From: a virus
Length of the DNA stretch: 63,788 nt
Virus record (IMG/VR): IMGVR_UViG_3300005613_000061
Span: 1-63,788 of that record
Strand: one strand, 5' to 3'
Shown here: positions 1 through 63,788 of the stretch, piece after piece
Position numbering within the stretch: the stretch's first letter is position 1
Layout of the letters: each line of letters begins with the position of its first letter
Position numbers and translations under genes: made by a program
The notes under the pieces: generated by a model
Seen by the model: only the letters and a program-made list of their open reading frames with translations
Told to the model about the DNA's origin: nothing
The model's database searches: none

Positions 1-1
1 A

Positions 2-157
2 CGACACATTAAGAAACATATTCTAGATAGATTTATTAAATGGATGAGCGGTCAAACAGTACCGGTATTAAAAAATGGAGAATCGGGTTACTACTCTCAC
101 GACGTAAAACGTTTCGTAGACTTGGCTTTATATGGTACGCCGACCTATTTTGATTGA
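2..157 (+). CDS. hypothetical phage protein, 3' fragment
   Basis: The last 51 codons of a gene whose start lies before the window; the frame is open from base 2 to a TGA at 155-157. Visible segments are FIKWMSGQTVPVL and GYYSHDVKRFVDL. From memory this resembles a small conserved phage protein of unknown role with a WM-GQT core. The next promoter begins right behind its stop, so it closes the preceding transcription unit. Confidence 0.6.
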   Translation, partial: RHIKKHILDRFIKWMSGQTVPVLKNGESGYYSHDVKRFVDLALYGTPTYFD

Positions 158-161
158 GAGC

Positions 162-190
162 TTGACAAAAGACGTATCATATGTTATAGT
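162..190 (+). promoter_or_regulatory. host sigma-70 type promoter with extended -10
   Basis: TTGACA at 162-167, a 17-base spacer, then TATAGT at 185-190 preceded by TGT, an extended -10. The expected start of transcription is near 197, giving a short leader with a GAGGAG ribosome site before the ATG at 213. It is one of four sites with this architecture in the window. Confidence 0.75.
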
Positions 191-212
191 ATTTACGAGG
201 AGAAGAAATACA

Positions 213-383
213 ATGAGTTATTTAATAGATACATTTTTAGATGCAACGGCAGAGTATAAAGGAGAATGGTATATAGCAAAGCCATATTGTAAAGATTCAT
301 TAGTAAAACGTATCAAAGAGGCTATAAAAGTATTACGTGGCAAAGCGATAGCGATACACTTTAAAGCAGACGAGAACGAATAA
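213..383 (+). CDS. small hypothetical protein
   Basis: 56 residues starting MSYLIDTFLDATAEY. I chose the ATG at 213 over an in-frame one at 132 because the promoter at 162-190 and a GAGGAG site lie between them. It is a basic, mixed alpha/beta-looking protein with no motif I recognise. It is the first gene of the unit leading to DNA ligase and its TAA overlaps the next ATG. Confidence 0.65.
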   Translation: MSYLIDTFLDATAEYKGEWYIAKPYCKDSLVKRIKEAIKVLRGKAIAIHFKADENE

Positions 384-502
384 TGGACTTTACACGAAAA
401 CAAATAGTCAGAATAAGTAAGCGACATTGTTATAGCTATGAAATGTATTTAATTGTAAGAGCATTAATAAGATTTGCAAGAGTAGGAGGGATTGAGATAT
501 GA
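383..502 (+). CDS. 39-residue basic protein
   Basis: ATG at 383 overlaps the preceding stop (TAATG) and its TGA at 500-502 overlaps the DNA ligase ATG (ATGA), so it is probably translationally coupled on both sides. It begins MDFTRKQIVRISKRH and is rich in Arg and Lys. Function unknown. The tight packing is the main evidence that it is real. Confidence 0.5.
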   Translation: MDFTRKQIVRISKRHCYSYEMYLIVRALIRFARVGGIEI

Positions 503-1707
503 AAGACATAATAGAGGCATTAGACTTAGTAGCCAATACAGGCAATAAGAAAGAGAAAGAACGTATATTAAAAAATTTTGACTCTCCTACGTTACGTTTT
601 CTATTGAAGTGTGCCTTTGACCCTTATCTACTATTCGGAGTAAAGAAGATAGAGAAATATTTTGTGCCTAGAAACATCTATCCCACCTATGAAGAATTAA
701 AAGACATGGCGGCCAAATTAGTGTCAAGAAGTATTACAGGGAATGAAGCAAGAGACGTACTCAGTAAGGTATTAACATGCGAAGACGAACTAACAACCAA
801 GTACTTATTTGATGTATTCACAAAAGACTTATCAATAGGGGCAACTGCTAAGACATTGAACAAGATATTTCCGAGATTGATACCTACGTTTGATATAGGT
901 CTATGTAAAGTATTTGAAGATACGAAACTGCCAAAAGGCGATTGGATTATAGAGCCGAAGTATGACGGATTAAGATGCCTGTGTTTTATAGATGAGACAG
1001 GAGATGTAAATTTTCTATCACGTAATGGCAAGAAGTTATACAATCTCGAACACATAGAAGAAGCAGTAAGAGAATTAGGCTTAAAAGGCGTAGTATTTGA
1101 CGGAGAAGCAAAAGGTAAAGAGTGGAACGATTCACAGAGTACGTTACGTTCGAGCAAAACGAAGGTAGACAATTCGTCATTAGAATATTATATATTTGAC
1201 ATGATAGATTTACAAGAGTGGAAGAATAAGAAGACGAGAACACTAAGACTTAGAAAGGAAGACTTACGTGAATTAGAGTTAAAAAGTCCCTTAGTTCGAA
1301 CTCCATATGCGCCATTAACTTGTTATGAGAGAGCAAAAGATATATTTGACCAACTGATAAAGAGAGGCTACGAAGGTGCAGTAATAAAAGACTTAGACTC
1401 AAAGTATTCTTTTAAGAAGAGTAAGGATTGGTTGAAGTGGAAAGAAACTATTACAGAAGATATAACTATAACTGGCCACGAAGAAGGTACGGGAAGAAAT
1501 AAAGGGAAGCTAGGCGCCTTTCTATGTGACTTCAACGGCGTAACAGTAAAAGTGGGTGGTGGTTTTACAGATGAACAACGAAATACATTTTGGGTAAATA
1601 AAGAAGACATGTTAGGAAGAGTAATAGAAGTTAAAGCACAAGAAGCCACAAAAGACGGGAGTTTAAGATTCCCTGTATATGTAAGAACGAGAGAAGACAA
1701 GGACTGA
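499..1707 (+). CDS. ATP-dependent DNA ligase
   Basis: 402 residues. It seals nicks in duplex DNA through a ligase-AMP intermediate during replication or repair. The adenylated lysine is K154 in EPKYDGLR (motif I). DGEAKG at 201-206 fits motif III, EGAVIKD at 292-298 motif IV and WLKWK at 311-315 motif V. Residues from about 320 to the end fit the OB-fold domain. The N-terminal 140 residues are helical, larger than in the minimal T7-type enzyme, with the LSIGATAKTL segment common in phage and bacterial ligases of this class. It starts in a 4-base overlap with the preceding gene behind GGAGGG. Confidence in the family is high. The phage also has an RNA ligase at 14690. Confidence 0.95.
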   Translation: MKDIIEALDLVANTGNKKEKERILKNFDSPTLRFLLKCAFDPYLLFGVKKIEKYFVPRNIYPTYEELKDMAAKLVSRSITGNEARDVLSKVLTCEDELTTKYLFDVFTKDLSIGATAKTLNKIFPRLIPTFDIGLCKVFEDTKLPKGDWIIEPKYDGLRCLCFIDETGDVNFLSRNGKKLYNLEHIEEAVRELGLKGVVFDGEAKGKEWNDSQSTLRSSKTKVDNSSLEYYIFDMIDLQEWKNKKTRTLRLRKEDLRELELKSPLVRTPYAPLTCYERAKDIFDQLIKRGYEGAVIKDLDSKYSFKKSKDWLKWKETITEDITITGHEEGTGRNKGKLGAFLCDFNGVTVKVGGGFTDEQRNTFWVNKEDMLGRVIEVKAQEATKDGSLRFPVYVRTREDKD

Positions 1708-1713
1708 TATAAT

Positions 1714-1926
1714 ATGTTAATAGTAGAAGTTAAAGTAAATGAACGATTAATTAAAATAGCAGGAGCAAGAAATATTACCGAAGAAATAGGCAAAGGTAAG
1801 TATGGCAAAGGGTTACAGACATACGATATAATAGTATCGCCGAATAAAAAAGTAGCTACTATTACACATGAATTTGAAAAGGGCTGGAAACCTTTAGTAC
1901 GAAAGATGTTAAAATTTATGAAATAG
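1714..1926 (+). CDS. hypothetical protein
   Basis: 70 residues, MLIVEVKVNERL, predicted strand-rich at the N-terminus and ending in a basic helix (KPLVRKMLKFMK). It lies 6 bases behind DNA ligase in the same direction, so it is probably co-transcribed. Not recognised. A GGGTATAAT box lies 4 bases behind its stop. Confidence 0.6.
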   Translation: MLIVEVKVNERLIKIAGARNITEEIGKGKYGKGLQTYDIIVSPNKKVATITHEFEKGWKPLVRKMLKFMK

Positions 1927-1930
1927 AAAA

Positions 1931-1939
1931 GGGTATAAT
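1931..1939 (+). promoter_or_regulatory. GGGTATAAT promoter box
   Basis: GGGTATAAT without a recognisable -35. The TATAAT ends 5 bases before the ATG at 1945, so transcription starting at the usual distance would begin at or next to the start codon. Confidence 0.6.
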
Positions 1940-1944
1940 AAGAT

Positions 1945-2298
1945 ATGGCAAAAACACCAGAACAATATGAAAGAGAACGAAACGGCGGATTAGGGAGATA
2001 CGATACGGGAGACTTTGGCCTTCCGTTAGCGGTAGAAGCATTAAGTGGAAGCCCTGAATATGCCATAAATAAACGTAATAGAATGATTAATCTTGAGGCA
2101 TTACACGCCAGAGGCTTCAAGTTTGACCATATAACACAAGAGTATTACAAAATTGTAAAGTACAAAGAGTTTAGAGATAAGATTAGAGTTAGTGGTCACC
2201 ACTTAGATATAAAAGATTTTTATAAATACGTTGATGGAAAAATAGAGTATGTAGAACGAGTATTAAAAGAGAAATATGAGAAGGAGGAAGGGTTATGA
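1945..2298 (+). CDS. hypothetical protein
   Basis: 117 residues, MAKTPEQYERERNGG, acidic and basic residues alternating, C-terminal half helical and charged. Not recognised. The ATG lies 5 bases after a TATAAT box; the GGG of that box, 11 bases upstream, is the only sequence resembling a ribosome site, so the message may be leaderless. It overlaps the next gene by 4 bases (ATGA). Confidence 0.65.
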   Translation: MAKTPEQYERERNGGLGRYDTGDFGLPLAVEALSGSPEYAINKRNRMINLEALHARGFKFDHITQEYYKIVKYKEFRDKIRVSGHHLDIKDFYKYVDGKIEYVERVLKEKYEKEEGL

Positions 2299-2552
2299 AC
2301 GAAGCGGAACTAAGGGCAAAATTAGACATAGTAGAGAAAGAAGTACTACATCATAGATACTGTATGACGGCAGATTTGGAAGGAGCGATTAAGATAATTA
2401 AAGAGAATGAAGATATATGTGTACTTACAGTGCGCCCAAAGCCGTATCCTCTTCGTGGTTGTGATGAGTACTTTAAGACAATTATAGGAGACGACGAGTT
2501 AAAAAGAGAAGCAAGAGAATTTTTATTAAATAATTTATGTTCAGGTAAATAA
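2295..2552 (+). CDS. hypothetical protein
   Basis: 85 residues, MNEAELRAKLDIVEKE, with AAGGAGGAAGG immediately upstream as a strong ribosome site and a 4-base overlap with the preceding gene. Helical N-terminus, then a segment with VRPKPYPLRGC. No family recognised. Confidence 0.65.
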   Translation: MNEAELRAKLDIVEKEVLHHRYCMTADLEGAIKIIKENEDICVLTVRPKPYPLRGCDEYFKTIIGDDELKREAREFLLNNLCSGK

Positions 2553-2562
2553 TTGTAAGAAA

Positions 2563-2571
2563 GGGTATACC
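2563..2571 (+). promoter_or_regulatory. degenerate GGGTATAAT-like box
   Basis: GGGTATACC, two mismatches from the recurrent box, 4 bases before the ATG at 2576. It may be a weak member of the class, or the AAAGGG may simply serve as a ribosome site. Confidence 0.3.
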
Positions 2572-2575
2572 AATA

Positions 2576-2755
2576 ATGAGTGTATTAGACAAAATTGAAA
2601 AAGTATTTAATAAGTTCGGCAAGTTACAAAAGAAAGTAGACGAGTTATTAAACGAAGAACAGAAGAAAAAAGTAAAAGTATTACTTGACAAAGCATTAGA
2701 AAAGGCAGTAGATGAAGTCATTGACGCAGGAGTGAAGGCTTTAAAAGACGTATAA
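2576..2755 (+). CDS. short coiled-coil protein
   Basis: 59 residues, MSVLDKIEKVFNKFG, almost entirely helical with heptad-like Leu/Ile/Val spacing and many Lys and Glu. Resembles small phage coiled-coil proteins of unknown role. It lies between two tightly packed genes and its TAAGGAG supplies the ribosome site of the next one. Confidence 0.6.
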   Translation: MSVLDKIEKVFNKFGKLQKKVDELLNEEQKKKVKVLLDKALEKAVDEVIDAGVKALKDV

Positions 2756-2763
2756 GGAGCAAA

Positions 2764-3228
2764 ATGAATAGAAAGAGAGTAGCGAAATACTTTACGCAAA
2801 TTGTAAACTATTGGGCAAAGCGATTACGCTTAGATGTTAAGTTAATACAAGATAATCGTATAAGAAAATTTTGTGCTTTTGTAAGTTATAGAGGAAATCC
2901 AAAAATAGGAACTGATAGAGATTACTCCATAACATATAGCCCACGAACAATGATAGATTATGATTATAATACATTCGCAGGTCTTACATTTCTAGCACTA
3001 CATGAACTAGGGCATATTAAATTAAAAGCATTGTTTAGAAACGGCGGAAGAGTACAAGCCGAATATAGAGCCGAAATGTTTGCATTAAGAAAGTTAAAGA
3101 AGTATTATCCTAAAATGTATAGATACCACGTCACCAGAATGAAATTAGATTTAAAGGGCAATAAATACTTTACAGGAGAAAAAGCTTATTATAGAGAAGC
3201 ATTTAACAAGATAAAGATATACAAATAG
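2764..3228 (+). CDS. ImmA/IrrE-like zinc metallopeptidase
   Basis: 154 residues. HELGH at 80-84 gives the HExxH zinc site and EYRAEMFA at 100-107 fits the ExxAxxFA signature of ImmA/IrrE-type gluzincins, E100 being the expected third ligand. Proteins of this family cleave repressors or act as phage-encoded regulators; the substrate here cannot be read from sequence. No helix-turn-helix is present, so it is the bare peptidase domain. It sits in an accessory gene run next to an HslV-like protein, so this stretch carries two protease-related folds. Confidence 0.75.
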   Translation: MNRKRVAKYFTQIVNYWAKRLRLDVKLIQDNRIRKFCAFVSYRGNPKIGTDRDYSITYSPRTMIDYDYNTFAGLTFLALHELGHIKLKALFRNGGRVQAEYRAEMFALRKLKKYYPKMYRYHVTRMKLDLKGNKYFTGEKAYYREAFNKIKIYK

Positions 3229-3238
3229 GAGGAGAGAA

Positions 3239-3724
3239 ATGAAAACAACAACGACATGTATAGTAGCATATAATGACACAGCGAATAGAGTTATTTACAT
3301 GGGCGGAGATTCCGCAGGAGTAGCTGGGTATCATATAAGTGCAAGAAAAGATACGAAAGTATTTAAAAACGGCGAAATGCTTATGGGTTATACATCTTCA
3401 TTCCGTATGGGACAATTATTAAGATTTAAGTTAAAGGTTCCACCACAGTTATCAATAAAGACCGACTATGAGTTTATGGTAACAGATTTTATAGATGCCA
3501 TAAAAGAATGTTACAAAGAAAACGGATACGGCGAGATAGAAGAAAATAAAAATGCTACTGGCGGTCAATTTCTAGTAGGATACAAAGGCAATCTATACGA
3601 GATAGAGGACGACTTTCAAGTAGGTATGGTAGATGTTTCATATATGTCATGTGGATGTGGTAGTGATATAGCAAGAGGGAGTTATCTAATCTTAGAACTA
3701 GATGAGGAATTTGAAGAATGTTAA
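3239..3724 (+). CDS. proteasome beta/HslV-like Ntn-hydrolase fold protein
   Basis: 161 residues beginning MKTTTTCIVAYND, followed by VIYMGGDSAGVAG and KVFKNGEMLMGYTSS. This matches the order of elements in HslV/proteasome beta subunits: N-terminal Thr stretch, the strand ending in a DS pair, then a K/G-rich turn. CGSDIARGSYL near 135-150 fits the GSG-x3-A-x-GA helix. T3 or T4 would be the nucleophile after processing, which needs removal of two or three residues. Phage relatives exist but their role is unknown; no ATPase partner such as HslU is present here. It overlaps the next gene by 7 bases. Confidence 0.7.
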   Translation: MKTTTTCIVAYNDTANRVIYMGGDSAGVAGYHISARKDTKVFKNGEMLMGYTSSFRMGQLLRFKLKVPPQLSIKTDYEFMVTDFIDAIKECYKENGYGEIEENKNATGGQFLVGYKGNLYEIEDDFQVGMVDVSYMSCGCGSDIARGSYLILELDEEFEEC

Positions 3725-4194
3725 TTATAGTAGATGTAAACTATGCATATTACGGAATTGAAGTAGTGAATAATCAAATAGTGAAAGCTCCACCAATAGC
3801 AAAATGGGTAATAGGTAAATCATTGACAGAGTTTAAAAAGTGGGTTAAAAAAGAAAAAGGGAAAGATAATAACATGTTAAAGACCATATATAACAATATA
3901 AAATGGTTCATACAACGAGGTATGCGAGGCTATGCCGATTGTGACGTATGGAATACAGACAGATATTTAGCAAAATTGATTGCGAATATGACCAGAGACT
4001 TACGATTTAATAACAAAGGACTAGATAAAAAGTTACGCACAGCTTTAGAAGATATAGAGGGAGGATTTAACGTCATAGATTATTATATAACTATTGGAGG
4101 AGCAGCCAATCAAAAGAGTTATCGAATATTTAAAGAAGTGCATAGAAAGTCTTTCGAACTTTTATCTGAAAATTTTTATAGATTATGGGACTAG
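3718..4194 (+). CDS. hypothetical protein, possibly two-domain
   Basis: 158 residues. The N-terminal 45 residues (MLIIVDVNYAYYGIEV, then PIAKWVIGKSLTEF) look like a small stand-alone phage protein I have seen as a separate family. The remainder (from about residue 52, MLKTIYNNIKWFIQRGMRG, then DVWNTDRYLAKLI) looks like another conserved phage hypothetical. The pair may be a fusion. No function known. Confidence 0.6.
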   Translation: MLIIVDVNYAYYGIEVVNNQIVKAPPIAKWVIGKSLTEFKKWVKKEKGKDNNMLKTIYNNIKWFIQRGMRGYADCDVWNTDRYLAKLIANMTRDLRFNNKGLDKKLRTALEDIEGGFNVIDYYITIGGAANQKSYRIFKEVHRKSFELLSENFYRLWD

Positions 4195-4208
4195 AAACGA
4201 GGTAATAC

Positions 4209-4586
4209 GTGACAGAGATACATGAGCCAAAGTGGGCAAAGAAAGAGAAAAAAGAGAAGAAGAGTAAGAATAAACATAAAATAACTGTAGAAGCCATAAA
4301 AATTGTTATATTGTTAACAATAATTTTAGCAATAATCAATACATTAACGATTCGTAGAGTTACAAATACGCAACAAACGCACAATAGATTGTTTGATAGT
4401 TTTCAAGGGCTTCAACAACAAATGTTAAAAGAGTTAAGAATGTTACAAATAAAGTCATATAAAGAAAGGAATAATCATGTTAGAGACGCTATTATTAAGT
4501 ATATTTCTAACGACGCCAATAATGAGCGAGCCAAACGTACTGCCAAAAGTAGAAATATCGCAAATAAAGTCAAAAAGTACTCATAA
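4209..4586 (+). CDS. single-pass membrane protein with coiled coil (i-spanin-like layout)
   Basis: 125 residues from a GTG start behind GAGG. A very basic N-terminus (residues 5-24) is followed by one hydrophobic segment at about 29-46 and a helical, charged periplasmic part with Gln/Leu heptads. This order is that of inner-membrane spanins, and a second gene is embedded in its 3' end in another frame as in Rz/Rz1. The partner lacks a lipobox, so the lysis role is only a suggestion. A generic membrane-anchored coiled-coil protein is equally possible. Confidence 0.5.
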   Translation: MTEIHEPKWAKKEKKEKKSKNKHKITVEAIKIVILLTIILAIINTLTIRRVTNTQQTHNRLFDSFQGLQQQMLKELRMLQIKSYKERNNHVRDAIIKYISNDANNERAKRTAKSRNIANKVKKYS

Positions 4587-4683
4587 TATCGTCATACGCA
4601 AGCCAGAATCACTCCTACCGAGACTTTGCGAAGATTTAGACAGATATTATAAGACAAGACGAATTATCGAAACCAGCGCATAA
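4477..4683 (+). CDS. small probable exported protein overlapping the upstream gene
   Basis: 68 residues starting MLETLLLSIFLTTPIMS, a plausible short signal peptide with a possible cleavage near residue 17. It starts 110 bases inside the preceding membrane protein gene in a different frame, behind AAAGGA. It would be the natural o-spanin position but has no N-terminal lipobox Cys; its only Cys is at about residue 51. Its reality rests on the ribosome site and the extension beyond the upstream gene. Confidence 0.45.
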   Translation: MLETLLLSIFLTTPIMSEPNVLPKVEISQIKSKSTHNIVIRKPESLLPRLCEDLDRYYKTRRIIETSA

Positions 4684-4687
4684 TATA

Positions 4688-4696
4688 GGGTATAAT
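4688..4696 (+). promoter_or_regulatory. GGGTATAAT promoter box
   Basis: GGGTATAAT in an intergenic gap, no -35 visible. Expected transcript start near 4703, giving a leader of about 30 bases with AAGGAGAAG before the GTG at 4735. Confidence 0.7.
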
Positions 4697-4734
4697 CATA
4701 TAGTCAATAAAGACTCTATATAAGGAGAAGAATT

Positions 4735-4923
4735 GTGAAATCTAAGAACAAAACGACTTTGGATAGTTTTATTAAATATTGTAAGAAGCACCCGCAACAG
4801 AGATTTTGGCAAGCACTAAGAAACTGGAGCGGATACGCCTATATATGGGGACAAACGAATTCACCACTTTGCGAATATATTAGCAGTGATTTGGAGGACA
4901 CCTTCTATAAGGAGGGAAAATGA
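4735..4923 (+). CDS. conserved small phage protein
   Basis: 62 residues from GTG, with AAGGAGAAG upstream. The core QQRFWQALRNWSGYAYIW is a pattern I recall from many phage hypothetical proteins of 60-90 residues; no function is known. First gene behind a GGGTATAAT box and overlapping the next by 4 bases. Confidence 0.7.
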   Translation: MKSKNKTTLDSFIKYCKKHPQQRFWQALRNWSGYAYIWGQTNSPLCEYISSDLEDTFYKEGK

Positions 4924-5231
4924 AGTTAAAGTTTAAAAATCCAAAATTCTATCCCGGACGAAATGTAACAATACGTAGAGGCACCAAGTGGGATAAGTGT
5001 CCCTGTAAAGATAACGTATTGATTGAATGTGAGGGAGAAGGGGCTTACGATTCACGACACACGAAAATAAGAACAAAAGTTATGATGTTCAAAGATTTAA
5101 CTATCTGTGACTTATTATGCGAACACGACGAAGAGTGTAGAGACTATTTCGGGTTATTAGATAGAATGAAAGAGTATTACGAAGATTTTAACGAATACGA
5201 ACTAATAACCGTAGTGGAGTTTATACTATGA
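4920..5231 (+). CDS. hypothetical protein, possibly ASCH/PUA-like
   Basis: 103 residues. The succession RRGTKWDKC, a strand-rich centre, VMMFKDLTICDLLCEHDEEC and the final VEFIL strand resembles small ASCH-type (PUA-fold) phage proteins thought to bind RNA. I judge this from pattern only. ATGA overlaps on both sides (4920 and 5228) place it in a coupled operon. Confidence 0.5.
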   Translation: MKLKFKNPKFYPGRNVTIRRGTKWDKCPCKDNVLIECEGEGAYDSRHTKIRTKVMMFKDLTICDLLCEHDEECRDYFGLLDRMKEYYEDFNEYELITVVEFIL

Positions 5232-5440
5232 AAGAGTATGCCAGATACATAATAAAACAGTGTAAAGGAAAGACAGACGAAGAACAGAAGAAAATATTAC
5301 TACATCTGTATCAAGATTTAGAAGAACGAGGCATGAAGTTTGAAGAAGCGTATTTAATGGTAGTTGAAATTCTTACTAGCGATATACAGAGATTAGCAAA
5401 AGAGTTAACAGACATTGCAAAAGATATGGGAACAGATTAA
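5228..5440 (+). CDS. small helical protein
   Basis: 70 residues, MKEYARYIIKQCKGK, helical and charged throughout. Starts in a 4-base overlap with the preceding gene. Not recognised. Confidence 0.6.
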   Translation: MKEYARYIIKQCKGKTDEEQKKILLHLYQDLEERGMKFEEAYLMVVEILTSDIQRLAKELTDIAKDMGTD

Positions 5441-5454
5441 GTAAAGAAGAATAT

Positions 5455-5847
5455 ATGCATAGAAAAAAAGACCCACTAAAGGAAAGAATATTAAGTTATT
5501 TAAAAATTAAAGGCATAGGAAAAGTTATAAGCATGTCCTGTGACATTCCAATACGTCGTAGATTGGCACGAACTGATACTTTAGAAAATAGAAGAAATTT
5601 AGATGAGTACGAGGATAGTATACAAGATAAAATAGCCGACAATAATTTATATACTTTAATGGGTGAGTTAGGGGTTAAAAAGTATTGCGATATAAATGAG
5701 CCACTATACAAGGCTATAGAACTTGGCGAATTATTGAAATGTTTAGAAGAGTATGGGGAATGTAAATACGCAAAAAATTGTTGGGTTACTCGAAAAGGAT
5801 TTTGCGAAAAGAAACGACAAGAGAGATTAAATGGAAAAGCGGGTTAG
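5455..5847 (+). CDS. hypothetical protein overlapping the tRNA gene
   Basis: 130 residues with a Cys cluster near the C-terminus (CKYAKNCWVTRKGFC) that could hold a metal. Not recognised. Its TAG at 5845-5847 lies inside the acceptor stem of the following tRNA, an overlap of 10 bases, so cutting the tRNA out of a read-through transcript would remove the end of this message. Confidence 0.6.
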   Translation: MHRKKDPLKERILSYLKIKGIGKVISMSCDIPIRRRLARTDTLENRRNLDEYEDSIQDKIADNNLYTLMGELGVKKYCDINEPLYKAIELGELLKCLEEYGECKYAKNCWVTRKGFCEKKRQERLNGKAG

Positions 5848-5913
5848 AGTAGGCGGTCAACTCACTGGGCTCATATCCCAGTTATACTGGTTCGATTCCA
5901 GTACCCGCAACCA
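5838..5913 (+). tRNA. tRNA-Met(CAU) with initiator hallmarks
   Basis: A 76-base cloverleaf with encoded CCA (5911-5913). Anticodon CAT is at 5872-5874 in a seven-base loop. Three features are those of bacterial initiator tRNA: position 1 (A5838) cannot pair with position 72 (A5909) while bases 2-7 pair perfectly with 66-71; the anticodon stem ends in three stacked G-C pairs (GGG 5867-5869, CCC 5877-5879); and the D stem carries A11-U24 (GAGT/ACTC). Reading the acceptor one base later would lose the CCA register. The T arm is ACTGG, loop TTCGATT, CCAGT. The variable loop is only 4 bases. An elongator tRNA-Met or a tRNA-Ile with modified CAU is less consistent. Confidence 0.88.
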
Positions 5914-5954
5914 AAGAATACTAGGCAGGAAGATAGATAGAAAGAGAGACAGAC

Positions 5955-6224
5955 ATGATAGTAAAAATTGGAAACAGAGGAAAAGGATATAATTTTTTTG
6001 ACGCTGATTCAATAATGCAAAGTAGAACAAGGCAACCGGCAGAAGACTTATTTAAGGCCTGTAATTCAGAAACATTATTTTTATTGAACGGCGAAAAAGT
6101 ACCCGAAAACGGGTATCTATGTGTAAATCTGTATAAAAATCAAAAAATAGTTCAATGGGTAGTCACGGATAGACGTTGTTATATAATGAATAATGAAGGA
6201 AGAACGATAGATAAGATAAATTAA
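5955..6224 (+). CDS. hypothetical protein
   Basis: 89 residues, MIVKIGNRGKGYNFFD, with an alternating strand pattern. Not recognised. It follows the tRNA by 41 bases and is followed by a perfect hairpin and a GGGTATAAT box. The ribosome site is only a weak purine run (GAGAGACAG). Confidence 0.55.
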   Translation: MIVKIGNRGKGYNFFDADSIMQSRTRQPAEDLFKACNSETLFLLNGEKVPENGYLCVNLYKNQKIVQWVVTDRRCYIMNNEGRTIDKIN

Positions 6225-6229
6225 AAATC

Positions 6230-6249
6230 AACTTACTGTCTAGTAAGTT
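6230..6249 (+). repeat. perfect 8-bp inverted repeat next to a promoter
   Basis: AACTTACT (6230-6237), loop GTCT, AGTAAGTT (6242-6249), ending 5 bases before a GGGTATAAT box. There is no U-tract, so it is more likely an operator than a terminator. Confidence 0.55.
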
Positions 6250-6254
6250 TAAAA

Positions 6255-6263
6255 GGGTATAAT
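6255..6263 (+). promoter_or_regulatory. GGGTATAAT promoter box
   Basis: GGGTATAAT with a palindrome in the place where a -35 would be. Expected transcript start near 6270, leaving a leader of about 13 bases before the ATG at 6283. Confidence 0.7.
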
Positions 6264-6282
6264 ATTACGAGGAGACGTAAAA

Positions 6283-6669
6283 ATGAGTGACATACATAAA
6301 GACATACAAGAAGAACAGTGGAAAGAGAAGCCACACAACGAGTATACCTTTGTAGAGTATCAGAAGGCACAAAGAAGTTTGGCAATATATAGAGGTGACT
6401 TAAGCGTAGTATACCCGGCGCTAGGACTGGGCGGAGAATCAGGAGAAGTATTAGAGAAGATTAAGAAAGTATTACGAGATAACAACGGAGTATTTACAGA
6501 AGAGAAGAAGCAAGAGATTAAGAAGGAACTGGGCGACGTATTATGGTATCTATCAGACATAGCATATTTTTTAGGAATAAGTTTAGATGACGTAGCTAAA
6601 AGTAACATAGACAAGTTAACAAGTAGAAACAAACGAAACGTACAATACGGGAGCGGAGATAACCGATGA
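6283..6669 (+). CDS. MazG-like nucleotide pyrophosphohydrolase
   Basis: 128 residues. GLGGESGEVLEKIKK followed by KKELGDVLWYLSDIAY gives the ExxE and ExxD metal-binding helices of the MazG/all-alpha NTP pyrophosphatase fold, in the right order and spacing, then LGISLDDVAKSNIDKL typical of the family end. These enzymes hydrolyse NTPs or dNTPs to monophosphates and may alter the host (p)ppGpp or dNTP pool. First gene behind a GGGTATAAT box; overlaps the next by 4 bases. Confidence 0.9.
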   Translation: MSDIHKDIQEEQWKEKPHNEYTFVEYQKAQRSLAIYRGDLSVVYPALGLGGESGEVLEKIKKVLRDNNGVFTEEKKQEIKKELGDVLWYLSDIAYFLGISLDDVAKSNIDKLTSRNKRNVQYGSGDNR

Positions 6670-6857
6670 GCATGGAGAAAGACTTTGCCTTTTTAGCTGG
6701 CGAATATGACGAGGATAATCTTAAACAAGAGTGTTACGTATGTGGCAAAAAGACATATAGAATCTGTAGTATATGCAAAAAGCCAATATGTAAAAAACAT
6801 ACTAAGAGACTAAAGCAACATAATTTTCAAGAACGATGCATAGATTGCAACAGATAG
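6666..6857 (+). CDS. small zinc-binding protein
   Basis: 63 residues with CYVCGKKT, CSICKKPIC, KKH and a final CIDC: eight Cys/His in a cross-brace-like spacing, as in B-box or RING-like fingers. Probably binds two zinc ions. Role unknown. Confidence 0.6.
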   Translation: MSMEKDFAFLAGEYDEDNLKQECYVCGKKTYRICSICKKPICKKHTKRLKQHNFQERCIDCNR

Positions 6858-6867
6858 AGAGGCCAAC

Positions 6868-7074
6868 ATGGGTGCATTTGCGTTATACAAAGGTAGTAAA
6901 TTAATTAAACTTCAAGAACGAGCAATAGGCTTACAGGCTAAAATAAAAGAACGTGGCTCATCCACACAATCTGAACGTGGATATTTAGAGGATTTAAAGA
7001 TAGCAATTCGTTGGAAGATAGAAGAGATGTGCGAGGCGAGCATAAAAAACGTACAAGAAGAGGAAACAAAGTGA
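6868..7074 (+). CDS. small helical protein
   Basis: 68 residues, MGAFALYKGSKLIKL, helical and charged. Its TGA overlaps the GTG start of the next gene. Not recognised. Confidence 0.55.
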   Translation: MGAFALYKGSKLIKLQERAIGLQAKIKERGSSTQSERGYLEDLKIAIRWKIEEMCEASIKNVQEEETK

Positions 7075-7430
7075 TAAAACATATAAGATTGCCGGTTAAA
7101 ATAGTACAAAAGGGTTGGGGTTATGAAATATGGGTAGCAAATAATGACTTATATTGTGGGAAACAGTTGTCTATATTCAAAGGTAAGAGCTTTAGCGACC
7201 ACTTTCACATCAATAAAGTAGAGACATTTTATGTAACAGAAGGATTGGCAAGATTAGATATTAGAGAAAAAGACGGCAAAGAATATACATACGAATTAAA
7301 AGTTGGAGACATAGTAGATATAACGCCGGGATTGATGCATAAAGTAACTGCAATAGAAGATTTTACAATGATGGAATTTAGTACGAAGCATGACGACGAA
7401 GACAGTTACAGAGTAAGTAGAGGGGATTAA
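7071..7430 (+). CDS. cupin-fold sugar-isomerase-like protein
   Basis: 119 residues from a GTG at 7071 (GTGA overlap with the preceding stop, GAGGA upstream). KGWGYEIWVANNDLYCGK and SFSDHFHINKVETFYVTEG reproduce the cupin motif of the C-terminal part of mannose-6-phosphate isomerase/GMP-type enzymes (two His and a Glu for the metal), and PGLMHKV gives the last His. It could act on phosphorylated sugars and so relate to the sugar genes at 37735-43667, but this is inference. Confidence 0.75.
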   Translation: MIKHIRLPVKIVQKGWGYEIWVANNDLYCGKQLSIFKGKSFSDHFHINKVETFYVTEGLARLDIREKDGKEYTYELKVGDIVDITPGLMHKVTAIEDFTMMEFSTKHDDEDSYRVSRGD

Positions 7431-7433
7431 TAA

Positions 7434-8006
7434 ATGCGTTATTGGTTTTCGGCAGATTATCACTTGGGACATAAAAATATTATAAAGTATTGTAATAGAC
7501 CGTTTAAGAGTTTAGAACATATGAACGAGACTATTATAAGAAATCATAATGCCAGAGTGAAGCCTGACGATGTACTTATACATGTGGGAGATTTTTGTTT
7601 TAATAATACTTCAAGCGAACGAGGAGAAGGGATAAGAATTTCAACACAAGAATGGGAAAGTAAATTAAATGGAAAAATTATACATATTAAGGGGAATCAC
7701 GACAAGAATAATGGAACAAAAACTATTATACAGGGAATGTTAATACAATTTATGAGGCATTACGTTTGGTGCGTACATAAACCACAACACTATAATAAGA
7801 AGTATGACATCAATTTTGTAGGACACATACACAATAATTGGGAATTTAAGCTAAAAGATGATTATATATTCGATAAAGATAATAAAATAATGATACTAGA
7901 ATCGGATTTAATAAATGTGGGTGTAGACGTAAACAGATTTATGCCGGTGAGTTTTGAGGAGTTAATAAAGAAGTTAAATAGATATAAGAAAGTATCTAAA
8001 AAATGA
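7434..8006 (+). CDS. calcineurin-like metallophosphoesterase
   Basis: 190 residues. DYHLGH (about 6-11), HVGDFCF, KGNHDKN and VGHIHNNW supply the five phosphoesterase metal motifs (DxH, GDxx, GNHD, GHxH). Phage members of this group are common; some hydrolyse cyclic nucleotides or act in DNA or RNA end processing. Substrate unknown. The next gene overlaps by 4 bases. Confidence 0.88.
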   Translation: MRYWFSADYHLGHKNIIKYCNRPFKSLEHMNETIIRNHNARVKPDDVLIHVGDFCFNNTSSERGEGIRISTQEWESKLNGKIIHIKGNHDKNNGTKTIIQGMLIQFMRHYVWCVHKPQHYNKKYDINFVGHIHNNWEFKLKDDYIFDKDNKIMILESDLINVGVDVNRFMPVSFEELIKKLNRYKKVSKK

Positions 8007-8347
8007 TAACGCTAAAGACGTATGATATAGTTAAGCAACGTGAAGTAATGGCAGGCAAATTCAATGAGAAAACACGAGTATTTACAAAACGTGTAAAAGA
8101 CTGTCATTATATGCGTAAGACACAATCATATGGCATACAGAGCGACGTTATTGAGATGTTAATAAATATGACTTGTAAAGCGATACATATAAAGACAGAG
8201 GACGGACTATACATATCAGATTTTGGACTATGGGTAACACAAGGCATGGCTCAAATTTTAGACTTTGGTCACGGGGAGCAGAATCATTTAAGTATAAGAC
8301 ATATGCAATATACGACCAAAAAACGACGAAATAGCCAGAAAAGATAG
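8003..8347 (+). CDS. hypothetical protein
   Basis: 114 residues, last gene of its unit, ending 18 bases before a strong terminator. The centre AIHIKTEDGLYISDFGLWV is strand-rich; the C-terminus is basic. Not recognised. Confidence 0.6.
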   Translation: MITLKTYDIVKQREVMAGKFNEKTRVFTKRVKDCHYMRKTQSYGIQSDVIEMLINMTCKAIHIKTEDGLYISDFGLWVTQGMAQILDFGHGEQNHLSIRHMQYTTKKRRNSQKR

Positions 8348-8365
8348 TAAATAGAACTATACCAC

Positions 8366-8407
8366 AAGACGTAACTTACTAGAAATAAACGAGTTACGTC
8401 TTTTTTA
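8366..8407 (+). terminator. Rho-independent terminator
   Basis: An 11-bp perfect stem (8366-8376 with 8392-8402), a loop of 15 bases, then a T-rich tail from 8401. It closes the 1-8347 block and is directly followed by a host-like promoter. Confidence 0.9.
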
Positions 8408-8455
8408 TTTATTTTAGTTATAGCTATGTACAAATCTGCAATCACATGTTATTAT
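8407..8455 (+). promoter_or_regulatory. host-type promoter with a conserved upstream block
   Basis: TGTACA at 8427-8432, 17 bases, TATTAT at 8450-8455 preceded by TGT. The 29 bases at 8407-8435 are identical to 56072-56100 ahead of the replication genes, so the two promoters share an upstream AT-rich element or operator. An inverted repeat GTTATT/AATAAC overlaps the -10 and start region. Confidence 0.75.
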
Positions 8456-8477
8456 TTAAATAACAAAGGAGAACGAC

Positions 8478-8672
8478 ATGAAAGTAGAAACTATAAAAAT
8501 AAATCATATCGAGTACCCGAAGAAGTTAAAAAAGAAGACCGTAGCAGAACTGCTTTATATACTCAAAGATGCTAATGAAGTGGTAAGAGCGAACCCAGAA
8601 GGAGAAAAATCAGGATATTATCAAGACGAAGTTAATTATGTTTGTATGGAATTGAATAGGAGGACAAAATGA
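8478..8672 (+). CDS. small helical protein
   Basis: 64 residues, MKVETIKINHIEYPK, first gene behind the promoter at 8427, with AAGGAG upstream and a 4-base overlap with the next gene. LLYILKDANEVVRAN helix followed by YYQDEVNYVCMELNRR. Not recognised. Confidence 0.65.
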   Translation: MKVETIKINHIEYPKKLKKKTVAELLYILKDANEVVRANPEGEKSGYYQDEVNYVCMELNRRTK

Positions 8673-8887
8673 AAAAGACATATCAAGATATAATAAACAC
8701 AGAAAGAAAAGTAGCAGATGAATTACAGACTTTAGATGCAAAGATTTTGTCAATGATTCTAAAAGACGAAGTAAATATGAAAGAATTAATCATAGAAGAG
8801 TTAAAGAGTCGTGGATTAAATGGAGAAGGCGAATGGGTAGGGTATAAAGACGAAGATACAAACTGGATAGAAGGTTATAACTTTTAA
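8669..8887 (+). CDS. small hypothetical protein
   Basis: 72 residues, MKKTYQDIINTERK, helical N-terminus, acidic and aromatic end. Coupled to the gene before by ATGA. Not recognised. Confidence 0.6.
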   Translation: MKKTYQDIINTERKVADELQTLDAKILSMILKDEVNMKELIIEELKSRGLNGEGEWVGYKDEDTNWIEGYNF

Positions 8888-8898
8888 AGGAGGATAAC

Positions 8899-9096
8899 AT
8901 GGGATATTTATTTAACTCAATAAAGAGAATAGAAGAAAGCGACAAGTTAACAGAGTTTGAAAAAGTAGTACTATGTAAGGCGTACATATACAAGTTAGAA
9001 GAATACATAAACGCCGGCCATACGATGCAGAACGCAGATAGACAGGCACAATTTGATATTTTAAGTACTGTAATTGATTATGTAGACGTTAACTAA
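8899..9096 (+). CDS. small helical protein
   Basis: 65 residues, MGYLFNSIKRIEES, behind AAAGGAGG. All-helical pattern. Not recognised. Confidence 0.6.
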   Translation: MGYLFNSIKRIEESDKLTEFEKVVLCKAYIYKLEEYINAGHTMQNADRQAQFDILSTVIDYVDVN

Positions 9097-9112
9097 AGAG
9101 GAAGAAAAAAAC

Positions 9113-9298
9113 ATGGAAATAATAGAACAGAGTACATATTTTAGATGTATAAAATGCGGAAAAGACACTACACATCTATCTACTTGTCAAGGCGTATGTG
9201 GCGAATGTCTACATTTAAGAACTTTAGGAATAAATACAGTACACGACTATAATAGGCATTTAAAAGAAAGAAAATTAAATGAGAACAATAATAAATAG
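9113..9298 (+). CDS. small zinc-finger protein
   Basis: 61 residues with CIKCGK and CQGVCGEC, a four-Cys zinc knuckle, and a basic tail. It overlaps the next gene by 20 bases. Role unknown. Confidence 0.6.
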   Translation: MEIIEQSTYFRCIKCGKDTTHLSTCQGVCGECLHLRTLGINTVHDYNRHLKERKLNENNNK

Positions 9299-9869
9299 AA
9301 TAAGAAAAATAATACCGATAATAATTCTTTTTATTCTCTGTGGTTATACGTTAGCATGTGCAGAGACAGTTAATCAATTAAGAGTATTATACAAGAACGA
9401 CCCACACGGATTAGCCAAATGGATGAAGGGCAATATTACATATACAAAAGACTGGGACGACATACACCAATCTCCACATGTTACGGCAAAGACAGGTAAA
9501 GCAGATTGTGAAGACTACGCTATATTAGCAAGAGCCGTTTTAGGTAAAGGAAGATTAGTAGTAGAAAATGATGGTCATAACAAACATGTAATATTAGTGT
9601 TTTGGCATAAAGATATAAAATATGTATTTAGCAATCAATATTTACAAAAGTCTCAAGATTATAAATACGGCACGAATAAGAAAAAGTTTGTGCCTGATAT
9701 AAAGAATAAGTTTAAGATAGTAGGCACTAGCGCCGAGATTTTGAAGTTAAAGAGAGAAGTACAGAGATTAAAGGACGACCCATTTAATGCTGGTTATTTT
9801 AGAGATACAGAGATAAGAAAGTTAGAGGGTAAAATATATAAACTTCAAAGACAGTTAAACAGGGTATAA
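9279..9869 (+). CDS. exported transglutaminase-like cysteine peptidase
   Basis: 196 residues. A basic start, hydrophobic core (11-26) and ACA/E cleavage near 28 make a Sec signal peptide. KTGKADCEDYAILARAV at 71-87 is the GDCEDYA-type catalytic motif of bacterial transglutaminase-like Cys peptidases, with C77 as nucleophile and H103 (NKHV) as the likely His. A coiled coil follows (about 150-196). Acting outside the membrane, it could cut envelope proteins during lysis or surface remodelling; the target is unknown. TAA overlaps a GGGTATAAT box. Confidence 0.75.
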   Translation: MRTIINRIRKIIPIIILFILCGYTLACAETVNQLRVLYKNDPHGLAKWMKGNITYTKDWDDIHQSPHVTAKTGKADCEDYAILARAVLGKGRLVVENDGHNKHVILVFWHKDIKYVFSNQYLQKSQDYKYGTNKKKFVPDIKNKFKIVGTSAEILKLKREVQRLKDDPFNAGYFRDTEIRKLEGKIYKLQRQLNRV

Positions 9870-9870
9870 T
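9862..9870 (+). promoter_or_regulatory. GGGTATAAT promoter box
   Basis: GGGTATAAT overlapping the stop codon of the gene before. As at 1931, exactly 5 bases separate TATAAT from the next ATG (9876). Confidence 0.6.
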
Positions 9871-9875
9871 GATAT

Positions 9876-9992
9876 ATGAGAATTAAAAAGATATGTAAAC
9901 TAATTATATTAATACCAATATGGGCAATATTCACGTTATTAATGAAAACGGCGAATATGTTAGACAGAGTTATTAATGATTGGAGAGATTGA
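9876..9992 (+). CDS. 38-residue membrane peptide
   Basis: MRIKKICKLIILIP, then WAIFTLLM and a charged end DRVINDWRD: one basic-flanked membrane segment. No Shine-Dalgarno other than the AGGG of the promoter box 11 bases upstream. It lies between two real genes, and its 3' end supplies the GGAGAGA ribosome site of the next gene. Confidence 0.45.
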   Translation: MRIKKICKLIILIPIWAIFTLLMKTANMLDRVINDWRD

Positions 9993-9993
9993 T

Positions 9994-10242
9994 ATGACAG
10001 CCGAAGAAAGAAGAGAGATAGAAATTAAGATATATCGTCAAATACGAGAAACCAAGAAAAGATATGGTAGACTAGTAGATGAAATAGACTTTTGCGACTT
10101 TGCAATAGCAGAGAATATTTTTGATAATATTTTAAAAGAAGGTATAGAGAAAATGGGCGGAGTTATCTGCTCAGATTGTAGAAAGATAGTATTAACTCCG
10201 AAACAATGTATAGATAGGTATTCTAAAAAGAGGGAGGTGTAA
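9994..10242 (+). CDS. small hypothetical protein with CxxC
   Basis: 82 residues, MTAEERREIEIKIYR. I chose 9994 over an in-frame ATG at 9976 because GGAGAGA sits at 9982-9987. Helical, with CSDCRKIVL and a later Cys that could form a zinc site. Not recognised. Confidence 0.6.
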   Translation: MTAEERREIEIKIYRQIRETKKRYGRLVDEIDFCDFAIAENIFDNILKEGIEKMGGVICSDCRKIVLTPKQCIDRYSKKREV

Positions 10243-10243
10243 T

Positions 10244-10432
10244 ATGGGTAGTTGTAGTAATAGAGGAGAGACACGAGAAGAGAGATTAGGAAGATTTGCA
10301 AAGAACATCAGCTCAACACGAGACACATCATCTTTTGAGTGGCAGACATCTAAGGGAGCAGAGATAAGAGGAGAACTAGGCATAAAAAGAGGAAACGAGT
10401 TTATTAAAGCAATCAAGGAGGCGAGCAGATGA
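10244..10432 (+). CDS. small hypothetical protein
   Basis: 62 residues, MGSCSNRGETREERL, very polar and low in hydrophobic residues, probably flexible. GGGAGG upstream. It overlaps the next gene by 4 bases. Confidence 0.55.
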   Translation: MGSCSNRGETREERLGRFAKNISSTRDTSSFEWQTSKGAEIRGELGIKRGNEFIKAIKEASR

Positions 10433-10809
10433 AATATAAAGGATACCACATTATAAAAATAGCGCCATCAATATTTAGAGTTAAATTGAACTCTAGAGAC
10501 AGCTACGCAATACATCATGGGTCTTTTAGTACTGAGAGAGAAGCAAAACGCTACATTAGCGCCGTATTGTTAGAAGAAATACATGAAGAAGAGGCAATAA
10601 GAAAAAAAACGTACAAAAATAAGAGAGTAACAAAAAAAATATTATATAAGTTTCTAAATAAAGAACGTAAAGACTTTAATTTATGGGCAGGCAATTACGA
10701 AGAACAGTTAGAGAAAATGGCCAAGTACATAAATTCCTTACTGGCTAAACAAGAGAAAAAGAGTAATATAGATTTAACGCCAGATGAGAAAGAGTGTTAT
10801 TATGACTAA
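10429..10809 (+). CDS. hypothetical protein
   Basis: 126 residues. An N-terminal strand-rich part (MKYKGYHIIKIAPSIFRVK) and SFSTEREAKRYISAVL resemble small phage domains that pair a beta-hairpin with a helix. The rest is a basic helical region. Function unknown. Confidence 0.55.
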   Translation: MKYKGYHIIKIAPSIFRVKLNSRDSYAIHHGSFSTEREAKRYISAVLLEEIHEEEAIRKKTYKNKRVTKKILYKFLNKERKDFNLWAGNYEEQLEKMAKYINSLLAKQEKKSNIDLTPDEKECYYD

Positions 10810-11095
10810 AGAACTTAACATATTAATATATGCAAAGCCTGAAAAAGTGGAACACAAAATGGCGGACAAAGTTCATCCAGATACTTGTCATTGTTTTTGG
10901 ACTGGAAGATGCCCAGTAAAAAATAAACTTGACAAGATATGTAATGTGTATTTTAGCGACGGCAATCACATCTATGCCAAAGGATATTTCTTTTATGCAA
11001 TGTCATTACTCAATAAACAAATAAGTTTTTCCCCGTTAGAAAGAGTTAATTTAAAACAACCGCAAAAGCCGCCAACAAGAGGATGGTGTTACTGA
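10802..11095 (+). CDS. Cys-rich hypothetical protein, possibly frameshifted at its end
   Basis: 97 residues from the ATG at 10802 (overlapping the previous stop). DTCHCFWTGRCPV and DKICNVYF suggest a metal site. A second open stretch in another frame continues directly after the stop (to 11210) without a start codon of its own, so the original reading frame may have been longer. Confidence 0.5.
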   Translation: MTKELNILIYAKPEKVEHKMADKVHPDTCHCFWTGRCPVKNKLDKICNVYFSDGNHIYAKGYFFYAMSLLNKQISFSPLERVNLKQPQKPPTRGWCY

Positions 11096-11210
11096 TTACG
11101 TAGACCATTATAGAAGCACAAAAGGTGATGCAGATAACAGAGAGTATGCCTCATTACTTGGAACAGGCGCCACCTTACGTGAAAAGGCGTACGAATTACT
11201 GACAAAATAG
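11096..11210 (+). other. open stretch without a start codon, possible frameshifted tail
   Basis: In the frame of GAT at 11094 the sequence reads DYVDHYRSTKGDADNREYAS to a TAG at 11208-11210. The frame opens after a TAA near 11051 and has no ATG, GTG or TTG in a usable place. It looks coding and may be the displaced end of the gene at 10802. Confidence 0.3.
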
Positions 11211-11224
11211 GCGTAGATGAGAAG

Positions 11225-11247
11225 GGCGAGAGCACAACACTCTCGCC
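11225..11247 (+). terminator. hairpin, probable weak terminator
   Basis: GGCGAGAG / CTCTCGCC, an 8-bp perfect GC-rich stem with a 7-base loop. No clear U-tract follows, but it lies at the end of a gene run and before a new promoter. Confidence 0.5.
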
Positions 11248-11260
11248 TAACTCCTTTAAA

Positions 11261-11331
11261 TATAAGAACTTAGAAATATATTAAATATTAAGTCGTATTA
11301 CATAACATATTGATATATAAGGACTTAGAAA
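11261..11331 (+). repeat. pair of direct repeats upstream of a promoter
   Basis: TATAAGAACTTAGAAA at 11261-11276 and TATAAGGACTTAGAAA at 11316-11331, 15 of 16 bases identical, 55 bases apart, in a gene-free stretch. Position suggests regulator binding sites for the promoter at 11365. Confidence 0.5.
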
Positions 11332-11364
11332 CACAATATATTTAACTTTTTTTCGTGGCTACCC

Positions 11365-11393
11365 TTGACAAACATATAAAATCGTGTTACTAT
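11365..11393 (+). promoter_or_regulatory. host sigma-70 type promoter with extended -10
   Basis: TTGACA at 11365-11370, 17 bases, TACTAT at 11388-11393 preceded by TGT. The following ATAAGTATAACAC resembles the start regions of the promoters at 8427 and 56092. A GGGAGG site and the ATG at 11418 follow. Confidence 0.85.
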
Positions 11394-11417
11394 ATAAGTA
11401 TAACACGGGAGGATGAA

Positions 11418-11771
11418 ATGGAAAACAAATTAAACGAAAAAAGAGAACAGAGACGGACGGAAGAAAGAATCGCACGTACAATATTAGAGCAGATTAAAGC
11501 AAACGATGTTTGGGCGTTAGCGGCTTACGGCGCAAAGAACTTTATAGCACATAATGCAGATAACAGTAAATTGGGCGGAGTACAGTTTGACGTTAATGGA
11601 TTAAATTTCAAGGGTCGTGTTATTATTGAGTTAATGTTTGATGATACGTATACAATTACTTTTGGAAAATTAAACGTAAAGTATGAATGGAACGAGATTA
11701 AAAAAGTAGAAGGCGTATACTTTGATATGTTAGTAGATGTTTTAGACTTCATTGAAAAGAAGGGAGCGTAA
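11418..11771 (+). CDS. hypothetical protein
   Basis: 117 residues, MENKLNEKREQRR. The ATG at 11418 is preferred because the promoter -10 lies inside the longer in-frame reading from 11355. Helical basic N-terminus followed by strands (FKGRVIIELMFDDTYTITF). Not recognised. Confidence 0.65.
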   Translation: MENKLNEKREQRRTEERIARTILEQIKANDVWALAAYGAKNFIAHNADNSKLGGVQFDVNGLNFKGRVIIELMFDDTYTITFGKLNVKYEWNEIKKVEGVYFDMLVDVLDFIEKKGA

Positions 11772-11772
11772 T

Positions 11773-12084
11773 ATGGAACGTAATGTATATATTCCTACAA
11801 AAGATAAGCCGTATAGATTGCCGCCAAAATCGTTAACAAATAATCAAACGAACTTGGTTAATTACGTAAGTACAACTAAGAGAGCAAATATGCAAGATGT
11901 ACGTACATTAGCTTATTTACTTTATCAAGAATGTTTGATAAATGGTTCAAGATACTGTGAAATAGTAGAAAGTAGTTACGACCCGAATCAAATTATACGT
12001 ATATCGGCATTTAATAGTATTCTATTTAGCGCAAATGAGGCAAAATGTGGAAAAATTATTTATCCAGATAATGAGGAGGAATAA
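11773..12084 (+). CDS. hypothetical protein
   Basis: 103 residues, MERNVYIPTKDKPYR, start chosen at 11773 behind GGGAG. Helical centre (MQDVRTLAYLLYQECL). Not recognised. Confidence 0.6.
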   Translation: MERNVYIPTKDKPYRLPPKSLTNNQTNLVNYVSTTKRANMQDVRTLAYLLYQECLINGSRYCEIVESSYDPNQIIRISAFNSILFSANEAKCGKIIYPDNEEE

Positions 12085-12085
12085 T

Positions 12086-12319
12086 ATGAGAGAATATATA
12101 TTAGTTACAGTAGACGATATAGTATATACGGCAGATGTTGAAGTAACTTACGCCAGATGTAGTAATTATGGAGCAGACTACGACGGCAATAGAGGAATAC
12201 CGACAAGTATTTTTATTGAGGAAATTCTTATACATGAGATAGAAGACGATAACGGGGATTTAGTAGAGATTACGGAGTTTTTAAGAACAGTAGTAGAAAA
12301 CGAAGTACACAAACTATAA
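12086..12319 (+). CDS. hypothetical protein
   Basis: 77 residues, MREYILVTVDDIVYT, start chosen at 12086 behind GAGGAGGA. Strand-rich and acidic. Not recognised. Confidence 0.6.
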   Translation: MREYILVTVDDIVYTADVEVTYARCSNYGADYDGNRGIPTSIFIEEILIHEIEDDNGDLVEITEFLRTVVENEVHKL

Positions 12320-12336
12320 AACGGAGTATAAGACAA

Positions 12337-12708
12337 ATGAAAAAACATATTACACAGATGACTAGAGAAGATATAGAAAAGTTAACACATACGGTCAATA
12401 ATATGTTAACAGGCACTCGTAGAGTAAAATTTAGCGGACATGCTATAGAACGTATAATTGAGAAAAATATAGACGGCAGTCGTATATTAGCAGCCTTAAA
12501 AAATGCTGACATAATAGAGTATCATCTAAGAGAGCATAGTAAGGAACAATCGGACAAAAGAGTATTATTACGTAGTAGAGATGTAGTAGATAATAAAAAC
12601 TTTTGTGTAGTACTATCATTAGACAAAAATAAAGTAATAACAGTATATGTAAATAATGTAAATGATACACATTCTACATTAGATAAAAGTAAAATTACTA
12701 CGACCTAG
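12337..12708 (+). CDS. DUF4258-like protein
   Basis: 123 residues. FSGHAIERIIEKNIDGSRIL, a helix ending EIIEY-like (ADIIEYHL), then strands with CVVLSLDKNKVITVYVNN match the layout of the DUF4258 group (RelE/BrnT-like barrel), seen in phages and toxin-like loci. No antitoxin partner is apparent, so a toxin role is not supported. Confidence 0.5.
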   Translation: MKKHITQMTREDIEKLTHTVNNMLTGTRRVKFSGHAIERIIEKNIDGSRILAALKNADIIEYHLREHSKEQSDKRVLLRSRDVVDNKNFCVVLSLDKNKVITVYVNNVNDTHSTLDKSKITTT

Positions 12709-12739
12709 AAACAACGGTTAAGATGTTGAGAGGAGAAGG

Positions 12740-12799
12740 ATGATGACCAATAAGAAGCTGATTTCGTTTAAGAAAGGAGAAAATAATGATTACAAGTAG
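12740..12799 (+). CDS. possible 19-residue peptide
   Basis: MMTNKKLISFKKGENNDYK behind AGAGGAGAAGG. It ends inside the start of the next gene (12786), so it could act as a coupling leader. Only the ribosome site supports it. Confidence 0.2.
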   Translation: MMTNKKLISFKKGENNDYK

Positions 12800-13058
12800 C
12801 GGAGCTTTATGTGATGTATGTGGAAAATATATTCTACCATTAATGAGCTTATTTGGATTAGAAGAAACTGAAATGGTTAATGAATTTAATATAAAAGGAA
12901 TAAATGAAATCTTACATTGTGATAATAAATGTAAGAAATTATTGCTATCAATAGGAAATGATTGGACTAAACTTCCAAAAGAAGGAAGATTGTACAAAGT
13001 GTTTAAAGAAACGTTAGATAAAAGTAACTATAATGAAAAGTTAGAAATATCAATATAA
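12786..13058 (+). CDS. small zinc-binding protein
   Basis: 90 residues with CDVCGKYI near the start and CDNKCKKL later, a likely four-Cys zinc site. Behind AAAGGAG. Role unknown. Confidence 0.6.
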   Translation: MITSSGALCDVCGKYILPLMSLFGLEETEMVNEFNIKGINEILHCDNKCKKLLLSIGNDWTKLPKEGRLYKVFKETLDKSNYNEKLEISI

Positions 13059-13067
13059 GGGGGATTT

Positions 13068-13355
13068 ATGGAAGAACTTAGAGTCTATAGTATGAAAGAA
13101 ATAGCTAATTATTTTGTAGAACGAGTAAACAAAGATATTGATAGTACTAAAGTTGAAATGATACAATTCGAGTTAGATACAAATAGTAATAAAGATAGTT
13201 GGCAATATATATTTAAACTTACAAAGAGACCAACAACAAACGATTTAAAGGTAATAAAGACTCTTGTATACGTATATTTTGAACAAGACTTAATTATAGG
13301 AGATAACGATTTAACTTTTTCAGTAAGCGGAAACGATGGGAGATTACGTGTCTAA
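13068..13355 (+). CDS. hypothetical protein
   Basis: 95 residues, MEELRVYSMKEIANYF. Alpha/beta pattern with WQYIFKLTKRP. Not recognised. The next gene starts 20 bases inside it in another frame. Confidence 0.6.
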   Translation: MEELRVYSMKEIANYFVERVNKDIDSTKVEMIQFELDTNSNKDSWQYIFKLTKRPTTNDLKVIKTLVYVYFEQDLIIGDNDLTFSVSGNDGRLRV

Positions 13356-13515
13356 GAAAAAACGCAACAAAAAAGTTACAGTATTAGACATTATAAAAGG
13401 GATAAGAAAAGTATGGGAAATAAACCCAAAAACACGAATTAAGAGAAGTAAGAAAGGGTATAATAGAACTAGGGATAAACGAGTTATAGAACGAAGGGGG
13501 AAATATGAACACTAG
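13336..13515 (+). CDS. conserved small basic phage protein
   Basis: 59 residues, MGDYVSKKKRNKK. The core RKVWEINPKTRIKRSKKGYN matches a very common small phage protein I recall as W-I-P-TR-K-SKK-Y with unknown role. It overlaps the gene before by 20 bases. A GGGTATAAT box lies within it (its GYN codons) but also 40 bases before the next start. Confidence 0.65.
   Translation: MGDYVSKKKRNKKVTVLDIIKGIRKVWEINPKTRIKRSKKGYNRTRDKRVIERRGKYEH
13456..13464 (+). promoter_or_regulatory. GGGTATAAT promoter box
   Basis: GGGTATAAT, inside the small basic gene and 40 bases upstream of the ATG at 13505, with AAGGGGG before that ATG. The codons GGG TAT AAT could explain it by chance, so it is weaker than the intergenic copies. 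Confidence 0.5.
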
Positions 13516-13706
13516 AGAAAAAATATTATATTAGCGGAACCAAAAATTTAATTCTAGGTAGAAAGATAACAAATGGATTTGTAGTACGTGGATTGGAAAG
13601 TGTACAAACTAAGATTAGAGAGTTACAAACACTAGGTTACGAGGCAATCACCTACTTTGACTTTACACAAAAGCAAATTAACTCATGGTTAACAGCAAGA
13701 AATTAA
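13505..13706 (+). pseudogene. frameshifted paralogue of the YYVSGTK gene at 15839
   Basis: ATG at 13505 behind AAGGGGG reads MNTREKILY then TAG. One frame over, from 13524, it reads YYISGTKNLILGRK, NGFVVRG, LQTLGYEAITYFDFT to TAA at 13704, homologous to the intact protein at 15839 (YYVSGTKSIMG, DGFLVAG, LRLNGYKSVGHFKVT). Removing one A from the A6 run at 13518-13523 joins the two parts. Cause: mutation, sequencing error, or slippage. Confidence 0.7.
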
Positions 13707-13724
13707 AATAAAACGGAGCATATT

Positions 13725-13913
13725 ATGCAAATTAAAGCAAAAGCACAGAGAATACAACAAGAGATAGTAGAGTTAAAGGGCATATTGGCAAAGAAACTTG
13801 AGTCATTAGCTTTATATATTAATCGTATAGATTATTTAGAAAAGAATAAAGGTACTTATGAGACATTAAATAAGTTATATGCTATACGAGACTCATTAGA
13901 CGAACTAAACTAG
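13725..13913 (+). CDS. small coiled-coil protein
   Basis: 62 residues, MQIKAKAQRIQQEIV, one long amphipathic helix with Leu/Ile heptads. Behind AAACGGAG. Not recognised. Confidence 0.6.
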   Translation: MQIKAKAQRIQQEIVELKGILAKKLESLALYINRIDYLEKNKGTYETLNKLYAIRDSLDELN

Positions 13914-13944
13914 AACAAATAGGCGACAACGAAAGGCACTAGAT

Positions 13945-14154
13945 ATGAAAAAAGACGTAGGCAAGCATAAACGTACTAAGAGAAGAATAAAACGCCCACG
14001 GACGCCAAACAATTTGAATTTTTGGTTATTTGTTTTAGAGAATGAAGAAGAAACAAAACAGTTTATGGAACGAGGGAGCGACAGAGCAAAGAGAGAATTG
14101 AAACAGGCACAGAGATACAAAGATTATTTAGAGAAGGAGAAAGAAAATGGCTGA
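13945..14154 (+). CDS. small basic protein
   Basis: 69 residues with a strongly basic start (KDVGKHKRTKRRIKRPRT) followed by NLNFWLFVLENEEET and a helix. May bind nucleic acid. It overlaps the next gene by 8 bases. Confidence 0.55.
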   Translation: MKKDVGKHKRTKRRIKRPRTPNNLNFWLFVLENEEETKQFMERGSDRAKRELKQAQRYKDYLEKEKENG

Positions 14155-14494
14155 GTATAGAATATACAAAGATAATATACTTGTTAAAACTGTAAAAAAT
14201 AAATCTGATGTTATGCGTTATGTAGGTCGTGAACGAGATGTTTCTCGTAACTATAACGCAAAGTATCAGTCTTTTTTAAATGGCGAGCTATGTCAAGATT
14301 ATAGAACTAAGGCCGAGATTGAAATGGCACAACGTATTAAACAAGCGAGTTTAGAAAACTGCCAAGCCTGTGGTATAGAGTCTCATAAATTTAGTTGGGC
14401 TTTGTTAGATTTAGAGAATCAAAATTATATTTTAAAAGTGTGTCCAGAATGTGGAACAGTAAAAGCCATAAAAAAAACAGGAGGAAGAAGATGA
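14147..14494 (+). CDS. zinc-ribbon protein
   Basis: 115 residues. CQACGIESHKF and CPECGTVKAI near the C-terminus form a zinc ribbon. The N-terminal part (MAEYRIYKDNILVKTVKNK) has strands. Role unknown. ATGA overlap with the next gene. Confidence 0.6.
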   Translation: MAEYRIYKDNILVKTVKNKSDVMRYVGRERDVSRNYNAKYQSFLNGELCQDYRTKAEIEMAQRIKQASLENCQACGIESHKFSWALLDLENQNYILKVCPECGTVKAIKKTGGRR

Positions 14495-14697
14495 GTAAAT
14501 ATACATTAATAGGTGTAAACGGTAATGCGTTTAGTGTTATGGGTTATGTTACAAAGGCTATGAGAAATGAGGGGCTTACTAAAGAGGAAATTGCAGAATA
14601 TCAGGACAAGGCTATGGGAGGCAATTACAGTAACTTATTAAAAGTAAGTCAAGAAGTGGTAAATAAATTAAATGAAGGAGAAGATACAGATGAGTAA
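14491..14697 (+). CDS. conserved small phage protein
   Basis: 68 residues, MSKYTLIGVNGNAFSVMGYV. The pattern LIG-DGNAF-VM-YV...A-R-G with an ATM-SNYD-LL-like later part (AMGGNYSNLLKV) is one I recall from many phages and plasmids; role unknown. Starts at 14491 in an ATGA overlap. Confidence 0.65.
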   Translation: MSKYTLIGVNGNAFSVMGYVTKAMRNEGLTKEEIAEYQDKAMGGNYSNLLKVSQEVVNKLNEGEDTDE

Positions 14698-15760
14698 ATT
14701 AATAGTTGAAGTATGTAAAGTAAAGTCTATAAGAAAACACCCTAATGCAGACAAGCTGTCCGTAGTAGTAATAAAAGACTGGGCGTGCATTGTAGGACTA
14801 GACCAATATAAGCCGGGAGATTTAGTCGTATTTGTTCCACCTGATAGCGTAGTGCCGTCAGAGACAGCAGAGAAATATAATCTGGAATATTTACGTAAAA
14901 ACGGTCGAGTACGTACGGTTAAACTACGAGGATTTATAAGTCAAGGACTAGTGCTGAGTATTCCAGAAGGTCAGAAATGGAAAGAAGGACAAGACGTAGC
15001 CAAATATTTTGGTATTACTAAATACGACCCGCCTACGCCAGAATATCAAAGATTAAATAACGGTAATAGACCAACTAAGAAAAAGAAAAATCCTCTATTT
15101 GATAAGTATACAAATATAGAGAATATTAAAAATTATACTACTGTCTTTAAAAGTGGAGAACAAGTCGTTATAACCGAGAAGATTCACGGAACAAATTTTA
15201 GAGCAGGGAAATTAGCCAGATATAAGAATAATTTATGGGGCAAAATAAAATCCTATTTCTTCGGAGCATATGAGTTTGTATATGGAAGTCATAGTATTCA
15301 GATAGTGGGATTTAAGGGTAGAAAGTGTTTTTATGGCGAAGACGTATATGGAAGAATGGCAAAGAAATACAATCTTGCCGACAAAATACCAGAAGATTAT
15401 ATTATATATGGTGAGATATATGGCAAGAAGATTCAAGATTTAGAGTATGGGCGTGATGACATTGACGTAGCATTTTTTGATGTGAAATATAAGGGGAAAT
15501 ATTTAGACTACGATGAGTTTAAGAAGTTCTGCGAAAAATACAAATTACCCACTGTACCAGAATTATATAAGGGCGGATTTTCTCAAATGGCATTATATGC
15601 CTACACTATCGGCAATTCAGTGTTATACAAAGAACAGATAAGAGAGGGTTGTATAACAAAACCGTTAAAAGAAGAGTACGACCATACAATAGGAAGAAAG
15701 ATATTAAAAAGTATTAATAAAGAATACTTGTTAAGGAAAGACAGAACGGACTATAAATAA
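14690..15760 (+). CDS. RNA ligase, DRB0094/Rnl2-like
   Basis: 356 residues. The N-terminal part (1-100, KVKSIRKHPNADKLSVV) resembles the OB-fold added in DRB0094-type RNA ligases. TEKIHGTN (162-169) carries the nucleotidyl lysine K164. IYGEIYGKKIQ fits motif III, DVAFFDVK motif IIIa, REGCITKP motif IV and GRKILKSI motif V. The enzyme joins RNA ends via ligase-AMP. With a phage tRNA in the same genome, repair of tRNA cut by host anticodon nucleases is a natural idea but unproven. No polynucleotide kinase is seen in the window. Confidence 0.88.
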   Translation: MSKLIVEVCKVKSIRKHPNADKLSVVVIKDWACIVGLDQYKPGDLVVFVPPDSVVPSETAEKYNLEYLRKNGRVRTVKLRGFISQGLVLSIPEGQKWKEGQDVAKYFGITKYDPPTPEYQRLNNGNRPTKKKKNPLFDKYTNIENIKNYTTVFKSGEQVVITEKIHGTNFRAGKLARYKNNLWGKIKSYFFGAYEFVYGSHSIQIVGFKGRKCFYGEDVYGRMAKKYNLADKIPEDYIIYGEIYGKKIQDLEYGRDDIDVAFFDVKYKGKYLDYDEFKKFCEKYKLPTVPELYKGGFSQMALYAYTIGNSVLYKEQIREGCITKPLKEEYDHTIGRKILKSINKEYLLRKDRTDYK

Positions 15761-15786
15761 CAGCATATAAGTTGTATTTATGGAAA

Positions 15787-15795
15787 GGGTATAAT
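15787..15795 (+). promoter_or_regulatory. GGGTATAAT promoter box
   Basis: GGGTATAAT in the gap behind the RNA ligase gene; the start codon used downstream is at 15839, with GGAGG at 15824-15828. Confidence 0.7.
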
Positions 15796-15838
15796 GTGTA
15801 AGACAATTACTAACCTAATTAATGGAGGTATGAGCGTA

Positions 15839-16075
15839 ATGACCATTGACCGTTATTATGTGAGCGGAACAAAGAGTATTATGGGAGTTGAGCGAACAGA
15901 TGGTTTTCTAGTTGCAGGATTGAACGGAGCGGAAAACAAGTGTGACGAATTAAGATTGAACGGATATAAAAGCGTAGGACATTTTAAAGTTACACCAGAG
16001 CAAGCGCAGGTTTTTGTAGAACTTAAAAAGAAAGAAAGATACGAAAATAGATTAGACAAAAGAGAGGAAGAATAA
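15839..16075 (+). CDS. YYVSGTK-family small protein
   Basis: 78 residues, MTIDRYYVSGTKSIM. The in-frame ATG at 15794 overlaps the TATAAT box, so I chose 15839, 10 bases after GGAGG. Intact paralogue of the frameshifted gene at 13505. Strand pattern YYVSGTK, GFLVAGL and a helix with a KCDEL-LNGYKSVG turn. Function unknown. Confidence 0.65.
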   Translation: MTIDRYYVSGTKSIMGVERTDGFLVAGLNGAENKCDELRLNGYKSVGHFKVTPEQAQVFVELKKKERYENRLDKREEE

Positions 16076-16076
16076 A

Positions 16077-16238
16077 ATGAGAAAAGAATTATATAACGAA
16101 ATAACCAAACATCTTTATGTAGCGACTTTGGCAAACTTTGATAGAGCAGTAAAAAAGATACGTTATCAATTAAGAGAAGTAGGCTACGATGAAGAGACCA
16201 TAAAAAAGTACATAGATTCACGTATTTTAAGGGTATAA
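16077..16238 (+). CDS. small helical protein
   Basis: 53 residues, MRKELYNEITKHLY, all helical and basic. Its TAA (16236-16238) lies within the next promoter box. The ribosome site GAGGAAG precedes it. Not recognised. Confidence 0.55.
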   Translation: MRKELYNEITKHLYVATLANFDRAVKKIRYQLREVGYDEETIKKYIDSRILRV

Positions 16239-16239
16239 T
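16231..16239 (+). promoter_or_regulatory. GGGTATAAT promoter box
   Basis: GGGTATAAT overlapping the stop codon of the gene before, 21 bases ahead of the ATG at 16261 with AAGGAGG in between. Confidence 0.7.
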
Positions 16240-16260
16240 ATAGTAGATAAGGAGGTTACT

Positions 16261-16437
16261 ATGTTAAGTAAAGATGAGCGAAGAAAGAGACGTATGACTA
16301 TGGAGAGACAGCCTAAGAGTCTCTATGATACGTATGTGAGCGGGTTAAAGAAACAAGCCAAAGTGATAGTAGAAGAGAGAAAAAGCACCGTATTAGAAGA
16401 TATGGAAATACTGGGAAATCTAATTAACGAATTGTAG
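16261..16437 (+). CDS. small basic helical protein
   Basis: 58 residues, MLSKDERRKRRMTME, behind AAGGAGG and a GGGTATAAT box. It ends 11 bases before the radical SAM gene. Size and position would fit a peptide substrate of that enzyme, but there is no Cys and no leader/core pattern, so I do not claim this. Confidence 0.55.
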   Translation: MLSKDERRKRRMTMERQPKSLYDTYVSGLKKQAKVIVEERKSTVLEDMEILGNLINEL

Positions 16438-16448
16438 AGGGAGAAGTT

Positions 16449-17261
16449 ATGAAGAGATATAAGACATTACGTATCATTACTAATTTTGCATGTGACCAGA
16501 GATGTAAATTTTGTTATCAGCAGAGATGGGATAAGAATTTTATAGAGATAGAGAATATTGAAAAGCAATTAAAGAAATATAATATAGACATTCACGATAT
16601 TAGACATATTGTAGACGATGTTACATTTATGGGCGGAGAACCGACACTTCTTGGAGACAGACTTACAGGACTTATTTATGTTTTCAGAAATATTTTAGGT
16701 ATTGGTCGTGTTAACTTGAATACAAACGGCAATAAACTTTTACGAGGAGCAACAACTCCCAGCTTATTGCATAATTTAACCTCATTGACATTTGACGTTG
16801 CATTAGGTCAAAGTAAAAGTTACGAAGAAGATTTAGCTAACATGTATAAGAAGATAGGAAAGGTCTACGATTTAATGTCTCGTGACAAGACACTAATCGT
16901 GAAATTTAATCATGTATACGGCGACGTGAATAAACAGCACTTCGCAGAGTATTTTAATAAATTTATGGACGCATTGAGATGCCTACCACAAGAGAGAACA
17001 AGAATTAGTGTATGTGAAGACGTTAACAGTGAGAACATATACTATAATGTAGCCATGTTTAGTGCAATGTTTAATTTAATGAACAGAGGTCAAAAGGATA
17101 ATTACTATGACTTACGATGGGGAAAATATAAGATAGCTTATTTTTCTCAAGAGTTATATAACGACACAGATTTAATAGTTTGGAGAGACGGTATAACAGA
17201 TAAGTTTAGCGAGTATTTAAAGGTAGTGACGAAGAAAGACAAGGTATGCGATATATTATAG
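16449..17261 (+). CDS. radical SAM domain protein
   Basis: 270 residues. C15, C19 and C22 in CDQRCKFCY form the CxxxCxxC site for a 4Fe-4S cluster, and GGEPT (62-66) is the SAM-binding GGE motif. LNTNGN fits the next strand. These enzymes use SAM to generate a 5'-deoxyadenosyl radical. There is no SPASM-like Cys-rich tail except one Cys near the end, so it is a minimal enzyme. It is not an obvious QueE or anaerobic ribonucleotide reductase activase. Substrate unknown. It overlaps the next gene by 16 bases. Confidence 0.85.
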   Translation: MKRYKTLRIITNFACDQRCKFCYQQRWDKNFIEIENIEKQLKKYNIDIHDIRHIVDDVTFMGGEPTLLGDRLTGLIYVFRNILGIGRVNLNTNGNKLLRGATTPSLLHNLTSLTFDVALGQSKSYEEDLANMYKKIGKVYDLMSRDKTLIVKFNHVYGDVNKQHFAEYFNKFMDALRCLPQERTRISVCEDVNSENIYYNVAMFSAMFNLMNRGQKDNYYDLRWGKYKIAYFSQELYNDTDLIVWRDGITDKFSEYLKVVTKKDKVCDIL

Positions 17262-17494
17262 AAGAGATACAAAAGAGATATTGCGAATTTATGGCACAAT
17301 ACGGTCAATTTCCCGACACCATATTAGTAGGGACAGTAGAATATGAATTACTACATAGCATATTCTGTGAGCGTACTAAAACCAAAAAAGATATTACAGA
17401 ATTAAAAAATTTGGCAGGTACCAGAAAAATTTTAAATATGTACATAAAGCAAGTTAACGATTTAACTTATTTAAGAGTAGTGAAAGGAGTATAA
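17246..17494 (+). CDS. hypothetical protein
   Basis: 82 residues. FMAQYGQFPDTILVGTVEYELL resembles a segment seen in capsid-like or small phage proteins (YG-P-I-vG-EY-L). Too short for a capsid protein. Co-translated with the radical SAM gene. Confidence 0.55.
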   Translation: MRYIIEEIQKRYCEFMAQYGQFPDTILVGTVEYELLHSIFCERTKTKKDITELKNLAGTRKILNMYIKQVNDLTYLRVVKGV

Positions 17495-17496
17495 GA

Positions 17497-18564
17497 ATGA
17501 AAAAGTTACCATACGTTTTGATTAGTTTAGTACTTTGTATGATAATGAGTATAAGTTGTATAAAATCGGCGGAGGCGTTTTGGTTTTTTCCGACACAGTA
17601 CGATAAGAGTCAAGATACGAAAATAACTAAAAACGAAACGGATATAGCACAAATAGAAAGCAGAGTTGCCGAAAATCGTCTTGGAACGGGGAGCGAAAAT
17701 ACAACCGCACCATACGGGTATAATGATTATATTCCAGAAAACGGGTTTAAGAATTATATTCATAATGAAGGTTATTCCAAGATATACGACTATAAGCCGA
17801 ATAATGTAAATACTACGGCAGTGGGTTATTACGGGAAAGCGGGCAATCCCGATAGTTACGATGTAGATTATGTATTAACAGAGGAATATAATAAATACAG
17901 TAGTCAAATGCAAGATGTACGTATAGACATAAATAAGAATAATATAGATATAAATAAAGTTAACATACGTACTAATAAAAAAGCCATAGCAAAAGAAGTA
18001 ATACAACGTGTTAAGGCGGATAAAAAGTTGAATAAAAGAGTAACTACAGTTGACAAAAGTAGTAGACGACGAGATAAAATACTTAACAAAAAAATTATTA
18101 AAAACGTTGGAAATATATTAATAAATAAAAATAACATTACGGATAATTCAAATCGTATTAATTCCAATTTATATACATTACAAAATCACGAAGGACGTAT
18201 CAGTACAAACGAGGGGAATATATCGAATAATACGAGTCGCATAGCCGGATTAGAAAACAAAGTTGATGAGTTAGAAGAAACCGCAGTAGGGATACACGCA
18301 GAAGTTGATTTATATGATAGTCGTTATTTTAAAATAGGAGCATATGCTACCTCTGATATACGACACGGACGATTAGATAGCGTTATGGGAAAGATTACAT
18401 TAAAGCCATTTAAAAGTTATGAGTTAAAGAGATTAGAAAGATTAGAGAAACAATTAGCTATGTACATTGATATGGATGAATGTAACTCATTAGAATATAA
18501 AGAGTTAGAGTTAATAGAAACAAGAAATCCTGATGGAACGATAACTATTAGTACAAAAAAATAA
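17497..18564 (+). CDS. exported coiled-coil surface-like protein
   Basis: 355 residues. Signal peptide MKKLPYVLISLVLCM with AEA/F cleavage near residue 27. From about 140 there are repeated Asn-rich heptads (INKNNIDINKVNI, NKNNITDNSNRIN, NEGNISNNTSRI) as in trimeric autotransporter stalks. The C-terminal part HAEVDLYDSRYFKIGAYATS and LDSVMGKITLKPFKSYELKR is strand-rich. A trimeric stalk anchored at or released from the host surface is my inference; no proven membrane anchor is visible. Confidence 0.65.
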   Translation: MKKLPYVLISLVLCMIMSISCIKSAEAFWFFPTQYDKSQDTKITKNETDIAQIESRVAENRLGTGSENTTAPYGYNDYIPENGFKNYIHNEGYSKIYDYKPNNVNTTAVGYYGKAGNPDSYDVDYVLTEEYNKYSSQMQDVRIDINKNNIDINKVNIRTNKKAIAKEVIQRVKADKKLNKRVTTVDKSSRRRDKILNKKIIKNVGNILINKNNITDNSNRINSNLYTLQNHEGRISTNEGNISNNTSRIAGLENKVDELEETAVGIHAEVDLYDSRYFKIGAYATSDIRHGRLDSVMGKITLKPFKSYELKRLERLEKQLAMYIDMDECNSLEYKELELIETRNPDGTITISTKK

Positions 18565-18580
18565 AGTAGTGTAAGAAACA

Positions 18581-18589
18581 GGGTATAAT
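18581..18589 (+). promoter_or_regulatory. GGGTATAAT promoter box
   Basis: GGGTATAAT in a 41-base gap ahead of the genes leading into terminase; TAAGGAG and the ATG at 18606 follow. Confidence 0.7.
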
Positions 18590-18605
18590 AGTATAAGGAG
18601 ATAAT

Positions 18606-18827
18606 ATGTCTATAAATGAAGATGTTACATATTATGGATTTAAGCCGCAAAAAGATATATCGACGGTATTAGTTGCAGAAATGGTAGCTCAGCTTATACG
18701 TACAGCGCAAATTATTTTTCCTGAAAGTATGGTTAGCAAATTGCCAGAGGAAGACCAAAAACATTTTATTAAATTAAAAGTACAGAAACGTAGAATTATA
18801 ACACCAAACAAGGACATAGTAAAATGA
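18606..18827 (+). CDS. hypothetical protein
   Basis: 73 residues, MSINEDVTYYGFKPQ, first gene of the packaging/head unit. Helical centre (VLVAEMVAQLIRTAQIIF). Overlaps the next gene by 4 bases. Not recognised. Confidence 0.6.
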   Translation: MSINEDVTYYGFKPQKDISTVLVAEMVAQLIRTAQIIFPESMVSKLPEEDQKHFIKLKVQKRRIITPNKDIVK

Positions 18828-18985
18828 AATGTAAAGTATGTTTAGCACTAGGAGTAAAAAAGATTAAAGAAGCGATAATATTTAATCATGTAGGAATTGG
18901 ATTCTGCAGCGAGGAACATAGAGCATTAGACTATGCCGGTATAAAGAAACCAAAACGATATAGTAGAGGTCGTAGAGGACGATAA
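18824..18985 (+). CDS. small Cys/His protein with basic tail
   Basis: 53 residues, MKCKVCLALGVKKIK, with CKVC, a later FCSEEH and an Arg/Gly-rich end (RYSRGRRGR). Likely zinc finger of the type found beside terminase genes. Coupled by ATGA. Confidence 0.55.
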   Translation: MKCKVCLALGVKKIKEAIIFNHVGIGFCSEEHRALDYAGIKKPKRYSRGRRGR

Positions 18986-18986
18986 A

Positions 18987-19159
18987 ATGGTAAAAGTGAT
19001 TTTTGTGGACAATACTGATACTTTATATGAAGAAAAGAGAGTAGGATTTTTTAATCCGGAAATTTTTTAAATGAACCTGTTAATCTTAGTAGAGTAAAGA
19101 AAAAGTTTGATATGATAATAAATATTAAGGAAGTAAGGGAGATACTATTTGATGAATAA
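18987..19159 (+). pseudogene. small gene interrupted by a frameshift at T6
   Basis: From ATG 18987 it reads MVKVIFVDNTDTLYEEKRVG then FFNPEIF and TAA at 19068. One base back, after the T6 run at 19063-19068, it continues LNEPVNLSRVKKKFDMII to a TAA at 19157-19159, for about 57 residues in all. Both parts look coding and fill the gap exactly up to the next gene. Mutation, sequencing error or -1 slippage on the T run are all possible. Confidence 0.5.
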
Positions 19160-19661
19160 TAATGACAATTCAAAACCGGCATTTATAATGTCACTGAATG
19201 ACTATATACGTATTATAGAACTTGCTGAAAAACACGGTAAAAAGCCCGGTGACAGTATGGAAGAGGAGTTTTTTCAAGTACTTCAAGAGAAGGGGAACAA
19301 TATTAAATTACTGGGTGATGCTACGGACCCAGAAATACTTAAGGCGAACTTAAGAGAACATGGTATAGGGGTAGGAAAAGATAAGCTAGATGTACTGGAC
19401 TTACGAAAGAAGAAATATAAAAAGACAGACAATGTTTTAACTCCAGACGAGTACAGATTAATATTAGAGAAAATTACAGAACAGATATATAAAGGATTGC
19501 CCATAAAGTCTATAGATACTAGAATGGATTTAATAAAAGGAGTTGTCACAAAAATTACTCTGAATTTCACAGGACAAGCTCAGATGATATTTGACGGAGA
19601 CGCCATAGCCAAGACAAATAACAAATTTTATAATGTCATTATTGATTATTTAAACAAGTAA
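19152..19661 (+). CDS. hypothetical protein, possible small terminase by position
   Basis: 169 residues, MNNNDNSKPAFIM. It lies directly ahead of the large terminase. There are helical segments (SLNDYIRIIELAEKHGKK, DEYRLILEKITEQIY), but I see no clear helix-turn-helix. Naming it small terminase would rest on position only. GGGAG lies 10 bases before the ATG. Confidence 0.5.
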   Translation: MNNNDNSKPAFIMSLNDYIRIIELAEKHGKKPGDSMEEEFFQVLQEKGNNIKLLGDATDPEILKANLREHGIGVGKDKLDVLDLRKKKYKKTDNVLTPDEYRLILEKITEQIYKGLPIKSIDTRMDLIKGVVTKITLNFTGQAQMIFDGDAIAKTNNKFYNVIIDYLNK

Positions 19662-19711
19662 AACAAAAGGAGATATGTAGATTCTTTAACGTAAAGGACA
19701 ATAAATCACAT

Positions 19712-21424
19712 ATGTATTTTCTAGGTAAATCAGCAAAAGGCAAATTAACCAACTGGTCTAAACGTAACAGTATGTTCGAGCAACTTCCTGTAGTACCGGA
19801 AGTCTTTTTTAAGGATTGGCTAAAACCGACATTGAGTGAAGAACAGTTAAAAGCCGTCCGAAGTGTTTTCCAAAACGATGATAGAGGATTACAGTGGAGT
19901 AATAAGTATCAAGAATATTTACTACTTTGGGGAGAAGGCGGCGGAAAAGATTTTATATGCGCTCGAATACTGACATACTGCGCATACTGGTTAATGTGCT
20001 TAAAAAATCCACAAGCATATTTTAATTTAGCCGACACAGAGCCCATAGACTTAGTTAATGTATCTTTAAGCGGGCGTCATGCAAAAAATGTATTTTTTTA
20101 TAAATTTAAAAATGCTCTACGAGGAGTAAAAAATCCAGAAACAGGAAAAAACTGGTTCAAGGAACAGGGAATGGATTTACGAGATGGAAAAGATGTGCAA
20201 ACCATTAGTGTAGAGTTCCCAAAAAGAATAAGAGCGCACAGTTTAAACAGTCAGACCTACGGAGGAGAAGGATTAAACGTATTACTTGCCATATTTGATG
20301 AAGTGGCAGAATTTAGAGTAGAAGATGCAAAAAAATTATACGAGGCTTTAACAAATACAGCTACATCCAGATATGGAGATGACATCTTTAAGATATTTTT
20401 AATATCGTATATGAGACATGAAAACGATTATATGATGCATAGATGGGAGAAAACCAAGAATAATTCAAATGTGTATCGAAGTTGTAAAGCTACATGGGAG
20501 GTAAATCCACGAAAGACCAAAGAGGAATTTAAAAAAGTATATGAGATTAATCCAGAAGATAGCGCAAGACGATACGAGAATAAGGATTTAAAACACAATC
20601 TAAATAAGTTTTTTAAATTTCCCAAACGTATTGATGAACGAGTTAATAAAAAAAGAAGTAGCCCATTTTTGGACAATGTATTATATACAGAGGATTTGAA
20701 TACGTTAAGTTTAGCCGACTGGTTTAAACCTAGAACTACAGAAGAATTATGGAAATTACACAGTAATAGAAAAAAAGGTTTAACAGATGCCGAACAAGCT
20801 AGAAAAACTATATTAGAACATCAACACAGTGGAGCGGTGTATAATGTGCATATTGACTTAGCAAAAGCCAACGTGGAGAACAAAAACGACTGCGCCGGAA
20901 TCGCAATGGCGCATAAGTTTTTATGTAATCCGTACGCAGAAGAAGACGAAGAATTACTGTATGGAGCCTATATAGATTTTATGATACAATTACGAAGTAA
21001 GACCGAACTTAATTTTGAAAATATAAGAAAATTTATTTATAAATTGGTTGCACTAGGTTTTCAGATAGACAAAGTTACGCTAGATGGTTGGAACTCTGTA
21101 GATTTTTGTCAATTATTAAAGCAAAAAGGCATAGGTACAGAGATATTGTCTGTAGATAGAAAACGAGACCCGTACGTTACGTTAAAAAGTTTGTTATATA
21201 CTGGACGACTAGATTATTACACATATAAAATATTTTTACGAGAGTTACACGATTTAGAGGACATTAACGATAAAATAGACCACCCTAAAGTAAGTCGAGC
21301 CAGAGCGATAGACGAAGGAACGGATAGAGGCTCAAAAGACGTTGCAGATGCGGTGGCAGGCGCAGCATTCGGCGCTATAAGCAATTCTAAAAATTCAGAC
21401 TCTATTTGGCTTCCGGGCTTTTAG
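19712..21424 (+). CDS. terL: terminase large subunit
   Basis: 570 residues. It packages DNA into the prohead by ATP hydrolysis and cuts the concatemer. LLWGEGGGKDF near 70-80 is the Walker A loop, LLAIFDEVAEF near 190-199 Walker B. The RNase H-like nuclease follows with HIDLAKAN (Asp near 382), LDGWNSVDF and KDVADAVAG (Asp for the metal). The ATG at 19712 has only AAAGG 14 bases upstream; the frame stays open upstream to a good AAGGAG at 19667-19672 but without a standard start codon, so the start is uncertain. Confidence 0.93.
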   Translation: MYFLGKSAKGKLTNWSKRNSMFEQLPVVPEVFFKDWLKPTLSEEQLKAVRSVFQNDDRGLQWSNKYQEYLLLWGEGGGKDFICARILTYCAYWLMCLKNPQAYFNLADTEPIDLVNVSLSGRHAKNVFFYKFKNALRGVKNPETGKNWFKEQGMDLRDGKDVQTISVEFPKRIRAHSLNSQTYGGEGLNVLLAIFDEVAEFRVEDAKKLYEALTNTATSRYGDDIFKIFLISYMRHENDYMMHRWEKTKNNSNVYRSCKATWEVNPRKTKEEFKKVYEINPEDSARRYENKDLKHNLNKFFKFPKRIDERVNKKRSSPFLDNVLYTEDLNTLSLADWFKPRTTEELWKLHSNRKKGLTDAEQARKTILEHQHSGAVYNVHIDLAKANVENKNDCAGIAMAHKFLCNPYAEEDEELLYGAYIDFMIQLRSKTELNFENIRKFIYKLVALGFQIDKVTLDGWNSVDFCQLLKQKGIGTEILSVDRKRDPYVTLKSLLYTGRLDYYTYKIFLRELHDLEDINDKIDHPKVSRARAIDEGTDRGSKDVADAVAGAAFGAISNSKNSDSIWLPGF

Positions 21425-21446
21425 ACGACGATAGAAAGAGGAAATT

Positions 21447-21725
21447 ATGGGCATGACCAAGAAAGAGCGACAAGGATTAAAACGATTGGTACATATTACT
21501 AATATAGTAAAATACACTCTCGGTTTACCTCTCTTAATAATAGTAACGTGTGTATTTATATACAAAATAATTAAAGAAACACTTAAGTTATTTATTGATA
21601 TAACGTTACGACCAGAAAATATAAAATCTGACATACAACGAGTCTCCGAACTTAAAGAAGGTCTTAATATTTTATGGGCCACAAACAAATTAAACGAAGA
21701 ACGTAACGAAATAAAGGATAACTAG
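21447..21725 (+). CDS. small membrane protein
   Basis: 92 residues with one hydrophobic segment (about 24-44, TLGLPLLIIVTCVFIYKII) and a helical charged remainder. It sits between terminase and portal behind AGAGGAAA. It could be a holin-like or accessory protein; nothing decisive. Confidence 0.55.
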   Translation: MGMTKKERQGLKRLVHITNIVKYTLGLPLLIIVTCVFIYKIIKETLKLFIDITLRPENIKSDIQRVSELKEGLNILWATNKLNEERNEIKDN

Positions 21726-21726
21726 C

Positions 21727-23148
21727 ATGAAAAAATGGCGAGATTTGTTAAATGGTAATAAAGAACAGAAAGAAAATGATAATTTTTTAGAGATTCACGA
21801 CCCCAATAAACCACCCTCACAGCGTTTAATAGAGAAATCCAGTAAAGGTTATATAGATGAAGCCTGTACGTGGACTGTAAGTTCTAATTCAAAGTACGTA
21901 GAACGAGATATACGAGTCACGGGAGCGGACGAAGAAGATTTATGGGACAAATATGTTTTCAATGCTTGGGTACGTGCCTGCGTTGATAAAATTATAAAAG
22001 AAGTAGTACGTTATAAAGTAGTTGCTTCTCCAACGCCGGAAAAAATGGATGACTCTCAGACTCAAAAACGAGCGGAAGAAGTACAAGCCTTGTTGAATAA
22101 TCCCAACGAAAATATAGAAAGTTTTGACGATATACGAAGAAAGTATTTAAGAGATATTCTAGTTTATGATGGCGGAGCATTAGAAATCGTATATGGTCAA
22201 AATAGACCAGTTGAAATTTACGATGTTAAAGGTAGCGATATTCGTCTGAATATAGACAAGCATGGTGATTTTAAAAATCCAGAAAATTCAGCATATAAAT
22301 TAATTAGCCCCCGTGATTATACAAAAACACTTGCAGAATGGGGAGTAAAAGAATTAATTTATTTTGTAGCTAATCCAGTAAGTGGAAGCGTATATGGTCT
22401 AAGCCCTATTGAAACATTGTGGGACGCTATTGAGAACGACGATGAGGCGGTAGAGTATAATAAAAGATTGTTGAAACATAGCGGAGTCATAAGCGGCGTA
22501 TTAGCCTTTCCGGGAATGCCAGCACCATTGTTAAAGAAAAATCAACGTTATTGGCAAGAAGAGTTACGTAAGAAAGTGCAAAAGTTAATTGTAACAAATA
22601 ACGGAGATGCAAAATTTACTAAAATGGGCGCCTCTCAGCAAGAGATGCAGTTTTTAGAGTATCAAAAATGGCTTTTAAATAAAATTATGGCAGTTTACGG
22701 ATTACAGCCGATTGTTATGGGTATAGTAGATAGTACCACTGGAAAATTAAATAGTTCAGAGCAGAGAGAACAATTTAAACAAGATGCAGTATTGCCATTA
22801 TTAAAGTTAGAGACTCATAGATTGACCGATGTACTTGTACGACAGGGTTTTGAATTTGAAGACGTAGTAATTAAGTTTGTAGAACCGGCCAGTGTTGATG
22901 AAGAATTTGATTTAGAAAAAACAAAAGTAGGCTGCGAATACGGATTTATTACAGTAAACGAAGCACGAGCCTTTACTAATCTGCCTCCACTAAAAGATAA
23001 AAATGGAAAATTGGCTCCAGAAGGTTTGGAATTAGTTAGCCCTCAAGTAAGTAAATATATGAAAGAAATGACAGAGAAAAATAAAACCGAAGACGAGATA
23101 GCCGCAGTCAAAGGCGAAATTCTACGTCTATTGGAGGAAGAACAATAA
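21727..23148 (+). CDS. portal protein
   Basis: 473 residues. It forms the ring at the packaging vertex. NAWVRACVDKIIKEVVRYK, the segment KYLRDILVYDGGALEIVY, GLSPIETLWDAI and the helix-rich region with MGIVDSTTGKLNSSEQREQF follow the order of HK97/SPP1-like portals (phage_portal families). Position behind terminase agrees. The end (EIAAVKGEILRLLEEEQ) is the usual helical crown. Its TAA overlaps the next ATG. Confidence 0.9.
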   Translation: MKKWRDLLNGNKEQKENDNFLEIHDPNKPPSQRLIEKSSKGYIDEACTWTVSSNSKYVERDIRVTGADEEDLWDKYVFNAWVRACVDKIIKEVVRYKVVASPTPEKMDDSQTQKRAEEVQALLNNPNENIESFDDIRRKYLRDILVYDGGALEIVYGQNRPVEIYDVKGSDIRLNIDKHGDFKNPENSAYKLISPRDYTKTLAEWGVKELIYFVANPVSGSVYGLSPIETLWDAIENDDEAVEYNKRLLKHSGVISGVLAFPGMPAPLLKKNQRYWQEELRKKVQKLIVTNNGDAKFTKMGASQQEMQFLEYQKWLLNKIMAVYGLQPIVMGIVDSTTGKLNSSEQREQFKQDAVLPLLKLETHRLTDVLVRQGFEFEDVVIKFVEPASVDEEFDLEKTKVGCEYGFITVNEARAFTNLPPLKDKNGKLAPEGLELVSPQVSKYMKEMTEKNKTEDEIAAVKGEILRLLEEEQ

Positions 23149-23309
23149 TGATAACTAATGAACAAATATTACAAGAAATACAAACTTTACATACTCTATT
23201 TGAAATTTTAAAAGTAGAGTATCCAATATGGTATGCATCTTTACGAGTCCCAGCTTTAGAATTAGAGCGAAGGGCCAAAAAATTAATAGGAGATATGAAC
23301 AATGGCTAG
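23148..23309 (+). CDS. small helical protein
   Basis: 53 residues, MITNEQILQEIQTLH, starting in a TAATG overlap with the portal gene and ending 8 bases inside the next one. Helical, with VEYPIWYASLRVPALE. Not recognised; the tight overlaps support it. Confidence 0.55.
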   Translation: MITNEQILQEIQTLHTLFEILKVEYPIWYASLRVPALELERRAKKLIGDMNNG

Positions 23310-25302
23310 TGAAATATATACTTTTGATACTCCGGGCGATTTTACTTACGATAGCGACAAGATAGAAGTTAGCGGAGGTTTAGCGAAATTAAAAGATTTA
23401 ACTCCCGCAGACGAAACTTTTTATGCTAGTTATAACGTTGATATAAATGGTAGTCGTGGTTTAGGCGTATTAACGGGAACAGCATATGGCGGAGCGACAG
23501 TTGATAGCGAAAAATTGGATTTAGCACATAATGATAGTAGATACGTAGATTACGATGCTGACTTAAATGCAGATAGTCAGCAAATTGGATGCATTAGATT
23601 TAAGGTCACCCCGAATTATACGGGCGCACCTTCTAGTGATAGATGGTTTTTTGCTATTTGTAAACAAAACAATAGTAAAAATAATTTAATACAATTAAGA
23701 CATTCCAAGTCTGGAGCGTATTTAAGACTTCATGTTTATGATAAAGATGGTGTTTTTGTAGTAGAGCATTTATGTGGACAATTTTTACCTACCGCAGATA
23801 CCGAATACGAAATTGAACTAAACTGGGATTTTACTACAGGTGCAACGAGAGTATTTGTTAACGGCGTACAAAATGGCTCTACGTGTACTAATACTTGTTT
23901 ACGAGATTCCGACATAGGTCTTTTTAGAATTGGAAATGACTATGATAAAGACGCAATCTCTGATTTTAAAATAGATTATTTTCAGGTTTTTTCTACAGTA
24001 CAACATACTACGGATTATACACCAGTAGCAATTCCAGAAACCATTTATTCCACAGATAAACCGACGATAAATCCGACGAGTTTATTAAATGCCCCGGATT
24101 TGTATTTATGGGACGAATTTACAGAAGTAGAAGGCGGAGGAAACGCCGGAACTTTGGCATATCAACTTTCAGATAACGGCACAGATTGGAAATACTGGAA
24201 TGGGAGCATATGGGCTGCCGTAGTAGGGGACAATTATAATTCTGCAAGTGTAGTTAGTGCTAATATAGCAAGTTTTCCAACCTCCGAAAAAAAGTTAATG
24301 TTTAAAGCCATTTTAATAAGTGACGGAGAACAAAAAGTAGAATTAGATACTATAACAATTATTTATGATAATGAGACTCCGCCAAATGTATACGCAGGAG
24401 CCGACAAAGATTGTTTAAAAGATGAAACATTTAAACCATTTTCTGACGCTGTAGTTTCAGATGTGGACGGCGATATTGAAAATGCTACTGCTTGGTACGA
24501 TATAGAAGGAAGCGGATATATACAAATTCCAAAAGGTGGCTACGGAACTTTACAAGATGCAATACGAAATTTTCAATATCAATATACAAATTTAGGAACT
24601 ATAACCAGTTCTTTAAAAATTATAGATGAACAAAGTAGAGAGACGTCCGACAATTTAGATGTTACAGTTAGTAATGTAACAGTTACATTTAATGTACGTG
24701 ATAATAACGGAAATCATCTTGCTAGTGTAGATTTTGTGGCAGGAGACGGCACACCTTCGCAGTCAAAAAGTTCGCCATTTACATATGATTACCCGCACAC
24801 AGACACATATTTTACAGCGACTTTTAATAAGACAGGATATAGCGAAGCGACAGCACAAGTAACTTCTACAGAACATGTGGAAAATATAGTTATGGCAAGT
24901 GAGATGACAGTTAGTTACCCTATAACAATAGAGATAGACGGCATTTCGAGTTCTTTGGGAGGAACCTTAGAAAATATTGTAAAAGGCGACTCTATAGATT
25001 TTACATGTACAGTAACAGATACAGATATTTCAGGATGGAAAATACGTTGTGAGATTTACGATAATGACGGCAATTCTATAAAGTTAGCAACCGCCAATAG
25101 TGGAGGAAGTGACGACCAAATAGAAATAACGGACTCAAGCGAAGGAGAATTTACAGTACATGTAGACAAAGAAGAAACCACAGACTTTAAAGATACGGCA
25201 AGAATAGAGATAGAATTTGAATTGACTGCCGAAAAATTAATAACAGGTTATCAGAGTATTATAGCTTTTAAAAGAGAACGAATAGAATGGGAAACACCCT
25301 AA
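23302..25302 (+). CDS. large virion-type protein with concanavalin/LamG-like and Ig-like domains
   Basis: 666 residues, no signal peptide (unlike the next four genes). Residues 1-230 have a jelly-roll layout with YEIELNWDFTTGATRVFVNG, as in LamG-like carbohydrate-binding folds. Residues about 240-350 include LYLWDEFTEVEGGG and YQLSDNGTDWKYWNG, 350-450 a PKD/Ig-like segment (PPNVYAGADKD, VVSDVDGD), then further Ig-like repeats. Probably a particle-attached carbohydrate-binding or decoration protein. AGGAGA precedes the ATG. Confidence 0.65.
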   Translation: MASEIYTFDTPGDFTYDSDKIEVSGGLAKLKDLTPADETFYASYNVDINGSRGLGVLTGTAYGGATVDSEKLDLAHNDSRYVDYDADLNADSQQIGCIRFKVTPNYTGAPSSDRWFFAICKQNNSKNNLIQLRHSKSGAYLRLHVYDKDGVFVVEHLCGQFLPTADTEYEIELNWDFTTGATRVFVNGVQNGSTCTNTCLRDSDIGLFRIGNDYDKDAISDFKIDYFQVFSTVQHTTDYTPVAIPETIYSTDKPTINPTSLLNAPDLYLWDEFTEVEGGGNAGTLAYQLSDNGTDWKYWNGSIWAAVVGDNYNSASVVSANIASFPTSEKKLMFKAILISDGEQKVELDTITIIYDNETPPNVYAGADKDCLKDETFKPFSDAVVSDVDGDIENATAWYDIEGSGYIQIPKGGYGTLQDAIRNFQYQYTNLGTITSSLKIIDEQSRETSDNLDVTVSNVTVTFNVRDNNGNHLASVDFVAGDGTPSQSKSSPFTYDYPHTDTYFTATFNKTGYSEATAQVTSTEHVENIVMASEMTVSYPITIEIDGISSSLGGTLENIVKGDSIDFTCTVTDTDISGWKIRCEIYDNDGNSIKLATANSGGSDDQIEITDSSEGEFTVHVDKEETTDFKDTARIEIEFELTAEKLITGYQSIIAFKRERIEWETP

Positions 25303-25327
25303 AACTTAAATAAAAGGAGAATAACAA

Positions 25328-25729
25328 ATGAAGACATCTAAAATTTTAGTAAGTATGTTAGTAGTAATAATGCTTTTTACGAGTACAGCCTTTGCGGTTA
25401 ATTATCAGTATCGTACTTCAGAGATTAGACCGACAGTCGAGGCGCCGTTTCAGGATTACGTAGTAGATACGGTAAGTGCTACAAATGCGGCATACGTGGA
25501 AGCAAGTTTAACTTTAACAGGAATATATGCAAATTTTGTAAGATTATTAAATGACAGTAATTATGATGCGTTAGTAAAATTAAATGACGACGACGCATTT
25601 ACACTACAGGCAGGATTTACTATGTCAGTAGCTTTTGATGGCATTACAAGCGTAAAAATTACATCCAAAACGGCAGATACTGCAGTCGTAGAAGTCTCTG
25701 TTTGGGGACGTACAGATATTGACGTTTAA
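25328..25729 (+). CDS. exported beta-rich protein (signal peptide)
   Basis: 133 residues: MKTSKILVSMLVVIML, then AFA/V cleavage near residue 23, followed by about 110 residues of predicted strands (YVEASLTLTGIYANFVRLL, TLQAGFTMSVAFDG, AVVEVSVWGR). The mature part resembles small beta domains of phage virion or decoration proteins. Behind AAAGGAG. First of four successive genes with Sec signal peptides. Confidence 0.65.
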   Translation: MKTSKILVSMLVVIMLFTSTAFAVNYQYRTSEIRPTVEAPFQDYVVDTVSATNAAYVEASLTLTGIYANFVRLLNDSNYDALVKLNDDDAFTLQAGFTMSVAFDGITSVKITSKTADTAVVEVSVWGRTDIDV

Positions 25730-25756
25730 CAAATTATATAAGGAGAAAAGGACATT

Positions 25757-28708
25757 ATGAAAAAATTTATTGCATGGTTACTTATTTTATCACTTTGCTT
25801 ATACAATACTCCTGCATTTGCGGGAAATATTCAAGACACAATGGGCAAAAAAGCCGTAGAAAATATTATAGCGAATTATGATGGAGTATCTACGGCAGAA
25901 AAATTCTTAAATACGAATACGGTATCTTTCTCAGACGGGGATACGACGCCTTCGGTAAATACTGGAAATATTTTTCTAACTACTAATACCGGAGCCACCA
26001 CCGTAACCGATTTTGAAGATGGTACGGATACCCAAAAACTTTCTATTAATTTTGGAGATGTAAATACTACTATACAACATGGCGCCAACATAGTTTTACA
26101 AGGAGCAGCAGATTTTACGGGACAAGCGGGAGATTCCGTATCTTTTGTACATGTGAACGGACAATGGCGTGAAGTTGGACGAAGTGGCGCAGTTCCCGGA
26201 GCAACATATAAAGTAAAAGTTTCAGGAGTAGATACTACCGCCAATTATTTATCTACAAAATTGACAGGAAGTAATGGTATTAAATATGCCGCATCTGGCG
26301 CAGGCAATGAAACTTTGGATATTTATCTTGATTATAATACAGACAATTTAAAGATTACATCAACGGAACTAAATACTATTCAAGATATAACTACAACTGA
26401 TACACCCACATTTAATAGACTTATTCTTAGTAGTGCGCCTACAAGCGGTAGTCATGCAACAACGAAAGACTATGTGGATACTGCTATTCAGGGGTTAGAT
26501 TGGCAAGAAAGTGTAAAAAGTTTTTTAAACTTTGTAACAAGTGAGCCAGTAGCTCCCGGAACAGGCGATAGACATATAAATACAACTACAGGAACATCCT
26601 CAGAAACTAGTCAAAGCGTCACCGCAAATTATATATATGAATGGAATGGCGCAAGTTGGACAGAAACAGCGGTAGTAGAGGGAGAAGCAGTATGGAACGA
26701 AGATGATAATGTATTATATGTTTTTAATGGGTCTGATTGGGTAAGATTCGGAGCAACTATGAGTCATAATCTTACCACGGGAAAACAAGGCGGAACTGTA
26801 GACGAATATTATCATCTAACATCTACAGAATATGGAGGTAATTGGGGAGTAAAAAGTCTACAATCTACAGGAACTTTACAGATTGGAAATACTACTATTG
26901 GTTCAGGTGTAGCAGATACAGACTATACTTTAACGTTTAATGGCGAAGACAATGACGGAGTATTTACATTTATGGAAGATGAAAATAGGCTTGATTTTGA
27001 TAGCGATTTTAAAGTTACAGGCACTATAAATGGTACTACTGATGTACAAGTTAATGGAGTCAGCGTTCTAACGTCAGAAGTTGACGGAGATGTAACTAAC
27101 GAAATAAATACGATTACAGCAGATGATGCTGGTACTACTGCAGGACTTGCTATTACACTAGCAGGCGCTGGAATTTCTACAACTTCTAGGTCCGGCGATA
27201 CTATTACAGTAACTTCAACAGAGGTTGATGGTAGTACAACAAATGAAATAAATACTATTACGGCAGATGATGCGGGTACTACAACAGGTTTAGGAATTAC
27301 TATTGCTGGTGGAGGTATAAATGCTACTACACGTTCCGGCGATACTATTACCGTAACCGGTACTGAAGTGGATGGAAGTACTAGTAATGAAATTAACACA
27401 ATAACCGCAGATGATGCTGGCACTACTAGTGGTTTAGCTATCACGTTAGCAGGAGCAGGAATTGCCGAAACAAGTAGTCTTGGAGATACTATTACGGTTA
27501 CGGCTACTGAAGTTGATGGCAGTACAACAAACGAAATTAATACAATTACAGCCGACGATGCTGGTACTACTAGTGGTTTAGCCATTACTGTAGCCGGCGG
27601 AGGGATTAATACCACTACACGTTCTGGTGACACAATAACTGTAACTGGAACAGAAGTTGATGGGAGTACTTCTAATGAGATTAATACAATTACAGCGGAT
27701 GACGCAGGCACTACAAATGGCTTAGCTATTACGATAGCTGGCGGAGGCATAAACGCTACTACGAGGTCAGGCGATACGATTACTGTAACTGGTACAGAGG
27801 TAGACGGAAGTACAACAAACGAAATTAACACTATTACCGCAGACGATGCTGGAACAACTTCTGGACTAGCCGTAACTCTTGCAGGAGCGGGAATTAGTAC
27901 TACGTCTAGGTCAGGTGATACTATAACTGTAACAAGTACAGAAGCGGACACATTGGCAACAGTTACAGGACGTGGGGCAAGTACAACTACATCTCTTACT
28001 ATAGGTAGTAGCACAATAGGAGAAGGAGCCGCCGGAGTTGATTATACATTAACTTTTGACGGGGATGATGCCGACGGTGTTGTAACCTTCGACGAAGATT
28101 TAGCAAAGTTTATTTTTGACCAAGATGCACAAGTTACCGGCACTATTAACGGTACCGTAGATGTTCAAGTAAACGGAACAAGTGTATTAACAACAGACGC
28201 AGTTTTAGACTCATTAAATAATGTTGCGGCAATGTCAGAAGCAAATGGAGACATTCTTTATTATAACAGTGATTGGAAAAACTTAGCCAAAGCAAGTGAT
28301 GGGGATATATTAACTTTAGCTTCTGGATTACCTAGTTGGTATACTCCGGCAACAAAGGCATTTAGTTTTACTATAGCAAAGCCATTGGATTTAGATGAGT
28401 CAGATACTTTCCCAGTTTGGGTAAATAGAACAGGGAAAACTTTTACTATTTCAGCAATTTATAGCAATAGTGACACGGACGACACAGCATTTACTTTGAA
28501 AGAGGTAAATGACCATACAGATTTTACGGATTTAACGACTATAGAAGCGATAACAATTAATACAGATGGCACAGGCGTATATTATAATGATTTAACGTCA
28601 GGCATTGACCACACAGTTATCGAGACAACACATTTAATAGTGTTTGATAACGATGCGGCCGACGACCCAGACTATGTTAATGTAACAGTAGTTGGAAGTT
28701 TAAGTTAA
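25757..28708 (+). CDS. tail-fibre-like repeat protein with a signal peptide
   Basis: 983 residues. A signal peptide (MKKFIAWLLILSLCLYN, PAFA/G near 22) precedes phage fibre material: a region at about 235-350 with GLDWQESVK, APGTGDRHI, YEWNGASWTET and NGSDWVRFG, typical of fibre proteins. Six tandem 48-residue repeats follow (441-728) with NEINTITADDAGTT and GDTITVT, then another beta region. A Sec signal on such a protein is unusual: it should leave the cytoplasm before particles assemble. It may be displayed on the host surface or released. Confidence 0.7.
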   Translation: MKKFIAWLLILSLCLYNTPAFAGNIQDTMGKKAVENIIANYDGVSTAEKFLNTNTVSFSDGDTTPSVNTGNIFLTTNTGATTVTDFEDGTDTQKLSINFGDVNTTIQHGANIVLQGAADFTGQAGDSVSFVHVNGQWREVGRSGAVPGATYKVKVSGVDTTANYLSTKLTGSNGIKYAASGAGNETLDIYLDYNTDNLKITSTELNTIQDITTTDTPTFNRLILSSAPTSGSHATTKDYVDTAIQGLDWQESVKSFLNFVTSEPVAPGTGDRHINTTTGTSSETSQSVTANYIYEWNGASWTETAVVEGEAVWNEDDNVLYVFNGSDWVRFGATMSHNLTTGKQGGTVDEYYHLTSTEYGGNWGVKSLQSTGTLQIGNTTIGSGVADTDYTLTFNGEDNDGVFTFMEDENRLDFDSDFKVTGTINGTTDVQVNGVSVLTSEVDGDVTNEINTITADDAGTTAGLAITLAGAGISTTSRSGDTITVTSTEVDGSTTNEINTITADDAGTTTGLGITIAGGGINATTRSGDTITVTGTEVDGSTSNEINTITADDAGTTSGLAITLAGAGIAETSSLGDTITVTATEVDGSTTNEINTITADDAGTTSGLAITVAGGGINTTTRSGDTITVTGTEVDGSTSNEINTITADDAGTTNGLAITIAGGGINATTRSGDTITVTGTEVDGSTTNEINTITADDAGTTSGLAVTLAGAGISTTSRSGDTITVTSTEADTLATVTGRGASTTTSLTIGSSTIGEGAAGVDYTLTFDGDDADGVVTFDEDLAKFIFDQDAQVTGTINGTVDVQVNGTSVLTTDAVLDSLNNVAAMSEANGDILYYNSDWKNLAKASDGDILTLASGLPSWYTPATKAFSFTIAKPLDLDESDTFPVWVNRTGKTFTISAIYSNSDTDDTAFTLKEVNDHTDFTDLTTIEAITINTDGTGVYYNDLTSGIDHTVIETTHLIVFDNDAADDPDYVNVTVVGSLS
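27077..27940 (+). repeat. six tandem 144-bp coding repeats
   Basis: Six in-frame units of 48 codons in the gene at 25757. The protein repeats are nearly identical, while the DNA copies differ at many third positions. This shows long-standing selection on the protein and probably avoidance of recombination between units. Confidence 0.9.
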
Positions 28709-28738
28709 AACAAATAAAATAACAAAAGGAGAAGTAAG

Positions 28739-29152
28739 ATGAAAAAAATACTCGCAATGATTTTAATGACGGCATTAATAGCTACTTCATTGATTGCTAC
28801 ACCGTTGTATGCTCAAGAAGAAGATGTTTCCGAAAGCGGAGTAATTGACGTAGTAGAACCAGAGCCGACTCTTAATTATGTTTTTAGAGAAGTCAACTTA
28901 AGTAAATTGAGTAAGTTTATTGATTTAAGAAATGAGTTAAATGCGGCAAAGAACGTTTTAATTCAAGCTGCTATTGACATAAGTAAAGCCAAAGCAAAAG
29001 TACAAAAGAAATTTACAGAAGTTGCAGTGCAGTTAGATGGCGTCACAATAACTAAATTTCAAAATCGTTTTGCAGAAGTTGAGCAAATTAATGCTTCAAT
29101 AGACACTTTAATAGAGGAGTTAAACAATGACTGGAACGACTATAATGCGTAA
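28739..29152 (+). CDS. exported helical protein (signal peptide)
   Basis: 137 residues: MKKILAMILMTALIATS with LYA/Q cleavage near 25, an acidic linker (EEDVSESGVIDVVEPEPT), then a long helical region (LRNELNAAKNVLIQAAIDI, AEVEQINASIDTLIEELN). Behind AAAGGAGAAG. It could be a chaperone or stalk for the neighbouring exported fibre; no family recognised. Confidence 0.65.
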   Translation: MKKILAMILMTALIATSLIATPLYAQEEDVSESGVIDVVEPEPTLNYVFREVNLSKLSKFIDLRNELNAAKNVLIQAAIDISKAKAKVQKKFTEVAVQLDGVTITKFQNRFAEVEQINASIDTLIEELNNDWNDYNA

Positions 29153-29957
29153 GCTATTTTTAGCAATACTCATAAGTTTTGTTTTATGCTCTATCAATAT
29201 TTCACCGGTAGCTGCGGCAGGATTAGATGCAGACACTAATTTATTATTACATTTAAACGGGACTGATGGAAGTACTACTATGCCAGATAGTTCGATAACT
29301 AATAATAAAGGTAATGCTACAGTAACTCTTAATGCGGAATTAGACACCACATATAAGAAATTTGGAACGGCAGCATTATTATTAGATAACACAAATAGTT
29401 ATATATCCTACGCAGATAGTTCAGATTGGGATGTATTTGCCAACACGGTAGATGACTGGACTATAGACTTATGGGTAAGACATGCACAATTACCATCTAA
29501 TGAAGATTGGTACTTTTATCACGAGGAAGATTCATCTAATAACTGGAGATTTAGACGTGCCGGAGGCGTAGCAGGAGCAACAAATTTTCGTTTAAAAGTA
29601 GGAAATGTTTATACTCTATCTCTAAGTGGAGCCGGAATAACAGATACAGACTGGCATCATGTTTGTCTTGTAAAGAAAGGAAATGAATATGGGTTATACC
29701 TAGATGGCGTTCAAGGAGGATACGTACAAAGTAATGAGGTAGGAAATTTTACCGGCTCGTTATATATTGGTAAACCGGATACTACAAATTATTTTGATGG
29801 TAGTATAGATGAACCAAGAATACAGCACTCTAACTATTTTAATGCGGCACCTAATGTAGGTTTAACCGATACAATAACTGTACCGATAGCAGAGTATAGT
29901 GCAGATACGCCAACAAGTATGTCGCAATTAATAATAACAACTTTATTTGATTATTAG
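29127..29957 (+). CDS. exported LamG-like jelly-roll protein
   Basis: 276 residues, signal peptide with PVAAA/G cleavage near 30-31 (MRKLFLAILISFVLCS preceded by six residues; GAGGAG sits before ATG 29127). The mature part is a LamG/concanavalin-like domain: LLLHLNGTDGSTTM, DDWTIDLWVRH, WHHVCLVKKGNEYGLYLDG and GSIDEPRI are its classical strands. Such domains bind sugars or surface proteins. It overlaps the previous gene by 26 bases. It is probably exported to the cell surface or periplasm. Confidence 0.75.
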   Translation: MTGTTIMRKLFLAILISFVLCSINISPVAAAGLDADTNLLLHLNGTDGSTTMPDSSITNNKGNATVTLNAELDTTYKKFGTAALLLDNTNSYISYADSSDWDVFANTVDDWTIDLWVRHAQLPSNEDWYFYHEEDSSNNWRFRRAGGVAGATNFRLKVGNVYTLSLSGAGITDTDWHHVCLVKKGNEYGLYLDGVQGGYVQSNEVGNFTGSLYIGKPDTTNYFDGSIDEPRIQHSNYFNAAPNVGLTDTITVPIAEYSADTPTSMSQLIITTLFDY

Positions 29958-29972
29958 AAAGGTCGCAATGCC

Positions 29973-30236
29973 ATGTTAAAAAAATTAGTGACAGGAATAC
30001 ATTTAAGACGTTTATCCAAGAACTTGAATGCATTGTTAGCCAAGGTAGTAAAATTACCCACCCAACAAATGTTAAAGTTTTACGATATTACATGGAATGG
30101 CGTATCTAAGACATTGATAGGCGTAAGCGAAAAAGTATTTACGCCAGAGAATTGTAAAGTAATAACAGAAGCGCTAATCTCTTATTATACTAAAGAACAG
30201 AATGGTGCAGGAGTAGAATTTAAGAAAAAATTTTAA
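29973..30236 (+). CDS. hypothetical protein
   Basis: 87 residues, MLKKLVTGIHLRRLSK, basic and helical, with an amphipathic N-terminus that is not a signal peptide. It precedes the MuF-type head gene. Not recognised. Confidence 0.55.
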   Translation: MLKKLVTGIHLRRLSKNLNALLAKVVKLPTQQMLKFYDITWNGVSKTLIGVSEKVFTPENCKVITEALISYYTKEQNGAGVEFKKKF

Positions 30237-30252
30237 AGGAGTTGTTATAGAT

Positions 30253-32016
30253 ATGACAACGAAGAGAGAAAGACTATACAGACTATTAGACATTATTGAA
30301 GAGTTTGAGGATAATATACGTTACGGTGTGGCGTACAGGCCCTTCAATAATGTTGTTTCATCTAAAAAAGAGGCGTTAGTTAATTACGACAAAGAAGAAG
30401 CAGAGATAATACGTCTTGTACGAAAGTACCAACGAGATTTAGTAGCCGCAGGTATTTCCTCACTTATTCAAGCCTTTAAGAAGAACATCACAAAAAATAC
30501 CGAATTATTTAAGGCATGGGACTACGAGATATTTCAAAAGTGGCAAGAAGATTTAGGCGCCAAGATTCCAGCCATACAAGAAAATTTTAAAAATAAAATG
30601 ATAGTTCCTTTAACTATATCATATGGCAAAGGTTACAACAAGGGTATAGAAGATTTGGGATTTGAGCCTATGCCGGAAAGAAGTTGGTTTTATCTTCCCG
30701 GACACGCAGTACCACGTTTGACCGCTCTAAAAATGTCATGGTACATTAGTAGAAAAGTATCATTAGACATGGTAGACATTATCATGGATGGTATGCGTGA
30801 AGGGTTAAATGGTAGAGAAATAGGAAGAAATTTACGTAAAGTAAGTACTGCTCCGAAAGTAGTAAACGTAGCTCCTAAAGTAGTTGATGGTGTCGTAACA
30901 AGAAAAGGTTACTCGTATACAATACCAAATAGACGCTGGACAGAAATGATAGGACGTACAGAAGCAAACCGTGCCACCACAATGGGAAGAGTAGAAAGTT
31001 ATAATACAAGTAAAATGGTTAAAAGTTTAGAACATATTACAGCAGGGGACAAACGAGTATGTCCAATATGTGAGCCATTAGACGGAAAAGTATATACATT
31101 AGCCGAAGCAGGAAAAGCAATTCCAGTTCATGTTATGTGTAGATGTACCGTAGAAGTACATGAGTATTACTCAGATGCGAAGCCAGAAAAGGCAGAAGAG
31201 AATTTTAAATTGGATGACGTTGATAGAACTATAAATACGGCTCCGATTAGCTGGGGTAATGCTCCATTGGTTCGCTGGAATACTAGAACTAGAACTTTAG
31301 CCGAAGATATGAAAAGATATGAACGACATTTAAAGGCACGGGGTCTTAACACCGTAAAAGGTCGGAAGCAAGTATATGAAAGATTAGAGAAGCAGTTATA
31401 TGATTTAAAAGTTACTCAGTTAAAGGGGTTTAAGAGTGCAGATATTAGAAGACTATATACAATGCACACAGTTAAAAATACACGACATGAGATAGCACGA
31501 AATATTATAGGAAAAGATAGAATAAAGCCTACCACTATTGAGTTAAAGAAAGAATATAAAAGAGTACCACGAGCATACGCTAGTACTACCACAAATAAAT
31601 TTAATAGATTTGGGGGTCAAGGATATGATAGCGCATATCAATTAGAATTATATAGTAAAAACTCATTTAGACCAGAAAGAACCGTGTTAAATTTACAACA
31701 CTCTATAGCACATGAAATGGGCCATCAACTACACTATGAATCTTCAAAAGATTTTATTAAAACATGGGGCGAAGAGTTTTTACGTACAAAGGAAAACGTA
31801 AAAGTTCTTAGTTGGAAGCCTTATATTATAGAAGGAGAGACTATAGGGAAACAGCCTATTATGAACCTAAGAGAGGCAGGATTTGTTACTAACTATGCCA
31901 CCGTAAAACATACGGAAGACTTTGCAGAATCTTTTGCTACATATGTATATAATCCGAATGATTTAAAATTGGCGAGTTCACGTAAGTATAAATTAATGAA
32001 AGATTTTGTAGAGTAA
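30253..32016 (+). CDS. MuF-type head morphogenesis protein fused to a zinc metallopeptidase
   Basis: 587 residues. Residues 1-310 are a phage Mu gpF/SPP1 gp7-like minor head protein: RTEANRATTMGRVESYN, then CPICEPLDGKVYTL (C270, C273) and PVHVMCRCTVE, its hallmark. The C-terminal part has HEMGHQLH (H487, E488, H491) and EDFAESFATYVYNP with further zinc ligand candidates, a zincin fold. MuF proteins carrying C-terminal effector domains are a known polymorphic architecture; if injected with DNA, the peptidase would act in the newly infected cell. Processing of head proteins is an alternative. Confidence 0.85.
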   Translation: MTTKRERLYRLLDIIEEFEDNIRYGVAYRPFNNVVSSKKEALVNYDKEEAEIIRLVRKYQRDLVAAGISSLIQAFKKNITKNTELFKAWDYEIFQKWQEDLGAKIPAIQENFKNKMIVPLTISYGKGYNKGIEDLGFEPMPERSWFYLPGHAVPRLTALKMSWYISRKVSLDMVDIIMDGMREGLNGREIGRNLRKVSTAPKVVNVAPKVVDGVVTRKGYSYTIPNRRWTEMIGRTEANRATTMGRVESYNTSKMVKSLEHITAGDKRVCPICEPLDGKVYTLAEAGKAIPVHVMCRCTVEVHEYYSDAKPEKAEENFKLDDVDRTINTAPISWGNAPLVRWNTRTRTLAEDMKRYERHLKARGLNTVKGRKQVYERLEKQLYDLKVTQLKGFKSADIRRLYTMHTVKNTRHEIARNIIGKDRIKPTTIELKKEYKRVPRAYASTTTNKFNRFGGQGYDSAYQLELYSKNSFRPERTVLNLQHSIAHEMGHQLHYESSKDFIKTWGEEFLRTKENVKVLSWKPYIIEGETIGKQPIMNLREAGFVTNYATVKHTEDFAESFATYVYNPNDLKLASSRKYKLMKDFVE

Positions 32017-32018
32017 TA

Positions 32019-32027
32019 GGGTATAAT
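32019..32027 (+). promoter_or_regulatory. GGGTATAAT promoter box
   Basis: GGGTATAAT directly behind the stop of the MuF gene, followed by repeats of ATATA and AGGAGA before the ATG at 32053. It is the only copy inside the structural block apart from one within the HNH gene. Confidence 0.7.
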
Positions 32028-32052
32028 ATAATATAATATAGGAGACTATAAG

Positions 32053-32355
32053 ATGCCAAAAAAGAAAGACATATATTTAATACGTAATGAAGCCGTCGTA
32101 ACGGTAACCGTTGAAAATAATAGAGTTACGAAGTATGACGGAGACGAGGCCATAATTGATATAGTTAAGCCTATGTTTGAGACTCCTTTGTTAACTATTG
32201 GGGGAGAAGAGAGTAAAGGCGAAGACGGCGTAAATAGAAATATTACGTACGATATAGTTCTAGAGCCAGGCGATAAAGAATTTATACAAGCAGTAATGTT
32301 AGAGAGAATATTTCCGGCTGAAATAAGCGTGGCGACCGATGTATCAGCAAATTAA
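32053..32355 (+). CDS. hypothetical protein
   Basis: 100 residues, MPKKKDIYLIRNEAVV, strand-rich. It is first after a GGGTATAAT box and overlaps the next gene by 17 bases. Not recognised. Confidence 0.6.
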   Translation: MPKKKDIYLIRNEAVVTVTVENNRVTKYDGDEAIIDIVKPMFETPLLTIGGEESKGEDGVNRNITYDIVLEPGDKEFIQAVMLERIFPAEISVATDVSAN

Positions 32356-32554
32356 ATGTCCGTCATGTGGAAATAGTTATGATTTATACTTAGAGAATTT
32401 AGAAATAATAGATTTTTTTACAGTAACCATATTTGAAAAGTGTTCTATATGCGACGTAATACTTACAATCAAGTTGAGAATGAGACCGACCAATAAGATT
32501 GATATAGTACATCTTTCTAGTCATAATGAAAATTATGGGAATAGTAGAAGATAA
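32339..32554 (+). CDS. zinc-ribbon protein
   Basis: 71 residues. CPSCGNSYDL and CSICDVIL form a two-knuckle zinc ribbon with long spacing. Its last base is the first base of the next ATG. Role unknown. Confidence 0.55.
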   Translation: MYQQIKCPSCGNSYDLYLENLEIIDFFTVTIFEKCSICDVILTIKLRMRPTNKIDIVHLSSHNENYGNSRR

Positions 32555-32805
32555 TGAAAAAGAAGTTAGAAGACTATAAAAGACAATTAAATGAATTATT
32601 TGTATTACGAGATATATACTTTACTTTAAAGACAAGTGCAGGACGCATTAGTGATTTTGAAGATACTCACGACTTATTACCAGAAGTTAAGGAAAGTTTA
32701 GATAAGATATTGACCGTGTTAGACAACGTTGAACATGAGTTAATAGCGGATATATCGAAATTAAAGGATAAGATAGATAATGATTACAAGAAAAGAGAAG
32801 ATTAA
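32554..32805 (+). CDS. helical coiled-coil protein
   Basis: 83 residues, MKKKLEDYKRQLNEL, all helical with heptads. It is coupled to the gene before. Not recognised. Confidence 0.55.
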   Translation: MKKKLEDYKRQLNELFVLRDIYFTLKTSAGRISDFEDTHDLLPEVKESLDKILTVLDNVEHELIADISKLKDKIDNDYKKRED

Positions 32806-32986
32806 AAATATTTGTAAGAAATTATATATGATATGGTATAAAAATCCGTCTTTAGGATTGGGAGCATTAATAACTATCTTATATGGACGTGCTGGTAAGG
32901 GCACAAAAGAGATAATAGATATACGAGATTATGATTTTGAAAAAGAATTAGATTTGGAGATTGAAAATGCACGAAATAAAATTTAA
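32780..32986 (+). CDS. hypothetical protein
   Basis: 68 residues, MITRKEKIKNICKKLY, with WYKNPSLGLGALITILYG weakly hydrophobic. It overlaps both neighbours (26 and 20 bases), AAAGGA upstream. Moderately sure it is expressed. Confidence 0.45.
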   Translation: MITRKEKIKNICKKLYMIWYKNPSLGLGALITILYGRAGKGTKEIIDIRDYDFEKELDLEIENARNKI

Positions 32987-33167
32987 GTGTGAGAACTGTA
33001 AAGAACATATTAGTATACAAGGAACTACACGTAAAGTTTGTCCGAAATGCGGGTACGATAACGATACTAAAAAAGAGATAGAGAATAATATACATGTACC
33101 ATTGAAAGACCCTAAAAAGGCAAAAAATAGTCTTTTAAAATACTTAGGAAACATTCTATCTTTTTAA
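32967..33167 (+). CDS. small zinc-ribbon protein
   Basis: 66 residues from the ATG at 32967 (TTGGAGA upstream). CENCKEHISIQ and CPKCGYDND are a zinc ribbon near the N-terminus, followed by a basic helix. Role unknown. Confidence 0.55.
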   Translation: MHEIKFKCENCKEHISIQGTTRKVCPKCGYDNDTKKEIENNIHVPLKDPKKAKNSLLKYLGNILSF

Positions 33168-33181
33168 CAAAGGAATATAAC

Positions 33182-33406
33182 ATGGGTTATAATATGGGAA
33201 TTAGACAAGCCGGAAAAGGCGACAAACTTAGACCAAAAGCTAAGATACTAGATAAGAATATTTTATTAACAAATGAGAGGTCTAGGAAGAAAAAAGACGG
33301 ACACTGTAATTTATGTGATAAACGTATATATCGTAGTTTCACCGTTTGTATAGAGGGAAAGACCATCACCGTCGGCAAATGTTGTAAGAGTAAATTATAT
33401 AAATAA
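33182..33406 (+). CDS. small Cys-rich basic protein
   Basis: 74 residues with CNLCDKRI and GKCCKSKL, a probable zinc site in a basic protein. Role unknown. It is followed by a 94-base gap containing an inverted repeat. Confidence 0.55.
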   Translation: MGYNMGIRQAGKGDKLRPKAKILDKNILLTNERSRKKKDGHCNLCDKRIYRSFTVCIEGKTITVGKCCKSKLYK

Positions 33407-33426
33407 ATCTTCATAATATCATATAC

Positions 33427-33486
33427 AAATATGCTAAAAAGTAAAATATGACTATTGTAAAACATTCTTTATTATACAGCATATTT
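33427..33486 (+). repeat. inverted repeat in a gene-free gap
   Basis: AAATATGCT (33427-33435) and AGCATATTT (33478-33486), a 9-bp perfect pair enclosing 42 bases, the second arm running into TTTTT. It could be a terminator-like or leader structure ahead of the gene at 33501. Confidence 0.4.
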
Positions 33487-33500
33487 TTAAAGGAGAGTGT

Positions 33501-33722
33501 ATGGAACTAGAAATGTCTCAAATACTAGTAGCTTTACATATTGCCGGCATACTTATAACGTGCAGCGGTTTTATTATGATTAAATTTAATGATTTAAGAC
33601 ATCTTGCAAAAGATTTTAAACGTGTAGAAGTCAAATTAGAGAGCCTAGAAAAAGCCGTTAATAAGAATACAACAAATTTAGCTACGATAGAAACCCGATG
33701 TAAAGAAAGGCATAATCAATAA
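33501..33722 (+). CDS. small membrane protein with coiled coil (XhlA-like layout)
   Basis: 73 residues: membrane segment at about 6-28 (ILVALHIAGILITCSGFIM) followed by a helical coiled coil (VEVKLESLEKAVNKNTTNLA). This arrangement is like phage haemolysin XhlA or holin-associated proteins, but there XhlA has the membrane segment at the C-terminus. AAAGGAGAG precedes it. A lysis role is possible, not shown. Confidence 0.5.
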   Translation: MELEMSQILVALHIAGILITCSGFIMIKFNDLRHLAKDFKRVEVKLESLEKAVNKNTTNLATIETRCKERHNQ

Positions 33723-33727
33723 GGCAC

Positions 33728-34390
33728 ATGATAATTCAAGTACTAGAACATAGTATACGAAAAACTGAGCCATGTATATTGTTGAATAAGAACATTTTAA
33801 TAAATATGCCAGCCCTAACAAAAAGTATCGAGGTTGACCACATACTACTTACTCATGCTCATCAAGAAAATATAAAAGGCTTTAATCAAATACTAAAAAA
33901 AGAAAAGGGATTAACTCAGTTATACGTACATAAAGACCACGAACACGCCTTATTACACAATACTGCGAATTTAACCGACAAATGCATAATCAAAAATATA
34001 ACTCCAAATAAGAAATTTAAAATAGACGGCATAACGATACAGCCAATACATGTACGTCATACGGTACAAAAGAGTCATTCAGATATATGCCTCGCATTTC
34101 TTATAGATAAACGCATAATGTACTGTAGTCCCTGTAACGATATACCAAAAAAGAATTTAAAATATTTTAAAAATTTAAATGTACTGATTCTAGACGGCGG
34201 TTATCGAGGAAAAGCCAAATACGATGACCACCTATCCATGAATAAGATATTAAGTATTGTTAAAGATTTTAATATAAAATACCTATATTTTCTCGGAACA
34301 CACAAAGACTATAGCATAAAAGGCAAAATGCGTAATAGAAAGACGTATATAGATACGTTATTTACTGGAGATATAATAAAAGTAAAATAA
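33728..34390 (+). CDS. metallo-beta-lactamase-fold protein with altered metal motif
   Basis: 220 residues. LLTHAHQENIKGF takes the place of the HxHxDH motif but reads HAHQEN, so the Asp-His pair is Glu-Asn. A His near 111 (IHVRHTVQ), an Asp in LDGGYRGKAKYDDH and a final GTHKDYS occupy later motif positions. The order resembles PhnP-like phosphodiesterases. With two metal ligands changed, activity may be lost or shifted. Its place next to the prohead protease is unexplained. Confidence 0.7.
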   Translation: MIIQVLEHSIRKTEPCILLNKNILINMPALTKSIEVDHILLTHAHQENIKGFNQILKKEKGLTQLYVHKDHEHALLHNTANLTDKCIIKNITPNKKFKIDGITIQPIHVRHTVQKSHSDICLAFLIDKRIMYCSPCNDIPKKNLKYFKNLNVLILDGGYRGKAKYDDHLSMNKILSIVKDFNIKYLYFLGTHKDYSIKGKMRNRKTYIDTLFTGDIIKVK

Positions 34391-34452
34391 TATTTATATA
34401 TAGTATTCTTTATAATAGATTATATTGTCCATTCAACCAATACGGAGGTTTT

Positions 34453-36060
34453 ATGTATCCAGTAGAGTTTAGATTTTTAACTCAAAATATTACAGTAAAG
34501 CAAGCAAAGAAGAAAGAAAAGGGATTTTATGTTAGCGGGTACGCATCAGTACATAGCATAGTTGATAGGCAGGAGGAGATAGTTACAAAAGAGGCACTAG
34601 AGAAGGCCGTAGATGGTTTGTTAAAAGACGGCAGTACCTTATTTTTTAATCACAATTATGACCAGCCAATAGGAAAAATAGAAAAAGCAACAGTAGATAA
34701 AAAGGGTTTATTTATTGAGTCATATATTTCAAAAACTCGCCCAGATATTTCAGGCTTAATTGAAGAAGGTATTTTAAATAAATTTTCTATCGGCGGAAAA
34801 GTTATTGCAGCAGAGACCGTACGAAATCGACAAACAGGCGCCGAAATTATAAAAATTTTAGAGATGGAATTATACGAAGTTTCGTTAGTAGGCGTACCTG
34901 CAAATGCAAAGGCGCAGGTCGTAGATTATGTTCTTAAAAGTGCAGTACAGAAAGCTACTATTAGCGATAAAGAACATTTAAACTCACAGGAGGCAAGTGA
35001 AATGAAAGGTAAAGAAAAATCAATACGTGACGGCATTGATAAGGTTATCGAAGAACAGGTGAAAGATGAAGTTGCAGCAGAAGAAGCAGCCGCAGTTGAG
35101 GAAGAAATTAAAGAAGAGGAAACGGTAAAAGAAGAAGTCAAAGAAGAGAAGAAAGAGGAGGAAGTCAAGGAAGAAGAAGTCAAAGAAGAAGTTAAGGACG
35201 AAGTTAAGGACGAAGAGGTTAAAGAAGAAAAAGAAGAGGAAGTCAAGGAAGAAGTTGTAGAGGAAAAAGAAAAAGAGGAAGAAGAAGTTAAGGACGAGAA
35301 ACAAGAAGAAGACGTAGAAGATGTGGTAGAAAAAGTCAGTGAAGAGGAAGTAGACATGGCTAAAGCAATGAATGACAAACTTAACGACATTCATAAAGCC
35401 GTTCTAGGCAACAACCAGCCACGTTTTACTTTACTTGATAAAGATGTTACAGAGGTTATAAAAGATTTTGATAAATTAACTATAGGTGACGAAATAGTTT
35501 TAAAGGTATATTGTATTGTTGCTGAAAAAGCAGAAGCCGAAAATGCCAACGAAGAAAATACCTATAAGTTTTTAACGTTACGTACAGTAGAGGCCGAAAA
35601 AGTTGGTGAAACAAAGAAGAAAGATGAAGACTCAGAAACTACGAAGCACGACGAAGAAAAGGCTGAAGAGACGAAAAAAGCACGTGGCGAAGGACAAGGT
35701 AACGGCGGAGAGCCGCAAGGAGATGGCGGAGCAGATATTTGCGAATGTCCTGAATGTGGTACCACTATTCCACATGAAAAAGGAGTCCCTTGTAGTGATG
35801 TAAAGTGTCCAGAATGCGGAACAGTGATGCAAGGAAAAAATAAGAGCACCAAAGCTATTACAAAAGAAGATAAAGGAAAGAGAAAAGGGATAAATACGGA
35901 TAACTTAAACGAAAATGAGAAAACACTATCAAAGAAGCTAAACGGCAAAACAGTTGAAGAGGTTATGAACGATTCAACATTATACGATAGTTTAGACGAA
36001 GAGACACAAAAAGAAGTTATGTATTTGTATAAAAGTAATTTTTTTACTAATAGAAAATAA
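34453..36060 (+). CDS. prohead protease fused to scaffold-like region and zinc ribbon
   Basis: 535 residues. Residues 1-165 are an HK97-type prohead serine protease: FFNHNYDQPIGK with H67 and FSIGGKV with S112, then LYEVSLVGVPANAKA. Residues about 190-305 are a nearly pure Glu/Lys/Val coil, probably the scaffold. A further domain (about 315-390) and CECPECGTTIP...CPECG, a zinc ribbon near 435-460, follow. The self-cleaving protease-scaffold fusion is known in other phages; the zinc ribbon is unusual. It lies directly before the capsid gene. Confidence 0.88.
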   Translation: MYPVEFRFLTQNITVKQAKKKEKGFYVSGYASVHSIVDRQEEIVTKEALEKAVDGLLKDGSTLFFNHNYDQPIGKIEKATVDKKGLFIESYISKTRPDISGLIEEGILNKFSIGGKVIAAETVRNRQTGAEIIKILEMELYEVSLVGVPANAKAQVVDYVLKSAVQKATISDKEHLNSQEASEMKGKEKSIRDGIDKVIEEQVKDEVAAEEAAAVEEEIKEEETVKEEVKEEKKEEEVKEEEVKEEVKDEVKDEEVKEEKEEEVKEEVVEEKEKEEEEVKDEKQEEDVEDVVEKVSEEEVDMAKAMNDKLNDIHKAVLGNNQPRFTLLDKDVTEVIKDFDKLTIGDEIVLKVYCIVAEKAEAENANEENTYKFLTLRTVEAEKVGETKKKDEDSETTKHDEEKAEETKKARGEGQGNGGEPQGDGGADICECPECGTTIPHEKGVPCSDVKCPECGTVMQGKNKSTKAITKEDKGKRKGINTDNLNENEKTLSKKLNGKTVEEVMNDSTLYDSLDEETQKEVMYLYKSNFFTNRK

Positions 36061-36091
36061 TAACGAAAATTTATGAAAGGAATGAGAAGCT

Positions 36092-37063
36092 ATGGAAAAA
36101 ATGGAAAAAGCAAAACGTGATTTTCTAAAATCTGTGTTGGTACCGGATAATACCGTATCTCCAGCATCAGCGTATTTGCCAAAGCCTATTGCAGACGAAA
36201 TGATTAAAGTTATCGAAGAGACGAACTGGATGCGTAAGATTTTTCGGGGCATTTTTGTACCGGGTCGTACCTTTACCGTTCCTACGGTTAACTATGATTA
36301 TGATAACGTTAAGCAAGCAGCTATTGGCGCAGCTCCAGGTGGTCTTTCTAATACTGCTCCGTCAGTTGGAAGTATTGTGTTAGAACCAGGCAAACTTGCT
36401 GCAAAAGGCGCTTTACAGGTTGATGACATTGATGATTCAAGTATTGATGTTGTTGATATGTTGCTTGAGAACTTTGCAATAGCATTTGCTAGAGCAGAGG
36501 AACGTGCTATGGTTCTTGGTACTGAACGTGACAGAACGTCAACTGATATTTTGAAAGTATTTCTAGGTCTTTATGAAATAGCAGCTAATCATTCAACTAC
36601 TACGGCAGTAACATATGACCCTAGTACCGCCTATGCGGTTGTTGATGCAGTTAGTGAAGCTATTAAAGAACTTGGAGTGTATGGACGAAATAAAAAAGAT
36701 TTAGTTCTTTTAGTCAGTTCTACGATGGCAGATTATATGCGTAAAGATAAATCTTTACGTTATGATATGACCGGTCACAAAAATGTTATGGACCAAGGGG
36801 ACCTTCCTAAAGTTTTTGGTGTTGATGTACTTGAAACTACTTATCTTGATGGTAAGGGTGAAGGCACAAACAAAGCCTGCGGAATTTTAGTTCCTAAATC
36901 TGAAGCAGTGATTGGTGACCGTCGTAAGTTCAAGGTAGTTCCTGAGAACGACCCTGAAAATGACGCTGTAAATTATTATGCTTATGAATCTATCGACTTT
37001 CAGTTGTTACATCGTACTGGAACCGATTATGACGCAATTGTCCTCATAGACCAAGTGAGTTGA
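36092..37063 (+). CDS. major capsid protein, HK97 fold
   Basis: 323 residues. FVPGRTFTVPTVNYDYDN, an E-loop region, LVLLVSSTMADYMRKD, the P-loop style GVDVLETTYL and IDFQLLHRTGTDYDAIVLI at the end match HK97-like capsid proteins, and it follows the protease. Codon choice (CGT, GTT, CTT) differs from neighbouring genes rich in AGA and TTA, as expected for a very highly expressed gene. AAAGGAATGAG precedes the ATG. A terminator follows. Confidence 0.93.
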   Translation: MEKMEKAKRDFLKSVLVPDNTVSPASAYLPKPIADEMIKVIEETNWMRKIFRGIFVPGRTFTVPTVNYDYDNVKQAAIGAAPGGLSNTAPSVGSIVLEPGKLAAKGALQVDDIDDSSIDVVDMLLENFAIAFARAEERAMVLGTERDRTSTDILKVFLGLYEIAANHSTTTAVTYDPSTAYAVVDAVSEAIKELGVYGRNKKDLVLLVSSTMADYMRKDKSLRYDMTGHKNVMDQGDLPKVFGVDVLETTYLDGKGEGTNKACGILVPKSEAVIGDRRKFKVVPENDPENDAVNYYAYESIDFQLLHRTGTDYDAIVLIDQVS

Positions 37064-37113
37064 TAAAGTTCTTTATTAAGTTACTTAATAAGTTGACAAG
37101 TTAGTATGAAATA

Positions 37114-37145
37114 AAGCGGGGTACTTTAAACCTACCCCGCTTCTT
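37114..37145 (+). terminator. Rho-independent terminator after the capsid gene
   Basis: A 10-bp perfect stem, AAGCGGGGTA / TACCCCGCTT (37114-37123 with 37133-37142), a 9-base loop and a short T-rich tail. It separates the head genes from the homing endonuclease. Confidence 0.85.
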
Positions 37146-37162
37146 ATAAGGAGTTATTTACT

Positions 37163-37732
37163 ATGTTTAGTAAAGTTTGTTTAATATGTGGAAATCCACA
37201 TAATAATAAAAAATACTGTTCAAGGGCATGTACAAATACAGCCACCAAAAAAGGAACAGTACTTACCGAAAACCACCGCACCAAAATAGCTAAATCTATG
37301 CAAGGGAAAAATAAGAGTAAAGAAAATCCCTTTTATAGTAAATGTCACTCTAAAAAAACTCGTAAGTATATAGGTGACTGCCAGCGTGGAGAAAAACATC
37401 ATTACTATACCGAAAAAAATACTTTATTTAAAGCAAACGGCTATATTAAAATTAATATAAGAGAGGAACATCCGTTTTTAAGAAAGGGTATAATGTCATA
37501 TCATAGATTCGTTATGGCAAATCGTTTAGGACGTAAATTACTCAAGACGGAGGTTGTACATCACAAAGACTGTAACCCTTTAAATAACGATATTAAAAAT
37601 CTAATGTTATTTAAAAATAAATCTGAACATAATAAATATCATGCAAAATTTAATAGAATTGCTGCCAAACTGTTAGGAAATAAGACAGCCAAAGAACTTA
37701 TACAGACATATCATATATTAGAGAAGGAATAG
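37163..37732 (+). CDS. free-standing HNH homing endonuclease with NUMOD3-like region
   Basis: 189 residues. An N-terminal zinc knuckle (CLICGNPH, YCSRACTN), a NUMOD3-like DNA-binding stretch (HRTKIAKSMQGKNKSKENPF, residues about 38-57), then the HNH core TEVVHHKDCNPLNNDIKNL near 131-150. It cuts DNA to spread itself; its insertion right behind the capsid gene is typical. It carries an internal GGGTATAAT box (37486), probably by chance. Confidence 0.85.
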   Translation: MFSKVCLICGNPHNNKKYCSRACTNTATKKGTVLTENHRTKIAKSMQGKNKSKENPFYSKCHSKKTRKYIGDCQRGEKHHYYTEKNTLFKANGYIKINIREEHPFLRKGIMSYHRFVMANRLGRKLLKTEVVHHKDCNPLNNDIKNLMLFKNKSEHNKYHAKFNRIAAKLLGNKTAKELIQTYHILEKE

Positions 37733-37734
37733 AA

Positions 37735-40104
37735 ATGATAAGATTGTCAACAGAATTAGACATATATTATAAGAGTAAAGACAAAAACAAGTTTGTACGA
37801 CAAGTTTCATCTACAGTAATAACCCCATTTAAAGCATTCCCTCTATTGTTGATATTTGCAAGTCACATATTTAATCCAGAATATAATGAGAAACTTATTA
37901 TAGAAGCCATAAAAAAGAATTTTATTATTATATACTTCTGCGACAAAATACCAGATGATGCAATTATCCATGAAAGTATCATTTATATAAAAGCCAAGTG
38001 GAGATACTTTGATACTAGTATTTTTAAAGACATAAATCAATTTTCCGCCGTACATGGTGTAAATAAAAAGGGAGAAAAATTAGCTCTACAATATGCTAGA
38101 GTATTTAGTAAGAAATATATACGTAACTCCAATGAACTCTCGGAGATTGTAAAACATCATCAAGATATACAAGAAAATGTTACTATATTGTTTGATACTA
38201 TTTTTGAATGTGGCGACAGAGGTCTGGGAGATATTTTATTAACCACGCCTATAGTAACGGAATTAAAGAAAAAATTTAACGCCAGTATAACTTACGCATG
38301 TAGACCAAAGGCAGCCGAACTTCTACAGAATAACCCGGACATTGATAAAGTTATAACTAAATACAGCGACCTAGAGAAGTTACAATTTACATATCATTTA
38401 CCGCTCATTAGACATACTGAAAATTATAAAGTATCTCGTAATAGACAATGCCGAACAGATAGCTTAGCCGACCTATTTATGGTTACGCTACCAAAAGATA
38501 ATGTGCTACCAAAAATTTATCTCACACCAAAAGAAATACAAAATGCCAATCGGTTAGTAAATAAAGTACATAAGATTAAATTAGGTATAAATATAGAGGC
38601 AACATCATCCGCAAGACGTTGGACATACGGATATTTATTAGAGTTATTCAAATTATTAGGAGAAGAAGATTCCAAATATGAATTTTATTTATTTGGGTCC
38701 GGCGACAGAATGAAAATAACGGGTATTCCAAAATATATACATAACTTTATCGGGAAATTAACTTTAAGAGACTCCATAGCAGTAATGAGCAAAATGGACA
38801 TGGCATTAACTACTGATTCATTATACAGTCATGTAGCTGGAGCATTTAAAATACCGCAAGTTTGCATCTATACTACAATACCGGCAGAATGGCGAAATAA
38901 GTATTATAAAAGTATAGGGGTACAAGGGACGACGAAATGTAGCCCATGTTGCGACTTTCAATTTCTAACTAAGGAGGACTATGATAAGTGTGATAGATTT
39001 GGAGTGCCGCCTTGTGTCAAGAGCATAACGCCCGATACGATAATGAAAAATTTAGAGATATGTAAACGCCGATATAATGTAGATACTTATTCCACAAAAG
39101 AGACTATACTTATTAATAGAAGTAGTGGGCTCGGAGATATATTAATGTTAACATCAGTATTGCATGACCTACGTCTAAAAGAGAAGGACGCCTTTATAAC
39201 ATTAAGAACAAATTGTCCAGACCTATTTATAGGGAACTCTGACGTGGACGAAATACTTACCGGCACATATATACCCGATAAGGATTTACAAACTAGATTT
39301 TATGATTATGACCGAATATACAATTTTGATTACTGTTTAGAGAGTTATGGAGTAGCTGGAAAACTTGGCAAAATAAGTGATAAGGATTATATGACTGTTT
39401 CACGTATAGATTTATTATATAACTGGGCCAAGATGAAATGTCCGAAAAATCCGAAATTGTATTATTTCGTTACTGAGTCTGAGAAAAGGCGAGTTGAGAA
39501 AATGCTAAAAACTTTATGGGGAAAGAAAACAGTAACATACGTATTAAACTGTACTTCACCATATAGAACCTATCCGATAAAAGAAAGTTTAAAAGTTATA
39601 GAGGAACTCTCCAAAACTCATAATGTGTTCATCATAGGAAATAGCATTACAATGTGGGGAGAGGACCATGAATTTAATAAAGTATACTATGAAGTTCTTA
39701 ACAGATTAAATGGGAGATATGTCGTAGACTTAGTAGATAAAACGGAGTTACGTCTAGCCTGCGCAATTATAGAGCATAGTGATTTAGTAATTACTCCTGA
39801 CACAGGCATGCTTCATGTAGCCAATGCGGTAGATACGACATGTTTGGCACTATTCGGCAATATTGACCCGTATCTACGAGTTAAGTATTATAAAAATACT
39901 TCAACTATCTATAAGAATATCTCATGTGCAGAAGGGTGCGGTGACAGAGGAAATTTTATGAGAAGTGGAAAAATAATCTGTCCCGACTTTTATAGAGTAA
40001 AGGAGCCTGAAAAGAGAATTGGAGCAATATGTATGAGAGCCATAACTTCAGAAGAGATTATACAGAAATCAAAAGAATTACTACAGAATGGAGGTACACT
40101 ATGA
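37735..40104 (+). CDS. tandem heptosyltransferase-like (GT9) glycosyltransferase
   Basis: 789 residues. About 150 unrecognised residues come first, then two copies of a GT9-like fold: GDRGLGDILLTTPIVTELKK near 160-180 with SKMDMALTTDSLYSHVAGAF, and SSGLGDILMLTSVLHDLR near 464 with HSDLVITPDTGMLHVANAVD. Both show the GLGD and DTG/DSL signatures of ADP-heptose:LPS heptosyltransferases, which transfer sugars to lipopolysaccharide core. One polypeptide with two such domains is rare. It opens a run of surface-sugar genes and overlaps the next gene by 4 bases. Confidence 0.8.
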   Translation: MIRLSTELDIYYKSKDKNKFVRQVSSTVITPFKAFPLLLIFASHIFNPEYNEKLIIEAIKKNFIIIYFCDKIPDDAIIHESIIYIKAKWRYFDTSIFKDINQFSAVHGVNKKGEKLALQYARVFSKKYIRNSNELSEIVKHHQDIQENVTILFDTIFECGDRGLGDILLTTPIVTELKKKFNASITYACRPKAAELLQNNPDIDKVITKYSDLEKLQFTYHLPLIRHTENYKVSRNRQCRTDSLADLFMVTLPKDNVLPKIYLTPKEIQNANRLVNKVHKIKLGINIEATSSARRWTYGYLLELFKLLGEEDSKYEFYLFGSGDRMKITGIPKYIHNFIGKLTLRDSIAVMSKMDMALTTDSLYSHVAGAFKIPQVCIYTTIPAEWRNKYYKSIGVQGTTKCSPCCDFQFLTKEDYDKCDRFGVPPCVKSITPDTIMKNLEICKRRYNVDTYSTKETILINRSSGLGDILMLTSVLHDLRLKEKDAFITLRTNCPDLFIGNSDVDEILTGTYIPDKDLQTRFYDYDRIYNFDYCLESYGVAGKLGKISDKDYMTVSRIDLLYNWAKMKCPKNPKLYYFVTESEKRRVEKMLKTLWGKKTVTYVLNCTSPYRTYPIKESLKVIEELSKTHNVFIIGNSITMWGEDHEFNKVYYEVLNRLNGRYVVDLVDKTELRLACAIIEHSDLVITPDTGMLHVANAVDTTCLALFGNIDPYLRVKYYKNTSTIYKNISCAEGCGDRGNFMRSGKIICPDFYRVKEPEKRIGAICMRAITSEEIIQKSKELLQNGGTL

Positions 40105-41105
40105 AAAACGTATTGTACTTATCAGCGTGGCACAGAGAACGTTATAATATAGGCGATAACGTTTATTTACAAGGAAGTATATCTTTACTTACTGAAGCCA
40201 TAGGAGAACATTTTATTTTGGAATGCAATCTTGAACAATTTGTTGAAGACATAAACAACGTAGAAAAAATATTAGGCTTAGATTTAGATTTAATAGTAAC
40301 TACAGGAGCCCCATATCTATATTCTAATTTTCAAGTAGCCTGGCAGTATGAATTTTTAAAAAGACTTAATGTAGGCTATCCAGATGTGCCTAAAATAGCT
40401 CTAGGTTTAGGAGGATGTTCGGGACTATCAAATAACTATTTTAATAATCGTATAGCATTAGACGCCGCAAAAGAGATTTTTGGACAATTTGATTTAATAG
40501 TAGCCAGAGAGCCGTTAACGGCACAGTTTTTAGAACTTGCAGGAGTCTCGTGCAAAATATTACTAGATAGCGCAGTATTTTTTCCTATACAAGATTACAT
40601 TAAAGAACTGGATTTAAAGAATACTCAAGAAAAACCGGTATTTTGTTATTTTGACTATAGAGCAGGAATTTCAAGAGGAGATATTACAGAATTTGAAGCA
40701 CAACAAATAGATAATATGTATAAAGAGATTTATGAAAAGTATAATCCAATAACATATTGCGTTAATGAAGCCGAAGTAGAACCAGCCAAAAAATTAGGAA
40801 TTGAAGCCAAATGGTTGTGGCACTTTGAAGATATTTTACCGTTATTAGCACAGGCAACGTTTTTAATTTCAGCACGAGTACATCAAGCCACATTGGCGAA
40901 ATTATTAGATAAAAATAGCTATGTAATACCGTTTGATATAAGATACTTATGTAGTACGGCTATAGGCGTTCAGCCAGTGTTTCCATATCAACAGTTGGAA
41001 TTTAAAGCAGGCATATGTAATATATTTTATAAAGATTTAATTAATAAAACTAGAGTTATTATAATAAACGAGATAAGAAAGGTAATGACTAATGGAACAT
41101 GTTAG
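40101..41105 (+). CDS. polysaccharide pyruvyl transferase-like protein
   Basis: 334 residues from the ATG at 40101 (ATGA overlap, GGAGG upstream). MKNVLYLSAWHRERYNIGDN, LDLIVTTGAPYLY, KIALGLGGCSGLSNN, REPLTAQFLELAGV and ISARVHQATLAKLLDK are the successive elements of the PS_pyruv_trans family, including the final R-H region. Such enzymes add pyruvate to surface sugars. The acceptor is unknown. It is overlapped by the next gene by 14 bases. Confidence 0.78.
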   Translation: MKNVLYLSAWHRERYNIGDNVYLQGSISLLTEAIGEHFILECNLEQFVEDINNVEKILGLDLDLIVTTGAPYLYSNFQVAWQYEFLKRLNVGYPDVPKIALGLGGCSGLSNNYFNNRIALDAAKEIFGQFDLIVAREPLTAQFLELAGVSCKILLDSAVFFPIQDYIKELDLKNTQEKPVFCYFDYRAGISRGDITEFEAQQIDNMYKEIYEKYNPITYCVNEAEVEPAKKLGIEAKWLWHFEDILPLLAQATFLISARVHQATLAKLLDKNSYVIPFDIRYLCSTAIGVQPVFPYQQLEFKAGICNIFYKDLINKTRVIIINEIRKVMTNGTC

Positions 41106-41628
41106 AATTGTAAAAATAAGTACTCTTTCGGAGACCACACGTATAAAAAAAGAGGCGTTAAAGTTTATTGATGAGAGTATGAACGGATTAGATATAGGGA
41201 CGCAAGGTATGCCTATCTTTGATAGTACAATCTCCATGGATTTACGTAACAGTAAAAAGGGCGTAGTCAACTTAAGAGGTGATGCTAGAAATCTTAAATG
41301 GTTTAACGACGGCGTATTTGATTATGTTTTTAGTAGTCACTGTTTTGAGGATATGAGACCAGAAGAAAAACCGGCAGTACTGAAAGAATGGGCACGAGTC
41401 GTACAAAAGGGAGGATATGTTTTATTGTATCTTCCCGATGAACAAGCGTATAGAGCATATTGTAAAAAAGCAGGAACATTAAATAATGCTGCACACACGG
41501 ATAAAAATTTCAGTATAAATACAGTAAGAGACATTGTTAAAGAACATTGTTTTAATATATTAGAGGAAATTTACGCTATAGAAAAACATGAGCCATATGG
41601 ATTTTTTCTAGTATATAGAAAGATATAA
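41092..41628 (+). CDS. SAM-dependent methyltransferase (type 11-like)
   Basis: 178 residues. NGLDIGTQGMPIF is the SAM-binding motif I position, FDYVFSSHCFEDMR motif II and LKEWARVVQKGGYVLLYLPDE motif III of class I methyltransferases. The context suggests a sugar or lipid-linked sugar acceptor. Confidence 0.8.
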   Translation: MEHVRIVKISTLSETTRIKKEALKFIDESMNGLDIGTQGMPIFDSTISMDLRNSKKGVVNLRGDARNLKWFNDGVFDYVFSSHCFEDMRPEEKPAVLKEWARVVQKGGYVLLYLPDEQAYRAYCKKAGTLNNAAHTDKNFSINTVRDIVKEHCFNILEEIYAIEKHEPYGFFLVYRKI

Positions 41629-41630
41629 TT

Positions 41631-42440
41631 ATGAATTTTGAGCATTTAATAATAGGGGGATGTTATAGAAGTGGCACCTCAATAGTTACAGTAATGTTGG
41701 CAAAACATTCTCAAGTATTACTTACAAATGAACTATGGAACTATAGGTCACTTGATGTAGTAAACACAAAGTTACAGAATTTGAGTAATAAGTATCCGTA
41801 TATAGGAGACAACACATCCACTATAGCACGAGATACCTTGGGCGACAACTTTAGAGGTTTCTTAGATTCTTTTGACAGAGATAAAATAACTAGTATATAT
41901 GATTTGTATTCTAGATTAATAAAGTTTTCCAATAAGTATCCAAGATATTGCGGAGACAAGGTACCAGAATATATACTGGATATAGAGAATATTACTAAAA
42001 TATATAGTAATTCTAGACTAATTGTATGTATACGAGACGGAAGAGACGTTATAGAATCACAGATAAAAAGATATAAGTATTTTATGGACATAAACGGTAC
42101 TGTGAGAAATCATTGGTGGACAAAGAGAACGATAGAAGATTGCATAAATGATACGGGAAGAAATTGGTTACACTATATGAATGTATGGGACATCACCAAA
42201 AAGAATTTAAAAGTACCGTATTATGAACTATTTTATAAAAATCTAATTCTTAATCCAGAAGACGAGGCAGAAAGATTGTCAAAGTTTTTAAATATAGAAG
42301 AGTTAGAGCTATTTAAGATTTTTAAATCTAATATAAATAGTGATACATATAACTCATGGAAATATACAATACCGAATATTAATAGTAAACTGCCTAGCGC
42401 ATGGAAGCAGATGCTAAAAAAATACGGATTCGAGGTTTAG
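41631..42440 (+). CDS. sulfotransferase
   Basis: 269 residues. GGCYRSGTSIVTVML (9-23) is the 5'-PAPS phosphosulfate-binding loop, and IVCIRDGRDVIESQ near 131-144 the 3'-phosphate-binding segment of the sulfotransferase family. It should move sulfate from PAPS to a carbohydrate or other acceptor. In a phage this points to charge modification of the host surface or virion sugars. Confidence 0.82.
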   Translation: MNFEHLIIGGCYRSGTSIVTVMLAKHSQVLLTNELWNYRSLDVVNTKLQNLSNKYPYIGDNTSTIARDTLGDNFRGFLDSFDRDKITSIYDLYSRLIKFSNKYPRYCGDKVPEYILDIENITKIYSNSRLIVCIRDGRDVIESQIKRYKYFMDINGTVRNHWWTKRTIEDCINDTGRNWLHYMNVWDITKKNLKVPYYELFYKNLILNPEDEAERLSKFLNIEELELFKIFKSNINSDTYNSWKYTIPNINSKLPSAWKQMLKKYGFEV

Positions 42441-42441
42441 A

Positions 42442-43038
42442 ATGAGAGATTACAGTCAATACGGAGAATATAAAATAATTAGAGAGTTTTTTGAAAATAA
42501 TGTGCCAGAACATAAAATAGTTATAGATGTAGGCGCCTGCGGACAAGAACTATCTAATAGTTATAATTTGATAAAAGATGATAATTGGAGAGGCATATTA
42601 TTAGAGCCAGAGCCAGAGAACTATGCAAAGTTATTAGCGTTATATTCAGATATTGACAAAGCTACGATATTGAATAGAGCAATCTCAAACTATTCAGGCA
42701 AAGGGAAAATTTACATACATGATAAACGAGGGCATCACTCTTTAAGTAGAAAGACCGGCAGATATACGGAAATAACTGTTTGTAGATTAGCTTGCTTATT
42801 GAAGAGACACAACGTACCACATAATTTCGGTCTTTTGACCGTAGATGCGGAGGGAGAAGATGAGAAAATAATTACAGACCTATTAGAGACCAGTTGTTAT
42901 AGACCCACGGCTATAATACATGAGAAATTACATGGGAAGCCGATTATACAGAACATATTTAAGAAACACAATTACAGAGTATACGCCGAAACAAGAGGTA
43001 ATATCATTTATACAATAGAAAATAAACTAGTAAAATAG
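42442..43038 (+). CDS. FkbM-family methyltransferase
   Basis: 198 residues. DYSQYGEYKIIREFF, VIDVGACGQELSNS (SAM loop), GILLEPEPENYAKL, LNRAISNYSGKGKIYI and LLTVDAEGEDEKI are the FkbM signature elements. Such O-methyltransferases modify sugars of surface glycans. It is followed by 53 bases with an inverted AT-rich element ahead of the next gene. Confidence 0.85.
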   Translation: MRDYSQYGEYKIIREFFENNVPEHKIVIDVGACGQELSNSYNLIKDDNWRGILLEPEPENYAKLLALYSDIDKATILNRAISNYSGKGKIYIHDKRGHHSLSRKTGRYTEITVCRLACLLKRHNVPHNFGLLTVDAEGEDEKIITDLLETSCYRPTAIIHEKLHGKPIIQNIFKKHNYRVYAETRGNIIYTIENKLVK

Positions 43039-43091
43039 TATTAAAACTACTATAATAAAATAGTATCTTTATAATAAGGTAATGTATATCT

Positions 43092-43667
43092 ATGAACATA
43101 TTACTATTAGTAAGTAAACAGGATGCAAAAAGTAAGTTATTTAATAAGAGTTTACTTGAATTTACATTGAGTAGACTGGAGCCTAAACATAGAGTCTTTG
43201 TATATAGTTTAGACTCTACTATAGAACAAAGAGTAGGTTCTAGATTTTTTTCGGCAAAGAATAATATGGATGCCTTAAGGAAATTTGCCGATAAACAAGA
43301 TGTTTTTATGGTTATTTCACGATTAGCCATATGTGACATAAATTTTGATAATTTAATTAATTATCATAATAACCATGATAAATCAGTAACGTTAGTATGT
43401 AAGAATTTCGTCAAAGATAAATCCATACCTATTTATCAGTTAGACGATACGAAGTCTGTTACGGCGGTTACTCGTCGAAGGTTCGCTGATTGCGGAATTT
43501 ATCTCTTTAAAAATAAAGTGAATCTTAATAGTTATAAAAATATATATACTATAATTACAGATGCTATAAAGAATAAAATATTAAAGGGGTTTGTTCACAA
43601 GGGGTACTGGTGGACGGCAGCAAATATAAGGAGAAGAGATAATGGCAACACTTTTAACACGGGCTGA
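43092..43667 (+). CDS. sugar nucleotidyltransferase-like protein, degenerate
   Basis: 191 residues. VFMVISRLAICDINFDNLIN and FADCGIYLFKNKV fit two conserved strands of the sugar nucleotidyltransferase fold, but the start (MNILLLVSKQDAKSKLF) lacks the G-rich nucleotide-binding signature. It may be a truncated or binding-only relative. It ends 26 bases inside the first connector gene. Confidence 0.5.
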   Translation: MNILLLVSKQDAKSKLFNKSLLEFTLSRLEPKHRVFVYSLDSTIEQRVGSRFFSAKNNMDALRKFADKQDVFMVISRLAICDINFDNLINYHNNHDKSVTLVCKNFVKDKSIPIYQLDDTKSVTAVTRRRFADCGIYLFKNKVNLNSYKNIYTIITDAIKNKILKGFVHKGYWWTAANIRRRDNGNTFNTG

Positions 43668-44271
43668 AATAGCTAGAATCTTAGGAATAGACGACGAAGC
43701 AGATATACCACGAGATATAGTAGACTGGGCAGTATTGCAGGTTGAGAAGTCTTTACATAAGAATTATGAAGAAGTTGACACGACAGAGGAATTTTTCTTT
43801 ACTAGAGCAGAAGATGTACAAACGGCGTTATATTTAAAGAAGACTAATGTGACCGTTTCCAAAGTAGAACGTAGAGACCTCGAAGCAGACGAATGGACGG
43901 AAGTAGACTCAACCTATTACTATACCGATTCAGAAGCAGGCGTAGTGTTATTTACGACTTCAGCATATTTACATACTAGGTACCGAGTTACGTATAGTTA
44001 TGGCGGGGACGAAGCCACCAATCTAGAAAAGAAATTACATTTTTTATTCGTATTAGATTACTTACAGAAGTATAAATCAGATGTATTAAGCGAGGGTGCC
44101 AGTGTTAGCAGCGACATTAAAAAGGAAGTAATAGGAGATTATAGTATTGAGTATGCCGTATCTAGTTCTTCTTCATCTTCGGCACAGACAAAAGTAGAAA
44201 GAGATATAGAAGATTTAATGACGTTACTTGGAGGCAACTTTGGAGATTACGAAAATACGGAGATACTTTAA
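43642..44271 (+). CDS. head-tail connector / adaptor protein
   Basis: 209 residues, MATLLTRAEIARILG. A helical start (DIVDWAVLQVEKSLH), a strand-rich centre (VEVDSTYYYT-like) and a helical end is the layout of the HK97 gp6/SPP1 gp15 adaptor group. Position at the head-tail boundary supports this. ATAAGGAGAAG precedes the ATG. Confidence 0.7.
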   Translation: MATLLTRAEIARILGIDDEADIPRDIVDWAVLQVEKSLHKNYEEVDTTEEFFFTRAEDVQTALYLKKTNVTVSKVERRDLEADEWTEVDSTYYYTDSEAGVVLFTTSAYLHTRYRVTYSYGGDEATNLEKKLHFLFVLDYLQKYKSDVLSEGASVSSDIKKEVIGDYSIEYAVSSSSSSSAQTKVERDIEDLMTLLGGNFGDYENTEIL

Positions 44272-44274
44272 ACT

Positions 44275-44604
44275 ATGAGCATTAGTAGTTACTTTAATAA
44301 AACAGGTTTGTTATATAAAAGAACTTTGGGAGCCACAAACGAATACGGCGAAAAATCTTGGACTGAAACTTCAAGTAGTATTAGTTGCGCCTTACAGCCT
44401 TTAGCAAGAATAGAAGACGGTTACGTAGTTATAAACTCAGGAAAGAGTATCAGAAGTACTCATACTATTTATTGTGCGATTACCGTAGATATAGAAGAAG
44501 GCGACAAAGTAGTAATAGACGGTCAGACGTTTAGAGTTTTATTAGTAAGTGATGATGCAGGTAGAGGAAATCATTTAAAAGTACGTGTAGAGGAGTTAGT
44601 ATAA
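44275..44604 (+). CDS. head closure protein (SPP1 gp16-like)
   Basis: 109 residues. YKRTLGATNEYGEKSWTETS and IRSTHTIYCAITVDIEEGDK then VVIDGQTFRVLLV follow the small beta-barrel pattern of phage head-tail joining proteins. It sits third in the standard connector order. Confidence 0.75.
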   Translation: MSISSYFNKTGLLYKRTLGATNEYGEKSWTETSSSISCALQPLARIEDGYVVINSGKSIRSTHTIYCAITVDIEEGDKVVIDGQTFRVLLVSDDAGRGNHLKVRVEELV

Positions 44605-44605
44605 A

Positions 44606-44968
44606 ATGGCAGGAATATTTGATATAAAAGTTAGAGGTCTAAATGGGATTTTTAGAAATCTTGAAAAGGCAAGTACTAAGACCTTACAAAATGCCGAAAA
44701 TCGTATGTATGTACTGACTTCCAAAGCCGCAGGAAAAACTAGACGAGCAATGAGGAATTGGATTTGGGACACAGGAAATTTGGCAGGGAGTATAGACAAT
44801 ATGGTTAAGTGGGGCTTAGGAGCATTACAAGGTTTCGTTTTTACTCCGGTAAAGTATGGAATATACGTACACTTTGGAACGTACAGAATGAAGAAAAGAC
44901 CTTATATGGATATAGCATTAAATTACTTATTGACTAATTCACAGACGGCATTTAAGGGGTTAATATAA
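44606..44968 (+). CDS. HK97 gp10-like tail component
   Basis: 120 residues. VRGLNGIFRNLEKAS, a helix with TSKAAGKTRRAMRNW, then YGIYVHFGTYRMKKRPYMDI: the YV-FGT...RPF-like end is characteristic of the gp10-like neck/tail protein family. Its TAATG overlaps the next start. Confidence 0.85.
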   Translation: MAGIFDIKVRGLNGIFRNLEKASTKTLQNAENRMYVLTSKAAGKTRRAMRNWIWDTGNLAGSIDNMVKWGLGALQGFVFTPVKYGIYVHFGTYRMKKRPYMDIALNYLLTNSQTAFKGLI

Positions 44969-45372
44969 TGGGCGACATGTTAAAAACTATACGTGCGAAA
45001 TTAGTAGCAACAACCGACATTACCGATTTGGTAAGCGCCGATGATATACGTGTGGGAAGTCAACCAATAGAATTAGTAGATAAGCAGATTATATTAATGG
45101 AAACCTTAGAACAGAGCGAACCTACGTTGGTAGCAGAACACGGCATTATGACTATAACTGTATATGTAAAAGACACAGTTCAAAATTCATATGCTGCGAC
45201 ACGAGAAGTAATAAATGAAATTTTAACAACGTTGAATAAGCAAAACGAGAATTTAACAGACGCCGATTCAACGGTACGTTTTTTTATAAAAGACGATGCA
45301 GATTATGTGCATAATAATGAAGAGAGATACTGGATGGCGGCAATCGTATTCAGTTATGTTGAAGGCGAATAA
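44968..45372 (+). CDS. tail completion / terminator-like protein
   Basis: 134 residues. MLKTIRAKLVATTDITDLV, IILMETLEQSEP, AATREVINEILTTLNKQN and MAAIVFSYVEGE match the alpha/beta pattern of SPP1 gp17/lambda U-like tail terminators, and it precedes the tube gene as expected. Confidence 0.72.
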   Translation: MGDMLKTIRAKLVATTDITDLVSADDIRVGSQPIELVDKQIILMETLEQSEPTLVAEHGIMTITVYVKDTVQNSYAATREVINEILTTLNKQNENLTDADSTVRFFIKDDADYVHNNEERYWMAAIVFSYVEGE

Positions 45373-45404
45373 CATTAAAAATTTTAAGAGAGGAGAAATT
45401 AACC

Positions 45405-45803
45405 ATGTATACTTTTAAGTTTTCTGTAGGAAAGTTGAAAATTGACAGTGTTGAAGTTGCAGCATGTCAAGGTATCAGCGTTTCATATGACGGTAACCCA
45501 GCAGAGTTTTATGGGGCAGATTATCGTTACCCCTTAGCGATGGAATTGGGAAACCAATCTTGCGAAATCTCGATTGAAAACGCTGAATTTAATCTTGAGA
45601 ACTTTCCGGGTGATGTTGGCGGAAGCGCAGCTAGTTTGTTAGATAATGAATTAGTGGATGTAGTTCTAGAAGCCGGCGCAAACGGTGGTGGTCTTACGGG
45701 CACAATCGTAAATTGTAAAGTGACTGCATTTGAGGTTACATCAGTTCAGGACGATTTTGTTAAGGGTACTATCACGCTTAGAAAAGTTCAATATACTACA
45801 TAA
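45405..45803 (+). CDS. major tail tube protein
   Basis: 132 residues, almost all strands: MYTFKFSVGKLKIDSVEVAA, then AMELGNQSCEISIENAEFNL and VKGTITLRKVQYTT. Size, place between terminator and chaperones and capsid-like codon use (GTT, CTT, CGT) fit a tube subunit present in many copies. AGAGGAGA upstream. Confidence 0.75.
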   Translation: MYTFKFSVGKLKIDSVEVAACQGISVSYDGNPAEFYGADYRYPLAMELGNQSCEISIENAEFNLENFPGDVGGSAASLLDNELVDVVLEAGANGGGLTGTIVNCKVTAFEVTSVQDDFVKGTITLRKVQYTT

Positions 45804-45868
45804 TAAATAATAGTACATTTATCGGTAATGTTATATATCGTAATGTATAACGAAAGGGGAATAGGATA

Positions 45869-46201
45869 ATGAGTAAAAAAAGGATAACACAAATAGAGTA
45901 CGAAATTACTTTGTCAGATGGAAAAAATTATGCTATAAAGCCTTTGAGTTTGGCAGAGCTTAAAGACTCAGAAGAATTATTTAAGTTTATAGACTCATTG
46001 GATGATAATGCAGACATTAAGAGCGTTCCCGGACTCATGGAAAAGTTAATAGATGTTTGCTTTACTATTTTAAGCAGAAGTGATAGTAAGTTAACCAAGG
46101 ATGACGTCGGAAAAGCCGTGGGAATGGCAGACATTAAAAATATTATGAGTATTGGTCTTAGTGGCGAGATTCCTAAAGATAATAATATAGAGGTTCTTTA
46201 A
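45869..46201 (+). CDS. tail assembly chaperone-like protein
   Basis: 110 residues. KRITQIEYEITLSDGKNYAI then helices (LAELKDSEELFKFIDSL). Position directly before the tape measure is that of gpG-like chaperones. I looked for the usual programmed frameshift into the next gene and found none: the next frame opens only at 46191. Confidence 0.65.
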   Translation: MSKKRITQIEYEITLSDGKNYAIKPLSLAELKDSEELFKFIDSLDDNADIKSVPGLMEKLIDVCFTILSRSDSKLTKDDVGKAVGMADIKNIMSIGLSGEIPKDNNIEVL

Positions 46202-46202
46202 T

Positions 46203-46571
46203 ATGCATGATTACATAGACTATGCTTTAATAGACAAGATGGCACATGAATATGGGTGGACAGTTAACTATATTCAGACTTTAGAGCCTCAAGAATTAGC
46301 AGGTCTATGTAAAGCCATCGACGATAGAGAACAAGACAATATTCGTATATTATCTTACGTTATAGTTTTAGCTTTAAATGGCAAAACGTGGGATAGTGTC
46401 ACTAAAAATGAAGCAGTAAAAGCAAATATTAATCGTAGTCACGAAGATATGCAGAAAGATAAAGAACAAACAGAGAAGAACACACAAGAAATGTTACGAA
46501 TGTTTCAGGTATTGGGTATGCCTACTAATCAAGTAATAGACGGAGTAAAACAAGGAAAGTTGAAATTTTAA
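46203..46571 (+). CDS. second tail assembly chaperone-like protein
   Basis: 122 residues, helical, with MAHEYGWTVNYIQTLEPQEL resembling the small Lys/Trp-containing domain found in T-type chaperone parts. It starts on its own ATG one base behind the preceding stop region, separate from the first chaperone. Confidence 0.62.
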   Translation: MHDYIDYALIDKMAHEYGWTVNYIQTLEPQELAGLCKAIDDREQDNIRILSYVIVLALNGKTWDSVTKNEAVKANINRSHEDMQKDKEQTEKNTQEMLRMFQVLGMPTNQVIDGVKQGKLKF

Positions 46572-46572
46572 T

Positions 46573-48435
46573 ATGAAAGTCGGAGATTTAAAAGTAGTTT
46601 TAAAATTATCGGTAACTAAGTTCAAGGCTGGTATTCTTGCAGCAAAGAGTCAATTAAAGGGTTTTGGAGAAAGAACTAAAAAGCTAGGGCAGACCTTCAA
46701 GGCTTCTTTTGGGTTTATGATTAGACAACTTAAACGTTTCGCATTAGTTGGTACTGGTATATTTGTGGGTATGACAGTGGCAGCAGCCAGATTTGAAGAA
46801 GAGATACACAGAACAGCCGTTATTATAGGAAAAGGAACAGAAGTTGCAGCAAGTCAATATACTGCATTAATAGAAAAAGCTAGAGAACTGGGACGAGAGA
46901 CTTTATTTTCATCTACTCAAGCTGCCAAAGGGATGCAGTTAATGGCGAAAGCGGGCTTTAATACTAAAGAAATTGTCTCATCTATTGCAGATGTTGTTAA
47001 TTTAGCAGTAGCCGGAAATTTAGAACTGGAATCAGCGACAAGCGTAGTGGCAGCGGCACTAAGACAATTTCAATTAAATGCCGCAGATGCAGGAAAAGTG
47101 GCAGATGTTTTAACCGTAACAGCTAATTCAGCTATGATTACTGTAGAAGGTTTAGGCGAAGCTATGAAATACGCCGCACCCGTAGCAAAAGCCTTAGGGA
47201 ATGACTTAGAAGATACAGCATCTATTATGGCCGCAGTAGCCAATTTAGGTTTAGAAGCTAGTCAAGTCGGTACCGCTTTAAGACGTATGATGGTTAGACT
47301 TTTAGCACCAACCGCACAAGTACAGAAGTCACTAGATAAATTAGGACTTCAAACAGTAGACCAAGCCAGCGGCAAAATGCGAAAAATGATAGATATTTTA
47401 TCCGACTTGCAAAAGAAATTTAAAGAAGGCTCTATGACACAAGTAGAGTTTCAAAAAGCATTAGCACAAGTAGCCGGAACTCGTGGCGTTACAGCATTAA
47501 TGGGTATTGTAGGACAAGCCAATTTAGACTTAAGTATAATGTCAGATAATCTTAGAAATGTACAAGGCTCAGCTAAAAAAATGGCAGACGAGTTTAGAAA
47601 AACCACCATTGGACGCTTTAAAGATTTAATAGCGTCGGTCAATGAGTTAAGTATTACTATTGTAGGAGCATTTGGAGACTCAATTAGAAATACATTATTT
47701 GGTATACGTAACTGGGTATTAGGATTACAGCAAGCATTAGAGGCAAACGGCAAATTAAAAACTATTATAGAAGCATTGAAAGAAGGATTTTCTCCTTTAA
47801 CGGCCAAAATAAAAGAGTTTGCCGACACCGTTCTTAGAGCAGTAGAAGGAATGGATGCAATGGAAATTAGGGATGTAATACTTGCAAAATTTGCTCAACT
47901 GAATACAATTTTATATGATATGGGAGAAGCATTTAAAGTTATAGCTGGGGCAATAAAGCCAGTGTTTCAGGCTCTAGAAGCTATCGGCGTAGCATGGAAA
48001 TTTTGGACAGGCGGAGAAGACAAAGACTTTATAGATGAAATGAATAAAAGTCTGTATGAAACAGCACTACTACAGAAACGAATTAATGACGAGAGAGCTA
48101 GATTTAAAGCAAAAGATGCTGAACGAAAAGAAGCAGCAAAAGAAATGGTTGGAAAATCTAACAACATAGGCTTTGACGAAGGCGAATCCGCAAGAGTAGC
48201 AGAAGAATATAGAAAACGAAGAGAACACGAAATAAACTTATTATTAAACGGCCTTAGTGAAAGTTCTAAAGAAGGAACACAAGGTACGGAAAAAGTACGT
48301 GATGTTATGATAACTAATGCTAAAGGCATAACTAGAGTAATGGAACAGATAGTTACTACTTTAAATCAAAATACAGCTAGAATTAATAGTATAGAGATAC
48401 GTTCCAATAGGTCTAGTGTGAAAGGTTCTAAATAA
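46573..48435 (+). CDS. tail tape measure protein, TP901 type
   Basis: 620 residues. FEEEIHRTAVIIGKGTEVAA, ELGRETLFSSTQAAKGMQLM, AKAGFNTKEIVSS and VGTALRRMMVRL are typical of the TP901 tape measure core (about 70-300). A hydrophobic helix (FALVGTGIFVGMTVAAA) precedes it. By the usual 1.5 angstrom per residue the tail would be about 90-100 nm. Its TAATG overlaps the next start. Confidence 0.92.
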   Translation: MKVGDLKVVLKLSVTKFKAGILAAKSQLKGFGERTKKLGQTFKASFGFMIRQLKRFALVGTGIFVGMTVAAARFEEEIHRTAVIIGKGTEVAASQYTALIEKARELGRETLFSSTQAAKGMQLMAKAGFNTKEIVSSIADVVNLAVAGNLELESATSVVAAALRQFQLNAADAGKVADVLTVTANSAMITVEGLGEAMKYAAPVAKALGNDLEDTASIMAAVANLGLEASQVGTALRRMMVRLLAPTAQVQKSLDKLGLQTVDQASGKMRKMIDILSDLQKKFKEGSMTQVEFQKALAQVAGTRGVTALMGIVGQANLDLSIMSDNLRNVQGSAKKMADEFRKTTIGRFKDLIASVNELSITIVGAFGDSIRNTLFGIRNWVLGLQQALEANGKLKTIIEALKEGFSPLTAKIKEFADTVLRAVEGMDAMEIRDVILAKFAQLNTILYDMGEAFKVIAGAIKPVFQALEAIGVAWKFWTGGEDKDFIDEMNKSLYETALLQKRINDERARFKAKDAERKEAAKEMVGKSNNIGFDEGESARVAEEYRKRREHEINLLLNGLSESSKEGTQGTEKVRDVMITNAKGITRVMEQIVTTLNQNTARINSIEIRSNRSSVKGSK

Positions 48436-48800
48436 TGGTACCAAATAGAATAACTTTTAATGGCGTGGATTTAGGTGACCAAGCATGGGCAAATATGGGG
48501 TACGAAGGCAATGTAACATCTAAAGTATTGCCTAGAGCAAAAGGCGTAACAGTTTATGATACGAATGAAAATGGCGGCGGAATTATACATATAACTATCC
48601 AAGCGTGGGTAATAGAGGACACACGAAAAGCCTTAGAACAATATTTTTATAATTTAGAAGGAAATTTAGGACGACAAAAAGCAGACCTAATAATAGATGG
48701 TTGGACAATTAGTGATTGTTCAGTAGAGAGTTATAATATGGACAACTCAGGAAATGAAAGTTATAGTAACTTGACAATATCAATATTAAAAAGTGTTTAA
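48435..48800 (+). CDS. tail protein, distal-tail-like position
   Basis: 121 residues, MVPNRITFNGVDLGDQ, with VYDTNENGGGIIHITIQAWV and a final strand. The place after the tape measure suggests a distal tail or baseplate component; the sequence itself is not decisive. Confidence 0.55.
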   Translation: MVPNRITFNGVDLGDQAWANMGYEGNVTSKVLPRAKGVTVYDTNENGGGIIHITIQAWVIEDTRKALEQYFYNLEGNLGRQKADLIIDGWTISDCSVESYNMDNSGNESYSNLTISILKSV

Positions 48801-48818
48801 TAAAAGGAGAGCGTAAAA

Positions 48819-49319
48819 ATGGCAGCAACTATAGAAGTAGTAAAAACCACAGGAGCCTCAGGAAGTGAAACAGTAACTTCAGTTAGCGGTATTGCATTAA
48901 AGGACGTAGACGATGCTACCACCACGGCTCCCAATTCACCGATAGTTATTTTGGATAGCGGTTGGAATTACAGTTATGAAAGTTGGTTAAGATTTAAAGT
49001 AGCCGTAGCACCAGACAATCAATGTACTGATTTTAAAGTATGGGGTTCTGGGGCAGCTATTCAAACTGGCAATGTAAGAATAACACTGAACACGGACGCA
49101 GTTGATACGTATGTTACACCTGTTAAAACACAATGTGCGCAAGGAACTCGTGCAGACTTTGCAAGTCATGGAGTTGGAAGTAAAGTTGATGTGGCAGGAA
49201 CGTTAGTTAACGTAGATGATGTAACAGATTTTGTGGTATTTCAATTAGAAGTAGACGACGTAGCTACTCCGGGGAATATCGCTCAGCAGACTATATATTA
49301 TAGTTATCTTGAGACATAA
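48819..49319 (+). CDS. probable virion protein
   Basis: 166 residues, MAATIEVVKTTGASGS, Thr/Val-rich beta pattern with NWNYSYESWLRF-like and FKVWGSGAAI segments. Behind AAAGGAGAG. A tail-tip or decoration protein by context only. Confidence 0.5.
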   Translation: MAATIEVVKTTGASGSETVTSVSGIALKDVDDATTTAPNSPIVILDSGWNYSYESWLRFKVAVAPDNQCTDFKVWGSGAAIQTGNVRITLNTDAVDTYVTPVKTQCAQGTRADFASHGVGSKVDVAGTLVNVDDVTDFVVFQLEVDDVATPGNIAQQTIYYSYLET

Positions 49320-49338
49320 GTAAAGGAGGTTTATTGTT

Positions 49339-49683
49339 ATGAACGATTTTAAATTTACTTGGTCAGTACAAGTAGACGGAACATATTATACTAGAGAGGA
49401 ACATAAGAACTTTGAAAAGTTAATCTCTAGCACGCCGTTTGTTCTTAATATTAGAAATATAGAAACAAACGAATCATTCCACATACCGATTACCAAAAAT
49501 ATGAAACCTATATTTTATAGACGTGTATATGGTAAATGCGAATTATCTACCATGCATAATGAAGTAGTGAAGTATGTCTACGTTTTTGGGTATGAAGAGA
49601 ATGATATAAAACATCTAACGTGTGAAGTGGATGGAAAGTATTATAAAACAAATGACGACGAGGCCTTAGTAACTTGGGAGTAG
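49339..49683 (+). CDS. hypothetical tail-region protein
   Basis: 114 residues, MNDFKFTWSVQVDGTY, strand-rich, with YTREEHKNFEKL and an acidic C-terminus. AAAGGAGG upstream. Not recognised. Confidence 0.5.
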   Translation: MNDFKFTWSVQVDGTYYTREEHKNFEKLISSTPFVLNIRNIETNESFHIPITKNMKPIFYRRVYGKCELSTMHNEVVKYVYVFGYEENDIKHLTCEVDGKYYKTNDDEALVTWE

Positions 49684-49686
49684 TAA

Positions 49687-52167
49687 ATGGCAATAGCTGA
49701 ACAAAGCACAACCAGTAATACCGGCATAGGGATAGCATCAGGAGAAAACGCTACACAATCGTTTACGGTAAATGGCGTAGAAGACATTTTATGTAACTAT
49801 GTTAAATTACGTTTTGGCCGACAAGCCACGACTACTAGCGGTTCTGTACGTTTAGGTATATATGCGGATGACGGCTCAGATAACCCAACAGGTCCCGAAC
49901 TTGTGGGAGTAACTGTTTCATATAGTGACTTGGCAGAAAACTCTTGGGATTATAACTTTGGCTGGCACACTTTTACTTTTGCCTCTCCAATTACACTTAC
50001 GGCAGGAGTAAAATACGTTTTAAAAATAACTTCTACGATGGATAATTATGCTCGTTGGAGAATAGCCACATCAAATACATACGCAGACGGTTTAGCCAAA
50101 TTAAATGGAGTAGGTTGGGGTGGTGCAGGATACGACTTCACGTTTCAAGTATATAAAGCAGATACTATAGAGAATGATATTACAGCAGATGCAACTTTAG
50201 CAAAAGGCATACATGCAGACGCTACTTTACAAGGAACATTAGAAGATGACATTACAGCAGACGCCACGTTAGCAGGCTTGGGAAGCGACGATATTACAGT
50301 AGATGCAACATTAAAATATCCAGACGATAATACAAGACATAAGTTAACATTAACTTTTAACGACAGTACGCCTCTTACTGGAACAAGAATAGACGGGGCA
50401 AGAAGTATAGCGAGAAATAGCCGAATAGCTAGAGTTTATTTAATCTTAGAAAATACAGGAAGTTCAGGAACCACTACTATAGACGTGAACGTAGATGGAG
50501 TAAGCGTCTTTACTAATCCCGCAAATAGACCTTCTATAGTAGCAGGAGGTGCCGCTTTAGTCTATAGTTTGCCTACTACTAGAAATATATCGGCAAATAG
50601 TCAGATAACAATGGACATAGATAGTTTAGCTACAGATGCCGCAGGACTTTCCGTAATTGTAGAATTAAATGTTGCCACCACGTATACACACGTAGTACGA
50701 AAAGTAAACGTATTAGACAATAGCATTTTAGTAAATAATAGAGAAGGCATAGGGTATTTAACAAGTACTTTACAATTACAAATTATATTTGATGAGCCGA
50801 TGGATGAGAGTATAGAGCCTACAATAGTTCTAACGCCTGTAAGTATGTTAGATACGTTGAGCGTTTCGGCTGGAGGTACTTGGAGTAGCACCTTTGAGAA
50901 GTATGATACTTATACGACGCCAATAATGGACGCCAGTAGTTCAGACTTTAATGGAGTATCAGAGATAGCCGTTAGTGATGCAGAAAATGTATTTGGGGAA
51001 ACAGTAGATAACTATTATACACAGTTAGAACTATCTAATGGATTACTAGTAGAGTTTGAAGATACATATATAAAAACGGCAGACAATAATATATTAATTA
51101 ATTCTGATACGATTAAACGTTTTAAATATAGCTTTGACAATGTAACATTTAGTAGTTGGCAAGATTATGCAGAAAGTACGACAGTAGATGTAACAGACGC
51201 AGGAGTGGGAGGCGACGGCTCACAAGGAGAAAAAACCTGTTACTTACTTTTAGAAGATGTTAGAGGGAATACAGCAAGTAAGGAGATAAATTGTTATTAC
51301 ATTACGTCAATAAGTCAAGTAAGTAACTTTAGTATACAGGCAGCAGGCAAAGAAAATTACTGGGTACTACGCTGGGATATGCCAACAGAAACAAACGAAG
51401 CCAAGATAGACCGATTTAAAATATATGTAGACGATGTATTATATACAACTGTTTATAATCCGTATCCTTCATATCTTAGCGGTTTAGCTTTAGACGTTCC
51501 GAGTATAGTAGAAGATAAGACAACAGACACAATTACTTATCCGATGGCATCAGGGATAGTTTTTGATAGCGAAGGGAATCAAGTGAACGTATCTTCCGCA
51601 AACCTAGACGTTGATTTTGCCACCGATAATGACAGATACGATATTATTGGTATAGATAAAGACGGAAATTATAAGGTTATAAGTGGTGTAGAGGGCGTAG
51701 AATTTAGACCCACATATCCTTTTGAAACAATAAATGAAGTAACAGGTGATATAGAGGCGCCAATAGTTCCAAATTTAGAGATTGGATTTTTACCACTGTA
51801 TTATTGTAGAGTAAGAACATATGATTGGACAAGTTCAACAGGAACCGAAGGAAAAGACTGTCTAGTGGATGTACGTTGGATTTTTGATGTAAGAGAATCA
51901 AAGAGAAAAGCATTATTATATCTAGAAAAAGACGAAGACGACCACATAATAAAAGTACAGGCAGTAACTCTAAGCGGTTTAACGTCTGACTATGATTATA
52001 CGTTTTCTAGTATATCGTACCCAGTTGTAAAGTACAATAAGTTACAGGCATGGAGTGCCAAAGACGGCGGAGGCGTAGAGGTTGTCAATGGGGGCTTTAT
52101 ACAAGAGAACGATGGAACATTAACAAATAATTTAATGTATTATAAATTTGTAGAAGAGGAAGAATAA
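49687..52167 (+). CDS. large tail/fibre protein with short DITADATL repeats
   Basis: 826 residues. The start (TSNTGIGIASGENATQSFTV, then YVLKITSTMDNYARWRI) is a jelly-roll-like domain of about 165 residues. Three or four short repeats with DITADATLA follow (about 170-215). Fibronectin-like segments (FSIQAAGKENYWVLRWDMP) come later. It is probably a tail-tip or receptor-contact protein. Confidence 0.7.
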   Translation: MAIAEQSTTSNTGIGIASGENATQSFTVNGVEDILCNYVKLRFGRQATTTSGSVRLGIYADDGSDNPTGPELVGVTVSYSDLAENSWDYNFGWHTFTFASPITLTAGVKYVLKITSTMDNYARWRIATSNTYADGLAKLNGVGWGGAGYDFTFQVYKADTIENDITADATLAKGIHADATLQGTLEDDITADATLAGLGSDDITVDATLKYPDDNTRHKLTLTFNDSTPLTGTRIDGARSIARNSRIARVYLILENTGSSGTTTIDVNVDGVSVFTNPANRPSIVAGGAALVYSLPTTRNISANSQITMDIDSLATDAAGLSVIVELNVATTYTHVVRKVNVLDNSILVNNREGIGYLTSTLQLQIIFDEPMDESIEPTIVLTPVSMLDTLSVSAGGTWSSTFEKYDTYTTPIMDASSSDFNGVSEIAVSDAENVFGETVDNYYTQLELSNGLLVEFEDTYIKTADNNILINSDTIKRFKYSFDNVTFSSWQDYAESTTVDVTDAGVGGDGSQGEKTCYLLLEDVRGNTASKEINCYYITSISQVSNFSIQAAGKENYWVLRWDMPTETNEAKIDRFKIYVDDVLYTTVYNPYPSYLSGLALDVPSIVEDKTTDTITYPMASGIVFDSEGNQVNVSSANLDVDFATDNDRYDIIGIDKDGNYKVISGVEGVEFRPTYPFETINEVTGDIEAPIVPNLEIGFLPLYYCRVRTYDWTSSTGTEGKDCLVDVRWIFDVRESKRKALLYLEKDEDDHIIKVQAVTLSGLTSDYDYTFSSISYPVVKYNKLQAWSAKDGGGVEVVNGGFIQENDGTLTNNLMYYKFVEEEE

Positions 52168-52169
52168 CG

Positions 52170-55100
52170 ATGAGCGACCCAAAATTTAGAGACTGTGTAA
52201 GATACGTTTTAAATGTAGGTAATTGGGTAGACGAAGAATGTCTAGAGATAAAAGAGAGCGGCGGAAAATCGCAATATTTATTTAGTTTAGGTACGCCTTA
52301 TACTGACCCCGGTTATGCACCTATAGACCCTCCTTCTCAAAGTTCAGATTATGTAGTTTCTGGAACTTCCGGTATTATATCTGTTCAGGGAGTAGAGCCA
52401 GTTAATGGGAGTAATGGGAAGTTTTGGACTCAAGAGTATAATGACAAGTATTTTCCAGGCGGTATTCCAGCGAATCAAGGTATGTTAGCGGAAGTAAAGT
52501 CTCCATACTGGGCATTTAGACTGACACGTACCACATGTAACTTTGATAATGTATTGTCTAATTTAGCATTAATGAGACAAATTTATAAACCTAGCGATGG
52601 TTACAGAGTAGTTGCGGTACAGAACGAGGTAACACCGTTAACCGAGGAACCTTTATCAGAATATTGGGATATTAGAAATGAGAAACAAGAAGGTAGTACT
52701 GTAGCCGGAGATGAAAGTTTTTTTGGAAACATGGAAAATAAATCTGGTACAGGAGAAGGCTCTAGCGCAGAAGATTACGCCGGAGAAGATAATCCAGTAG
52801 ATACAGATTTAACAAATAAAATAGCACGTCTACATGAGAATGGAGACGAGACCGGGGTGGTACATGCAAATGATAAATTAACTTTTACTCCTCCGCAGAG
52901 CGTATTAACTTTGAGTGGCACACATGACGAGAAAAAAGAGGATAGTCCCGGTTTTGGGAATTATTTTGACGAGACTAATGTAAAATCGCCGAGTATACAG
53001 GTTAACTTACTTGATGACAAATGGGAACAATATTTAGACACTACAAGTAGCTGGCAGCCTTTGGGGGCTACGCCTCAATTAAGTTATCAAAGAAAAGGCG
53101 TACGTAAAGATATGACGCAAGTTACCAAAATTGTGGTGTATTTAAGAAAGACTACAGAGGAGAAGAAAGTAACTCCCGTAGAAAAAGTTAAAGATAAGCC
53201 GGCATTTAGATTACCTGACCCAGGAAGCTATAGTAATAAGATAGATGGCGGAGTAAATGACAGAAGTTTAGGACAACGTTTTCAAGGAGCAAGTTATAGT
53301 GATTTTGTAGGCTATAATCAAGATAATGAGGTAATGTTTGATAGTCTTTATGTACCAGAGACAAGTAGATGGGGAGAAAACTTAGACTTTACGGACCCCG
53401 ACACAGAGTACCACTACAAGAAATTAGGCAAGTCTATAGTGGGCGGAGAAGGAGACTTTTTAAGTTATGATATGTATATAGAAGAGATAACTAAAAATCT
53501 TAGCGACGCTTCTACTATGACGTTTGTAGAAAATATTAAGTATGATGATGTTGGCGCAAACATAATTTTAAATGGGACCGCCAGTACCACAGGAAGTGAA
53601 CAGGCAGGATTTGAGGCTAGTAAAGCCTTTGATTGGTTAGACAATACTTATTATCAATCTCAAGTGGGTGGCGCCAGTTTAATGTATGACTTTCAAAGAA
53701 CTGTTATTGCTGAGACTACATTAACTGTAGGTTGTACCGCAGGAGATGCCTCAATCACAGTTGGAGATACTTCGGACCTGCCTTCAAAAGGAAATGTAAT
53801 ATTAAACGGGACAGATTATGTTAGTTACGAAAGTAAAACTGCTGCAACCTTAACAGGTATTCCAGCGGATGGTGACTTTGCAGTAGATACACATTTATCC
53901 GGCGTATCAGTAACATGGGAATTATCACACGTATCTAGACAAATTAAAAAGTATGCCATTAAAGTAAGAACGACTAATCCAGAAAATTATCCGAAAGATT
54001 GGGTATTTCAAGGAAGTAATGATGCAACAAATTGGGACGATTTAGACACACAGACAGGCGTTACTTGGGAATCAGGAGAGGAAAAAGTATTTTCATGTTT
54101 AGACAACGTTACAAACTATAGATATTATAGATTAAAAGATTTAGTTCCTACGGGAGATATAGGAACATATCCAGTTGAAATAGTAGATGTACAGATGTTT
54201 GAATCTGATACATGGGATACCGGTTCATGGGTATACGGTGCACTTGTTACACCGACTGGAGCTCAGACAGTCTTTCACGGTATAATAGTATCTAAGCAAC
54301 GTACGTTATCTGAGAATGGGCAAATAGTACGTTATCAGGCAGCGGGCTTAATACAAAAATTAAATGAGTTGGGTTTTGCGTTTGAAATTAGTTTACGAGA
54401 TAAAAATATACAAGAGATAGCGCAAATCATAGTAGATGCCATACCAAATAGTATTATAACGAGCGCAGAAGGTATAGAGTTGTTACCTACAACAGTTGTT
54501 CCAGAAATAGACTGGCAGACCATAACATATAAACGAGCTTTAGATATGTTAATGGACCAAGCAGGACAGTATGGTTATTACTTGGACACGAATAGAGTAT
54601 TACGTTTTATAAATTTAAAATATAATGCCGACGAGGACACATCTAGACAGATAACTTATGAGATTCCGGAAGAGGGAGAAGCATACGACGACACCAAACA
54701 TTTTGTTTTAAATAAAGAATTGTCTATAGATGTGACGCAAGCAAAAACGAAATGTATGGCACACGGGGAAAAGATTGAAATAGAATTAACAGAGATTATT
54801 CCAGTAGTAGAAAGCGCAGAGGGACAAACTCCTCCATATGCCTTGATAGTAGAAAGTAGCGACGCAACTCCTCCGGGTGCATATGAAAGAACATTTTTGG
54901 TCGTATTGAGCAATACAGATGTACAAGCGCAGTTATTGAGTGACGAAGACAAGGCAATAGATGTAAAGACGTACTACCCCAGTTTTAGAGTTGGTAGCGT
55001 ACGTTTTGCTAAAGGTTGGTGGAATCCACGAAATAATCCATTTAACTTTGTAATTCACGATACATTTTCGGCATTTAACATTAGTGCCTATAACTTTGCT

Positions 55101-55613
55101 CAAGAGTTTAAAGTAACGTATGTTTATAAATCAAGTACGCCAGTTTACGCAGACACCGGCTGGATTGGAACAGCATACGAAGACTTTAATGTACAAACGT
55201 CACATATTATACTTGACACACGTTTTAGAAAACAAATAGTACAGGGAGAAGTCATAAGAGATGATAGCGGAGAACTATTAAAGTATGCTAAACAATTAAT
55301 AGAACCATACAAAGACTGGTATTTGGGCGGTAGTGTTGAGTTAAATGATGTACGTTACGAACTTGAATTAGACAAGTTTATTAACTTCTCAGGCACCACA
55401 CAAGACTGGACAGACATTAATGCCTTTGTTAAAATGATACGCTGGGACTTTGTGAATCATCAAACATCAATAGACTTGACAAATAACTATTTTGTAGGAG
55501 CATTTATTGACCCAGAAGTGGCAGTAGAAAAGAAAGTAATAGAAGACAGCGAAGAAATACAGAGAATATTAGCACGATTAAAGAAACTTGAAATCAACAC
55601 GAATCAGTTTTAA
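52170..55613 (+). CDS. tail hub/baseplate protein with discoidin-like domain
   Basis: 1147 residues. A region near 500-680 reads as an F5/8 type C (discoidin) domain: ASKAFDWLDNTYYQS, YPKDWVFQGSNDATNWDDLD and YRYYRLKDL are its classical segments, interrupted by a small inserted strand-rich piece. Residues about 720-850 (NIQEIAQIIVDAIPN, YKRALDMLMDQAGQYGYYLD) resemble tail hub proteins. The end is a helix (EEIQRILARLKKLEI). The carbohydrate-binding domain inside the hub hints at surface recognition. Confidence 0.78.
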   Translation: MSDPKFRDCVRYVLNVGNWVDEECLEIKESGGKSQYLFSLGTPYTDPGYAPIDPPSQSSDYVVSGTSGIISVQGVEPVNGSNGKFWTQEYNDKYFPGGIPANQGMLAEVKSPYWAFRLTRTTCNFDNVLSNLALMRQIYKPSDGYRVVAVQNEVTPLTEEPLSEYWDIRNEKQEGSTVAGDESFFGNMENKSGTGEGSSAEDYAGEDNPVDTDLTNKIARLHENGDETGVVHANDKLTFTPPQSVLTLSGTHDEKKEDSPGFGNYFDETNVKSPSIQVNLLDDKWEQYLDTTSSWQPLGATPQLSYQRKGVRKDMTQVTKIVVYLRKTTEEKKVTPVEKVKDKPAFRLPDPGSYSNKIDGGVNDRSLGQRFQGASYSDFVGYNQDNEVMFDSLYVPETSRWGENLDFTDPDTEYHYKKLGKSIVGGEGDFLSYDMYIEEITKNLSDASTMTFVENIKYDDVGANIILNGTASTTGSEQAGFEASKAFDWLDNTYYQSQVGGASLMYDFQRTVIAETTLTVGCTAGDASITVGDTSDLPSKGNVILNGTDYVSYESKTAATLTGIPADGDFAVDTHLSGVSVTWELSHVSRQIKKYAIKVRTTNPENYPKDWVFQGSNDATNWDDLDTQTGVTWESGEEKVFSCLDNVTNYRYYRLKDLVPTGDIGTYPVEIVDVQMFESDTWDTGSWVYGALVTPTGAQTVFHGIIVSKQRTLSENGQIVRYQAAGLIQKLNELGFAFEISLRDKNIQEIAQIIVDAIPNSIITSAEGIELLPTTVVPEIDWQTITYKRALDMLMDQAGQYGYYLDTNRVLRFINLKYNADEDTSRQITYEIPEEGEAYDDTKHFVLNKELSIDVTQAKTKCMAHGEKIEIELTEIIPVVESAEGQTPPYALIVESSDATPPGAYERTFLVVLSNTDVQAQLLSDEDKAIDVKTYYPSFRVGSVRFAKGWWNPRNNPFNFVIHDTFSAFNISAYNFAQEFKVTYVYKSSTPVYADTGWIGTAYEDFNVQTSHIILDTRFRKQIVQGEVIRDDSGELLKYAKQLIEPYKDWYLGGSVELNDVRYELELDKFINFSGTTQDWTDINAFVKMIRWDFVNHQTSIDLTNNYFVGAFIDPEVAVEKKVIEDSEEIQRILARLKKLEINTNQF

Positions 55614-55705
55614 CTATATAATACTTGCACAAATCCTCAGTTATAGACCATAATTCCTTTAATTATAAGCAGTTAAATATCTATAGACCCTAAATATCCA
55701 TATAC

Positions 55706-55722
55706 TTATAGTTAAACTATAA
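55706..55722 (+). repeat. 17-base palindrome
   Basis: TTATAGTT A AACTATAA, two perfect 8-base arms around a single base. A dimeric regulator could bind here. Confidence 0.6.
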
Positions 55723-55893
55723 CTTGCCCAAATTATAAGTATATAGCGCCTAACGTCTTTAATTATAAGCATTTATAACCTTGACTCCATCTGACCTTCC
55801 TAAAACTATACCCGACTACAATAAACCCTATTAAAGCCTTATATACATAACTTCTTTCCTAGCAAGTAGTTATGCGATATAGGCCGGATACAT

Positions 55894-55916
55894 GCGTATA
55901 TACATCATATATACGC
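55894..55916 (+). repeat. 9-bp hairpin
   Basis: GCGTATATA, loop CATCA, TATATACGC. Perfect stem with no U-tract behind it, so it is not a standard terminator. Confidence 0.6.
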
Positions 55917-55973
55917 CACAGAATAGCCGGAACCGCTCCAATTCTTACCTGTATGAAGCCATTATTTAAATAG

Positions 55974-56057
55974 AATATGTTATATATACACAATTTAAAG
56001 CCCTTTAAAACGCGAATATGGAGACCGTTTATATAAGCTATTGCTATATAACATATT
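55974..56057 (+). repeat. 13-bp inverted repeat enclosing a 7-bp inner stem
   Basis: AATATGTTATATA (55974-55986) pairs perfectly with TATATAACATATT (56045-56057). Within it TTTAAAG/CTTTAAA (55994-56009) forms a second stem. A T-rich stretch follows at 56061-56070, so it may be a structured RNA end or a terminator of the virion operon. Confidence 0.5.
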
Positions 56058-56071
56058 AGGTTATTTTTTTC

Positions 56072-56120
56072 ATTTATTTTAGTTATAGCTATGTACAAAT
56101 TAGCTACGGCATGTTATTAT
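56072..56120 (+). promoter_or_regulatory. host-type promoter with conserved upstream block
   Basis: TGTACA at 56092-56097, 17 bases, TATTAT at 56115-56120 preceded by TGT. The 29 bases at 56072-56100 are identical to 8407-8435. AAGGGGAAAC and the ATG at 56143 follow. It drives the replication genes and the sigma-like factor. Confidence 0.75.
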
Positions 56121-56142
56121 ATAAGTAACAAGGGGAAACAAG

Positions 56143-56346
56143 ATGAAAAAAATAAGAGGGTTTAAATTTATAGGGTATCAAAACACATATAAAAAGGCGG
56201 TATGGAGTAAGGTACTAGCCGACGTAACGCCGCTTTATCAATGTACGAAGTGTGAAACAACATATCCACTTATTGAAGATAATGTAATGTGTAACGGGAA
56301 AATACTAAATAAATGTATATGTGCAAATCGAAAGGAGTATATATGA
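56143..56346 (+). CDS. small zinc-binding protein
   Basis: 67 residues with CTKCETTYPL and later CNGKILNKCIC, a likely zinc ribbon. First gene behind the promoter at 56092; ATGA overlap with the next. Function unknown. Confidence 0.6.
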   Translation: MKKIRGFKFIGYQNTYKKAVWSKVLADVTPLYQCTKCETTYPLIEDNVMCNGKILNKCICANRKEYI

Positions 56347-56969
56347 CAACTAAAAAGCAGTTACCCGTAAAAGGACAAGAAGTAAAAATAGTAAGTACAG
56401 GCCAATCAGCCATATGTATAGGATACGCGGATGTATGGTGTTGTATTATTATTGTAAGATTAAACGAAACAAATGTAGAAAAGATGTATCATGTAAAAGA
56501 TTTAGATTATGTAATAGATGAAGCATTAGCGAAAGTTCCAGAAAAAGATAGATGGATAATGGCGGAAGTTAAAGAAATAAAACGAAAATATCCAAAAATT
56601 AGAATAACTAGAAAAGTCCGACAAGATGAGGATTCTGAAAGCAATGCCTATAAACCATACCTTTATGACGAAATCTCGGAAATTTATTTAAATATAATAC
56701 CTTATTTAACCGATAAATATAATTTTAAAAATTATAACCAGGCTTTAGAAGATTTTGTAGTTACTGTAGATAAACTAGCAAAAAAATTAAAACGGTCATT
56801 TGGTGGTGTAGTTGCACAGTTTATTAAAACAGTCTTTTATATAAGTGTTAAACAACAAGCAAGTACAACAGATGCGTTTAGAGAAAACAATGGTCTTGTA
56901 TTATGCCCTAATGCTACTACAACTAATATTATGCAAACAATAGTAAAATATGGTGCAAAAATAAAATAA
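56343..56969 (+). CDS. hypothetical protein
   Basis: 208 residues. The ATG at 56343 is preferred over 56313 because of AAAGGAG at 56330-56336 and the ATGA overlap. The first 50 residues (VKGQEVKIVSTGQSAICIGY) look like a KOW/SH3-type barrel. The rest is helical with a basic stretch (KLAKKLKRSFGGVVAQFIK). A nucleic-acid role is plausible only. Confidence 0.55.
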   Translation: MTTKKQLPVKGQEVKIVSTGQSAICIGYADVWCCIIIVRLNETNVEKMYHVKDLDYVIDEALAKVPEKDRWIMAEVKEIKRKYPKIRITRKVRQDEDSESNAYKPYLYDEISEIYLNIIPYLTDKYNFKNYNQALEDFVVTVDKLAKKLKRSFGGVVAQFIKTVFYISVKQQASTTDAFRENNGLVLCPNATTTNIMQTIVKYGAKIK

Positions 56970-56997
56970 ATTTAATATAATGTAAGGAGTTGCTACT

Positions 56998-57189
56998 ATG
57001 ACTAATCAAAAGAAGACTGCAACAGAGTACTTAAAAGATTATTGGTACAAATCAAAAGTTTTGGGAATCGGAATAGAGACTAATATGGATGATTTATTGT
57101 CCGACGCTAAAGCTATGGGACCAAATAATTTAAAGGAACTTATGATAGATTTTTATGAATACAAAATAATTCCAGTAATTGACATTTGA
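56998..57189 (+). CDS. small hypothetical protein
   Basis: 63 residues, MTNQKKTATEYLKDY, behind AAGGAG. Helical, acidic centre. A GGGTATAAT box follows its stop. Not recognised. Confidence 0.55.
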   Translation: MTNQKKTATEYLKDYWYKSKVLGIGIETNMDDLLSDAKAMGPNNLKELMIDFYEYKIIPVIDI

Positions 57190-57192
57190 ACA

Positions 57193-57201
57193 GGGTATAA
57201 T
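57193..57201 (+). promoter_or_regulatory. GGGTATAAT promoter box
   Basis: GGGTATAAT behind a TTGACA (57179-57184) that lies only 11 bases upstream, too close to act as its -35. The gene at 57251 follows. Confidence 0.7.
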
Positions 57202-57250
57202 AGAGTATATAAATCTATAACAATTTAATAACTTAATGAGGAGAAAACTA

Positions 57251-57679
57251 ATGTCAGAGACTAAGAGAGAGAAGCAATTAAAAATCCTACTCACGGAAGC
57301 AAAACCTATTTTTTCCAAAATTGATAAGATAGGGAAGGAATTATTTGAGGGAACAGACAGAAAGTTAGACTATTATTATAATATACTAGACGTATTGAGT
57401 GGGTGTTATACGTACTTGGCACCAAATACAAAACGTTTAGAGTCTGACAAGAAAAACGATGAATTGGATAAGTACATGAATTTGAAAATGGAGGCGGCAA
57501 ATAACGAAACAAAATTTGTATCGGCTCCTGCAGAACGTGAAGCGTCATTGACTGTAAAACATTTACGAAAAGCACGTAATGTTTTTCAAGGGTATTTAGA
57601 GGCAACAGCCATGAATATAAATACAGCAAAACGTCATATTCGTAGTTACGAGAATGAGAATCAAGTACAAATTGATTAA
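57251..57679 (+). CDS. helical protein, UvsY-like by layout only
   Basis: 142 residues from the ATG at 57251 (GAGGA at 57238-57242 rules out 57236). Nearly all helical; SAPAEREASLTVKHLRKAR followed by AMNINTAKRHIRSYENE recalls the later half of T4 UvsY, a recombination mediator of similar length found near replication genes. The likeness is too weak for a name. Confidence 0.5.
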   Translation: MSETKREKQLKILLTEAKPIFSKIDKIGKELFEGTDRKLDYYYNILDVLSGCYTYLAPNTKRLESDKKNDELDKYMNLKMEAANNETKFVSAPAEREASLTVKHLRKARNVFQGYLEATAMNINTAKRHIRSYENENQVQID

Positions 57680-57681
57680 TA

Positions 57682-57690
57682 GGGTATAAT
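57682..57690 (+). promoter_or_regulatory. GGGTATAAT promoter box ahead of the sigma-like gene
   Basis: GGGTATAAT 17 bases before the ATG at 57707, with AAGGAGGGG between. Suggests that the sigma-like factor may drive its own gene. Confidence 0.72.
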
Positions 57691-57706
57691 AGAAGGAGGG
57701 GAAACT

Positions 57707-58162
57707 ATGACTAATTTAACGTTAGCCGTGATAGGGTATAAAGTTACGGACGAATCGGATTTACTAGTTTTAATTCTACAAGAGGTAAGAGGGATAGTAG
57801 AAAAATGTATACTAGGCAGCGGACTTCAATCGCTTTCGCAAGTTATTAGAGATGAAATAGTTGCAGACTGTAATACATTTGTATTGTTAAAAGCCATAGA
57901 AAGTTTTGACGAGAGCAAAGGCACAGAGTTTTCAACACATTTTTATTGGCAAGTACGACATTATGTGTCACATGCGCAAACAAAATTATATAGACAGAAG
58001 AGGCGAGGCAGATTATATGCGTATAGTCTTGATGACTATAGATATACAAATAATACTGAAAAAAATAGAGCTAGTTTGGCGGATACTATTCCCAGTAGTG
58101 GAACTGCCATAAAACTGCGAGAAAGAACGCTTACAGAATTATATAACATTTTTAATATTTAA
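57707..58162 (+). CDS. sigma-like factor with region 2 and no region 4
   Basis: 151 residues. VLLKAIESFDESKGTEFSTH and YWQVRHYVSHA (about 59-90) match regions 2.2-2.4 of sigma-70 family factors (core-binding helix, FD-KG-FSTY block, W-R helix that reads the -10). YSLDDYR and SLADTIPS (107-130) resemble the linker behind region 2. The protein stops at 151 and the primase starts 15 bases later, so region 4, which reads the -35, is missing. This fits the GGGTATAAT sites, which lack a -35. T4 gp55 has a similar reduced architecture. Region 1.1 is absent too. Confidence 0.78.
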   Translation: MTNLTLAVIGYKVTDESDLLVLILQEVRGIVEKCILGSGLQSLSQVIRDEIVADCNTFVLLKAIESFDESKGTEFSTHFYWQVRHYVSHAQTKLYRQKRRGRLYAYSLDDYRYTNNTEKNRASLADTIPSSGTAIKLRERTLTELYNIFNI

Positions 58163-58176
58163 ACTAGGAGTATAAT

Positions 58177-60438
58177 TTGAAAATAAAAAATGCAGGCGAA
58201 GTAATTGACCAATTACGTGCGTTGCTACCTACTTATTTACGTGATAGCGAATTAATTTTTAAGTCTCAAAGTAACAGAGAGAATTTTCAATGTCCTAATC
58301 ACAACGAACACGAAAAGGGCAAGAATGATACACGTCCCTCCTGTGGATTTATTCCAGACAGTGATAATGAGAGATTCCATTGTTTTACGTGCGGTATATG
58401 CGGAGATATTTTTACAGCAGTAAAGTGTTTAGAGGGCAAAGATATTACAGGAGCAAATTTTTATAATGTAGTAAAAGAATTGGCACATAGATATAATATA
58501 AAATATGAGACCGAGGAGCCAACAGAAGATGAAAGACGTTTTATGCTCGCACAGAAGTTCTTAACTACAATTATATCTCAATCAAATATATATTTACTAC
58601 AGAAGAAGCCCAAAAAAGTAATAAATTACTTAAAAAAACGTGAGTGGAATACATTGGCGGAAGACTATAAATTTGGGTACCTTCCCGCAAGTTCACAAGT
58701 AAAAGACTTTTTTATTAAGACATTTACGAAACATCCTGTACTAAAAGAAATGATAAGCATTAGTGATGAATTGATAACAGACCGTTTAATAATTCCTGTA
58801 CTATCGCAACACGGGACTATATTAGGGTTAATAACACGAGAAATTAATAACGGCGATAAACGTGGGAAGTATAGAAAACATTTTTTGAAAGTACTAAAGA
58901 ATGATGGTATATTATTCAATCTTAAAAAAGATATGTCTAGCGCCTACATTGTAGAAGGCTCTAGTAGCGTACTAACTATGGAGAATTATGGCATTGATAA
59001 CTCAGTAGCAGTATTAGGAAGTAGCTTTACAGAGGATATGTATAATAAATTGATTAAACACGGCGTATATGAGATAACATTGTGCTTTGATGGGGATAAT
59101 GCAGGACAAAAATGTTATGATAAAGCGATAACAATAGTACAAAATAAACCAGACATCAAAGTATATATTAAAAAATTACCGGAGGAACTAGACCCAGATG
59201 ACTATATAAGGCAGTATGGCAAAGAGGCATTTGAAAAATTAAATAGGATAAGTTTATTTAAATATCAATTATTCCGATTACGGGAAGATATGGAAAACAT
59301 AAGTTTGAAACACTCGGTATATAGTTTAATATTATCGTGCGATGATAATATTATTCAAGAACGTATGTTTAAGTTATTCATTAAAACACTTAAGACACAA
59401 AAAACTGCATTAATGGCAGAGTTAAAAAAATTTGAGATGTTAGGAAAGTCAATGAATGATTTTACGGTTACAGAAATGCTAGAGGAAAAAGACAGTCTTA
59501 CGACGCATATAGGAAAATTTGAAGAGACGGCATGGAGAGGCGATAAGTTACTGGGAGTTAGCACTGGATTTAATATATTGGATGATAAACTTGACGGAAT
59601 ACAGTCAGGTTTACATGAGATAGGAGGCACATGGAACGTAGGGAAGAGTGCATTTTTATTATCTATAGCGTTAAATATGCTAAAAAATCCTGACGTACAT
59701 GTTTTGTATTTCTCTATAGATGACCCAATATTAACTAAAACAATTCCACGAGCATTAGCAAACTTAAGTATGATACCGATAAATACGGCGGCAAATCCAT
59801 ATTATAGAATACAGAAGAATGAAACATTAAAAGAGATTGAACGTATAGAATTAACCCAGAAAAGAGAAAAAGCTTTGGACCTCTTAAGAAATTTAAGTAC
59901 TCGTTTTAGTTTAAAGGATGCTAGTGATGGGTATAATTTAGACTTCATAGAGAAAATGATTAAGATACGGCGACTAATAGCCGAAGATAAAAAATTAGTT
60001 TTATTCGTGGACTTCTTACATATGGTATCTGATGGTAAGAACACAGACGAAACGGCATTATTAACCGAAGTAAGTAGGTCATTTAAAAGATGGAGTACAT
60101 TGTACAATATGCCAGTAATAACTACTGTGCAAAGTATAAAAAGTAGCAGTACGGGAACCAAGATGAATGATAGGGATATTAAGGGTAGCGTATCGTTGCA
60201 ATATGACGCCGACACAATTATGCTACTGTCTAGCGAGTTTTATAGCGACCCTAAGACTCAGATGTATTTTCGAGACGAAGACGGAGAAGCTAGACCTATT
60301 GTACGAGTAAAGATAACTAAAAATAAAATAAGCGGGTACAAAGGAACATTGTTTTATAAGTTTTATCCAGAATATAGTTTATTTAAGGAATGTGAAGAAG
60401 AAGAAATGAGAAAGCATAGGGGAGGAGTAGAGAGATAG
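58177..60438 (+). CDS. primase-helicase
   Basis: 753 residues from a TTG start behind AGGAG. It primes and unwinds DNA at the fork. The zinc site is CHC2-like (C39, H42, C69, C72). The Toprim domain has YIVEGSSSVLTMENYG near 256 and CFDGDNAGQK near 304. The DnaB/RecA-like helicase starts near 450 with GVSTGFNILDDKLDG, the Walker A GTWNVGKSA near 484-492, and VLFVDFLHMVSD as Walker B. This domain order is that of T7 gp4-like bifunctional proteins. Confidence 0.92.
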   Translation: MKIKNAGEVIDQLRALLPTYLRDSELIFKSQSNRENFQCPNHNEHEKGKNDTRPSCGFIPDSDNERFHCFTCGICGDIFTAVKCLEGKDITGANFYNVVKELAHRYNIKYETEEPTEDERRFMLAQKFLTTIISQSNIYLLQKKPKKVINYLKKREWNTLAEDYKFGYLPASSQVKDFFIKTFTKHPVLKEMISISDELITDRLIIPVLSQHGTILGLITREINNGDKRGKYRKHFLKVLKNDGILFNLKKDMSSAYIVEGSSSVLTMENYGIDNSVAVLGSSFTEDMYNKLIKHGVYEITLCFDGDNAGQKCYDKAITIVQNKPDIKVYIKKLPEELDPDDYIRQYGKEAFEKLNRISLFKYQLFRLREDMENISLKHSVYSLILSCDDNIIQERMFKLFIKTLKTQKTALMAELKKFEMLGKSMNDFTVTEMLEEKDSLTTHIGKFEETAWRGDKLLGVSTGFNILDDKLDGIQSGLHEIGGTWNVGKSAFLLSIALNMLKNPDVHVLYFSIDDPILTKTIPRALANLSMIPINTAANPYYRIQKNETLKEIERIELTQKREKALDLLRNLSTRFSLKDASDGYNLDFIEKMIKIRRLIAEDKKLVLFVDFLHMVSDGKNTDETALLTEVSRSFKRWSTLYNMPVITTVQSIKSSSTGTKMNDRDIKGSVSLQYDADTIMLLSSEFYSDPKTQMYFRDEDGEARPIVRVKITKNKISGYKGTLFYKFYPEYSLFKECEEEEMRKHRGGVER

Positions 60439-60440
60439 CC

Positions 60441-62963
60441 ATGGCTAAATGTGAAAAATGTGACCTATATAAAACATCATGCGCAGGAAAGTTTACTCGT
60501 GTAATGATAAACGACTACGGAAACTTTGAGTCGGATATTTTAATTGTTGGGGGCGCTCCCGGGTATCAAGAGGTAGTGGATAATGAACCTTTTGTAGGAG
60601 AAGCTGGGAGATTAGTGCGAAAAAATTTGCAGTCCTTAGGGCTAGGAGAGAATGACTACTACATGACTAGCATATGTCTATGTCGTCCACCAGAGGGAAG
60701 AGAGCCTTCCAAGAACGAAGTAGCAACATGTTTTAAGTACTTGGAAGATAAAATATTAAATATGAAGCCCCGCGTTATAGGACTACTAGGAAAAACCGCA
60801 TGTACGGCTTTTGGCATAACAGATAAGATAACAGCTATACATGGAAATCAAGTATGGAGTAAGAAATATAATTGCTGGTTATTGCCACTATATAAGGCGG
60901 GCTACGTGTTAAAATTTATAAATATGGCGAAACAACGAAGAGAATTTTTAGCGGATTTAGGCAAGTTAAAGACATTAAATATAGAGGATAAGGATAAGGA
61001 AGATGTAAAATATGCTGTGGCTGATACTATGGAGAAGGTTAAAAAAGCCCTTATATATCTTTTAAAACAAAAGTATGTCGTATTTGATATTGAGACCAAT
61101 ACTTTAGATTTTCAACAGTCTAAAATAGCATGTATATCATTTTCGGCTAAAGTAGGTACTGCGATAGTTATACCATATCAATATGATACAATATTTACTA
61201 AAAAGGAACAGAAGTTGATTAAGAGAGGACTACAGAAGTTCTTTAGTAGTTCAGTAAAGAAGGTTGCCCAGTATGGCAAATTTGATATAAAGCATCTTAT
61301 GAAACAAAATATTATAGTAAATAATTATGTATTTGATACTGGGCTAGCACATTATTTATTAGATGAAAAAGGATTACATAACTTAGACATACTTATACAG
61401 AGTTATACAGACATGAGAAGCCACAAAAAAGATATTAGCGAATACTTAAAATCTTTAAAGGGAGAAATATTTAATAAAATTTTTGAGTTGGAACCAAGTA
61501 AGCTGTTTAGTTATGCCGCAAAAGATGCTGACGCGGAGTTCAGACTTTTTCTAAAACTATTAAAACTTTTAAAGAATAATAATTTATTAACGTTATTTAC
61601 GAATATAATGATGCCTTTAACAATGATTTTGGCGCAAATGGAACTTAAGGGAATTCTAGTTGACAAGGATTATGTAGATAAAATGAATGTACATTTTAAA
61701 TATAAATTAAAAACATTAACGATAGATTTATATAAAGATAATTTCGTAAATGAGTATGAAGAAAATAAATTTAAGCTATTAAAGTTAGAAGAGAAAAAAA
61801 AGAAACGCCCTCCAAAAAATCCATTAACAAGAGAAGATGCAAAAGTAAAATTTAATTTTAATAGCCCTGTTCAATTAAGAGAATTATTATATCAAGTAAT
61901 GGAAATAACACCTATAAAATATACTAAAAAATCTAAAAAATATCCTGATGGCAATCCGAGTACAGATAAAGATACATTAGAAACCTTAGCGCAAACTACG
62001 AAATATAAGTTATTAGCGGATTTATTAGCTTATAGGAAAGCAAAGAAATTGGCGGATTATGTTCAAAGTTATAAAGAACTTGCTGAAGATTCTTTAGATG
62101 GACGTATTCATACTAATTTTAATCAGGCAGTCACTGCAACAGGGCGATTAAGTAGCTCCGCACCAAATTTGCAAACTATACCTAGTAAAGAAAGAGACCC
62201 GGAAGGAGCCATATTAGTACGGAATTGTTTAATAGCTAAACCAGGTTATTCATTAATAGAGTCTGATTATTCTCAAATGGAATTTAAATTATGGGGAGCG
62301 TATTCTCAAGATAAGAGAATGATAGATTATATATTATCCGCAAATCCTAATGATGAGAATACGGATATACATAGACGAGTTGCTGCTATGATATTTAATA
62401 TACCCGTAGAGAAAGTAACAAAACATCAACGAGCTCTTTCAAAAGCTGCAGTTTACGGAGTAATTTATGGTATGACAGAGTATGCCTTAGCTGCAAAGTT
62501 TGATATTTCTGAAGCGGAGGCACTTAGAGTTATTAATGGTTTATTTAATACTTTTCCTCAAGGAGAAAAATGGATACAAGAACAAATTGCTATTGCGCAT
62601 GATACAGGCCAAGTACGTAATATGTTTGGTCGCATTAGAAGATTAGATGATATATATAATAGAGATAGGGGAAAAGTTTCTCATGCAGAACGTCAAGCAC
62701 AGAATTTTCCTATCCAAAGTGCAAGTGCGGATATAGCGTTTATGGCTATGATTAAATTAAATAAAGAAGTCTGTGATAATACAGCATATATGGTATTAAT
62801 GGTACACGATAGTATTATAGTAGAGTGTGAAGAGTCACGAGTTATAGAAGTAGCCACAAAGATGAAGTATGCTATGGAAAACGCGGTTAAGCTGTCTGTA
62901 CCGCTTCCTGTAGATGTAAAGGTTGGAAAAAAACTTGGAGAAATGTCAGAAATAGAATTTTAA
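60441..62963 (+). CDS. family A DNA polymerase with N-terminal UDG-like domain
   Basis: 840 residues. Residues 1-175 are a UDG family 4/5-like domain with Fe-S cysteines C4, C7, C81 and C97, but GEAPG reads GGAPG (37-41) and the HPS motif reads LYKAG near 150-154, so glycosylase activity is doubtful. The 3'-5' exonuclease begins with FDIETNTLDF near 214. The polymerase has motif A ESDYSQMEF near 607, motif B RALSKAAVYGVIYG near 662 and motif C MVHDSIIVE near 788. Tyr replaces Phe762 of E. coli Pol I in the O helix, as in T7. UDG-Pol fusions are known in SPO1-like phages. Confidence 0.93.
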   Translation: MAKCEKCDLYKTSCAGKFTRVMINDYGNFESDILIVGGAPGYQEVVDNEPFVGEAGRLVRKNLQSLGLGENDYYMTSICLCRPPEGREPSKNEVATCFKYLEDKILNMKPRVIGLLGKTACTAFGITDKITAIHGNQVWSKKYNCWLLPLYKAGYVLKFINMAKQRREFLADLGKLKTLNIEDKDKEDVKYAVADTMEKVKKALIYLLKQKYVVFDIETNTLDFQQSKIACISFSAKVGTAIVIPYQYDTIFTKKEQKLIKRGLQKFFSSSVKKVAQYGKFDIKHLMKQNIIVNNYVFDTGLAHYLLDEKGLHNLDILIQSYTDMRSHKKDISEYLKSLKGEIFNKIFELEPSKLFSYAAKDADAEFRLFLKLLKLLKNNNLLTLFTNIMMPLTMILAQMELKGILVDKDYVDKMNVHFKYKLKTLTIDLYKDNFVNEYEENKFKLLKLEEKKKKRPPKNPLTREDAKVKFNFNSPVQLRELLYQVMEITPIKYTKKSKKYPDGNPSTDKDTLETLAQTTKYKLLADLLAYRKAKKLADYVQSYKELAEDSLDGRIHTNFNQAVTATGRLSSSAPNLQTIPSKERDPEGAILVRNCLIAKPGYSLIESDYSQMEFKLWGAYSQDKRMIDYILSANPNDENTDIHRRVAAMIFNIPVEKVTKHQRALSKAAVYGVIYGMTEYALAAKFDISEAEALRVINGLFNTFPQGEKWIQEQIAIAHDTGQVRNMFGRIRRLDDIYNRDRGKVSHAERQAQNFPIQSASADIAFMAMIKLNKEVCDNTAYMVLMVHDSIIVECEESRVIEVATKMKYAMENAVKLSVPLPVDVKVGKKLGEMSEIEF

Positions 62964-62966
62964 ATA

Positions 62967-62975
62967 GGGTATAAT
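62967..62975 (+). promoter_or_regulatory. GGGTATAAT promoter box
   Basis: GGGTATAAT directly behind the polymerase gene. AAAGGG and the ATG at 62997 follow. Confidence 0.7.
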
Positions 62976-62996
62976 GTAATAGAAAGGGATATTGTT

Positions 62997-63203
62997 ATGT
63001 CAATTAAGATTAAAAAACATTACAGTCGTAATATTAATCTTGGTAATTATCAGACTCTACGAATAGGTATTGATATTGAAAAGGTTATATTAGACGAAAG
63101 TGAGATTGAGAAGACTAGCATTGAATTATTAAAGATTGGAAGTAAACAGGTTAATAAGGAGTTACGTAAATTAAAAGAAAAGCTATGCGATAAATCAATT
63201 TAA
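62997..63203 (+). CDS. conserved small phage protein
   Basis: 68 residues. RNINLGNYQTLRIGIDIEK is a motif I recall from conserved phage proteins near replication genes; the rest is a charged helix. Function unknown. Confidence 0.65.
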   Translation: MSIKIKKHYSRNINLGNYQTLRIGIDIEKVILDESEIEKTSIELLKIGSKQVNKELRKLKEKLCDKSI

Positions 63204-63231
63204 CAAAATTAAAACAAAGGAGAAAGAATTA

Positions 63232-63788
63232 TGAAAGAGCATGATGTAGATGGATTAGATTTCACAGTAGGGGCGCCGAGTGGCGGAGATAGCGGCAAGT
63301 ACGCCAAATTAGATGAGAATGATATTTATGATGCCGTATTACTTAATTGTACACGAGAAATTATTACATTTAACAATGAAGAAAAGCCAGTAATTCGCTA
63401 TAATTTTGAATTGCAGGATGAAGAATATGCATATGAAGAAGATGGACATACGGTTTTACGCGTAGTACAGGGGACATCCTCTCCCACATGTAACCACAAA
63501 TCAAAGTTGTATAAATGGTATTGCGCCATTTTAGGCAAAGAAGAAATAGAAGTGGGAGAAAAAGTATCATTATCCACGTTGTTTGGTATGCCTTGTCGTA
63601 TCAAAATTAAAAATAAGAAAGGCAAGAAGCCAAGAGACGATGGTTCATTTACGTATTTTGCGCAGGTTGATGTAGTAATGTCAGCTAAGAAGAGTAAGGC
63701 AAAGAAGAAAAAAGAAGTTGAAGTAGAGGACGATGAGGTTGAGGAAAAAGTAGCAAAAGTGAAAAAGAGTGCGAAGAAAGCAACTTCG
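63232..63788 (+). CDS. probable ssDNA-binding-type replication protein, 3' truncated
   Basis: 185 codons, open to the window end. Behind AAAGGAG. DIYDAVLLNCTREIITF, VIRYNFELQDEEY and FTYFAQVDVV are strands fitting an OB fold, followed by a basic and then acidic tail (KKKKEVEVEDDEVEEK). Phage SSB-like proteins end in such acidic tails, though here basic residues follow again. The place after the polymerase supports a replication role. Confidence 0.55.

What the first reader, a model, noticed from the sequence alone, without database searches (positions are those of the whole stretch)
25328..29957. Four successive genes with Sec signal peptides inside the virion gene block
Between portal and MuF genes the phage has four proteins with clear signal peptides (AFA/V, PAFA/G, LYA/Q, VAAA/G): a small beta protein, a 983-residue fibre-like protein, a helical protein and a LamG-like protein. 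Virion proteins of tailed phages are assembled in the cytoplasm and do not carry such signals. The set looks like an exported complex, for example a surface adhesin or fibre with a helical partner and a sugar-binding cap. Two further exported proteins are at 9279 and 17497.
Basis: partly seen in the sequence, partly recalled or inferred. Interest (0 to 1): 0.78.

Follow-up and report, generated by a model that had tools for sequence, protein, structure and literature searches.

The report
Phage fibre genes carrying export signals
A virus of bacteria carries, among its particle-building genes, four genes in a row whose proteins bear the address tag that sends proteins out of the cell, two of them looking like attachment fibres or sugar-binding caps, and several unrelated viruses do much the same, which is odd because such virus particles are built inside the cell.

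Summary
Genes 25328-29957 are four successive phage genes with Shine-Dalgarno sites, normal phage codon usage and strong Sec signal peptides. A predictor tested on E. coli (17 of 18 exported called, 0 of 57 others) finds signals in 6 of 94 window genes, four of them consecutive. The window is a siphovirus-like record: portal, MuF, protease, capsid and tape-measure genes are recognised. The block lies at a gain/loss site after the portal: absent in the closest relative with that site (which keeps a headless glycine-rich fragment) and held by signal-less collagen-like fibres in two distant ones.

The 983-residue protein is a fibre mosaic. Modules it shares with signal-less phage fibres sit behind a signal peptide instead of a virion-docking N-terminus. 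Its 48-residue repeat recurs only in signal-bearing proteins (9 of 9 ORFs, 6 contig groups). In one group the signal is kept while its sequence diverges (26-37% identity, mature 56-75%).

Best reading: late-made, Sec-exported fibre-like and lectin-like proteins acting outside the cytoplasm, most likely at the surface of the infected cell (receptor masking/adhesion). Post-lysis loading onto virions is not excluded. No experiment exists; the host is unknown.

The parts
23302..25302 (+). 666-aa LamG-like protein, no signal peptide; first gene of the insertion after the portal
   Evidence: Laminin_G_3 2.3e-4, below cut-off; not called
25328..25729 (+). 133-aa protein, signal peptide cleaved at about AFA/V; weak Pfam Enas (0.002, below cut-off)
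   Evidence: alone its structure prediction failed (pLDDT 38.7)
25757..28708 (+). 983-aa fibre-like mosaic: signal peptide (PAFA/G), phrog_21413 module (50-139), DUF2793-like module (about 220-373; Pfam match 259-329 just below cut-off), array of 48-residue repeats (about 440-749), C-terminal region
   Evidence: (144-nt spacing)
27077..27952 (+). array of 144-nt (48-residue) repeats inside the 983-aa gene
28739..29152 (+). 137-aa protein, signal peptide (LIA/T or LYA/Q); mature part predicted as two long helices
   Evidence: pLDDT 75.0, single sequence
29127..29957 (+). 276-aa LamG (concanavalin-like) protein with signal peptide; start at 29127 has a Shine-Dalgarno
21727..23148 (+). portal protein, upstream flank of the site
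29973..30236 (+). 87-aa protein with a similar 86-aa ORF at the same place in L014, downstream flank of the site
   Evidence: similarity judged by eye
30253..32016 (+). MuF head protein with C-terminal metallopeptidase-like domain
17497..18564 (+). 355-aa protein with signal peptide, adhesin-like (phrog_17426, 1.8e-5); separate locus
9279..9869 (+). 196-aa protein with signal peptide, weakly transglutaminase-like (Pfam below cut-off); separate locus

Best explanation
The block is a cassette of fibre-like and lectin-like proteins that the phage encodes among its virion genes but sends out of the cytoplasm through the host's Sec pathway. In the 983-residue protein, body modules of ordinary phage fibres follow a cleavable signal peptide instead of an N-terminal virion-docking domain. 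Signal peptidase would release the mature proteins beyond the inner membrane, from where they reach or coat the surface of the infected cell. There the LamG and fibre parts bind glycans, masking the phage's own receptor (superinfection exclusion, no loss of progeny on debris) or sticking infected cells to surfaces or each other. Shown by sequence: the genes, the predicted signals, the fibre and lectin modules, the variable insertion site, recurrence in other phages, retention of the signal in one other group. Inferred: late expression (from gene position), actual export and cleavage, surface display, receptor masking, and that the four act together.
For: Signals strong and specific against E. 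coli, shuffled and control-phage sets. 983-aa modules also occur in phage proteins without signals: SKP1 Gp17 tail fibre, L001, L002, L013, Halorubrum viruses; the LamG domain in L034's 978-aa fibre-like protein. The 48-aa repeat occurs in 9 of 9 signal-bearing ORFs from 6 contig groups; several have recognised terminase, capsid or tail genes. In the L035/L036/L038 group the 252-269-aa protein keeps a signal whose sequence is 26-37% identical against 56-75% for the mature part. crAss001 fibres dock by N-terminal residues (PMC10172136, passages), which a cleaved signal would displace. The site after the portal is variable. 19 of 103 genes in repeat contigs have signals against 5 of 278 in the others (L006 and L035 are near-duplicates).
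Against: No experiment; no host known (searches found no relative in genome contigs), so it is not known that the host has an outer membrane. Nothing is seen that would hold the mature proteins at the surface: no further TM-like segment, and no sorting motif was searched for systematically. The 133- and 137-aa proteins have no relatives in the scans (only weak hits), so no conservation test exists for the window's own set. My predictor can confuse N-terminal membrane anchors with signals (RexB).
Confidence: 0.5

Rival explanations
1. The proteins are virion fibres assembled outside the cytoplasm: exported, folded and trimerised in the periplasm or medium, then joined to particles when lysis mixes the compartments.
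For: Position in the virion operon, fibre architecture, and position after the portal where crAss001 has a head fibre and a tail fibre and where L025/L030 have a signal-less collagen-like fibre. In another group signal genes lie right after the capsid gene.
Against: No docking N-terminus recognised in the mature 983-aa protein; mature 133-, 983- and 137-aa proteins have no Cys and the 276-aa one has a single Cys, so no disulphide reason for export; no precedent found in the papers searched.
Confidence: 0.2
2. Host-derived surface-protein genes (morons) carried by the phage for the benefit of the host cell or for general adhesion, with no tie to the phage's own receptor.
For: The block is inserted relative to L014; [quoted passage not shown] this phage also carries glycan-modifying genes.
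Against: Codon usage and GC match the phage; the modules hit viral sequences, and the plasmid search gave only one DUF2793 hit; I saw no obvious lysogeny gene in the ORFs I read, though not every gene was searched.
Confidence: 0.2
3. The N-terminal hydrophobic segments are not signal peptides but membrane anchors or artefacts of start choice.
For: The predictor is home-made and can call some TM anchors; no SignalP was available.
Against: All four have n-, h- and c-regions with acceptable cleavage sites and no second hydrophobic segment; Shine-Dalgarno at each start; E. coli TM proteins 0 of 16 called.
Confidence: 0.1

Closest known systems
Lambda Lom (exported outer membrane protein encoded after tail gene J)
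   Same: Signal peptide, encoded in the late virion operon; the predictor calls it
   Different: A single gene for an outer membrane protein; here four genes, one a 983-aa fibre mosaic and one a lectin-like protein
Podovirus tail fibre Gp17 of Klebsiella phage SKP1
   Same: Shares the 56-141 module of the 983-aa protein at 42.6%
   Different: No signal peptide; annotated as a tail fibre
crAss001 head fibre gp21 and tail fibre gp22
   Same: Fibre genes directly after the portal
   Different: No signal peptide called on them; dock to the virion by N-terminal residues (PMC10172136 passages)
PblA/PblB of Streptococcus mitis phage SM1
   Same: Phage tail proteins with an adhesive activity outside the phage (platelet aggregation; PMC6722419 passages)
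   Different: That they lack a signal peptide and leave by lysis is recalled, not from a call; no sequence comparison made
Signal-bearing fibre-like proteins in viral contigs L003, L035, L036, L038, L007/L009, L008, L010
   Same: Signal peptide plus fibre-like body in or beside a virion gene block; all but L036 share the 48-aa repeat
   Different: Other phage groups; neighbours and C-termini differ (Fib_succ_major, LamG, beta-helix); most have no PHROGs match

Membership tests
Tailed-phage virion tail/head fibre | fibre body modules shared with known fibres | tested here: met
   983-aa: phrog_21413 2.2e-10, SKP1 Gp17, DUF2793 relatives L001/L002
Tailed-phage virion tail/head fibre | cytoplasmic protein with N-terminal virion-docking domain, no export signal | tested here: not met
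   signal peptide instead
Tailed-phage virion tail/head fibre | present in the particle | not testable with these tools
   needs proteomics
Sec-exported (SPI) proteins | n-, h-, c-region with acceptable cleavage site, no further TM | tested here: met
Sec-exported (SPI) proteins | export and cleavage in cells | not testable with these tools
   needs reporter fusion or N-terminal sequencing
Lom-type exported late protein | exported protein encoded inside the late virion operon | tested here: met
   position between portal and MuF; lambda Lom called as positive control; lateness inferred from position
Lom-type exported late protein | Lom-family outer membrane protein (PF06316, accession named in PMC9836094) | tested here: not met
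   no such Pfam match in any of the four
Laminin G / concanavalin-like lectin | PF13385 above curated cut-off | tested here: met
   276-aa: 57.4 bits against cut-off 27.6
Endospore appendage (Ena) subunit | PF13157 above curated cut-off | tested here: not met
   133-aa: 18.6 bits against 22

The most novel reading that the evidence does not exclude
A recurrent, unnamed class of tailed-phage 'export fibres': fibre proteins whose virion-docking N-terminus has been replaced by a Sec signal, encoded with the virion and used outside the cytoplasm, possibly joining particles only after lysis, so that part of the virion would be matured outside the cell.
Probability: 0.25. Interest if true: 0.85.

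Novelty: new variant of a known kind. Interest (0 to 1): 0.6.

Why it matters
Tailed-phage particles are assembled in the cytoplasm, so virion-block fibre genes are annotated as particle parts. If fibre-like proteins with Sec signals are exported instead, some 'tail fibre' annotations in uncultured phages are wrong about location, and phages have a protein-based way to recoat the infected cell. The repeat and the signal give a simple sequence rule for finding more.

Tried and rejected

Rejected: pilus/Ena reading of the 133-aa protein (below cut-off). Baculovirus PEP match of the 137-aa protein (20 bits against 38) as coiled-coil chance. Foreign composition of the block.

Papers: ten searches; none listed a paper on Sec signals on fibre proteins of tailed phages, judged from titles and abstract starts. 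I read passages by find in PMC8144416, PMC5723332, PMC8143477, PMC10172136, PMC6722419, PMC11064738 and PMC9836094, and only listings for the others.

Full report
What the window is. The record is a 63,788-base virus record. Recognised genes are portal and MuF, head protease, major capsid and tape measure, with weak terminase hits, so it is a siphovirus-like tailed phage. No cultured phage matches the DNA of 19712-32016 and no relative was found in genome contigs, so the host is unknown.

The observation. The four ORFs are present as stated, each behind a Shine-Dalgarno site, with gaps of 27 and 30 nt and a 26-nt overlap, and codon usage and GC like the rest of the phage. I wrote a signal-peptide predictor (weight matrix recalled plus n-, h- and c-region rules). 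On two E. coli K-12 stretches (75 labelled genes) it called 17 of 18 exported proteins and 0 of 57 cytosolic or membrane proteins. In the window it of 94 greedy genes: the four here plus 9279 and 17497; the set is stable at thresholds 2 to 5, and at 7 only 17497 drops out. Of 70 non-gene ORFs 2 are called. Shuffling N-terminal residues gives 0.74 calls per genome and no run above 2 in 200 trials. In lambda, T7, P22, Mu and the first 50 kb of crAss001 and phi38:1, 9 of 341 greedy genes are called; the lambda hits are the known exported Lom and Bor and one membrane protein, RexB, which shows the predictor's weak side. None of the 9 lies on a gene annotated as a fibre (compare).

The site. In L014, the closest relative with the site (portal 63%, capsid 77% identical), portal is followed by an 86-aa ORF like the window's 87-aa one and then MuF; the five genes 23302-29957 are absent and a headless, open glycine-rich fragment of about 80 residues remains. 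In two distant relatives, L025 and L030 (terminase 47% and 42%), the same place holds a 99-aa protein and a collagen-like fibre, both without signals. The place after the portal is therefore a gain-and-loss site for fibre-type genes. crAss001 also keeps a head fibre (gp21) and a tail fibre (gp22) there (PMC10172136 passages).

The proteins. The 983-aa protein has a phrog_21413 module shared with the tail fibre of Klebsiella phage SKP1, a DUF2793-like module shared with proteins of L001, L002, L004, L013 and Halorubrum viruses (Pfam 1.6e-5, just below cut-off), and an array of 48-residue repeats. The 276-aa protein is a LamG domain whose nearest relative (42%) is part of a 978-aa signal-less fibre-like protein in L034. 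The 137-aa protein is predicted as two long helices. The 133-aa protein has no usable model (low confidence, strands only) and no relatives.

Signals elsewhere. For each relative whose N-terminus I could see, I scored the signal. Signal-less: L001, L002, L013, L046, L047 (DUF2793), L045 (phrog_21413) and L034 (LamG), that is 0 of 7 with a signal; a further, weaker LamG relative in L010 has one. Signal-bearing: all 9 ORFs with the repeat module (L003, L005, L006, L007, L009, L008, L010, L011, L012), from 6 contig groups after near-duplicates are merged. One caution: the scan that found these contigs used short peptide patterns that included the start of the window's own signal peptide, although the confirmed matches lie in the repeats. 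Recognised phage genes in these contigs are terminase in L003, L009 and L035, capsid in L003 and L005, and a gpJ-like tail protein in L008; L010 has one virion-structural match. Counting all greedy genes, 19 of 103 in repeat contigs are called against 5 of 278 in other viral contigs (L006 and L035 are near-duplicates, and some of the 5 look like membrane anchors). Four cultured-phage proteins that share modules with the L008 protein have no signal (0 of 4 fetched of 9 hits).

Retention of the signal. In the L035, L036 and L038 group, signal-bearing genes lie after the capsid gene, interleaved with signal-less ones. The 252-269-aa protein keeps a signal in all three while its sequence is 26-37% identical there against 56-75% in the mature part. 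In L036 the gene after the capsid is called only from an internal start with a good Shine-Dalgarno. This pattern, function kept and sequence free, is what a working signal peptide shows; three sequences are few.

Reading. The simplest account is that the 983-aa protein is a fibre body whose virion-docking end was exchanged for an export signal, and that it and its neighbours work outside the cytoplasm. I favour the surface of the infected cell, where fibre and lectin parts could mask the receptor or make cells stick. Loading onto virions after lysis is the bolder alternative that no result here excludes. Export itself I put at about 0.85; the surface role at 0.5. That the four proteins act together is unproven.

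Novelty. Exported proteins from late phage operons are known (Lom; PMC9836094 passages), and phage tail proteins with adhesive roles are known (PblA/PblB; PMC6722419 passages). Clusters of Sec-signal fibre-like genes in the virion block, recurring in several phage groups, I did not find in ten searches of the paper library, which lacks most subscription journals.

Noticed in passing
37163-43667: Island between capsid and head-completion genes with an HNH-like gene (by eye), glycosyltransferase 9, polysaccharide pyruvyl transferase, methyltransferases, sulfotransferase and FkbM methyltransferase; a similar gene to the glycosyltransferase also follows the capsid gene in L020.
   Followed up: partly
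30253-32016: MuF protein with a C-terminal zinc metallopeptidase-like domain (Peptidase_Mx1 8.1e-10, HEMGH motif); may be a MuF-linked effector.
   Followed up: no
L015 6382-8762, L018 3299-5488, L030 9974-12190: Terminase large-subunit genes of relatives are interrupted by intein-like stretches (by eye).
   Followed up: no
L014 3591-3842: Headless open glycine-rich fragment, probable leftover of a fibre gene, right after the portal.
   Followed up: yes
60441-62963: DNA polymerase A protein preceded by a uracil-DNA-glycosylase-like N-terminal part (by eye, not searched).
   Followed up: no
L035 11933-16864: 1643-aa signal-bearing fibre-like protein ends in a Fib_succ_major domain (4.9e-31, searched as the L005 copy of the same contig).
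   Followed up: partly

What the first reader, a model, noticed from the sequence alone, without database searches (positions are those of the whole stretch)
37735..43667. Surface-sugar modification island between capsid and connector genes
A tandem GT9-like glycosyltransferase, pyruvyltransferase-like, two methyltransferases, a sulfotransferase and a nucleotidyltransferase-like gene are inserted between capsid and connector genes, overlapping each other like an operon. All are enzyme types that alter lipopolysaccharide or capsule. In the virion block they would be expressed late or with particle genes, so they could change host receptors to stop loss of progeny, or decorate the virion. A phage sulfotransferase and pyruvyltransferase together are rare to my knowledge.
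Basis: partly seen in the sequence, partly recalled or inferred. Interest (0 to 1): 0.72.

Follow-up and report, generated by a model that had tools for sequence, protein, structure and literature searches.

The report
Phage sugar-enzyme cassette beside capsid gene
An uncultured tailed phage and its relatives keep a block of sugar-modifying enzyme genes locked between two genes for building the virus head, most likely to put an unusual decorated sugar on the virus particle, or else on the host surface; the idea is testable but not shown.

Summary
In detail: window 37735-43667 carries a two-domain GT9 glycosyltransferase, a polysaccharide-pyruvyl-transferase-like gene, two methyltransferases (Methyltransf_11, FkbM) and a PAPS-type sulfotransferase, all over Pfam cut-offs. 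The last gene has a sugar-nucleotidyltransferase fold but has lost its catalytic elements. Related IMG/VR contigs show a structured locus, not random insertions. The next gene after the capsid gene (homing endonucleases aside) is this GT9 in 7 of 7 contigs; the gene just before the connector is the degenerate nucleotidyltransferase in 4 of 4. Between these fixed ends lies cargo that varies: none (L009), a pyruvyltransferase set (L005-L007), or the full set (window, L003; without Methyltransf_11 in L012). The HNH gene is a separate insertion. Island genes are under purifying selection like the structural genes. A strong hairpin follows the capsid gene in 7 of 7. No island protein has a clear transmembrane segment, so this is not a gtr-type seroconversion locus. 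Best reading: cytosolic enzymes build a short methylated, sulfated, possibly pyruvylated glycan on a virion protein (capsid favoured); host-surface modification remains the main rival. No relatives in INPHARED; host unknown. Novelty: new variant of a known kind (phage-encoded virion or surface glycan modification).

The parts
36092..37063 (+). major capsid protein (HK97-type, PF05065); fixed left neighbour
   Evidence: 54.9 bits, cut-off 24.2; conserved in 5 relatives, 69-93% identity
37111..37141 (+). hairpin just after the capsid gene, with at most a weak T-run; likely leaky terminator or mRNA 3' stem
   Evidence: hairpin after capsid in 7 of 7 contigs with different sequences; fold z from -1.5 (window) to -6.3; not found by the consensus terminator scan. 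Limits read from the sequence
37163..37732 (+). HNH/NUMOD3 endonuclease; separate mobile insertion, not part of the cassette
   Evidence: PF13392, 32.3 bits; absent in L003, L004, L007, L009; different NUMOD3 proteins in L005, L006
37735..39081 (+). GT9A half: about 148-residue N-terminal region plus GT9 domain with 4 conserved Cys; fixed left end of the cassette
   Evidence: present in 7 of 7 contigs
39082..40104 (+). GT9B half: second GT9 domain fused to GT9A; distant duplicate (23% identity)
   Evidence: tandem form in window and L003, and begun in L004
40101..41105 (+). polysaccharide pyruvyl transferase-like enzyme
   Evidence: PF04230, 46.3 bits; start at 40101 supported by L003:8367
41092..41628 (+). 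SAM-dependent methyltransferase (Methyltransf_11)
   Evidence: 38.9 bits; present in L003, absent from L012
41631..42440 (+). PAPS-type sulfotransferase (Sulfotransfer_3)
   Evidence: 70.2 bits; nearest solved relative CurM sulfotransferase 4gbm; GxxRSGT-like and RDGRDVxES motifs kept in 3 of 3
42442..43038 (+). FkbM-family methyltransferase (Methyltransf_21)
   Evidence: 39.7 bits; TIGR01444 over its cut-off
43092..43667 (+). degenerate sugar-nucleotidyltransferase fold, probable pseudoenzyme; fixed right end of the cassette
   Evidence: present in 4 of 4 contigs that hold the connector
43642..44271 (+). connector-like head gene; fixed right neighbour, overlaps the preceding gene by 26 nt
   Evidence: position before the head-completion gene (PF05521); conserved in L003, L009, L012

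Best explanation
The locus is a virion-glycan cassette of an uncultured tailed phage. Late in infection the genes are read with the head genes, behind a leaky hairpin that separates the very abundant capsid message from the enzymes. The GT9A/GT9B protein transfers sugars, perhaps heptose-like, to an acceptor; the Methyltransf_11, FkbM, sulfotransferase and pyruvyltransferase-like enzymes then methylate, sulfate and pyruvylate that short glycan in the cytosol. The acceptor is most likely a virion protein, with the neighbouring capsid protein favoured. The degenerate nucleotidyltransferase would serve as a sugar-nucleotide binding or partner subunit, not as a donor-making enzyme. GT9A and the pseudoenzyme are the constant ends, and lineages swap the decorating enzymes between them, giving different surface chemistries. 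Shown: gene identities, fixed ends, variable middle, selection, hairpin, loss of catalytic elements. Inferred: late expression, cytosolic glycan assembly, acceptor, donor sugar, benefit (hiding from, or binding to, surfaces).
For: Capsid-GT9A adjacency in 7 of 7 contigs and pseudoenzyme-connector adjacency in 4 of 4. The capsid-based scan found 5 relatives without using GT9, and all 5 have GT9A next (with 13, 14, 28, 30, 31). The connector-based scan found 3, all with the pseudoenzyme next. Capsid and GT9A distances correlate over 15 pairs of 6 contigs (Pearson 0.89, Spearman 0.48). Island genes are under purifying selection, dN/dS 0.056-0.153 against 0.075-0.193 for the structural and neighbouring genes tested. 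No clear transmembrane segment in the island proteins, so every step can be cytosolic. GT9A carries four Cys that align with the four iron-ligand Cys of TibC, a protein heptosyltransferase (PMC4358343 passages). Precedents: mycobacteriophages glycosylate capsid and tail tube (PMC12363180 passages); chloroviruses build methylated capsid glycans with their own enzymes (PMC7826918 passages).
Against: No virion or glycan data exist. GT9 scores are best for LPS heptosyltransferases, though far below their cut-offs. The four-Cys finger is not specific to protein glycosylation: 2 of 12 non-phage GT9-type controls, a near-identical Bacteroidaceae pair, have a similar one, and the sequence match to TibC is weak (E 0.43). 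Adjacency to the capsid gene may only reflect late expression, which would also suit host-surface modification. The Pearson correlation of distances is driven by two close pairs (Spearman 0.48, p 0.07).
Confidence: 0.48

Rival explanations
1. Host-surface modification: the late-expressed enzymes alter LPS core or capsule precursors at the inner membrane face, changing the receptor so that progeny do not stick to debris or to infected cells (superinfection exclusion).
For: GT9 half-domains score best with LPS heptosyltransferases I-III and match the WaaF/WaaC folds; a PS_pyruv family match; weak hit of the pyruvyl gene to CsaB (E 0.012); a Bacteroides GT9 with a similar Cys finger sits beside galactofuranose genes.
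Against: No flippase, polymerase, initiating transferase or clear membrane protein in the island. All LPS-heptosyltransferase scores lie far below their equivalog cut-offs. The fixed position beside capsid and connector is not required by this model.
Confidence: 0.3
2. Accessory-gene hot spot: the capsid-connector gap tolerates insertions of selfish or accessory genes, and the sugar enzymes serve assorted functions with no common pathway.
For: Variable middle (L009 none; L005-L007 other pyruvyltransferase-family genes; L006 an unrelated 178-aa and a 308-aa gene), and HNH/NUMOD3 genes inserted in 3 of 7 contigs.
Against: Ends are constant, order is kept in window, L003 and L012, and selection is purifying.
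Confidence: 0.15
3. Modification of another intracellular target (a nucleotide sugar, small molecule or host protein), for example to counter a defence system.
For: FkbM, Methyltransf_11 and Sulfotransfer_3 families act on many small molecules (family knowledge); CurM, the nearest solved sulfotransferase, acts in polyketide synthesis (recalled).
Against: GT9, pyruvyltransferase and sulfotransferase types together point to a glycan. Untested side: no cassette protein was scanned against the defence library (PADLOC).
Confidence: 0.07

Closest known systems
Mycobacteriophage virion glycosylation (Che8, Corndog, Myrna; Freeman et al. 2023, known to me through passages of PMC12363180; the paper itself is not held)
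   Same: Phage-encoded glycosyltransferases; proposed virion acceptor (capsid or tail tube there)
   Different: Here GT9 type with decorating sulfo-, methyl- and pyruvyl-transferase-like enzymes, fixed between capsid and connector; tblastn of the GT9 proteins to INPHARED phages gave no match
Chlorovirus PBCV-1 capsid glycan enzymes (A064R, A111/114R; PMC7826918 passages)
   Same: Fused glycosyltransferase domains plus methyltransferase making a capsid glycan without host organelles
   Different: Eukaryotic virus, different families; homology not tested
BAHT protein heptosyltransferases TibC/AAH (PMC4358343 passages)
   Same: GT9 core; four Cys align with the TibC iron-finger Cys 339/342/358/370; extra N-terminal domain
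   Different: TIGR04414 scores 16.6 bits in one relative against a cut-off of 200 and is not listed for the window; neighbours are head genes, not an autotransporter gene; finger also in 2 of 12 controls
Prophage gtrABC seroconversion loci (recalled)
   Same: Phage-borne sugar genes
   Different: No clear membrane protein in the island, no Gtr family match among the scanned island proteins
Sugar nucleotidyltransferases: GMPPB, RmlA, GlgD
   Same: Fold: VIA Z 13.8, rmsd 3.3 A over 165 residues to 7d73_F; weak GlgD profile match
   Different: Glycine-rich loop, metal Asp and C-terminal Asp missing in 4 of 4; 191 residues only

Membership tests
GT9 glycosyltransferase | PF01075 over the curated cut-off | tested here: met
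   97 bits, two stretches, cut-off 22; both halves over the cut-off
GT9 glycosyltransferase | GT-B fold like WaaC/WaaF | tested here: met
   Z 17.4, rmsd 5.3 over 229 residues to 1psw; model pLDDT 69.6, so moderate
GT9 glycosyltransferase | Asp in the N-lobe LGD motif and D-x-x-x-x-H in the C-lobe (recalled) | tested here: met
   invariant in 7 of 7 (D166, D361, H366)
BAHT protein O-heptosyltransferase (TibC/AAH) | TIGR04414 equivalog score | tested here: not met
   at best 16.6 bits (L006), cut-off 200
BAHT protein O-heptosyltransferase (TibC/AAH) | four-Cys iron finger | tested here: inconclusive
   four Cys aligned, but 2 of 12 controls share a similar pattern; metal binding not testable
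BAHT protein O-heptosyltransferase (TibC/AAH) | N-terminal beta-barrel of about 97 residues | tested here: inconclusive
   GT9A has a 148-residue mixed strand/helix N-terminal region; TibC matches start at model residue 148
PAPS sulfotransferase | Sulfotransfer_3 match and PAPS-binding motifs (recalled) | tested here: met
   (70.2 bits, cut-off 27); motifs kept in 3 of 3
Polysaccharide pyruvyl transferase | PF04230 over the cut-off | tested here: met
   46.3 bits, cut-off 25.3; the CsaB equivalog is not met (15 bits, cut-off 213.1)
Sugar nucleotidyltransferase (active) | fold | tested here: met
   model pLDDT 73.6
Sugar nucleotidyltransferase (active) | glycine-rich loop and metal-binding Asp residues (recalled) | tested here: not met
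   loop missing against E. coli RfbA and Asp sites replaced in 4 of 4
gtrABC seroconversion locus | membrane proteins GtrA/GtrB/GtrC (recalled) | tested here: not met
   largest 19-residue hydropathy mean 1.69 among island proteins; no Gtr family hits
Virion glycosylation system | glycan on purified virion protein | not testable with these tools
   needs mass spectrometry
Virion glycosylation system | homology of the GT to Che8 gp110 / Corndog gp38 | tested here: inconclusive
   no tblastn match in 50,697 phage records; presence of those phages in the collection was not checked, no fold comparison made

The most novel reading that the evidence does not exclude
A capsid-locked, exchangeable glycan cassette: a constant GT9 and a constant dead nucleotidyltransferase bracket a swappable set of sulfating, methylating and pyruvylating enzymes, so that one phage lineage diversifies the chemistry of its own capsid surface much as bacteria diversify O-antigens. 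It would include a sulfated virion glycan and a pseudoenzyme specialised for it.
Probability: 0.28. Interest if true: 0.78.

Novelty: new variant of a known kind. Interest (0 to 1): 0.52.

Why it matters
The role of sulfotransferases in phages is stated to be unclear (PMC10580990). Here one sits in a conserved, ordered set next to the capsid gene, which makes a specific prediction (a sulfated, methylated glycan on the virion or host) directly testable by mass spectrometry. If the acceptor is the capsid, phages would have a modular way to change the surface chemistry of the particle, which affects diffusion, adsorption and recognition. The constant dead nucleotidyltransferase at the right end is a puzzle of its own.

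Tried and rejected
Rejected: (1) HNH gene as part of the island: absent in L003, L004, L007, L009, while L005 and L006 carry different NUMOD3 proteins. (2) The four-Cys finger as proof of a BAHT-type protein glycosyltransferase: first attractive, then weakened by controls: 2 of 12 non-phage GT9-type proteins have C-x2-C-x7-C-x6-C. One control (L020) does not match PF01075, so the set is loose; it and 9 others have no such finger. (3) Donor synthesis by the last gene: catalytic elements missing. (4) gtr-type seroconversion: no clear membrane protein. (5) Chance ORFs: excluded by family matches and selection.

Led nowhere: INPHARED tblastn of capsid, GT9, pyruvyl, sulfotransferase and last gene (no match); FkbM gave one weak match, H21; portal gave only distant matches of at most about 26% identity in the 20 rows shown, all from Gram-positive phages, too broad for a host call. 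Two genome-contig scans found no prophage or host. PHROGs listed no family for the pyruvyl, sulfotransferase or last gene. Rfam: nothing. The consensus promoter and terminator scan was not above shuffles in a useful way (72 against 62.6, sd 7.8; 5 against 6.1, sd 2.7). PDB sequence searches with the pyruvyl and FkbM alignments: none. The GT9A N-terminal region was not folded or searched alone. dN/dS for FkbM could not be computed (saturated), and dS is high (0.56-1.57) elsewhere, so values are approximate. No PADLOC search was made.

Literature: 9 searches; passages only of PMC12363180, PMC8418041, PMC4358343, PMC10580990, PMC3118219, PMC11309003, PMC7826918, PMC9723584, plus the outline of PMC4358343. 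PMC8418041 had nothing that bears on this locus, and PMC3118219 and PMC11309003 only a sulfotransferase mention each.
Full report
What is there. The window is a virus record of 63,788 bases. Genes run protease (34453-36060), capsid (36092-37063), HNH endonuclease (37163-37732), then GT9 tandem, pyruvyltransferase-like, Methyltransf_11, Sulfotransfer_3, FkbM, nucleotidyltransferase-like, connector-like (43642) and head completion (44275), all on the + strand. Except for the nucleotidyltransferase-like and connector-like genes, each named enzyme, the capsid and the protease pass the Pfam cut-off. Joins are tight: 4-, 14- and 26-nt overlaps and short gaps.

Relatives. They give 7 distinct related contigs: L003, L004, L005, L006, L007, L009, L012. 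L003 has the whole island in the same order without the HNH gene (proteins 70-88% identical). L004 has capsid then GT9 tandem and ends there. L005, L006 and L007 have a single GT9A followed by different pyruvyltransferase-family genes: the L005 one is 22% identical to the window's by local alignment, the L006 one shares only the family, and the L007 one is cut off by the contig end after 101 residues, resembles L005's by eye and was not scored as this family. L006 also has two unrelated genes. L009 has GT9A directly followed by the nucleotidyltransferase-like gene and the connector. L012 has pyruvyl, sulfotransferase, FkbM, nucleotidyltransferase-like, connector, with no Methyltransf_11; its contig starts at the pyruvyl gene.

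Fixed ends, variable middle. Of 7 contigs (window included) that hold the capsid end, all 7 have GT9A as the next gene apart from a HNH/NUMOD3 gene in 3 (window, L005, L006). Of 4 that hold the connector (window, L003, L009, L012), all 4 have the nucleotidyltransferase-like gene just before it. Ascertainment: the capsid scan does not depend on GT9 and found 5 relatives, all with GT9A; the connector scan does not depend on the island and found 3, all with the nucleotidyltransferase-like gene. No relative without the ends was found, so the state before the cassette is unknown, and patterns derived from few sequences reach only near relatives.

Selection and expression. Between window and L003, dN/dS (Nei-Gojobori, approximate) is 0.068 for GT9, 0.065 pyruvyl, 0.056 Methyltransf_11, 0.153 sulfotransferase and 0.079 for the last gene, against 0.099 capsid, 0.091 connector and 0.193 head completion; FkbM was saturated. 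Sulfotransferase and FkbM are the most divergent island proteins (71 and 70% identity). A hairpin directly follows the capsid gene in 7 of 7 contigs, with different sequences. It folds better than dinucleotide shuffles in 6 of 7 (z -2.6 to -6.3) and weakly in the window (z -1.5, 16 of 200 shuffles reach it). T-runs are short in most, so I call it a leaky terminator or 3' stem; this is inference. In the window the HNH gene sits between hairpin and GT9.

GT9A. The predicted structure (pLDDT 69.6) matches heptosyltransferases (1psw Z 17.4; 2h1h Z 15.8) and TibC (Z 14.3, rmsd 5.0-5.2). Its four invariant Cys (402, 405, 419, 427) align with TibC 339, 342, 358, 370, which bind iron in that protein glycosyltransferase (PMC4358343 passages). 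The gap between the second and third Cys is 13 in 6 of 7 and shorter (7) in L007; the gap between third and fourth is 7 in 6 of 7 and 10 in L009. But the match is weak (E 0.43), the TIGR04414 model does not accept the protein, and 2 of 12 control GT9-type proteins from cellular sources have a similar finger. I therefore treat it as a hint only. GT9B is a distant duplicate (23%).

The last gene. It folds as a sugar nucleotidyltransferase (best VIA match 7d73_F, Z 13.8, rmsd 3.3 over 165; Foldseek top matches mostly RmlA-type), but in 4 of 4 sequences the glycine-rich loop is missing against E. coli RfbA, the metal Asp region is replaced, and the final motif that ends in W-x-D or WLD in the active enzymes reads GYWWT, GYFWT here (motif roles recalled). 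It is kept under selection, hence a likely pseudoenzyme with a binding or scaffolding role.

Function. The set lacks any clear membrane protein, flippase or polymerase, so a prophage seroconversion type is not met. A cytosolic build-up of a short glycan on a virion protein needs no more than what is present plus host donors, and the capsid is the constant neighbour. Host-surface modification at the inner membrane face stays possible. I give 0.48 and 0.30.

Context in print. Mycobacteriophages glycosylate capsid and tail tube proteins (PMC12363180 passages); chloroviruses make capsid glycans with fused transferases and a methyltransferase (PMC7826918 passages); a methyltransferase FkbM gene is among the 100 most transcribed genes of a group of large phages (PMC9723584 passages); phage sulfotransferase function is called unclear (PMC10580990 passages). 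Searches for the combination returned no matching phage locus in their listings.

Noticed in passing
L006 1997-4681; L007 7479-9878: The prohead protease gene carries an AAA ATPase domain (PF00004) in the same reading frame; the window and L005 proteases do not match it.
   Followed up: partly
window 37163-37732; L005 3161-3808; L006 5733-6419: Different NUMOD3/HNH-type genes sit at the same capsid-GT9 junction in 3 of 7 contigs: a hot spot for homing endonucleases.
   Followed up: partly
window 33728-34390: A metallo-beta-lactamase-fold gene (PF12706) lies just upstream of the protease in the window and in L003-L007; function unknown.
   Followed up: no
window 23302-25302 and 29127-29957: Two laminin-G/concanavalin-like lectin-domain genes near the portal and head genes (the first is below the Pfam cut-off), possibly carbohydrate-binding virion parts.
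   Followed up: no
window 30253-32016: Mu-F-type head protein fused to a zinc-peptidase-like domain (Peptidase_Mx1).
   Followed up: no
L020 775-1758; L021 886-1872: Enterobacterial plasmids carry GT9-like proteins next to hybrid sensor kinases that share a TIxPExRxKYY-like motif with GT9A; only L021 passes the GT9 model.
   Followed up: partly
window 14672-15760 and 499-1707: RNA ligase and DNA ligase genes in the same phage.
   Followed up: no

What the first reader, a model, noticed from the sequence alone, without database searches (positions are those of the whole stretch)
57682..58162. Region-2-only sigma-like factor matched to a family of -35-less GGGTATAAT promoters
The protein at 57707 has sigma regions 2.2-2.4 and ends before region 4. 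Twelve sites upstream of genes (1931, 4688, 6255, 9862, 13456, 15787, 16231, 18581, 32019, 57193, 57682, 62967) carry the same nine bases GGGTATAAT. At the ones I inspected closely there is nothing like TTGACA 17 bases upstream. From base composition I expect well under one to about one copy on this strand by chance. The pairing of a factor without the -35 reader and promoters without a -35 is logical and was not planned into the annotation. The factor's own gene has the box and lies downstream of a host-like promoter, so a cascade with self-amplification follows. T4 gp55 is the nearest known parallel; I know of no described case with GGG ahead of the -10.
Basis: partly seen in the sequence, partly recalled or inferred. 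Interest (0 to 1): 0.88.

Follow-up and report, generated by a model that had tools for sequence, protein, structure and literature searches.

The report
Phage sigma factor and single-element promoters
An unclassified virus of bacteria carries many identical nine-letter 'start here' signals in front of its takeover and replication genes, plus a cut-down sigma factor of the kind that reads such signals; the signals look like real promoters, but that this factor reads them is likely rather than shown.

Summary
GGGTATAAT occurs 15 times on the + strand and never on the other (0.84 expected on both). Eleven copies are intergenic although about 8% of the window is noncoding. They lack a -35 and most carry a TA initiator at a fixed distance, so they are almost certainly promoters. 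The 151-aa protein folds as sigma domain 2 and ends before region 4.2.

Relatives found here carry the same sigma gene at the same place (p147-sigma-primase/helicase-polymerase), but 198-202 aa long with region 4; the window lineage lost it. Those relatives also have -35-less boxes, with ATA instead of GGG before TATAAT. So region loss does not explain the missing -35. The boxes sit almost only in early/replication regions: a middle-like class. Best reading: the sigma reads the one-element middle boxes (0.55); rival: host sigma-A reads them and this sigma serves late genes. phiEco32 gp36, besides T4 gp55, is an established precedent.

The parts
57707..58162 (+). Sigma factor reduced to domain 2 (151 aa); ends before region 4.2; residues 133-149 form a predicted low-confidence C-terminal helix
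   Evidence: sequence; fold; longer orthologues L024, L043, L105
57682..57690 (+). GGGTATAAT box directly before the sigma gene; L043 has ATAATATATAATAGAAAGGAGG at the same place
57193..57201 (+). GGGTATAAT box before p147 gene
62967..62975 (+). GGGTATAAT box before the 68-aa gene; orthologous boxes in G006 24216 and G011 22685
1931..1939 (+). GGGTATAAT box
4688..4696 (+). GGGTATAAT box
6255..6263 (+). GGGTATAAT box, before MazG-like gene
9862..9870 (+). GGGTATAAT box overlapping the stop of the upstream gene
13456..13464 (+). GGGTATAAT box inside the end of a small ORF (less certain)
15787..15795 (+). GGGTATAAT box
16231..16239 (+). GGGTATAAT box
18581..18589 (+). GGGTATAAT box
32019..32027 (+). 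GGGTATAAT box, the only intergenic one among the virion genes; same site is AGGTATAAT in L015 and GGCATATAAT in G001
17716..17724 (+). In-gene GGGTATAAT, probably not a promoter
37486..37494 (+). In-gene GGGTATAAT inside an HNH endonuclease gene; has the TA initiator, status open
59929..59937 (+). In-gene GGGTATAAT in primase/helicase, probably not a promoter
57236..57679 (+). p147, unknown function; conserved neighbour upstream of the sigma gene in L024, L043, L105
58177..60438 (+). Primase/DnaB-type helicase fusion (TTG start, 14 bp after the sigma stop)
60441..62963 (+). Uracil-DNA-glycosylase-like / exonuclease / family A DNA polymerase
62997..63203 (+). 68-aa protein, about 50% identical in clade B
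56092..56120 (+). Host-type early promoter TGTACA-17-TATTAT with TG extension, at the start of the region with the sigma gene
8427..8455 (+). Host-type early promoter sharing TTTTAGTTATAGCTATGTACAAAT with 56092
11365..11393 (+). Host-type early promoter TTGACA-17-TACTAT, TG-extended
162..190 (+). Host-type early promoter TTGACA-17-TATAGT, TG-extended
19658..19688 (+). Late-class bipartite promoter-like site (GTAAAAC-N18-TCTTTA) before terminase
33441..33471 (+). Late-class bipartite promoter-like site
34382..34412 (+). Late-class bipartite promoter-like site before the capsid protease; conserved at this place in G001, L015, L017-L019, G006, G011
43041..43071 (+). Late-class bipartite promoter-like site, conserved in L015, G006, G011

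Best explanation
GGGTATAAT is the single element of a phage middle-promoter class (-15 to -7), used by host core RNA polymerase carrying the phage sigma at 57707. Early genes, including the region with p147, sigma and the replication genes, start from host sigma-A promoters that have a -35 and a TG-extended -10. The sigma domain 2 then takes the place of sigma-A, reads TATAAT plus the triplet ahead of it without any -35, and starts RNA 6 nt downstream at a YA initiator. It raises its own gene and the replication and takeover genes. Virion genes use a third, bipartite class read by another factor. Shown: boxes, absence of a -35, initiator, sigma-2 fold, synteny and box conservation in relatives. 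Inferred: that this sigma reads the box, the timing, and the feedback.
For: Box statistics, no -35, initiator TA at 5-6 nt, p 8.5e-6. Sigma domain 2 fold (T4 gp55 7d7c_F Z 9.9, rmsd 2.7 over 100 residues). Box and sigma travel together: clade B (G006, G011, L043) has the orthologous sigma, its own -35-less box, and boxes at corresponding places. The triplet differs between clades (GGG against ATA) while sigma region 2.4 has diverged strongly. The late class is almost unchanged between clades although the window sigma lost region 4, so in the window that -35 is not read by this sigma's region 4. Clade B has a separate split sigma-like pair that could read the late class. Relatives sharing primase/polymerase but without the sigma nearby show no such repeated box. 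Precedent: phiEco32 gp36 (PMC8948821).
Against: TATAAT is the host sigma-A consensus, so sigma-A with a helper could read the boxes. Clade-B sigma keeps region 4 yet its boxes have no -35. Sigma residues at the presumed -10-reading positions differ greatly between clades although TATAAT is constant. No late-class reader was found in the window itself. Co-divergence of box and sigma rests on two clades only.
Confidence: 0.55

Rival explanations
1. The boxes are middle promoters of the host sigma-A holoenzyme, helped or remodelled by a phage factor that makes the -35 dispensable (as T4 AsiA/MotA do in their way). The phage sigma at 57707 serves the late bipartite promoters and is itself a middle gene driven by a box, with the -35 read by a separate protein.
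For: The core is a perfect sigma-A -10. The late class (TAAAA / TCTTTA) is not sigma-A-like and needs a dedicated reader. Region 4 of the clade-B orthologues best matches SigF and FliA, whose -35 is TAAA-like (from general knowledge). Only one sigma was recognised in the window. A sigma gene expressed before the late genes is usual for late factors such as SPO1 gp34 (PMC3601020) and T4 gp55.
Against: The window sigma lacks the -35-reading HTH while its late -35s are intact. No region-4 protein was found in the window. In clade B a separate split sigma-like pair exists beside the terminase small subunit gene. Twelve identical boxes are stricter than the four early sigma-A promoters. Clade-B boxes have no TG-extended -10.
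Confidence: 0.3
2. The boxes are recognition sites of some other phage DNA- or RNA-binding factor (operator, processing site), and their TATAAT is incidental.
For: p147 and the 68-aa protein are also conserved next to boxes and have no known function.
Against: The initiator TA at fixed distance in both clades, TATAAT constant while flanks change, and placement before genes all fit promoters.
Confidence: 0.07
3. Chance or compositional repeat in an A+T-rich genome.
For: None beyond the A+T-rich composition (34% G+C).
Against: 15 against 0.84 expected and none on the other strand; P(intergenic) 7e-10; independent analogue in relatives.
Confidence: 0.01

Closest known systems
Phage phiEco32 gp36 and its middle/late promoters (PMC8948821)
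   Same: Phage sigma without recognisable region 4; promoters have one strictly conserved -10-like element; start 6-8 bp downstream; early genes use the host sigma
   Different: Element is tAATGTAtA, not GGGTATAAT; gp36 falls in PHROG 1740, the window protein in PHROG 351; gp36 serves late genes too
T4 gp55 with gp33 and gp45 (PMC2988020, PMC7892883)
   Same: Sigma domain 2 without region 4; promoters without a -35; structural match Z 9.9 over 100 residues; hydrophobic C-terminal end
   Different: gp55 serves late genes with coactivator and clamp; here box genes are early/replication; no gp33 or own clamp recognised in the window; gp55 was not among the PDB sequence hits
SPO1 gp28 / gp33-gp34 (PMC3601020)
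   Same: Sigma cascade of a virulent phage; clade-B orthologue L105 shares PHROG 351 with gp28 and is gp34-sized
   Different: SPO1 late promoters are bipartite, CGTTAGA(N17-19)GATATT; the window sigma lacks region 4
Host sigma-A extended -10 promoters
   Same: TATAAT core; can act without a -35
   Different: GGG (or ATA) instead of TGn; strict invariance; separate TG-extended early promoters coexist in the window

Membership tests
sigma-70 family, domain 2 | Sequence similarity to region 2.2-2.4 | tested here: met
   Pfam 1.4e-3 (below its cut-off), PHROG 351 4.9e-5, SigA alignment 58-91
sigma-70 family, domain 2 | Domain 2 fold | tested here: met
   Model with block-mean pLDDT 76-89 over residues 1-90; the 50 listed structural matches are sigma factors, best Z 11.6
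sigma-70 family, full length | Region 4 with -35-reading HTH | tested here: not met
   Absent in window; present in the orthologous family
T4 gp55-type late factor | Sigma 2 only, reading promoters without a -35 | tested here: inconclusive
   Both features are present in the genome, but that this protein reads those promoters is untested
T4 gp55-type late factor | Its promoters serve virion (late) genes | tested here: not met
   If the boxes are its promoters: only one intergenic box lies among virion genes; these carry a bipartite class
T4 gp55-type late factor | C-terminal clamp-binding motif and clamp dependence | tested here: inconclusive
   C-terminus LTELYNIFNI is hydrophobic; no clamp recognised in window, beta clamp in relative G011
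phiEco32 gp36-type sigma | Sequence family PHROG 1740 | tested here: not met
   Window protein hits PHROG 351 only; relative L024 hits 1740 at 2.2e-6
phiEco32 gp36-type sigma | Transcription in vitro from the single element | not testable with these tools
   needs purified protein
host sigma-A promoters | -35 element or TG-extended -10 | tested here: not met
   No TTGACA enrichment; triplet is GGG, or ATA in clade B

The most novel reading that the evidence does not exclude
In this phage lineage a full sigma lost its -35-reading domain because its promoters use a single element, and the triplet at -15 to -13 acts as a lineage-specific code (GGG, AGG, GCA, ATA) that co-diverges with the sigma. 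That would be a natural series showing how a sigma factor and its promoter set are re-coded together, beside an independent, conserved late class read by another, possibly split, sigma.
Probability: 0.35. Interest if true: 0.75.

Novelty: new variant of a known kind. Interest (0 to 1): 0.55.

Why it matters
It would extend -35-less transcription by a phage sigma from two well-studied coliphages to a phage group without close relatives among named phages, probably with Gram-positive-type hosts (inferred from strong Shine-Dalgarno sequences). Related genomes supply natural comparisons: the same sigma with and without region 4, the same promoter sites with different triplets, and a conserved late class beside them. 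That makes promoter-sigma co-evolution directly testable.

Tried and rejected
Single-sequence folding was useless (pLDDT 38); three homologues were needed. tblastn of the sigma and of the capsid against named phages gave nothing. The terminase and single-protein viral scans gave one or no relative; capsid, polymerase and primase alignments worked. GTDB genomes gave no host. GGGTAAAAT in relative G001 first looked like a box variant; it is the -35 half of the late class. The weak region-4 hit w_32961 looks like a zinc-ribbon protein, not region 4. A literature search for the nine bases listed no phage promoter paper among the 15 shown of 71. Late factor by homology in the window: none found.

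Full report
What is in the window. The record is a 63,788-base virus contig, 34% G+C, with its recognisable genes on the + strand: ligase and many small genes (0-19 kb), virion genes (about 19-56 kb), then p147, sigma, primase/helicase and polymerase (57-63 kb).

The boxes. GGGTATAAT is found 15 times on + and 0 times on -, with 0.84 expected on both strands. Eleven are intergenic, P = 7e-10 given 7.8% noncoding. No -35 is present. Counting TATAAT as -12 to -7, A stands at -18 in 11/12 and at -16 in 12/12. TA occurs at nt 5-6 after TATAAT in 8/12 (p 8.5e-6; 12/66 in other TATAAT), which is what an initiator 6 nt downstream would look like. Host-type promoters exist separately: four with a -35 and TG-extended -10, one of which (56092) stands at the start of the region with the sigma gene.

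The protein. Sequence searches point to sigma factors. With homologues the model of residues 1-90 is confident, and the structural matches listed are sigma domain 2: S. aureus SigB Z 11.6, T4 gp55 Z 9.9. Helical bundles can reach middling Z by chance; what counts here is that the 50 listed rows are sigmas and that sequence agrees.

Relatives. Capsid, polymerase and primase alignments brought in relatives absent from named phages. L024/G006, L043 and L105/G011 have p147-sigma-primase-polymerase in the same order. Their sigma proteins are 198-202 aa and include region 4 (PHROG 351 2.5e-11 for L105; family profile hit to SigF region 4 at 8.7e-6). The window protein stops at the first helix of region 4 and the primase starts 14 bp later, so the loss is a clean deletion, not a frameshift with remains. 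Clade-B boxes are AATATATAATA: 9 forward, 0 reverse, 8 intergenic, 0.5 expected in G011; 5, 0, 4 and 0.4 in G006, with TA at nt 6-7 in 11/14. Boxes stand at corresponding places before the sigma gene (window, L043) and before the 68-aa gene (window, G006, G011). At the 32019 site L015 has AGGTATAAT and G001 GGCATATAAT. TATAAT is constant; the triplet before it is lineage-specific.

A third class. Before virion genes lies GTAAAA[TC]-N18-TCTTTA. Over the first six contigs TAAA[AT] occurs 14 times at the right spacing and at most 3 times at any other from 8 to 34; the class recurs at the protease and other genes across more contigs, some of them near-identical. It is not host-like and not box-like. 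In G006 and G011 an 84-aa region-4 protein (Pfam Sigma70_r4 3.1e-6) follows a 100-aa protein that looks like region 2 (weak: PHROG 1740, E 0.13), beside the terminase small subunit gene. This split pair is a candidate late reader. No orthologue was recognised in the window.

Weighing. What supports the sigma as reader is the joint conservation and joint divergence of sigma and boxes, the near-constancy of the late class in spite of region-4 loss, and another candidate for the late class in relatives. What weakens it is that TATAAT is the host consensus and that the window's own late reader is unknown. I give 0.55 to sigma reading the boxes and 0.3 to the rival.

Known ground. phiEco32 gp36 lacks region-4 homology and reads the single element tAATGTAtA with starts 6-8 bp downstream (PMC8948821). 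T4 gp55 reads a -10-only late promoter with gp33 and gp45 (PMC2988020, PMC7892883). SPO1 gp33/34 uses CGTTAGA(N17-19)GATATT (PMC3601020). Staphylococcus phage K late promoters also lack a recognisable -35 (PMC11598898). The kind is therefore known; the element, the region loss within a family and the triplet series were not found described. The library holds only open papers, so a parallel described elsewhere cannot be excluded.

Limits. ORF calls are mechanical, orthologue numbers are small, contigs are fragments, and the timing classes are inferred from position only.

Noticed in passing
window 19658-19688, 33441-33471, 34382-34412, 43041-43071; G001, L015, L017-L019, G006, G011, L113-L122: Bipartite promoter-like class GTAAAA[TC]-N18-TCTTTA before virion genes, fixed spacing, conserved at orthologous places across the group; reader unknown in the window.
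   Followed up: partly
L111:10996-11295 (-) and L111:10745-10996 (-); orthologues in G006: Adjacent small genes resembling sigma region 2 (weak) and sigma region 4 (Pfam 3.1e-6), i.e. a possible split sigma factor beside the terminase small subunit gene.
   Followed up: partly
window 8427 and 56092: Two early promoters share TTTTAGTTATAGCTATGTACAAAT exactly, suggesting a common operator or upstream element.
   Followed up: no
window 55614-56142: 529-base noncoding stretch between tail genes and the replication region with direct repeats (79% over 34 nt) and inverted repeats; possible origin or control region.
   Followed up: no
G001 (L009/L014) 96, 5953, 13183: Three intergenic GGCATATAATAGAACAA copies, one before terminase, where the window has the late class instead.
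   Followed up: partly
L105:12911-13936: Relative G011 encodes a bacterial-type beta sliding clamp after its polymerase, with a clamp-loader-like protein in the same region; none recognised in the window.
   Followed up: no
window 37163-37732: HNH endonuclease gene inserted after the capsid gene, absent at that place in L015.
   Followed up: no
window 5838-5913: Single tRNA-Met (CAT) gene.
   Followed up: no
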